Of a stretch of DNA of 22,132 nucleotides, positions 1 to 22,132 are shown in pieces. The notes below the pieces were generated by a model. It saw nothing but the letters and a program-made list of their open reading frames with translations, was not told the origin of the DNA and did not search any database. The number at the start of each line of letters is the position of its first letter. Position 1 is the first letter of the stretch. The translations under genes and the position numbers were made by a program. This DNA comes from a virus. The stretch covers positions 1-22,132 of IMG/VR virus record IMGVR_UViG_3300025736_000233; one strand, written 5' to 3'.

Positions 1-704
1 GTAAGAGTAGCGTTTTCAGAAGTAAGTCGACTGACCTCATCGCTCGCTGCCTTGAGCTTTGAATCGAGTTCTTCAATCTTGTCCTCTGGATTCTTTTCAT
101 ATGTTGCTAACACCTCTCCTTTGTAGGTAATTTTGTAAACATCATCCTGTTGTGGTGGTGGTGCTGAGTATACAGTATTGCTCTTAATTCTCCACCACAT
201 ATCGCCACTAACAGATTTATTCCAACTTGAACCAGGGCATGCAGTCGCAGTTAATTCTTTGTGTCCAACAATGTTTTCCCATGAGGTAATATTACAGATA
301 GACGCTGTATCAATAAAAAACTTACACAATTTATGAGCTGATGTAATCTGTTCATCACTCGGAAGTCCTTTAGTAAAATCTCCAACTAAAGAAACACCTA
401 AAACTTTTTCGTTCATGTTGGCAACATGTGCTCTAGCCGTTCCAATATCTCCCACATACCAGACTTTACCATCTTTAGTAATGATAAAGTGATAGCCGAT
501 ACCTCCCCAACCACGGGCTTTATGTAAGAGAGCAATATCATCTGGTGTTGCATCAGAAGAGGTAACAGTGTGATGGATAACCACATACTGAACCTGAGTG
601 ATAGGTCTTTCCCAAGACCATGTATAGGAGTTACCCCAAATAGGCATTCTATAATCAATAAAATTATCACCCAATTCGGGTACTGTAAAAGTTGTATCAG
701 ACAT
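1..704 (-). CDS. N-acetylmuramoyl-L-alanine amidase endolysin (C-terminus beyond window)
   Basis: This is an open frame of 234 codons from an ATG at 704 with no stop before the window edge. It reads as a T7-lysozyme/PGRP-type (Amidase_2) zinc amidase, which would cleave the MurNAc-L-alanine bond of peptidoglycan. The zinc ligands visible are His44 (in VVIHHT), His148 (in VGHKEL) and Cys156 (in ACPG). Tyr71 (in GYHF) sits where the family has its catalytic Tyr. The catalytic domain ends near residue 175. A Pro-rich linker (APPPQQ) and a heptad-like segment (residues about 208-234) follow, so the missing C-terminus may be a coiled coil or wall-binding part. The start is coupled to the upstream 52-residue gene (TAA, one base, ATG). 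The holin-like gene upstream makes this the lytic enzyme of a lysis cassette. Identification is strong; the total length is unknown. Confidence 0.93.
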   Translation of the reverse strand, partial: MSDTTFTVPELGDNFIDYRMPIWGNSYTWSWERPITQVQYVVIHHTVTSSDATPDDIALLHKARGWGGIGYHFIITKDGKVWYVGDIGTARAHVANMNEKVLGVSLVGDFTKGLPSDEQITSAHKLCKFFIDTASICNITSWENIVGHKELTATACPGSSWNKSVSGDMWWRIKSNTVYSAPPPQQDDVYKITYKGEVLATYEKNPEDKIEELDSKLKAASDEVSRLTSENATL

Positions 705-705
705 A

Positions 706-864
706 TTACTTTTTCAAACCCCCTTTTTTTAGTTCCTTTTTAGAAATAGAGGAGTTTCCAGCAATATTATAATCTTGTTTTAATTGCGGAGCGAACACTT
801 TCTTCAAGCGTTCTTGTTCTTTCTTGGTAAGTTTCTTCCAGCTAGGGAGTTCAGTTAGATCCAT
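706..864 (-). CDS. Small basic protein of 52 residues between membrane protein and endolysin
   Basis: The ATG at 864 opens a 52-codon frame ending in TAA at 706. It overlaps the end of the upstream 148-residue gene by 14 nt and stops one base before the endolysin ATG, so translational coupling on both sides is likely. The product begins MDLTELPSWKKLTKKEQ, is rich in Lys (17 of 52) and ends GGLKK. It has no membrane segment and no Cys. Tight packing in the lysis cassette supports it being real, but I do not recognise the family. It could be a small lysis regulator or a structural accessory; neither can be shown from sequence. Confidence 0.68.
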   Translation of the reverse strand: MDLTELPSWKKLTKKEQERLKKVFAPQLKQDYNIAGNSSISKKELKKGGLKK

Positions 865-1297
865 AAGGCTTAATCACATGGAATCCTTCTGTTTCCCATG
901 TAACAGTAATATATCTAAGTGGATTAATCCTACGTGTTGATGATACTTCTAAAATATATATTCCACCTGGGATAGTTTCAGGAATTATGGTACTAGAGAT
1001 AACGTCTTTCTTACAACCTTTAAATGGTACACCACTAATAGTAGGTAATGTAAAAATAACTCCATTAATTAAACGTCTAGAAATTTGAGCAGGTTTATCT
1101 GTATAGCTACAAAAATCTACTTCAAAGATAAGTGATTCGCCGACCATTACAGTCTTTGTAAAAACTTTAGCGGGAGACTTAACTTCAATAACTTTATAAG
1201 GCCAATATAGCCAATAAAAACTAATTACCAAGAGAAAAAAAGCTAGAGATAAAGTGATAAATGCAAAACAATGTAAAAATCTACGTTTAAAATTCAT
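851..1297 (-). CDS. Membrane-anchored protein with extracytoplasmic beta-rich domain, 148 residues
   Basis: The product has a short basic N-terminus (MNFKRRFLH), then one long hydrophobic segment (about residues 9-33, rich in Phe, Leu and Trp). A mainly beta-strand domain of about 110 residues follows. The layout is a type II signal-anchor protein with the C-terminal domain outside the membrane. Cys residues near positions 63 and 95 could form a disulfide there. The gene starts two bases after the stop of the holin-like gene and overlaps the next small gene. Position and topology suggest a lysis-accessory role (spanin-like or holin-partner) or a superinfection-exclusion membrane protein; both are inference, and I recognise no named family. 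Confidence 0.72.
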   Translation of the reverse strand: MNFKRRFLHCFAFITLSLAFFLLVISFYWLYWPYKVIEVKSPAKVFTKTVMVGESLIFEVDFCSYTDKPAQISRRLINGVIFTLPTISGVPFKGCKKDVISSTIIPETIPGGIYILEVSSTRRINPLRYITVTWETEGFHVIKPYGSN

Positions 1298-1299
1298 AT

Positions 1300-1521
1300 T
1301 TATCCTATTATTACTAACCCTATAATAGCACCTACAACGGCTACTAATATCAGAGCTACTAGCCCATAAACTATTTTTTTAACTGGTTCAAATTCAATAC
1401 GCGTAATATAATCTTCTTCAAGTTTGTCATCAATCTTATCAACACGTTCTTTAATATGTATAATGTTGTTTGCCATAACAGCCAACTGCACATCTTTCGA
1501 ATTGGTTTTCTTACTTGCCAT
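1300..1521 (-). CDS. XhlA/holin-like protein: coiled coil plus C-terminal membrane segment
   Basis: The 73-residue product has a charged amphipathic N-terminal half (NNIIHIKERVDKIDDKLEED) and a hydrophobic C-terminal segment from about residue 50 (VYGLVALILVAVVGAIIGLV). A soluble coiled coil followed by a C-terminal transmembrane helix is the layout of the XhlA family, which works with a holin to time access of the endolysin to the cell wall. The start lies inside the end of the preceding Cys-rich gene (11-nt overlap), and the stop is two bases from the next start. A tail-anchored protein of another function is possible, but the lysis neighbourhood favours this call. Confidence 0.75.
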   Translation of the reverse strand: MASKKTNSKDVQLAVMANNIIHIKERVDKIDDKLEEDYITRIEFEPVKKIVYGLVALILVAVVGAIIGLVIIG

Positions 1522-1702
1522 AATTAGTTTTCCTTTCCACTTCTTGCTTATAATTATGACCTAGCTCTCTTCGGAAAGTCAATATCTTCGTCCGAAAAAG
1601 ACCACACTTTTCGCAACAAATTGAGGCTACTGCCTCTATAGAATCCTTAGATTTTTCAATCACTTCAAAACCAAGTGGTTTGAATTTGTGTATACAATCC
1701 AT
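1511..1702 (-). CDS. Small Cys-containing protein of 63 residues, possible metal binder
   Basis: The product starts MDCIHKFKPLGFEVIEK and carries a CC-x2-C group (ICCEKCGLF) near residues 29-33. With Cys3 and His5, this gives enough ligands for one zinc site, as in small zinc-ribbon-like phage proteins. The rest is hydrophilic with a basic C-terminus. The gene lies between the last fibre gene and the holin-like gene, starts just after the fibre stop (TAG, then TATT, ATG) and overlaps the holin-like gene by 11 nt. I do not recognise a family. Metal binding is inferred only from the Cys/His pattern. Confidence 0.6.
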   Translation of the reverse strand: MDCIHKFKPLGFEVIEKSKDSIEAVASICCEKCGLFRTKILTFRRELGHNYKQEVERKTNYGK

Positions 1703-1706
1703 AATA

Positions 1707-2843
1707 CTAAATTATGCTTGCGAGCGATCCGCACCAAGCGTAACCTCCTTCTGATGTACTTATTGATCCTTGATTACTTGAACCTGTTATACTACATGCT
1801 TCAACTCTAACCCTTCCAACTCCACCAGCACCTCCATTACCACCTTCGCTTGATGTCCCACCTGCTCCTTGATTACAAGTTATTAAATTAGTCCCAATAT
1901 CAGCAATCTCACTTTTAATTAAAATTGATCCACCGCCTCCACCGCCACCACCACCGCAACGGATACTTCCACCAGTAGCATTACTACCATTCGCACCATT
2001 ACTGGTAATATTACCTGTAACAGTTACTCTCCTAGCTAATAGCAATATAATTCCACCACCCTTGCCTCCAAGTCCTGCAGTTTGCCCACCATCTGATTGT
2101 GAACCACCTCCACCGCCACCAGAGCCAAACGATATCTCTGTTAAATCTGCTGTTCCATATAATGTACCACCAGTTCCTCCACCTTGCTGTGCAGAACCTC
2201 CTCCTTTTTGTCCTGATGCTCCACCTGTAGCGTGAGCACCGCCGCCACCACCACCAGCACCATCAGCAGTAGCAGAACCTCTGCCACCGCCACCGCCACC
2301 GCCATTGGCACTTGCAGTAACAGTAAAACTTTCATTGGGATGGCTTCCACCCTGTTTCCCAGAGTTATCCGAACCACCAGTTGCACTTGTCCGATAACCA
2401 TTACCACCAGCACTTATTTCACCAATGGCTGTTGTAGCTCCAGAACAAGCATAAGCCAAAATTCCACCAACACTTCCTGTCCATGCTTTAGCATCTAAAG
2501 TAAATCCACTACTAACATTAATTCCAACATATTCTTTAACTACTAATACTTGGGCAGCATCATTCCCGCTAGTCACATAACTATTAGCTAATGGAAGCAT
2601 CGTTGTAATAGTCCCACTAGAATAACTACTAATTCTATTTAATTCCCATAACCCATAATTAGTCCCTCTGCTTTGGTGAATCATAATTAGCTGACCAGCA
2701 GCAAAGGAGGCATTAGTAGCTGTGAAACTAAATTCAGTTGCTGTTCCAACAGCAGTAGAATCTATAGGGGCATCGGTTGTATCACTGTCTATATCTAGTT
2801 GCCCATCAGTACTTAATCCAAATGTCGGTCCAAGTATCTGCAT
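1707..2843 (-). CDS. Glycine-rich tail fibre/adhesin, 378 residues
   Basis: The N-terminal 140 residues are beta-rich with ordinary composition. Residues about 140-350 hold many Gly runs of 5-9 residues separated by short polar stretches, plus an inner stretch GKGGGIILLLARRVTVTGNI. Such composition fits a polyglycine-II helical sandwich as in the adhesin tips of some phages, or a glycine-rich beta-helix. The whole protein is collinear with the first 370 residues of the 939-residue hub protein at 6114-8933. Shared landmarks are a GKQGGSHP motif, ANGGGGGGG, SQSDGGQT, GLGGKGGGI versus GVGGKGGGI, and RCGGGGGGG. It is therefore a stand-alone paralogue of the hub's adhesin module. A role in receptor or surface binding is inferred. 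Confidence 0.85.
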   Translation of the reverse strand: MQILGPTFGLSTDGQLDIDSDTTDAPIDSTAVGTATEFSFTATNASFAAGQLIMIHQSRGTNYGLWELNRISSYSSGTITTMLPLANSYVTSGNDAAQVLVVKEYVGINVSSGFTLDAKAWTGSVGGILAYACSGATTAIGEISAGGNGYRTSATGGSDNSGKQGGSHPNESFTVTASANGGGGGGGRGSATADGAGGGGGGAHATGGASGQKGGGSAQQGGGTGGTLYGTADLTEISFGSGGGGGGSQSDGGQTAGLGGKGGGIILLLARRVTVTGNITSNGANGSNATGGSIRCGGGGGGGGGSILIKSEIADIGTNLITCNQGAGGTSSEGGNGGAGGVGRVRVEACSITGSSNQGSISTSEGGYAWCGSLASII

Positions 2844-2847
2844 ATTA

Positions 2848-3279
2848 TTAACTACACTTAATTTCTATTGTTAAATCAGCACCAGCAGTTGAACTGCCAA
2901 TCTGGTCAATATCTAAAGTGATAACATCTTCTTCTGTTAAAGACGCTGTATCGAAATTAGCTGATGTTCCTAGATTAGCTGCTGCTTCGATTGTTACTCT
3001 ATTCCCTTGTGTTGCCCAGATAGTTGTTCCGTTCAAATTTATATCTAGGATAATACTCGCACCAACAGGGGGGGTCTTTACATAAGCATATACTTTTTCA
3101 ATCGTTAAACCTTTCGGGATAATAAGAGACGGAACTACATCCGTTCCTGTTGTTAAAGTTCCAACAACCGTGAAAGTAAGTGTTGGTCGAATAGCAGCGG
3201 AAAGATTAGTAAAATTAGTATTAACCTTAGCTGACTCGATCTGTGTATTTGGTGTGAAAGTGTTTAGTGATACTCCCAT
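2848..3279 (-). CDS. Virion structural protein of 143 residues, probable fibre/baseplate accessory
   Basis: The start MGVSLNTFTPNTQIESAKVNTNF resembles the conserved N-terminus of many small phage structural proteins, with a short helix that reads like an oligomerisation segment. The rest alternates beta strands (TLTFTVVGTL, SLIIPKGLTIEKVYAYV, DLTIEIKCS), consistent with a jelly-roll or beta-sandwich. No catalytic motif is visible. It is preceded by its own promoter and leader hairpin. There is no Shine-Dalgarno sequence upstream of the ATG: the bases before it are U-rich. It stops four bases before the Gly-rich fibre start. A tail-associated role is inferred from context and composition. Confidence 0.72.
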   Translation of the reverse strand: MGVSLNTFTPNTQIESAKVNTNFTNLSAAIRPTLTFTVVGTLTTGTDVVPSLIIPKGLTIEKVYAYVKTPPVGASIILDINLNGTTIWATQGNRVTIEAAANLGTSANFDTASLTEEDVITLDIDQIGSSTAGADLTIEIKCS

Positions 3280-3316
3280 AAAACAATAGAAAGCCCAACC
3301 TAAGTTAAGGCTTCCT
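3280..3316 (-). terminator. Terminator-like leader hairpin abutting a start codon
   Basis: On the minus strand an 8-bp stem AGGAAGCC (3316-3309) / GGCUUUCU (3295-3288), with one G-U pair, encloses a 13-nt loop. AUUGUUUU follows directly, ending at the ATG at 3279. The shape is that of an intrinsic terminator or attenuator. It sits between the promoter at 3366-3337 and the gene, so it may attenuate that transcript and stop read-through from upstream fibre genes. The U-run is interrupted, so terminator strength is uncertain. Confidence 0.5.
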
Positions 3317-3336
3317 TTCTTAAACTTCTTAGTATT

Positions 3337-3366
3337 ATCGTAACCTTATTACCCATAGATTGTCAA
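3337..3366 (-). promoter_or_regulatory. Sigma70-type promoter for the late fibre/lysis genes
   Basis: TTGACA (3366-3361), an 18-nt spacer, then TACGAT (3342-3337). The -35 box begins immediately after the stop codon of the 82-residue gene. The same TTGACA-18-nt-TAnnnT layout, and the bases AnCTA right after TTGACA, recur at 17940 and 19409. It would drive the genes from 3279 down to the endolysin. Confidence 0.6.
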
Positions 3367-3615
3367 TCACTTGTGTTTAGTGGTCGCCCTTTTATGTTTA
3401 ATCTGGATATTCTTGCCCTTCTTGGTAACGCTTCTTTTCCTGACGTTATGTAATAAATCAAGAGCTTCATCATCAGATAAATCTGAAACGTCAATTTCTC
3501 TCTTAACCTTTTTACCTATAACTCTAAGAGTCGCCCCTCCAATTTCCATAGATGTACTACCATCTTCAAAGATTACCCATGTTTTCTTTTTATTAGAAAG
3601 TTTAAAATCTTTCAT
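3367..3615 (-). CDS. Small basic protein of 82 residues
   Basis: The product is MKDFKLSNKKKTWVIFEDG through a C-terminus rich in Lys, Arg and His (KRATTKHK). The N-terminal half has a short beta-rich pattern (TWVIFEDG, ATLRVIGKKVKREI). An acidic patch, DVSDLSDDEALDLL, follows and then a basic tail. A near-perfect ribosome binding site, AAGGAGGT, lies 6 bases before the ATG and overlaps the stop of the 667-residue fibre gene. I do not recognise the family. The basic tail hints at nucleic acid or acidic-surface binding; a chaperone for the neighbouring fibre is an alternative. Confidence 0.65.
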   Translation of the reverse strand: MKDFKLSNKKKTWVIFEDGSTSMEIGGATLRVIGKKVKREIDVSDLSDDEALDLLHNVRKRSVTKKGKNIQIKHKRATTKHK

Positions 3616-3626
3616 AATTTACCTCC

Positions 3627-5630
3627 TTAAGATGATTTATTAACTATTAATCTTGCGTTTACAAATCCTGTAACTGTCTGTGTAGAACCAGTATTATTCT
3701 TTAAACAGGTTATCTGTACTATATCATCATCGTCCGTAGAACCCCAGTCCTCCCAAATAGACATCTCCCAATTTCCCGCACTAATGTTGCTACCTATCGG
3801 AATTTGATTAGCCGTAATAACATCTCCTTGATAGAACGAACCATGGATTGTTCCCCAAAGTCTAGTGCCACTTACTTCAGGAAGAATCTGAAGTGTAAAC
3901 ACCAGTCTATCGCCATCGTCAACACTATTTGAAGATGACGCAGTATCACGTAAAATTAAATTAACTCCAGAAGCTGTTAATAACGAACCAGATATTGTCG
4001 AAACATAAGAATCTCCGCTTTGAATAATACTATCTACTTGTCCAGGCTGTTTTAAACCACCAATAGTCAAGTTCCTTATATATTGTGGTATTTGGCTAGT
4101 TCCTATCTCATGTATCCGTGCTTTAGCTGAAGTATGCTGTGATTGTGTAGCAATGATATCTGCTTTAGCACTATTGTCTTGAGGGGTGTTGATATTAGCT
4201 TTAGCCGAACTATCATGTGTCTGGGTTGGAATAGGTATATTAGCTAAAGCACTATTAACTTGAGTATTATCTGTAACTAAGATATTAGATTTAGCCGAGC
4301 TATCGTTTGCACCTACAACATAGATATCCGCTTTAACTGAATTAACTTTCTTCCTTTCTGTTGTGTAATGAACTACAAGTCTACATGGATTGCCAACGGG
4401 AGCATCATATTCTTTATAGGCATGACGATTAGACCCTGTCGAACCATTATCCTCAAGAAAAAACCCGATAGAGTTACCAGAAGACCAGCCATCTCTATTA
4501 ATAATTTCTTGGAAAACATCTGATATATCTGGAGTAGTATAATCGTCTCCACCGATAGTATCTCCCCCCTCCCAATCTACACTCACACTCGTTTTATCTC
4601 TCCCAGTAGGATCAGAACTGAAGTCAGCAGTATTGTCTTCATCAATCCCATAGATTTTTTTATAAACATAATAATCCTCAGTGGTTATAGCAGCTTCGAG
4701 AATTAAATAAGCAGAAGTAATAGTTGCCCCTTGTGGGATAGTTACATTCCTAAATCTAACTACTCCTGTTAATGATCTTGTTAACCAATAGCCAACATAA
4801 TACCAAACACCTGTATAAGACCAATCCCAGGGCGGACTAAGACTTGGATCTTTTTGACCATCATCTTCACTAGCACTTACAGTTGCATTGAAAATCTTGA
4901 CAATATATGCTCCAGCATGGTTCACTTGTTTTGGACTAATATTAGCTTTAGCAGAGTTATTTATTGCTTCTGACTCAACTATTGAAGCTTTAGCTGAACT
5001 ATCTTGAGTATTATCAGTAACTAAAATATTCGCCTTAGCTGAATTATTATCTGTGTTATCGACAACCAAGATATCTGCTTTAGCTGAGTTAGATTGACCC
5101 ACCGTATAAGTAATCTCTAATAAAGCAGCTTTAGCTGAATCTCCATCATAAGAATGAAAACCAATATTATCATTAGAAGAAGAACCATCATCATAGATAA
5201 AAAAGCCCATTGCATTACCAGAAGCCCAAGAACCCCTATCAACAATTTCTTGGACGATATCGGTAATATCTGGAGATGTTACTGGAACATTCTGACTAAC
5301 ATTCCCAAAATCCCAGTCTACTGTAGCAGTAGTTTTATCTCTCCCAGTAGGATCGGAGCTAAAATCAGCAGTATTATCCTCATCAATCCCATAAATCTTT
5401 GTAAGAATACTATCTACATCATCGTAATTTGGAGTTAATGTTATAGTAGCCGAGGTAATTATTGCTCCGTGAGGGATTGTAACATCAATAAACCTTACGC
5501 CTGGTAGATAAGTGTCTGAAGCAGATGCACCAGCTCTAATTTCAGATCCTACGTAATCCCAACTTCCTAGAACTACAATTTTTTGACCATCATCTGCACT
5601 AGCAACTACTCTTTTACTATAGCTTGCCAT
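3627..5630 (-). CDS. Modular tail fibre: two beta-sandwich domains, two SAK repeat blocks, C-terminal IGG/QPG domain
   Basis: The 667-residue protein reads as five modules. Residues 1-178 and about 237-428 are two copies of a beta-sandwich domain. Each carries a VSASxDDGQK-type start, VRFxxVTIPxGAxITSA, KIYGIDEDNTADFSSDPTGRDKT, a TxPDI motif and a SGNxxGFFxxD motif. The domain resembles DNRLRE/CBM96-like modules common in phage and cell-surface proteins. Residues 181-236 and 430-510 are SAK repeat blocks of 4 and 6 units. Residues about 512-667 match the separate 158-residue protein encoded just upstream. No enzyme motif is visible; carbohydrate or surface binding is inferred for the sandwich domains. 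The start is one base after the upstream stop, with a GGGAG ribosome site. Confidence 0.85.
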   Translation of the reverse strand: MASYSKRVVASADDGQKIVVLGSWDYVGSEIRAGASASDTYLPGVRFIDVTIPHGAIITSATITLTPNYDDVDSILTKIYGIDEDNTADFSSDPTGRDKTTATVDWDFGNVSQNVPVTSPDITDIVQEIVDRGSWASGNAMGFFIYDDGSSSNDNIGFHSYDGDSAKAALLEITYTVGQSNSAKADILVVDNTDNNSAKANILVTDNTQDSSAKASIVESEAINNSAKANISPKQVNHAGAYIVKIFNATVSASEDDGQKDPSLSPPWDWSYTGVWYYVGYWLTRSLTGVVRFRNVTIPQGATITSAYLILEAAITTEDYYVYKKIYGIDEDNTADFSSDPTGRDKTSVSVDWEGGDTIGGDDYTTPDISDVFQEIINRDGWSSGNSIGFFLEDNGSTGSNRHAYKEYDAPVGNPCRLVVHYTTERKKVNSVKADIYVVGANDSSAKSNILVTDNTQVNSALANIPIPTQTHDSSAKANINTPQDNSAKADIIATQSQHTSAKARIHEIGTSQIPQYIRNLTIGGLKQPGQVDSIIQSGDSYVSTISGSLLTASGVNLILRDTASSSNSVDDGDRLVFTLQILPEVSGTRLWGTIHGSFYQGDVITANQIPIGSNISAGNWEMSIWEDWGSTDDDDIVQITCLKNNTGSTQTVTGFVNARLIVNKSS
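4101..4343 (-). repeat. SAK repeat block, 6 units
   Basis: In-frame protein repeats in the 667-residue fibre (residues 430-510). Units begin NSVKADI, SSAKSNI, NSALANI, SSAKANI, NSAKADI and TSAKARI, and are 12-15 residues apart. They link the second beta-sandwich to the C-terminal IGG/QPG domain. Confidence 0.88.
4923..5090 (-). repeat. SAK repeat block, 4 units
   Basis: In-frame protein repeats in the 667-residue fibre (residues 181-236): NSAKADILVVDNTDN, NSAKANILVTDNTQD, SSAKASI and NSAKANI units. They separate the two copies of the beta-sandwich domain. Confidence 0.88.
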
Positions 5631-5631
5631 A

Positions 5632-6108
5632 TCATATACTCCCCGCGTTTACGATATAACGTGCGTTAGTCCCCACGTAAATATCATGGCTAGAACCAGA
5701 TTTATTGTAGATATAAGCTTTCTGGACAATATTGTTATCATCTGTATTTCCCCAATCCAACCACAAAACTAACTCCCAGTCCCCAGGAGTAATATTTGAT
5801 CCACTAGGAATAAGATTGGCACCTGCCACTGAGTCCTGATAAACGGATGTGTATAATGTACCAATCAATCGTCTGCCACCTATTGTTGGTGTTACTGTTG
5901 CGGTATAACTCACAGCCTCACCATCTGCAACTGTACTTGAAGTAGAAGCAGTCCCAGTCAGATGTAAATTAATTCCAGAGGCTGTAATATATCCACCAGA
6001 GATTGTTGTAGTATTCCCTTCATTAATGAATCCATACAACTCACCAGGCTGATTTTCACCGCCTATTGTTATATTTTTTATTTGTGTTGGCACCCTTATG
6101 TTCGTCAT
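5632..6108 (-). CDS. IGG/QPG-domain virion protein, 158 residues
   Basis: This is a single beta-rich domain, collinear with the C-terminus of the 667-residue fibre that follows it. Shared landmarks in order are NITIGGENQPGE versus NLTIGGLKQPGQ, TASGINL versus TASGVNL, a VYQD/FYQG segment, GSNITPGDWEL versus GSNISAGNWEM, and LDWGNTDDNNIVQ versus EDWGSTDDDDIVQ. It is therefore a free-standing paralogue of that fibre's terminal module, perhaps a co-assembling partner or baseplate-level connector. The gene starts five bases after the hub stop with only a weak ribosome site, so coupled translation is likely. No known function can be assigned beyond a tail-structural role. Confidence 0.78.
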   Translation of the reverse strand: MTNIRVPTQIKNITIGGENQPGELYGFINEGNTTTISGGYITASGINLHLTGTASTSSTVADGEAVSYTATVTPTIGGRRLIGTLYTSVYQDSVAGANLIPSGSNITPGDWELVLWLDWGNTDDNNIVQKAYIYNKSGSSHDIYVGTNARYIVNAGSI

Positions 6109-6113
6109 AATGA

Positions 6114-8933
6114 TTATCCATCAACAGGTTTTGTTGGAATTGTAGCGGTAATAGAATCATCAAGGTTTCTCTGAATATCCTCAATTCTTTTAGACACAGA
6201 TGGCAATGCCTCTGATGCTTCTACTTCTAAATAATCTGGATAGTAAGTTGTTGAAATCACATGTAATACGTCAGATGTAACACCAGAGATTTCATAATCC
6301 CATCTTGAGGAATCCCATGTAGACTGATCCCAATAGGCAATTGCTTTTTGAGATGATTTTAAGTTTTCGATAGAGATTGTATCCCCTGGTTGGATAGATT
6401 CAATGTCATAGCCCTTAGTTGAATCTTCGCCATTATTATCGTATACCTTTAATATTGTTCTAATTGCTGGTTCCTCCCGCTCATCTAACCACTTATCAGC
6501 TTTAATATCAGCCGTACTTGTCAAAGTTACTCTTAAATCAGCCCACTTTTCTTCTTTCATACCCCATGAAGTGATAGATGAAGTTCGACTATATTTTCTA
6601 TATAGTTGTGGTCCGCCAGCAGGATCTCCGCCAACAAAGTAGAGAACGTTTCTTAAATTATCAATTCTCTTTTCTGGTTTCATATAGAAGATATCCTTGC
6701 CAATATAAAGTTTGTGGTCTGCTGTGGTTGATTTTTCCTTGAAATAAACTACCCCATCAGGGTCAATCCTGAAATACCAACCCTCTGGAGCTAACTCAAC
6801 TGTTTTCTCCATCGCCTGTTTCACTGTATTAACATTAAAGGTGTATGTTGCTATCGTACTGGTTAGGTCAATAGTACTATCCGTATAACTTAAGTGACCT
6901 CCATCAGCTTGATGTTTTTCAATAATGTCTTTCATGATGTTGCCAGGGTCTTCGCTGTAATACTGAAGGGCAGTATATCCATCAGAGTCTTTCAGAATTC
7001 TTAATCCAGATTCAACAACATAACCTAAAATAATTAACTCTAAATATTCTTGGCTTTCGTTAAGAACAGGAGAAAAACTAGCCAAGAACCCCCTGAATAA
7101 TAAGAATCCCGCAGGTTGATCTCTATCATAAACATAAATATCAATTTTTCTATCCAAGACAATATCCTCACCTTCACCGAACGCATCAACTTTTCTAGCT
7201 AATTGAACAGTAACTTCACCCACGCCTCCATTAATTACTGACCTAAAACTTGGTTCAGTTAAAACCTCATCGCCCCATACATCTTTGATATTAGTATCAG
7301 AATAGTACATCTTATAGGCAAATCTCTTCCTAAAATAGGTACTCTTTATAGAGGCAGTAACACTATTATCTTTAGTCTGTATGGCACTCATAAAAGCCTT
7401 AGCAGAGTTTACTTGAGTTTCGTTTGTTCTTAGAATATTGGCTTTAGCTGAGTTAGATTGTTGACCAGCCGATAGAATATTGACTAATGCTGAGTTTACC
7501 TTTGTTAAAATAACAACTATCTGAGCTTTAGCTGAATTATCATCAGTATTATTTTCAACTAGAATATCTGACTTAGCACTATTGGCTTGAGTTTCGTCTG
7601 TTCTTAAGATATTAGATTTAGCTGAACTGGCTTGACTTTTTGTCGGACTAATATCAGCTTTAGCAGAGTTCGACTGTGGAGTATTAATATTCGCTTTAGC
7701 AGAACTATCTTGGATGTTATCAGTGACTAAAATATTTACTTTGGCTGAGTTTACTTGCGAATTTGCAGCTAAGATGTTAGCTATAGCTGAGTTATCAGCC
7801 TTTGTAATAGTAAGTAAATCATCATCTTGGTTTTCACTTGTAGCGGGAGTTGTTGTTGATCCTGAAACACTGGTTCCATAATCTACTCTGATTCTACCTA
7901 TAGAACCTCCTCCTCCATCCCCACCGTCAGGTGATGCCCCACCTGTTCCTTTATTACAAGCGATTAAGTTAGTACCAATCGTTACTACATCACCTTTAAT
8001 TAAAACTGAACCACCAGCACCGCCACCACCTCCACCACATCGGAAATCAGAAGCTCCACCATTCGCACCATCATTAGTTATTGTTCCAGATAGAGTTACG
8101 GTTGGTGAAATTAAGAAAATTATTCCTCCGCCCTTCCCTCCTACACCATGAGTTTGTCCACCATCTGATTGTGAACCACCTCCACCACCTGCTGAACCAA
8201 AAAATATTGTTGTCAAATCAGCAGCACCATAAGATGTACCACCTGTTCCACCTGGATTTTGAGAAGAACCTGAACCGTTTTGTCCTGATACTCCATTGGC
8301 AGAATAGGCTCCTCCACCTCCACCTCCACCACCATCAGCACTATCTGAACCTTCTCCTCCACCCCCACCACCACCGTTAGCACCTGAAGCTAAATCAAAA
8401 TCTTCGTCAGGATGGCTACCACCTTGTTTTCCAGTTTGAGTTCCACTTGAAGCAGAACCAGCTCTATATCCCAAATCATCAGTATCAATAGTTCCAGCAA
8501 CAGTAATTGAAGTACTCGCACAAATAGCAACAAATCCTCCAACATCCCCACCCCAAGTAGTCCCAGTTAAAATCTGTTCAGAAGGACAACTAAAAGTCGT
8601 ATATTGAGGAACTAAAATAATCTGAGATTGATCATCTCCAGAATCCTGATAGGAATTAACAATGTTTGTAGTAAAAGTAACTAGAGTATCTTCAGTTGAA
8701 TCTACAGTACAAATCTCCCATGTTCCTGCATTAGTTGTAGTATTGCCCCTTGCTTTGTGAAGGATAACTATATCACCTGCTGAGAAAGAAGCCTCGTCTC
8801 CAGAAGCTACATCTACATGATCATCAGTAGCTGTTCCACTGCATGATTTGTAAACGTTTAAGGTTTCTGTTCCGCTAACGGTTTTAACTCCGTCTGCTCC
8901 GCTTCCGTAGATTGTTTGGGGTATCTGTGCCAT
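6114..8933 (-). CDS. Tail hub (Tal-like) protein with N-terminal Gly-rich adhesin and SAK linker, 939 residues
   Basis: There are three parts. Residues 1-370 are a Gly-rich adhesin-like domain paralogous to the 378-residue fibre at 1707-2843. Residues 381-529 are 11 SAK repeats. Residues about 531-939 read as a siphovirus tail-hub/tail-associated domain, with FAYKMYYSDTNIKDVWGDEV, SFRSVINGGVGEVTVQLARK, EGEDIVLDRKIDIYVYD, GFLLFRGFLASF and a late GDTISIENL motif. This pattern is common in proteins that follow the distal tail gene. The position directly after the distal tail gene supports the hub call. The order is unusual, since hub domains normally come first and adhesins last. The start at 8933 has an AGGAGG site 7 bases upstream. 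Confidence 0.85.
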   Translation of the reverse strand: MAQIPQTIYGSGADGVKTVSGTETLNVYKSCSGTATDDHVDVASGDEASFSAGDIVILHKARGNTTTNAGTWEICTVDSTEDTLVTFTTNIVNSYQDSGDDQSQIILVPQYTTFSCPSEQILTGTTWGGDVGGFVAICASTSITVAGTIDTDDLGYRAGSASSGTQTGKQGGSHPDEDFDLASGANGGGGGGGEGSDSADGGGGGGGGAYSANGVSGQNGSGSSQNPGGTGGTSYGAADLTTIFFGSAGGGGGSQSDGGQTHGVGGKGGGIIFLISPTVTLSGTITNDGANGGASDFRCGGGGGGAGGSVLIKGDVVTIGTNLIACNKGTGGASPDGGDGGGGSIGRIRVDYGTSVSGSTTTPATSENQDDDLLTITKADNSAIANILAANSQVNSAKVNILVTDNIQDSSAKANINTPQSNSAKADISPTKSQASSAKSNILRTDETQANSAKSDILVENNTDDNSAKAQIVVILTKVNSALVNILSAGQQSNSAKANILRTNETQVNSAKAFMSAIQTKDNSVTASIKSTYFRKRFAYKMYYSDTNIKDVWGDEVLTEPSFRSVINGGVGEVTVQLARKVDAFGEGEDIVLDRKIDIYVYDRDQPAGFLLFRGFLASFSPVLNESQEYLELIILGYVVESGLRILKDSDGYTALQYYSEDPGNIMKDIIEKHQADGGHLSYTDSTIDLTSTIATYTFNVNTVKQAMEKTVELAPEGWYFRIDPDGVVYFKEKSTTADHKLYIGKDIFYMKPEKRIDNLRNVLYFVGGDPAGGPQLYRKYSRTSSITSWGMKEEKWADLRVTLTSTADIKADKWLDEREEPAIRTILKVYDNNGEDSTKGYDIESIQPGDTISIENLKSSQKAIAYWDQSTWDSSRWDYEISGVTSDVLHVISTTYYPDYLEVEASEALPSVSKRIEDIQRNLDDSITATIPTKPVDG
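7347..7793 (-). repeat. SAK repeat block, 11 units
   Basis: In-frame repeats in the hub protein (residues 381-529), with units such as NSAKVNILVTDNIQD, SSAKANINTPQS, SSAKSNILRTDETQA and NSALVNILSAGQQS. They join the Gly-rich adhesin to the hub domain. The DNA at 7663-7691 is identical to two segments inside the giant repeat gene near 20.3 and 20.9 kb. Confidence 0.9.
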
Positions 8934-8944
8934 AAGCTATCCTC

Positions 8945-9721
8945 CTATAAATACCTCGGAGAATAGGATATCTTTAAATTTCCCCCTTGCACTCCTCCTC
9001 CGAAAGTAATTTTAAAACTCTGACTCCCTGGTTCCCATCGAGAAAATACACCAGTATGATTCCGTTGCGTTACATCTTGTAACACTTTGAAAGTCTTATA
9101 ATCGAAAGTCATTGATGAGCTATAACTCAATATCGTTCCGTTATCACTGCCAGCCCAATCAACATATTCACCTGAGTTTAATATTTCTAATCTAACTCCT
9201 GATGTAGTAGTTGTCCCAGAACCAGATGTAGTTTCATATCTAAGAGATGGCTCAGCAAAATATGATCCAGAAATCGTAGTTGTAAAAGTCTGTGCTGATG
9301 TCCCAGAAACGATTGTCATTGTAGCCGTAATCTCATCAGTATAAGCAAAAGGATCAGCACATAGGAACTCTGCTTCATATGGAACGAAATCCTGAGCATA
9401 GTGTGGATCAGAGACAGAAACATAAGTACACGTAGCTGTGTATGTTCTATCAGTATCAATCTTAAGAATTTGTGATACTTTCTGAAGCTCCGTATTAAGA
9501 CTATCTATCTTGCTTTTCAAATCTGATGGACTTGAACCTAAAATATAACCTCTAATTCTAATCCTCTTATCCCCAAACTCTTCGGATAAAAGTTTAACTC
9601 CAGGTTTCCTTGAGATTGGTTTTGTTGTATCATCTCTTACTGGCCAACCACGATAAGTGATATTAGTTGTTATATAGTTGTCATCTTGTAGACTAAATCC
9701 TGAAAATTCTGGAAGTGCCAT
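8945..9721 (-). CDS. Distal tail protein (Dit-like), 258 residues
   Basis: The first 130 residues follow the siphovirus distal-tail pattern: MALPEFSGFSLQDDNYITTN, RGWPVRDDTTKPISRKPG, KRIRIRGYILGSSPSDLKSKIDSLN, and SDPHYAQDFVPYEAEFLCADPF. This N-terminal domain makes the hexameric ring at the tail tip. The C-terminal part (about 131-258) is beta-rich and Thr/Ser-rich, possibly a galectin-like or carbohydrate-binding domain. It lies between the tape measure gene (3-nt gap) and the hub gene, the standard position for this protein. The TAG stop is followed by the AGGAGG site of the hub gene. Confidence 0.85.
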   Translation of the reverse strand: MALPEFSGFSLQDDNYITTNITYRGWPVRDDTTKPISRKPGVKLLSEEFGDKRIRIRGYILGSSPSDLKSKIDSLNTELQKVSQILKIDTDRTYTATCTYVSVSDPHYAQDFVPYEAEFLCADPFAYTDEITATMTIVSGTSAQTFTTTISGSYFAEPSLRYETTSGSGTTTTSGVRLEILNSGEYVDWAGSDNGTILSYSSSMTFDYKTFKVLQDVTQRNHTGVFSRWEPGSQSFKITFGGGVQGGNLKISYSPRYL

Positions 9722-9724
9722 ATA

Positions 9725-12175
9725 TTACCACCCTGCTCCCGACTGAGCTAACTCCATCCTACGACCGAGGATGTCACTAACTCTATTTGCTAATTCGTTT
9801 ACTCTTGATGAACTATCTAAATTGAATGATCCAGTAATATTAACAGTAATTCCACCTGTACCTAACCCAGAGTTAACATCAACCCCAGTTGTAGGAATAA
9901 CTCTTTCTCCTCCATGAGCCATAATTGGCACTGCCGTACCTACTGCCCCAGGAACAATACCCCCATGTTGCCCTGTCCATCCAGGCGCTTCATGTCTAGT
10001 TCCTACCCCTCGTTCAACTCCTGATACTGTAAACCACTCCCTTATCTTTGAAATTGCATCTCCAATCTTACTTATTAAATTACCCCAAGCTGTTTCTTCG
10101 CTTTCTACAGCCTTTACTACATCTTTACTAGATTCTATTTTCCTTTTTTCCTCGTCCTGTATATTTATAAGAGCTGTTTGACTATCTTCTACAGATGTAG
10201 TCACGTCTTCGTTAGCAACTTCTAGATTACCCAAAGCCCCTTCAAGCACAAGTTCCTGTTCACGAGCTTCAAGCGAATCTTTACCATACTGGAGAGTGAC
10301 TTCTGATAATGTTCTAGTAGCTCTTTCGACTGCGAGAACAGCACGTTTTTGTCTGAGTTTTGCTGCATCGGCATCATCAGCAACCTTCTCTCCTATTCTA
10401 TAAGCTTCATCTAAATCGCTTTGTGCCTGTATCTCTCCTCTTTTAGCCGCACTAATCAAATCTGTCTTTGTTATCAAAATATCGGATTTTAAAATCATTA
10501 AGCCCATCGCTGTCGTAGCTCCTGCAATCGCAAGGGTCAAAGCTACTAAGGGATGAGCTGCTAATAACATCAGTGCTGGAATAAGTCTTGTGGCAATTGT
10601 GTTTACAAGACCAACCATCCCCAGCTTTAAAACACCAATAGCTTGTACTACTACACCAAGATAAACTAATACTGGTCCTAATGCTGCTACGAACATAGCA
10701 AACTTAATAATGTTTTTCCTTACTCCTTCATCCAAATCTGTAAATTTCTTAGCTAACTGAAGAACCTTGTCTATCATAGGGACAATTATTGGTACGATAT
10801 CTCTCCCCACGAATTCCTTAAACTCATCAAATTTTGCGTTTAACCTACCAAACTGAACAGCTGCTGAACCAGAAGATATACCAAGAGCTGTCATCATCCT
10901 ATCCATGTTTTTCTGATCGTCACTTGTTTCTTTAATAATTCTATCGTATTCAGATACTGTTGCAGTTCCATCATCCATCATTTTGATAAATCTATCTACA
11001 TGATGCCTACCAGCAATAACAGTTGCTGTGTTCATCTTCTGAATATCATCCATGTTTTTCCACTCCACAGCCAATTCTTTAAGAATATCATCCATACCTT
11101 TCATCTCACCAGTTCCAGTTACTATACTACCGACATATTCCTCAGTTGTCCCTGTTGCTGCTGCGATCTGTTTATTATAAGCACTAATTTGTGTTGAAAT
11201 CTTAGCTATCTGTTTTTCTTCTTTCTCACCTACTTCTCCAGCTTCCTCAGAAACAGCTATATAGTCTCTTAACTTTTCTTCTTGTTTTGTTTTCAACTTG
11301 ATTAATCTCTCTACCTCATCTGAGTTTCCACCTATCGTTTTAGTCAGGGTTGCAGTTCTTTCTTCTGTTGTTTCAATACTAATTCCAAGCCTTTCAAACT
11401 CATCTTTAATTGCTGCTGTTGGTGCTATAATTCTAGAAAATACCGTTTTAAGTGAACGAGCAGCTAGTGTGGCTTTTTCACCCCTACCAATTAAAACACT
11501 CATCATCGCACCAACTTCTTTAATCCCTAATCCAGCCAATTTTCCAATAGACGCTACTCTCCCTAAACCAACTGAAAAATCACTTAATTGAGCAGCACCA
11601 GCATCTTCAACAGCGTTAATATCTGCTATTGTTTGAGTTAGTTCTTTTCCAGTAACGCCATAGTTTTGCATCACAGCCACAACTAAATCCATAGATTTAG
11701 CCAAATCCAAGTTACCTAATTTAGACACTTCAACAGCCTTGGTAGTACCATCAATTATCTCTTGTGTTTGAAAGCCCATAGCTGCAAGTTCCTGCATCAC
11801 ATCTATAATTTCGACCTTATTCATACCCCAATAGAGAGCTAATTCCTGTGCTGCTGGAATTAAATTAGCGTTCATCTCTGCTGCTGTTCCACTAAATACC
11901 TTTTGCAATCGACGAGTGGCTGTATCAACTGCAACGAATTTATCAACGGCTACTTTACCAAAAGCAACGATAGGTGCAGTTAATTCAACAGAAAGGACAC
12001 GACCAGTCCTTTGCATGTTTCTCCCCATCTCCTCTAGCCTCTTACCAGAAGATTTGGTCACAGTTTCAATCTTTTGTCCCATACCAGCAACGGCTTGGGA
12101 AACTTTTTGTAACCCCGCCTCTACTTGAGCTGCTCCTATGAGCTTAAGTGCGATTAAGACTTCTCTACTCGCCAT
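9725..12175 (-). CDS. Tail tape measure protein, 816 residues
   Basis: The N-terminal 350 residues match the TP901-1/PhageMin tape-measure pattern: REVLIALKLIGAAQVEAGLQ, RTGRVLSVELTAPIVAFGKV, FVAVDTATRRLQKVF, AAQELALYWGMNKVE and LAAMGF. Helical coiled segments occur near residues 290-345 and 580-690. A hydrophobic stretch at about 487-562 (FAMFVAALGPVLVYLGVVV and onward) is the likely membrane-active part. The C-terminus holds a Gly/His-rich linker (HEAPGWTGQHGGIVPG). No peptidase domain is seen. Known scaling of about 0.15 nm of tail per residue would predict a tail near 120 nm. The gene follows the chaperone frameshift product after 2 bases. Confidence 0.93.
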   Translation of the reverse strand: MASREVLIALKLIGAAQVEAGLQKVSQAVAGMGQKIETVTKSSGKRLEEMGRNMQRTGRVLSVELTAPIVAFGKVAVDKFVAVDTATRRLQKVFSGTAAEMNANLIPAAQELALYWGMNKVEIIDVMQELAAMGFQTQEIIDGTTKAVEVSKLGNLDLAKSMDLVVAVMQNYGVTGKELTQTIADINAVEDAGAAQLSDFSVGLGRVASIGKLAGLGIKEVGAMMSVLIGRGEKATLAARSLKTVFSRIIAPTAAIKDEFERLGISIETTEERTATLTKTIGGNSDEVERLIKLKTKQEEKLRDYIAVSEEAGEVGEKEEKQIAKISTQISAYNKQIAAATGTTEEYVGSIVTGTGEMKGMDDILKELAVEWKNMDDIQKMNTATVIAGRHHVDRFIKMMDDGTATVSEYDRIIKETSDDQKNMDRMMTALGISSGSAAVQFGRLNAKFDEFKEFVGRDIVPIIVPMIDKVLQLAKKFTDLDEGVRKNIIKFAMFVAALGPVLVYLGVVVQAIGVLKLGMVGLVNTIATRLIPALMLLAAHPLVALTLAIAGATTAMGLMILKSDILITKTDLISAAKRGEIQAQSDLDEAYRIGEKVADDADAAKLRQKRAVLAVERATRTLSEVTLQYGKDSLEAREQELVLEGALGNLEVANEDVTTSVEDSQTALINIQDEEKRKIESSKDVVKAVESEETAWGNLISKIGDAISKIREWFTVSGVERGVGTRHEAPGWTGQHGGIVPGAVGTAVPIMAHGGERVIPTTGVDVNSGLGTGGITVNITGSFNLDSSSRVNELANRVSDILGRRMELAQSGAGW

Positions 12176-12177
12176 AT

Positions 12178-12755
12178 TTACTTTTTAGCATCTCTGATTT
12201 TTCTTACGATGCTTTCAGCCTCCTCATAAATTGCTATTCTTTCTAAAAACCAGAGTGGTTGGGACATAATCTCCCAATAATTCCACCCAGTTTTTTTACT
12301 AATAATCACTTCGTTAAAACCTGATATAAGCTTTGGTTTACTAGACTTAAGGCTTATCACAAGTTTCGTTATTAATTTTTTTTTTGGTCTGTTGTTAACC
12401 TTTTCTCCCCAGTAAGATCAGTAACCTTCTGTACTAGAAAGTCATAATCTTTACGAGGAAGTTTTTTGATGTTTTCTACGGTCGGTTTGATATCTTTACC
12501 ATCCTTGTCGGTAAAGTCCCAACCCTTAACCATAACCTTTAAGGTCGCCTCTTGAGCTTCATAATACCTAGATGCTCTAATACTCATAGCAGTACTGGTC
12601 TGACCAGCCACTATGGGAACTGAAGTATCTGTAGTATAAATCTTCTCTATTTCTAGAGAATCATTAGCTATAAGGCAATCGTACAATTCAACCTTACCCC
12701 CTGTTTCTGGGAGTGAAATAGAAATCGTACCCCTAAAATCTTTTAATACGGGCAT
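12178..12755 (-). CDS. Tail assembly chaperone, -1 frameshift fusion (gpGT-like), about 192 residues
   Basis: A -1 slip on the A10 run at 12385-12376 joins the 127-residue frame (12372-12755) to the downstream frame ending at 12178. After the slip the frame reads K-L-I-T-K-L-V-I-S-L-K without a stop. The downstream part contains TGWNYWEIMSQPLWFLERIAI, a hallmark of the T portion of tail assembly chaperones. That part has no ATG and no ribosome site before its only GTG. In lambda-like phages the G and GT proteins bind the tape measure and recruit tail-tube subunits. The location between tail tube and tape measure is exactly right. Both products are expected, with the fusion as the minor one. 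Confidence 0.85.
12372..12755 (-). CDS. Tail assembly chaperone, unshifted product (gpG-like), 127 residues
   Basis: The product of normal decoding stops at TAA right after the A10 run (ending DQKKN). It starts MPVLKDFRGTISISLPETGG and contains QEATLKVMVKGWDFTDKDGK and IKKLPRKDYDFLVQKVTDLT. This is the small alpha/beta chaperone pattern typical between major tail protein and tape measure. A GGAGGG ribosome site lies 6 bases before the ATG at 12755. It should be the abundant form, with the frameshift fusion as the minor form. Confidence 0.85.
   Translation of the reverse strand: MPVLKDFRGTISISLPETGGKVELYDCLIANDSLEIEKIYTTDTSVPIVAGQTSTAMSIRASRYYEAQEATLKVMVKGWDFTDKDGKDIKPTVENIKKLPRKDYDFLVQKVTDLTGEKRLTTDQKKN
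12376..12385 (-). other. Programmed -1 ribosomal frameshift site (A10)
   Basis: The minus strand carries ten consecutive A residues, read in zero frame as CAA AAA AAA AAT then TAA. The run lies immediately before the zero-frame stop, and the -1 frame continues into the T-like segment. Sequence length error in the homopolymer is the main alternative. Confidence 0.8.
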
Positions 12756-12793
12756 ATGTACCCTCCTTTTTTAATTAATTATTAATTCAGATT

Positions 12794-13747
12794 TTAATAA
12801 ACGTCACTCTTGTCGTTTCCAAGTCTGACATCAATCAGTCTAGCTCCTGCGTCTACTTTGTCTTCAGCTACAAAATTGCAGTTTGCAACAAAGAAGTCGT
12901 CTAGTCCTGTTGTGATTTCATTCTCGTTTAGTCTAAATTCTGGAATCCTGATTCGCATCTCTTCATTAGCGTTACCTGTGAAAGTGATCTCCATAGCTCG
13001 TTTATTCAGAGCATAATAGGCATCCCTATCAGTAACAGAATCAAAGAAGACTGTGTATGAACCAGATACTCTGCATCCTTTTGTTCGGATAGCTGAGACA
13101 TCTGCACTTCCACTTCTGTGAATCATCTCCAACTCGTTAGCAATAGTCAAACTAAAGTCATTAATTGCTGTCGCGCTAGCTGAACTAGCTGCCGAAAGAG
13201 TTGATCCAAATTTAACAGACATATCTGGGAAAGCAAAAACTGTTCCAGAAGTTGTTGTCGCTGTTTGAGCTGAAACTACGGTTGGGAATTTACCCATCAT
13301 AGATGCTGTCAAAGTAGCTAAACCATCTGAAATCTCAAGATTGAGTTCGTTAGTAGCAACATAAGTATATTGCTGAACGTCAGTGTCTCTACCCTGAATG
13401 ATAGTCGCTGTCTTAGGAGTATTTCCAGAAGCTGTTACATAGAAAGTGTGGTAATTAGGTGTGCCAGTAGTCAACTGTTCGTTGCCCATAGCTGCCTTCC
13501 AAAGATAACCTGAATTGTGAACATCACAATTTATAGCCAAGTCTCCTTCAGACCACTGCTTGCCACTAACAGAATCTTTATCCATCAATCTTGATGTCTT
13601 TGAGGCAATATCCTCAATAGGCTCATGATGGCCTCTCATCGAAATATCAGTGTAAGGTAAATATACATCTGGTGTTGTATTGGCCTCCCCAGGAGTCGTT
13701 TCAAGAGCGAACCCTGCGTAGCCAAGTCTACCAATTGTTATTGACAT
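12794..13747 (-). CDS. Major tail (tube) protein, 317 residues
   Basis: The N-terminus, MSITIGRLGYAGFALETTPG with VYLPYTDISMRGHHEPIED, matches the pattern of siphovirus tail-tube proteins that form stacked hexameric rings. It continues with GDLAINCDVHNSGYLWKAAMG, LEISDGLATLTASMMG and a C-terminal NFVAEDKVDAGARLIDVRL. Long beta-rich stretches with Thr/Ser-rich loops are typical. It lies between the tail terminator and the chaperone gene. The ATG at 13747 is preceded by a translation leader shared almost base for base with the major capsid gene, which fits the high demand for both proteins. Confidence 0.88.
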   Translation of the reverse strand: MSITIGRLGYAGFALETTPGEANTTPDVYLPYTDISMRGHHEPIEDIASKTSRLMDKDSVSGKQWSEGDLAINCDVHNSGYLWKAAMGNEQLTTGTPNYHTFYVTASGNTPKTATIIQGRDTDVQQYTYVATNELNLEISDGLATLTASMMGKFPTVVSAQTATTTSGTVFAFPDMSVKFGSTLSAASSASATAINDFSLTIANELEMIHRSGSADVSAIRTKGCRVSGSYTVFFDSVTDRDAYYALNKRAMEITFTGNANEEMRIRIPEFRLNENEITTGLDDFFVANCNFVAEDKVDAGARLIDVRLGNDKSDVY

Positions 13748-13748
13748 A

Positions 13749-13773
13749 ATTTATTTTCACCACCTTTCAAATG
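13749..13773 (-). promoter_or_regulatory. Translation leader of the tail-tube gene, shared with capsid gene
   Basis: The 25 bases upstream of the start (CATTTGAAAGGTGGTGAA then AATAAAT) match the capsid leader at 16766-16790 at 24 of 25 positions. The element includes the ribosome site AAAGGTGGTGA and the TGA stop of the upstream gene. Confidence 0.7.
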
Positions 13774-14189
13774 CTGTCAACGATATCTATAGCGTTGACA
13801 TCAATTTCTAATAATCGTGTAGCGTGTTCACGGATAGTATAGTCAGCCCGCCACACAATTGGCTCAACATACTTGCATGTACCTGATAGTGTAGTATCCA
13901 TATCTAGTGCCTTCTCAAATTCATCTATAACCGATGTCATTATGTCCTCAGCCTCTTCTGGAGTCTGACCAGTTCCTTTTTGCCTCTCCTGATAGAGTTT
14001 AATAGTAAACCCTCTTCGTCTCAAGTTATGAGCAGTTGAAGCAAACTCAGCTTCGCCATCTCTTAATGTAAGTGTAGCATATGGGTACTTTCCATCAACA
14101 TTGGAAACCTCCCAATCCCACGCTCCTTTCAGAGATTGCATCTCGTTTAACTTTGTCAATAGTTTTACGCGAATTGCTGACACACTCAT
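13767..14189 (-). CDS. Tail terminator-like protein, 140 residues
   Basis: The size, the mixed alpha/beta pattern and the position directly before the tail-tube gene match the tail terminator/completion proteins that cap the tube before it joins the head. Visible segments are IRVKLLTKLNEMQSLKGAWD, YPYATLTLRDGEAEF, RRRGFTIKLYQERQ, a helix EEAEDIMTSVIDEFEKAL, and a final VWRADYTIRE with RLLEIDVN. It overlaps the upstream gp10-like gene by 4 nt. The ATG at 14189 is preceded by AAAGGTGGT. Identification rests on order and pattern rather than a diagnostic motif. Confidence 0.75.
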   Translation of the reverse strand: MSVSAIRVKLLTKLNEMQSLKGAWDWEVSNVDGKYPYATLTLRDGEAEFASTAHNLRRRGFTIKLYQERQKGTGQTPEEAEDIMTSVIDEFEKALDMDTTLSGTCKYVEPIVWRADYTIREHATRLLEIDVNAIDIVDSI

Positions 14190-14638
14190 CTTACCACCTT
14201 TTCTATTGAATTTTCCACTGCTCTATAAAAGAACAATTTAACCTTATCAAAAGTTGCTTCAAAAAATTTATATGCTTTTTGTGGTTTGCGACTAATTGCT
14301 CTTGCAACTAAGAAAGATTCCTCGTCTGATAGACCCATATGTTTAATATTAGGCCAGTGAGCCGATGCACCTTCTTCTGCAAAAATAGCATAATCCCTTG
14401 GAAGTGAACCATCAGATGATCTTGAACCACCAGCACCTATTTCCCTATATCCAACACTTTTCTTTGTTACTGCCATACTATCAGCAAGAGCACCAGTATT
14501 TACAGGTGCACCAGCACTCAAATCATCTTTAACAAAATCTGCTGTTTGATCCAAAACATCCTCCACCTCTCTAGGAAGTACTTTAGCCATACCAGTAAGA
14601 TCAGCCATTAACTTCTTATCACCAGTTATTGTTATCAT
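14186..14638 (-). CDS. HK97 gp10-type neck/tail-completion protein, 150 residues
   Basis: The motif GAPVNTGALADSMAV (about residues 43-57) is the signature of the HK97 gp10/putative tail-component family. It is preceded by the typical helix KVLPREVEDVLDQTADFVKD. IFAEEGASAHWPNIKH matches the family's usual E-x-G-T/A-x-x-x-x-A/P segment, and the C-terminal helix FDKVKLFFYRAVENSIEKVV is also typical. The protein joins the completed head to the tail. It overlaps both neighbours by 4 nt, indicating coupled translation within the neck gene run. Confidence 0.88.
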   Translation of the reverse strand: MITITGDKKLMADLTGMAKVLPREVEDVLDQTADFVKDDLSAGAPVNTGALADSMAVTKKSVGYREIGAGGSRSSDGSLPRDYAIFAEEGASAHWPNIKHMGLSDEESFLVARAISRKPQKAYKFFEATFDKVKLFFYRAVENSIEKVVR

Positions 14639-14967
14639 ACGTTGTCCTCGTCAAATTTAACTAAAGTTAATTCATAATGTGGGGCAGGATCCATCGACCA
14701 ATCTTCTATTCCCTTTACTCTTAATATTTCACCTGTTCCTGAAACAGTCACATAATCTGAAACTAATATTCCCGATGTAGTAGTAAAGCCAATATATGTT
14801 TGTCCTAAAACACCTTGAGCAATTGCTGTCTCTGCTGGAGAAGCTGGTTGAAGTTGTACTTTAACGGCTGCTAAAGCTGAATTTATCTGATACTGTTCCT
14901 TTGAAGTATCAGTAGTATCTTTAGTTAATCGCTTGATACTGATAATAGCATCTGTAATTACACTCAT
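14635..14967 (-). CDS. Head closure/head-tail stopper protein, 110 residues
   Basis: The product is a small beta-barrel-like protein: TDAIISIKRLTKDTTDTSKE, AVKVQLQP, VLGQTYIGFTT, DYVTVSGTGEILRVKGIEDW and HYELTLVKFD. This length and strand pattern fits SPP1 gp16-like/HK97 gp7-like head closure proteins, which plug the portal channel after packaging. The gene sits between the connector and the gp10-like gene, as expected. The ribosome site is AAGGTGG, 8-10 bases before the ATG. No diagnostic motif is present, so the name depends on order and fold pattern. Confidence 0.75.
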   Translation of the reverse strand: MSVITDAIISIKRLTKDTTDTSKEQYQINSALAAVKVQLQPASPAETAIAQGVLGQTYIGFTTTSGILVSDYVTVSGTGEILRVKGIEDWSMDPAPHYELTLVKFDEDNV

Positions 14968-14970
14968 ACT

Positions 14971-15651
14971 TTACACCCACCTTGCTGACTGACGATAGGG
15001 TCTCAATAACTCATAAGCGTCTTTCATAAAGTCTGACTCGCCACCGAGTCTTTGAGACCAACGCTTACTAATTCTACCCTGAGTAATGCCCTCTAAGTCC
15101 TCCTTATTGGTATGCCTCATAATAAAGTCAGACGCTATATTTACCGTTGCCTGTCTGATTGGATAAGGAACTTCTGTATAGCCAGCAATATAATCTAAAT
15201 CTGTAAAAAACTTAGTTCCTCTAATATCAAAGAAACTTCCAATAATACTATTACCAGTCATAGACAATTCTGTCCCTGGATACAATAAATATTTTCCGCC
15301 AGTTGGAATGTTATATCTAGTATCATCTCCACTTGTTAGCGATAAATCTAGTGAATTAGTTCCCTTAATAAGAGACAGCGATGATACTGAGTTAATTGGT
15401 GTCTTGTTTGGGAACACCATGAGATTCCCCTCAGTATCTACATAAGCGTTAGCTTTTTCACTTGTAATTTGCTCGTTTAAAACACCTGAATTAGTTGTGT
15501 AACCGAGATAGTTATTTACATGCTTCTCGGCTGCGGCAATCCAAGTGTTAATTTGAGTATCAAAAGAAGAGTCAATATCAAGTAATAGGTAGTTTTCGAT
15601 GTCTACCTTATTACAGTATTCTAATATTGTTTCGTTATGACTTCCTGCCAT
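14971..15651 (-). CDS. Head-tail connector/adaptor (gp6-like), 226 residues
   Basis: The N-terminal segment VDIENYLLLDIDSSFDTQI with WIAAAEKHVNNYLGY is the usual start of phage head-tail adaptors, which bind under the portal. A beta-rich middle (NKTPINSVSSLSLIKGTNSL) and a C-terminal helical part (IRQATVNIASDFIMRHTNKE then YELLRPYRQ) complete the pattern. At 226 residues it is longer than the roughly 100-residue HK97 gp6, because of the middle insertion. It is the first gene after the capsid gene, where this protein belongs. The ribosome site is AAAGGA before the ATG at 15651. Confidence 0.82.
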   Translation of the reverse strand: MAGSHNETILEYCNKVDIENYLLLDIDSSFDTQINTWIAAAEKHVNNYLGYTTNSGVLNEQITSEKANAYVDTEGNLMVFPNKTPINSVSSLSLIKGTNSLDLSLTSGDDTRYNIPTGGKYLLYPGTELSMTGNSIIGSFFDIRGTKFFTDLDYIAGYTEVPYPIRQATVNIASDFIMRHTNKEDLEGITQGRISKRWSQRLGGESDFMKDAYELLRPYRQSARWV

Positions 15652-15666
15652 AATTCCTTTCTTGTT

Positions 15667-15682
15667 GTGAAGACATCTTCAC
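15667..15682 (-). other. RNA hairpin just upstream of the connector gene
   Basis: The perfect inverted repeat GUGAAGA-UG-UCUUCAC gives a 6-7 bp stem ending 15 bases before the connector start codon, close to its ribosome site. It could modulate initiation or mark an RNA processing point. No U-tract follows, so it is not an intrinsic terminator. Confidence 0.5.
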
Positions 15683-15695
15683 TTTTATAATTGTT

Positions 15696-15739
15696 GTTCC
15701 TCTGTCCTCGCCCCATGCAGAGGAACTACTAGGGGCGAG
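15696..15739 (-). other. Two interleaved, mutually exclusive RNA hairpins after the capsid gene
   Basis: In transcript order: CUCGCCCC (15739-15732), UAGUA, GUUCCUCUG (15726-15718), CAU, GGGGCGAG (15714-15707), GA, CAGAGGAAC (15704-15696). The first and third segments pair perfectly over 8 bp, and the second and fourth perfectly over 9 bp. The order a-b-a'-b' is that of an H-type pseudoknot. The 2-nt connector before b' seems too short to span an 8-bp helix, so alternative hairpins are more likely. It lies 15 nt after the capsid stop and lacks a U-tract. Confidence 0.7.
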
Positions 15740-15754
15740 AAACAATGTTAGGTT

Positions 15755-16765
15755 TTAAGCACCTGTGTTGAATTTGAACTGGAATGGTTCTCCAATAACT
15801 TTCAATGCCATAGCTTCTAAAATAAAGCTAATGTATGAGAAGTTGCTTGAAGGTACGTCCACTCTTGACATAGGAATCAATTGGTCCGCTTCAATCCAGA
15901 TTTCACCAGCTGGGGATTTCTCTGTTAGGAGTAATCCACCAAAACCAACGAATCTTGATACTTCAGTGTCGATTAGTGTCCCTGTTACGGGGTTAACAAT
16001 CTTCTGTAGTTTCAGACCGCCAGTTACGCCTGTTAAATCCTTTTGAGCAATTACGACTCTCTGAATAGATCCAGATTTCTCTAGATCGTCAGCTAATGCT
16101 TGAAGTTGTCTTGCTGATGAGAGTAGCAGTGTAGGTTCCGCACCGTATTTATACAGTTCTCGGCACCACGCGCCAACACCAGAAGCGGTAACAAAGGTAC
16201 ATGAACCTGAGTTAGTAGTAATCTGTTTGTTTAGTCCAGAAAACTCGCTTGTTCTAAGTGCGGCATCTCCCGAGATCATCATCTCTTCTTCGCCTAGCAT
16301 AACTTCATAAATCTTAATTCGCTCTCTGCTCTTTTGCATGTCAGGTTGTGCATCCCGACCTTTTGATGCTGCCAAAGCTAAACCTCCAACCTCTAATTTC
16401 CTACCTAGCAACTTGTATGTTGCTGCGGTAGCAGTGTAAGTTTGAGAAGTTTCGCCTGGAGCGGCTGCATCTGCAAAGGCAATGCTTGTAGCAGTACCAG
16501 TGATAGCGTTAGTTGAGCTGTATGACCCTGAGTGCATCCCAGATGTCATCTGTTTCCATTGTGCTGCTTGACCCAAGCCTTTTACGCGAGGAGTCCTATT
16601 TCGCAGTGGAGTATCTTTTGGGGAGAGAATTCTAATCTCTTCATCAAGATTTTCCGGAGAAAAAACTGAACGTGTTCCTGGACTAAAAGTATTAGTCGCA
16701 GTCGTTTCAGCAGCTTTCATAATCATATCTTTGATACCAGATAGTGCTTCAGTTACGTTTTTCAT
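15755..16765 (-). CDS. Major capsid protein (HK97-fold type), 336 residues
   Basis: The start is the ATG at 16765, preceded by AAAGGTGGTGA, rather than an in-frame GTG 15 bases upstream. The N-arm holds TTATNTFSPGTRSVFSP (residues 21-37). Then come RILSPKDTPLRNRTPRVKG and QAAQWKQMTSG, a pattern of HK97-fold coat proteins (resembling the SU10/DUF5309 group, low certainty). The helix DMQKSRERIKIYEVMLGEEE and the segment EPTLLLSSARQLQALADDLE follow. The C-terminal strands IWIEADQLIPMSRV and ALKVIGEPFQFKF complete it. No long cleavable delta domain is evident, yet a protease and a scaffold-like gene are present upstream. Its position and size fit the major capsid protein. Confidence 0.9.
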   Translation of the reverse strand: MKNVTEALSGIKDMIMKAAETTATNTFSPGTRSVFSPENLDEEIRILSPKDTPLRNRTPRVKGLGQAAQWKQMTSGMHSGSYSSTNAITGTATSIAFADAAAPGETSQTYTATAATYKLLGRKLEVGGLALAASKGRDAQPDMQKSRERIKIYEVMLGEEEMMISGDAALRTSEFSGLNKQITTNSGSCTFVTASGVGAWCRELYKYGAEPTLLLSSARQLQALADDLEKSGSIQRVVIAQKDLTGVTGGLKLQKIVNPVTGTLIDTEVSRFVGFGGLLLTEKSPAGEIWIEADQLIPMSRVDVPSSNFSYISFILEAMALKVIGEPFQFKFNTGA

Positions 16766-16790
16766 ATTTATATTCACCACCTTTCAAATG
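16766..16790 (-). promoter_or_regulatory. Translation leader of the capsid gene, shared with tail-tube gene
   Basis: CATTTGAAAGGTGGTGAA followed by TATAAAT ends at the ATG. Twenty-four of 25 bases equal the tail-tube leader at 13749-13773. The AAAGGTGGTGA part can pair with the 16S 3' end (UCACC, with CCUU across a bulge) and sets the start at 16765. Confidence 0.7.
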
Positions 16791-16814
16791 GTTACAAGTT
16801 AATAGTAAGGATAC

Positions 16815-16855
16815 CTCTGTTTAAAACAGAGATTTCCTAGGCTATTTATAATAGC
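16815..16855 (-). other. Two small hairpins between scaffold-like and capsid genes
   Basis: In transcript order, GCUAUU-AUA-AAUAGC (16855-16841) and CUCUGU-UUUAA-ACAGAG (16831-16815) form perfect 6-bp stems. Neither is followed by a U-tract. They lie in an 98-nt gap before the capsid start and could be RNA processing or stability signals for the abundant capsid message. Confidence 0.5.
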
Positions 16856-16863
16856 TTTCAAAC

Positions 16864-17832
16864 TTAAATGACCAAGGCTTTCTTTAGTTTAACAAGATCA
16901 TAAGCCTCCGATTCGAGTTTCTCTGTATATTCTAGAGGCTTCTCATCTCGGATTTTTGTGAGTTCTGCTAAACGCTTTTCAACCTTTTGAAGGTCTTGCT
17001 TGTCTTCGTCGTCGCCAGCAAAAGTTTTTGAAACAATTACTTTCGCAGGAGCTGGAGATTCTTCAAGTTTCTTGATACGACCTTTAAGGTCATCAATCAC
17101 TTTCAATAGTTTCTCTGAAGCCTCTCCTGAAGAAGTACTAATAGCTTTCTTAGCCTTGTGTACCTCCTCTTTTTTGGCTTCCTCGGCCTTTTCGACTTTA
17201 ACAATCTTCTTGACCTCAGCTTTCTTAGGAGCTTCGACTTTTGGTGCTTCTTCAGCAGAAGCTTTTACAAGGTCGGCTAGCTTGGAAACGTTTTTGTTAA
17301 GAGACTCTACAGATTCGAAAAGCTTTTCAAACCTCTCAGCATATCTGTCAGCTTTCTTAACTGCTTTAACTTTGATAGGTTTAACTTTAATCTCATCAAC
17401 TGGACCCTGATCTGTAGGTTCACCCTTATCAGAAACATTGTCAACAACTGGAGCTTTAGCTTTAAGAACTTTCTTGGCTTTTTTCTCAACCTTCTTTTCT
17501 ACTTTGACAACCTTTTCAGTTTTCTCAGTCTTTACGACTTTCTCAACTTTCTTGGCTTCCTTTTCGACTTTCTGGTCTGCCTTCTCGAGTTTCTCAACTT
17601 TTTCAATTTTTATCTTTTTCATGTTTTTCACCGCCTTTCCTTTTTCACTAATTGATAGGTGTTTAATAGAGTCAATTTTCCCCATAATGCTTTTATGGCA
17701 AATAGCAATCGCATGACTTTTTCTTTCTTTAGCCTTTGGATACTTAGACCTCATCTTGGGGTCTTTCATTAAATCAGCCACACAAGATTCCATCTTGGGT
17801 ATAAGCTTATTAGGTACGCCTGGATAAGGCAT
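16864..17832 (-). CDS. Lys/Glu-rich scaffold-like head assembly protein, 322 residues
   Basis: I take the ATG at 17832 as the start because a strong GGAGGG site lies 4 bases upstream; an in-frame GTG at 17856 lies inside the leader hairpin. Residues 1-45 hold a short compact motif, CVADLMKDPKM then SHAIAICHKSIMGK, that recurs in phage head-assembly proteins. Residues about 75-130 are an almost pure Lys-Val-Glu array. The rest is predicted long helix and coiled coil (RYAERFEKLFESVESLNKNV; VIDDLKGRIKKLEES), ending in LVKLKKALVI. Location between protease and capsid gene plus coiled-coil composition suggest a scaffolding protein. A capsid-associated or DNA-contacting internal protein is the alternative. 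Confidence 0.7.
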   Translation of the reverse strand: MPYPGVPNKLIPKMESCVADLMKDPKMRSKYPKAKERKSHAIAICHKSIMGKIDSIKHLSISEKGKAVKNMKKIKIEKVEKLEKADQKVEKEAKKVEKVVKTEKTEKVVKVEKKVEKKAKKVLKAKAPVVDNVSDKGEPTDQGPVDEIKVKPIKVKAVKKADRYAERFEKLFESVESLNKNVSKLADLVKASAEEAPKVEAPKKAEVKKIVKVEKAEEAKKEEVHKAKKAISTSSGEASEKLLKVIDDLKGRIKKLEESPAPAKVIVSKTFAGDDEDKQDLQKVEKRLAELTKIRDEKPLEYTEKLESEAYDLVKLKKALVI

Positions 17833-17843
17833 CGTTTCCCTCC

Positions 17844-17873
17844 AAAAAAACCACACCCATTACGGGGTGCGGT
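17844..17873 (-). terminator. Intrinsic terminator-like hairpin in the leader of the scaffold-like gene
   Basis: A 9-bp stem ACCGCACCC (17873-17865) / GGGUGUGGU (17858-17850) with one G-U pair and a 6-nt loop runs straight into U7 (17850-17844), sharing one U with the stem. The GGAGGG ribosome site follows at once. It is downstream of the promoter at 17940-17911, so it can act as an attenuator, and it can also end transcripts arriving from the protease operon. Confidence 0.75.
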
Positions 17874-17910
17874 GATAATCATCCGTTGATATTACACCAA
17901 CCTTATACAT

Positions 17911-17940
17911 ATTATGGCAAACTTTTTTTTAGTTTGTCAA
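17911..17940 (-). promoter_or_regulatory. Sigma70-type promoter for the scaffold/capsid genes
   Basis: TTGACA (17940-17935), 18-nt spacer, CATAAT (17916-17911). The spacer carries a perfect dyad CAAACT-A7-AGTTTG starting at the C of the -35 box, a possible operator. The first 12 bases (CTTGACAAACTA) equal those of the promoter at 19409. Confidence 0.68.
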
Positions 17941-17960
17941 GTGCGGATAAGGTCTTGGAT

Positions 17961-17988
17961 TTGATTCCTCTGTTATTTATTGTATAAT
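17961..17988 (+). promoter_or_regulatory. Plus-strand promoter giving a leaderless transcript
   Basis: TTGATT (17961-17966), 16-nt spacer, TATAAT (17983-17988). The ATG of the plus-strand gene begins only 7 bases after TATAAT, at the expected transcription start, and no Shine-Dalgarno is present. Confidence 0.65.
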
Positions 17989-17995
17989 CTAACCT

Positions 17996-18214
17996 ATGAG
18001 TTACAAGAACCCTGAAGACAAAACTAACTACATGGCGGATTATAATCCAAAATACTATGTAAATAATCGTGTCAAAATACTCAAATATCGTAAAGGAAGG
18101 CGTGAGCAAGATAGGGAGAACTGGAGAAGGTGGTGGGCAAAAAAACTAGATAAGAGAAGGAAAGAGAAGATTAGTCTAGGACAGATTTACAAAACCAAGA
18201 AGATGTTTAGATAG
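17996..18214 (+). CDS. Small basic protein of 72 residues, the only plus-strand gene
   Basis: The product starts MSYKNPEDKTNYMADYNPKYY and continues NNRVKILKYRKGRREQDREN, then is rich in Lys, Arg and Trp. This resembles the basic helical lead-in (repeated NR-x-K-I/L-x-Y-x-R) found before HNH nuclease domains and in small phage DNA-binding proteins, but no HNH residues follow. A strong TATAAT box sits 7 bases before the ATG, so the mRNA is probably leaderless. The gene is divergent from the scaffold-like gene and convergent with two tiny minus-strand genes (stop to stop 6 nt). It is transcribed against the structural operon. A regulator or a leftover nuclease fragment is possible. Confidence 0.65.
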   Translation: MSYKNPEDKTNYMADYNPKYYVNNRVKILKYRKGRREQDRENWRRWWAKKLDKRRKEKISLGQIYKTKKMFR

Positions 18215-18220
18215 TAAAGA

Positions 18221-18358
18221 TTAGCTTTTATGCCCCATTGGTTTCATATTAGAAGGCTTAGTGTAAACCCTCTTAGGCTTCTTGGGTTTATCTTTGGGCG
18301 AGAACACTGATCTCTTCTTTGGATTAAAAGTATAGGTACTTGTCGTTTCTGATGTCAT
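18221..18358 (-). CDS. 45-residue basic protein carrying a capsid N-arm motif
   Basis: The ATG at 18358 overlaps the stop of the upstream 44-residue gene (TAATG), and the frame ends in TAA at 18221. Residues 4-21 read E-TTSTYTFNPKKRSVFSP. This matches capsid residues 20-37 (E-TTATNTFSPGTRSVFSP) at 13 of 18 positions without gaps. The rest is a Lys/Pro-rich tail (KDKPKKPKRVYTKP). No membrane segment or Cys is present. I recognise no family. The capsid-like motif, and the location between protease and scaffold-like genes, suggest a capsid assembly, cementing or protease-recognition role; this is inference. Confidence 0.68.
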   Translation of the reverse strand: MTSETTSTYTFNPKKRSVFSPKDKPKKPKRVYTKPSNMKPMGHKS

Positions 18359-18492
18359 TAAATTTGAATAGCTTCATCCACAATGGATTTTGATTCTGGT
18401 TCTGGTTCAGTAAACTCTATTGGCTTTACGAATACCACTGGTTTTACAACCACTTTTTTCTTCCGTGGTTTTCTCTTTCTCTTTCTAGCCAT
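18358..18492 (-). CDS. 44-residue highly basic protein following the prohead protease
   Basis: The ATG at 18492 lies two bases after the protease stop, and the frame ends in TAA at 18358 coupled to the next gene by TAATG. The product is MARKRKRKPRKKKVVVKPVV, then FVKPIEFTEPEPESKS and a short acidic end. It has a poly-basic head and an acidic Glu/Pro tail, like small internal head or DNA-contacting proteins. No family is recognised. Tight coupling on both sides and the charge pattern support it being translated. Confidence 0.62.
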   Translation of the reverse strand: MARKRKRKPRKKKVVVKPVVFVKPIEFTEPEPESKSIVDEAIQI

Positions 18493-18494
18493 AT

Positions 18495-19304
18495 TTATAA
18501 ATTATCTTTAAGTTGCTGGAAATAATCTTTCTCCCAGTTTGGCTGCATGATCTGTTTATTCTGGATAGCATGCTCCACTATTTCTCCTAACTCATTAACT
18601 TGCTCTTCTATCTTCTTCTCTTTTTTCTCTTCCTTCTTCTTAGCTGCCTCTTTTTCGTGTTCAAGTTCGAACATAGCTGCTTTCTTAATAGCTTTTAACA
18701 CGCCTCTAATATGTTTCACTGGTCTACCTATCTCTTCACAGCTTTCGATAAGCATTGTAAGAGTACTAGACATCGACAATAATCTGTCAGCAATTTTAAT
18801 ACCTGCGAATTTAGGGGCATCATCTGACATCCCATATGGTGCTGTTGGCATCTGTTTTTCCATAACTTTACCTCCTTGATTAATTTTAACCATGCTAAAC
18901 ATGGCTTTTGGATTAGCTGGTCTATCTACTAAAGAGATTTCGTTTAAAGCTAATTCATGAATAATATTACCAATTTTCTTGTTAACTACCCCACCGATAG
19001 AGAAACCGTTATAGACTTTTTCTTTAACTTTTTCCCAGGCATTATTGTCAATAATCTTACCCCTTATCCAAAGACCCTTTTTCTTATCATCAACTCTTGT
19101 AGCAATCGTTTTACCCACTGCTGACCACTGATGCATCTCCCGAAGATTAGCATATTTCATATACTCAGGCAGAGCCTTCTTAATAGCAGAAAGCTTTACA
19201 ACCTCACCTTGGCTATCTACAGCCTCTGTGGTAGCAAAACCCTCAACGATTCTCTTATCTTCATCTACCTTAGTAATCTGTGCATAAAGTTTTACGTCGT
19301 TCAT
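18495..19304 (-). CDS. Prohead maturation protease (S78/XkdF-like) with C-terminal coiled coil, 269 residues
   Basis: The start is the ATG at 19304, with AGGAGG 3 bases upstream, not the GTG 30 bases earlier. Residues 1-140 follow the phage prohead protease pattern. IVEGFATTEAVDSQGEVV is followed by catalytic His58 in REMHQWSAVGK, catalytic Ser102 in YNGFSIGG, and LNEISLVDRPANPKAMFSM with Asp127 as the probable third conserved site. The C-terminal half has helices (ADRLLSMSSTLTMLIESCEE) and a charged coiled coil (KKKEEKKEKKIEEQVNELGE), as in proteases fused to a scaffold-like tail. It processes capsid assembly proteins during maturation. It begins an operon with its own promoter at 19409. Confidence 0.9.
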   Translation of the reverse strand: MNDVKLYAQITKVDEDKRIVEGFATTEAVDSQGEVVKLSAIKKALPEYMKYANLREMHQWSAVGKTIATRVDDKKKGLWIRGKIIDNNAWEKVKEKVYNGFSIGGVVNKKIGNIIHELALNEISLVDRPANPKAMFSMVKINQGGKVMEKQMPTAPYGMSDDAPKFAGIKIADRLLSMSSTLTMLIESCEEIGRPVKHIRGVLKAIKKAAMFELEHEKEAAKKKEEKKEKKIEEQVNELGEIVEHAIQNKQIMQPNWEKDYFQQLKDNL

Positions 19305-19324
19305 AATCCTCCTAATAAAATAGC

Positions 19325-19340
19325 CATACCACACGGCATG
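19325..19340 (-). other. Hairpin in the protease leader
   Basis: CAUGCC (19340-19335)-GUGU-GGUAUG (19330-19325), 6 bp with one G-U, is followed by GCUAUUUUAUU and then the AGGAGG site. It lies between promoter and start, as in the other two promoter leaders, but the U-run is weak. A second small inverted repeat, AAAGA-N3-TCTTT, lies at 19349-19361. Confidence 0.4.
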
Positions 19341-19379
19341 ACCTAATTAAAGACTGTCTTTATTTGAGTCCTTATATAA

Positions 19380-19409
19380 AGCGTACCAAAGTTGTTTATA
19401 GTTTGTCAA
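19380..19409 (-). promoter_or_regulatory. Sigma70-type promoter for the protease operon
   Basis: TTGACA (19409-19404), 18-nt spacer, TACGCT (19385-19380), starting one base after the stop of the giant repeat gene. The -35 region and early spacer (CTTGACAAACTA) are identical to those of the promoter at 17940. The CAAA-N11-TTTG symmetry is also kept. Confidence 0.55.
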
Positions 19410-19410
19410 G

Positions 19411-22132
19411 TTAAACTCTATCGTCATAAATCCCTTTCTTTCTTCCGTATGGGAACGACATTGGTGAGTAGATCATCGCCTCTTTAGATTTGTATGGTCT
19501 TGGTACATAAATCTGAACTTGCCTAAGTTCTGCTTTAGCAGAGTTATTATTAGTAATATCAACAAGTACGATGTTCGCCTTAGATAAATTATTCTTAGTA
19601 TTATCAGCCACAAAGATATTTGCTTTACTACTATTAGGTTGCTGTCCTGATACCAAGATATTTGCTAATACAGAGTTATTCTTAGAAAGTGATACTAAAA
19701 TATTGGCTTTGGCAGAGTTCGACTGTGGAGTGTTAATATTCGCTTTGGCTGAATTAATTGCTGTATTACCAGTGACTAGAATATTTGCCTTAGCTGAGTT
19801 GTCATCAGTATTATCTGTTACAAGAATGTCTGCTTTCACTGAGTTAACTTTAGTTTCTATTTCTCCTAAGATATTAGCTTTAACAGAGTTAGCGTTTTCA
19901 TTATCAACGACTAGAATATTAGACTTAGTAGAGTTATTTTGCGGAGTATTAATATTCGCTTTGGCTGAATTATCTTGTGTATTATTAGCTACAAAGATAT
20001 TTGCTTTAGCCGAACTATCATCTGTTTCCGTTGTAACTATACTAGCCTTAGCCGAACTATCCTGAGTTTCGTCTGTTCTTAGAATATTGGCTTTGGCATA
20101 TGTAGCATAATTATTTGCTACTACAATACTTGCTTTAGCAGAACTGTCTTTAGATAAAGTTGTAACAATATTAGCTTTAGCTGAGCTATCATTGGTATTA
20201 TCCGTAATAAGAATATTAGATTTAGATTGATTGTCTTGAGTTTCACCAGTCCTCAAGATATTAGCTTTAGCTGAATTGGCTTGAGATACTGTCGGTTGTA
20301 TATTAGCTTTGGCAGAGTTCGACTGTGGAGTATTAATATTAGCCCTTACAGAGTTCGACTGTGGAGTGTTAATATTAGATTTAGATGAGTTAACGTTGGT
20401 TTCGGTTACTACAATGCTCGCTTTAGCTGAATTATCCTGCGTATTATTTACTACTAAAATATTAGCTTTGATCGAATTAGGTTGTTGCCCAACCGCTAAA
20501 ATATTCGCCAATGAAGAGTTATTTTTAGATAGTGTAGCCAAAATATTAGCTTTAGATGAACTTACCTTAGTCGGTATTGTAGAAATAGAGGATTTAGCAC
20601 TATTTGGCTGTTGACCAACTGCGATGATATTCCCTAATGCGGAGTTATTTTTAGTATTATCTGTCGCTAGTATGTTTAACTTGGCGGAACTATCCTGAGT
20701 ATTAGTTACAACAATAGATGCTTTAGCACTATTACCCTGTGGAGTGTTAATGTTTGCTTTTGTAGAGTTTATCTGTGTGTTATCTGTAACGAGAATATTT
20801 GCCTTAGCACTATTAGGTTGTTGTCCAATCGCCAATATGTTTACTAATACAGAGTTATTTTTAGATAGTGATGCTAAAATATTAGCCTTGGCAGAGTTCG
20901 ACTGTGGAGTATTAATATTCGCTTTTGCAGAGTTAACGTTGGTTTCGGTTACTACAATACTAGCCTTAGCGGAATTTTCTTGAGTGTTTGTTGTAACGAT
21001 AGATGCTTTGGCTGAGTTAGCCTTAGGATAAGTAAATATCCAACCATCATTATTAGCTGTATCAACTGAGTGTATTCCAGCATACCAAGCTGCCCCACCA
21101 GTGGCGTTAGAATTACTTAGATCAAGGTAATCACAATTAACTGTTCCTGAAGCCTTAGAAAGAATATGTTGGGTAGAATCATCGTCACTATTAATAGTTA
21201 TTAAATTTCCAGAAGTTCCAGATACAGTAAATGTGGTTACTGTTGTGGTTGTGCTTCTATAAAATTTAATTATTGTACTAGCATCTGCTTTAAAATCATT
21301 GAATGTGTTTGATCCAGTAAACTCAAATGAAGTATCTTCACCCTCATAAGTTAACCAAATATTATTATATGTTTTGCCACCACCATTAAAATATATCGCT
21401 TCAGCGTTTTCAATAATTTTAATGGTTGATGTTTCTGGAGTAATCGTTACAACTTCACCATCATTCTCGTCTATTTCCCATCCAAATGTTGTCTCCCAAG
21501 TTCCTGAACCCATAATAATGGTTGGAATATAGCCAGCCCTAGCCTCAAAAAATAAAGCAGCAGCAGTTACATTATGGTTATTAGCATCAAAAGTTCCATT
21601 ATTAAAATAAAATTTCCCCTCAAGAGTAGTTATAAAGTCATCTTGTAAAGCCCATTCACCACCACTACCATTAAAATATATCTCACATCCTGAAAGGCCT
21701 CCTAAATCCATTCCATTAAATGTAAGAGTATGTCCAGCATCAGTAGCTTCAAAATTTAGATAAATTTCCCCAGTAAGGCTTAAGCCACTTTCACCCACAA
21801 ATGAACCATAGACATATATGTCCTCATCTACATATTCAATGCTGTATGTATGTCCAGAAGTTGAAGTGAAATCATGGCATATAGCTCCATCTCCATCAGT
21901 ACTTATTATTCCCCCTCCTCCAAATCCTGAATTAGAGTCTATAAAGACATCTTCTGTAGCAGTAGGAATAGGAACACCACCAGCACCACCACTTGCTACT
22001 GACCAATGGGCTGTATCACTCCAATTTCCTGTACCACCAATCCAATAACGCTCATGATTTTCAATAAAAGCCTTAGCAGAGTTAGCTTGAGTTTCGTCTG
22101 TTCTCAATATGTTCGCCCTAGCAGAATTAGGC
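19411..22132 (-). CDS. Giant SAK-repeat fibre-like protein with a beta-helix-like domain (N-terminus beyond window)
   Basis: The frame is open to the right edge: before the first possible TTG start at 22107 it still reads P-NSARANI, so the true start is outside. At least 906 residues are present. After two SAK units comes a domain of about 350 residues (22063-21019). It starts RYWIGGTGNWSDTAHWS, passes GVPIPTATEDVFIDSNSGF, has short repeating strands with FNG/FNN turns, and ends WYAGIHSVDTANNDGWIF. This is a pattern common in phage and surface proteins and reads as a parallel beta-helix. Then follow 36 SAK units and a unique C-terminus, QIYVPRPYKSKEAMIYSP through GRKKGIYDDRV. It lies upstream of the prohead protease, an unusual place for a fibre. 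Binding or spacer function is inferred. Confidence 0.82.
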   Translation of the reverse strand, partial: PNSARANILRTDETQANSAKAFIENHERYWIGGTGNWSDTAHWSVASGGAGGVPIPTATEDVFIDSNSGFGGGGIISTDGDGAICHDFTSTSGHTYSIEYVDEDIYVYGSFVGESGLSLTGEIYLNFEATDAGHTLTFNGMDLGGLSGCEIYFNGSGGEWALQDDFITTLEGKFYFNNGTFDANNHNVTAAALFFEARAGYIPTIIMGSGTWETTFGWEIDENDGEVVTITPETSTIKIIENAEAIYFNGGGKTYNNIWLTYEGEDTSFEFTGSNTFNDFKADASTIIKFYRSTTTTVTTFTVSGTSGNLITINSDDDSTQHILSKASGTVNCDYLDLSNSNATGGAAWYAGIHSVDTANNDGWIFTYPKANSAKASIVTTNTQENSAKASIVVTETNVNSAKANINTPQSNSAKANILASLSKNNSVLVNILAIGQQPNSAKANILVTDNTQINSTKANINTPQGNSAKASIVVTNTQDSSAKLNILATDNTKNNSALGNIIAVGQQPNSAKSSISTIPTKVSSSKANILATLSKNNSSLANILAVGQQPNSIKANILVVNNTQDNSAKASIVVTETNVNSSKSNINTPQSNSVRANINTPQSNSAKANIQPTVSQANSAKANILRTGETQDNQSKSNILITDNTNDSSAKANIVTTLSKDSSAKASIVVANNYATYAKANILRTDETQDSSAKASIVTTETDDSSAKANIFVANNTQDNSAKANINTPQNNSTKSNILVVDNENANSVKANILGEIETKVNSVKADILVTDNTDDNSAKANILVTGNTAINSAKANINTPQSNSAKANILVSLSKNNSVLANILVSGQQPNSSKANIFVADNTKNNLSKANIVLVDITNNNSAKAELRQVQIYVPRPYKSKEAMIYSPMSFPYGRKKGIYDDRV
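19525..21018 (-). repeat. SAK repeat array, 36 units
   Basis: Contiguous in-frame units of 12-15 residues have the core N/S-S-A-K-A-N-I-L/V. The variable ends fall into a few classes: INTPQS (12 residues), ILVTDNTQD (15), IVVTETNV (14), ILASLSKN (14), ILAIGQQP (14) and ILRTDETQ (15). The sequence of classes INTPQS, SLSKN, GQQP, DNTQ recurs as a larger unit. Codons vary between copies, while some DNA segments are identical. Confidence 0.92.
22066..22132 (-). repeat. SAK repeat block continuing past the window edge
   Basis: Two units (NSARANILRTDETQA, NSAKAF) precede the beta-helix-like domain of the giant protein, so that domain is flanked by SAK repeats on both sides. The block continues beyond the right edge. 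Confidence 0.85.

Follow-up and report, generated by a model that had tools for sequence, protein, structure and literature searches.

The three virion proteins described here, a giant protein, a tail hub protein, and a fibre, carry arrays of a short repeat with the core NSAKANI. In these proteins and in array proteins of other phages, the units have fixed lengths and conserved positions, and fusions and gene order connect the arrays, which join folded modules (some of them lectin-like), to head-neck and tail-hub proteins. The arrays probably form beta-structured stalks of a tailed phage, keeping binding modules at a distance from its neck or hub. From gene order and the fused domains we infer that the array proteins lie on the virion surface, where an elongated beta stalk would serve in host binding.

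The window, the whole stretch of DNA that was analysed, is an entire IMG/VR record of 22,132 bases; the record is linear and is probably a genome fragment. Its minus strand carries a gene set typical of a tailed phage: the genes for the giant protein, a head maturation protease (18495-19334, minus strand; throughout the close relatives it neighbours the giant gene on the downstream side), a coiled-coil protein, an SU10-type major capsid protein, a head-tail adaptor, tail proteins, a tape measure, Dit, the hub, the fibre, and an Amidase_2 endolysin. The giant open reading frame (ORF) is cut by the end of the window, so further repeat units may follow. The roughly 640 bases between the protease gene and the coiled-coil gene (17857-18494) contain no coding-strand ORF of at least 80 amino acids and no Rfam match; ORFs of that size that touch this gap are encoded on the opposite strand or terminate within the neighbouring genes. 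A 25-base stretch at 16766-16790 recurs with one mismatch at 13749-13773, each copy just before a structural gene, and may be a regulatory or ribosome-binding region common to both.

The main array of the giant protein occupies positions 19525-21018 on the minus strand, as a preliminary description of this DNA had stated, and consists of 36 units that fill residues 372-869 without interruption. Two more units are found at the N-terminal edge of the ORF (22063-22128, minus strand). The two repeat stretches are separated by a folded module of about 345 amino acids, the RYW module (RYWIGGTGNWSDTAHWS type; 21019-22062, minus strand), which has homologues in several phages, including in other array proteins; four tandem copies are present in Limnohabitans phage DC31. 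The giant protein ends in a tail rich in Pro, Tyr, Lys, and Arg (19411-19524, minus strand; RPYKSKEAMIY...PYGRKKGIYDD) that recurs in relatives, and array proteins encoded at the protease locus have such a C-terminal tail in common (e.g., RPYKSKEAMIYSP..PYGRKKGIYDD). We propose that this tail is a virion anchor.

The hub and fibre genes are likewise on the minus strand. The hub protein begins with a Gly-rich region (7794-8933) that resembles the product of 1707-2843; it is followed by an array of 10 cores, or 11 if a degenerate one is counted, at 7365-7793 (previously bounded at 7347-7793), and immediately thereafter by the hub domain (6114-7364). A few units likewise immediately precede this domain in the L168 and L175 orthologues. 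The fibre protein opens with module 1 (5091-5630), followed by array 1 with 4 units (4938-5090). A copy of module 1, module 2 (about 4344-4937), is flanked by both arrays; array 2 has 6 units (4113-4343), and the C-terminal module (3627-4112) resembles the product of 5632-6108. The recount gave 59 units in total, reproducing the earlier figure of about 59, and the 38 units of the giant protein were also recovered, whereas the remainder was split into 10 for the hub and 11 for the fibre instead of 11 and 10. This difference is due solely to the degenerate hub unit NSVTASI and the fibre unit DSAKAAL; the latter is probably part of a folded module. The placement of the arrays between recognisable modules, also noted earlier, was upheld.

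In each unit, the seven-residue core precedes a loop that is 5, 7, or 8 residues long. A few loop types recur (NTPQS, LVTDNTQD, LRTDETQ, VVTETNV, and LAVGQQP) and are common to the giant, hub, and fibre proteins. The repeat is far above chance level: strict cores number 29, 5, and 9 in the giant, hub, and fibre proteins, respectively, compared to means of 0.009, 0.0035, and 0.004 in 2,000 shuffles per protein, with a maximum of one strict core in any shuffle. Spacings between cores were determined in 17 arrays from 13 phages, with every permitted value (10 to 18) receiving the same bonus. The 746 spacings comprised 556 of 14 residues, 163 of 15, 15 of 12, and none of 13, with 12 for all other values together; about 36 of these spacings were counted twice, since the array of L176 is part of the L065 array. 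The unit length first given as 12-15 residues holds for 12, 14, and 15; however, a length of 13 practically never occurs.

In 698 units from 16 arrays, core positions 1, 3, 5, and 7 carry small or apolar residues and positions 2, 4, and 6 polar ones, an alternation like that of a recurring beta strand whose one side is buried. Position 7 is apolar in 100% of these units, position 5 is Ala, Gly, or Ser in 95%, and position 4 is Lys or Arg in 89%; the consensus core across arrays is [I/N]-x-A-K-[A/G]-x-I. The core codons are mixed and mostly close to the background of the other genes, and adjacent units in the same set of 698 are no more similar than distant ones (excess identity of -0.3% at distance 1). 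The autocorrelation between neighbouring units also gave no signal when used as a test of one-unit versus two-unit coils. Tandem Repeats Finder reported only one stretch in the giant array (36-bp, 2.3-copy). Recent tandem DNA duplication is ruled out by the mixed codons, the Tandem Repeats Finder result, and the absence of neighbour similarity. Mixed codons and the lack of similarity between neighbours instead indicate that the units are old and have diverged, with selection on the protein maintaining the core.

The repeat family appears to be new to the databases searched, in line with the preliminary description, which had named no family for it; the stalk-type job is already known. Searches of Pfam-A, NCBIfam, and PHROGs gave no credible match on the arrays, the few sub-threshold matches being to unrelated families. 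A sequence-profile search against the PDB also gave no credible match (best, a designed 36-residue peptide, E 0.011); the matches were to designed peptides with AKAEIL repeats and were rejected as composition. A keyword search of open-licence papers returned no description of the NSAKANI repeat.

A profile search of viral sets had been suggested as a check, and it showed that other phages also carry the repeat, alongside lectin-like modules and neck or tail proteins. IMG/VR was searched with DNA patterns containing two spaced cores and then with a profile built from the arrays. Arrays were found in about 18 distinct environmental viruses or populations: the window (with the near-identical L166), L020, L167, L169, L170, L175, the L065 population, L070, L172, L179, L182, L184, L185, L186, L188, L190, L193, and L066. 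A single-core DNA pattern matched 48 loci in IMG/VR, near the number expected by chance, and these loci were retained only if several units were present after HMM scoring. No array was found in INPHARED phages or PLSDB plasmids. In GTDB, the two-core pattern matched 67 loci, none of them convincing by HMM; because the same pattern recovers just 3 of the 17 known arrays, this result is weak evidence against cellular copies. The L193 protein with SAK-type units (12125-14707) also contains another short repeat (ARIHGQDTD / ARITG).

Structures were predicted with AlphaFold2 as monomers. The model of eight window units (43 array segments in the alignment) had a pLDDT of 82.5 and a pTM of 0.73; each unit in it forms a single nine-residue strand, in register with positions 2-10. 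For 20 units (27 segments), the pLDDT was 63.6 and the pTM 0.46, with two short strands per unit. Both models are all-beta with regular strands and differ in detail; AlphaFold2 can exaggerate regularity when an alignment of repeats is supplied. Judged from these models, the array likely adopts a regular beta structure. No match at E <= 1e-3 was obtained for either model in Foldseek searches against the PDB and BFVD; the weak PDB matches of both were mostly to parallel beta-solenoids (best, FapC at 0.017 and CsgA at 0.46). The earlier idea of a solenoid or flexible rod thus fares well in that regular beta structure and not disorder is predicted, and less well in that the two models conflict and no fold match is significant. 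The fold may be a solenoid, a meander, or a trimeric rod. The weaker and differing 20-unit model and the absence of a fold match at E 1e-3 count against the reading of the arrays as stalk repeats.

The low confidence of the 20-unit model, along with a Ser, Thr, Asn, and Gln content of 46% in the main array, would suit flexible, mostly disordered linkers in which length alone is important. We consider such linkers unlikely. They leave unexplained why lengths of 12, 14, and 15 but not 13 occur over hundreds of spacings, and why position 7 is always apolar, position 5 nearly always Ala, Gly, or Ser, and position 4 mostly Lys or Arg; such positional conservation together with fixed lengths would hardly be expected of a disordered linker. 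In addition, the charge-hydropathy value of 0.455 against a boundary of 0.422 falls on the folded side, and the eight-unit model is confident.

Comparison of the window with L166 revealed 99.9% identity over 8.2 kb, after which the match stops inside the giant array. The point at which this near-identical contig (L166/L009) ceases to match lies at 19594-19627; beyond it, L166 is unrelated in register yet still encodes repeats. Within the window, the hub array at 7395-7694 and the giant array at 20044-20343 share 73% DNA identity over 300 bases without gaps, and the order of the loop types is preserved. Fibre module 1, which is next to repeats in the fibre gene of the window, is also present in an L167 array protein encoded upstream of the protease. 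The L166 switch, the block common to the hub and giant genes, and the occurrence of module 1 in L167 support exchange through the arrays, with array change within a species known from one contig pair. All arrays of one genome share sequence, which would make homologous recombination between genes possible.

These observations could be taken further, to arrays that are primarily recombinational and provide shared homology for shuffling binding modules between genes and strains; the abrupt loss of identity inside an array, the common block, and the identical modules that flank arrays in different genes all agree with such a role. We regard it as quite improbable, however: units are only about 65-85% identical at the DNA level, the amino acid conservation is greater than a DNA seam requires, and one population (L063, L065, L072, L081, and L094) has DNA that is 99.98-100% identical, including the array. 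The notion that the arrays are always hypervariable was dropped, since the five contigs of this L065 population have identical arrays. Several of these contigs end inside the array. Across the set, many contigs do so; this was not taken as evidence of variation, because repeats break assemblies anyway.

In the clade of the window, the array gene is immediately before the head protease gene. Among 76 protease loci with upstream sequence, an array was found upstream in all five of the closest relatives and in none of the 71 more distant loci, and only 1 of 80 related hubs passes the repeat profile. With these counts, the term universal linker, which had been used for the repeat, is too strong. 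L167 has three consecutive array genes before the protease; L169 also has three, and in addition a fourth that contains just one core. In the relative L020, two ORFs that resemble free-standing HNH endonucleases (1422-2102 and 6852-7562) are located among structural genes, one of them separating the array gene from the protease. The relative L170 has, between its protease and scaffold genes, an open frame of 2592 amino acids (4883-12658, plus strand) in which domains of the nucleotidyltransferase, DNA ligase, Dam methylase, HNH, and beta-lactamase-fold types are combined. LAGLIDADG and intein splicing domains are also present in this frame, and visual inspection suggests that it may contain three inteins.

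In other phages (L172, L179, L182, and L188), the array gene adjoins the head-tail adaptor gene, and in some viruses the array is located between the capsid and head-tail adaptor genes. In L070, one array protein has a C-terminal head-tail adaptor domain (PHROG 442, E 8e-19) that shares 22% identity with the adaptor of the window (E 7e-9), and the next array protein has a C-terminal Phage_HCP-like domain (E 5e-4, under the Pfam curated cut-off). Fusion to the adaptor (L070), fusion to the hub (window, L168, and L175), and adjacency to the adaptor gene all point to a neck or tail appendage. A Concanavalin-like lectin domain (PF13385, LamG) interrupts the arrays of L167 (E 5e-17) and L070 (E 2e-11).

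Separate lectin modules in several array proteins also argue against units that themselves bind the host surface or glycans, in which case the array would be a multivalent adhesin and not a spacer. Variable loops on a fixed core and an exposed Lys in every unit would fit such an adhesin; however, the loops fall into few recurring types per genome and no known binding family was matched, and we give this reading little credence. A location of the giant protein inside the head, which the position of its gene directly before the protease and scaffold genes in the window clade might suggest, is very improbable: the hub and fibre proteins contain the same repeats, and in other phages these are found with lectin modules and joined to adaptors.

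If the arrays are stalk repeats, each unit would add one beta strand or a strand pair plus a turn to an elongated stalk. The C-terminal end of the stalk would be anchored either on the hub or on the neck, in the latter case through the adaptor, the head-completion-like domain, or the short basic tail. The stalk would present the binding modules at a distance from the virion. The passage of blocks and modules between genes by homologous recombination, which the arrays would also allow, would be a secondary effect. More tentatively, the very short beta units might constitute a new stalk fold that forms whiskers on the neck ring and, in unrelated uncultured phages, acts as an adhesin stalk and as a homology seam for the movement of modules among neck, fibre, and hub genes; we see this as possible but doubtful.

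The triple beta-spiral of adenovirus and reovirus fibres, which has repeats of about 15 residues, is similar in repeat length. Both have alternating apolar residues, and the proposed stalk would likewise be an elongated viral one; however, 14 residues dominate in the arrays, which are without the conserved turn Gly or Pro (column 11 is Gly in 17% and Pro in 2%). The weak structural matches recall the beta-solenoids of FapC, curli CsgA, and secreted adhesins, from which the arrays differ in repeat length and motif. The curli CsgA repeat has about 22 residues and a Gln/Gly/Asn motif, in contrast to the units of 12, 14, or 15 residues and the consensus core found here. Fibritin, the neck whisker of T4-type phages, would resemble the proposed stalk in being a neck-attached fibre; it is an alpha-helical coiled coil, whereas beta structure is predicted for the arrays. 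The tblastn matches of fibritin to the array (E 0.07-0.7) were at chance level and were rejected as not significant.

In function, the proposed stalk would work like the neck passage structure of lactococcal 936 phages, which has carbohydrate-binding modules (PMC6669499), in that host-binding modules would be shown from the neck. The abstract of that paper describes no repeat stalk of the NSAKANI type, and the likeness is one of job. It is also documented that modules are shuffled in neck and receptor-binding proteins (PMC10684548), in a text that does not describe the NSAKANI repeat where it was consulted. Repetitive stalks with binding modules are a known type of phage part; the NSAKANI repeat is absent from the family databases and solved structures searched, connects head-neck and tail proteins within the same virion, and is fused to the head-tail adaptor in some phages. 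If confirmed, it would provide a sequence handle by which neck-displayed adhesins of uncultured phages could be sought, and a candidate for a new stalk fold. It would also make it possible to test whether neck, fibre, and hub genes exchange modules via common repeats.
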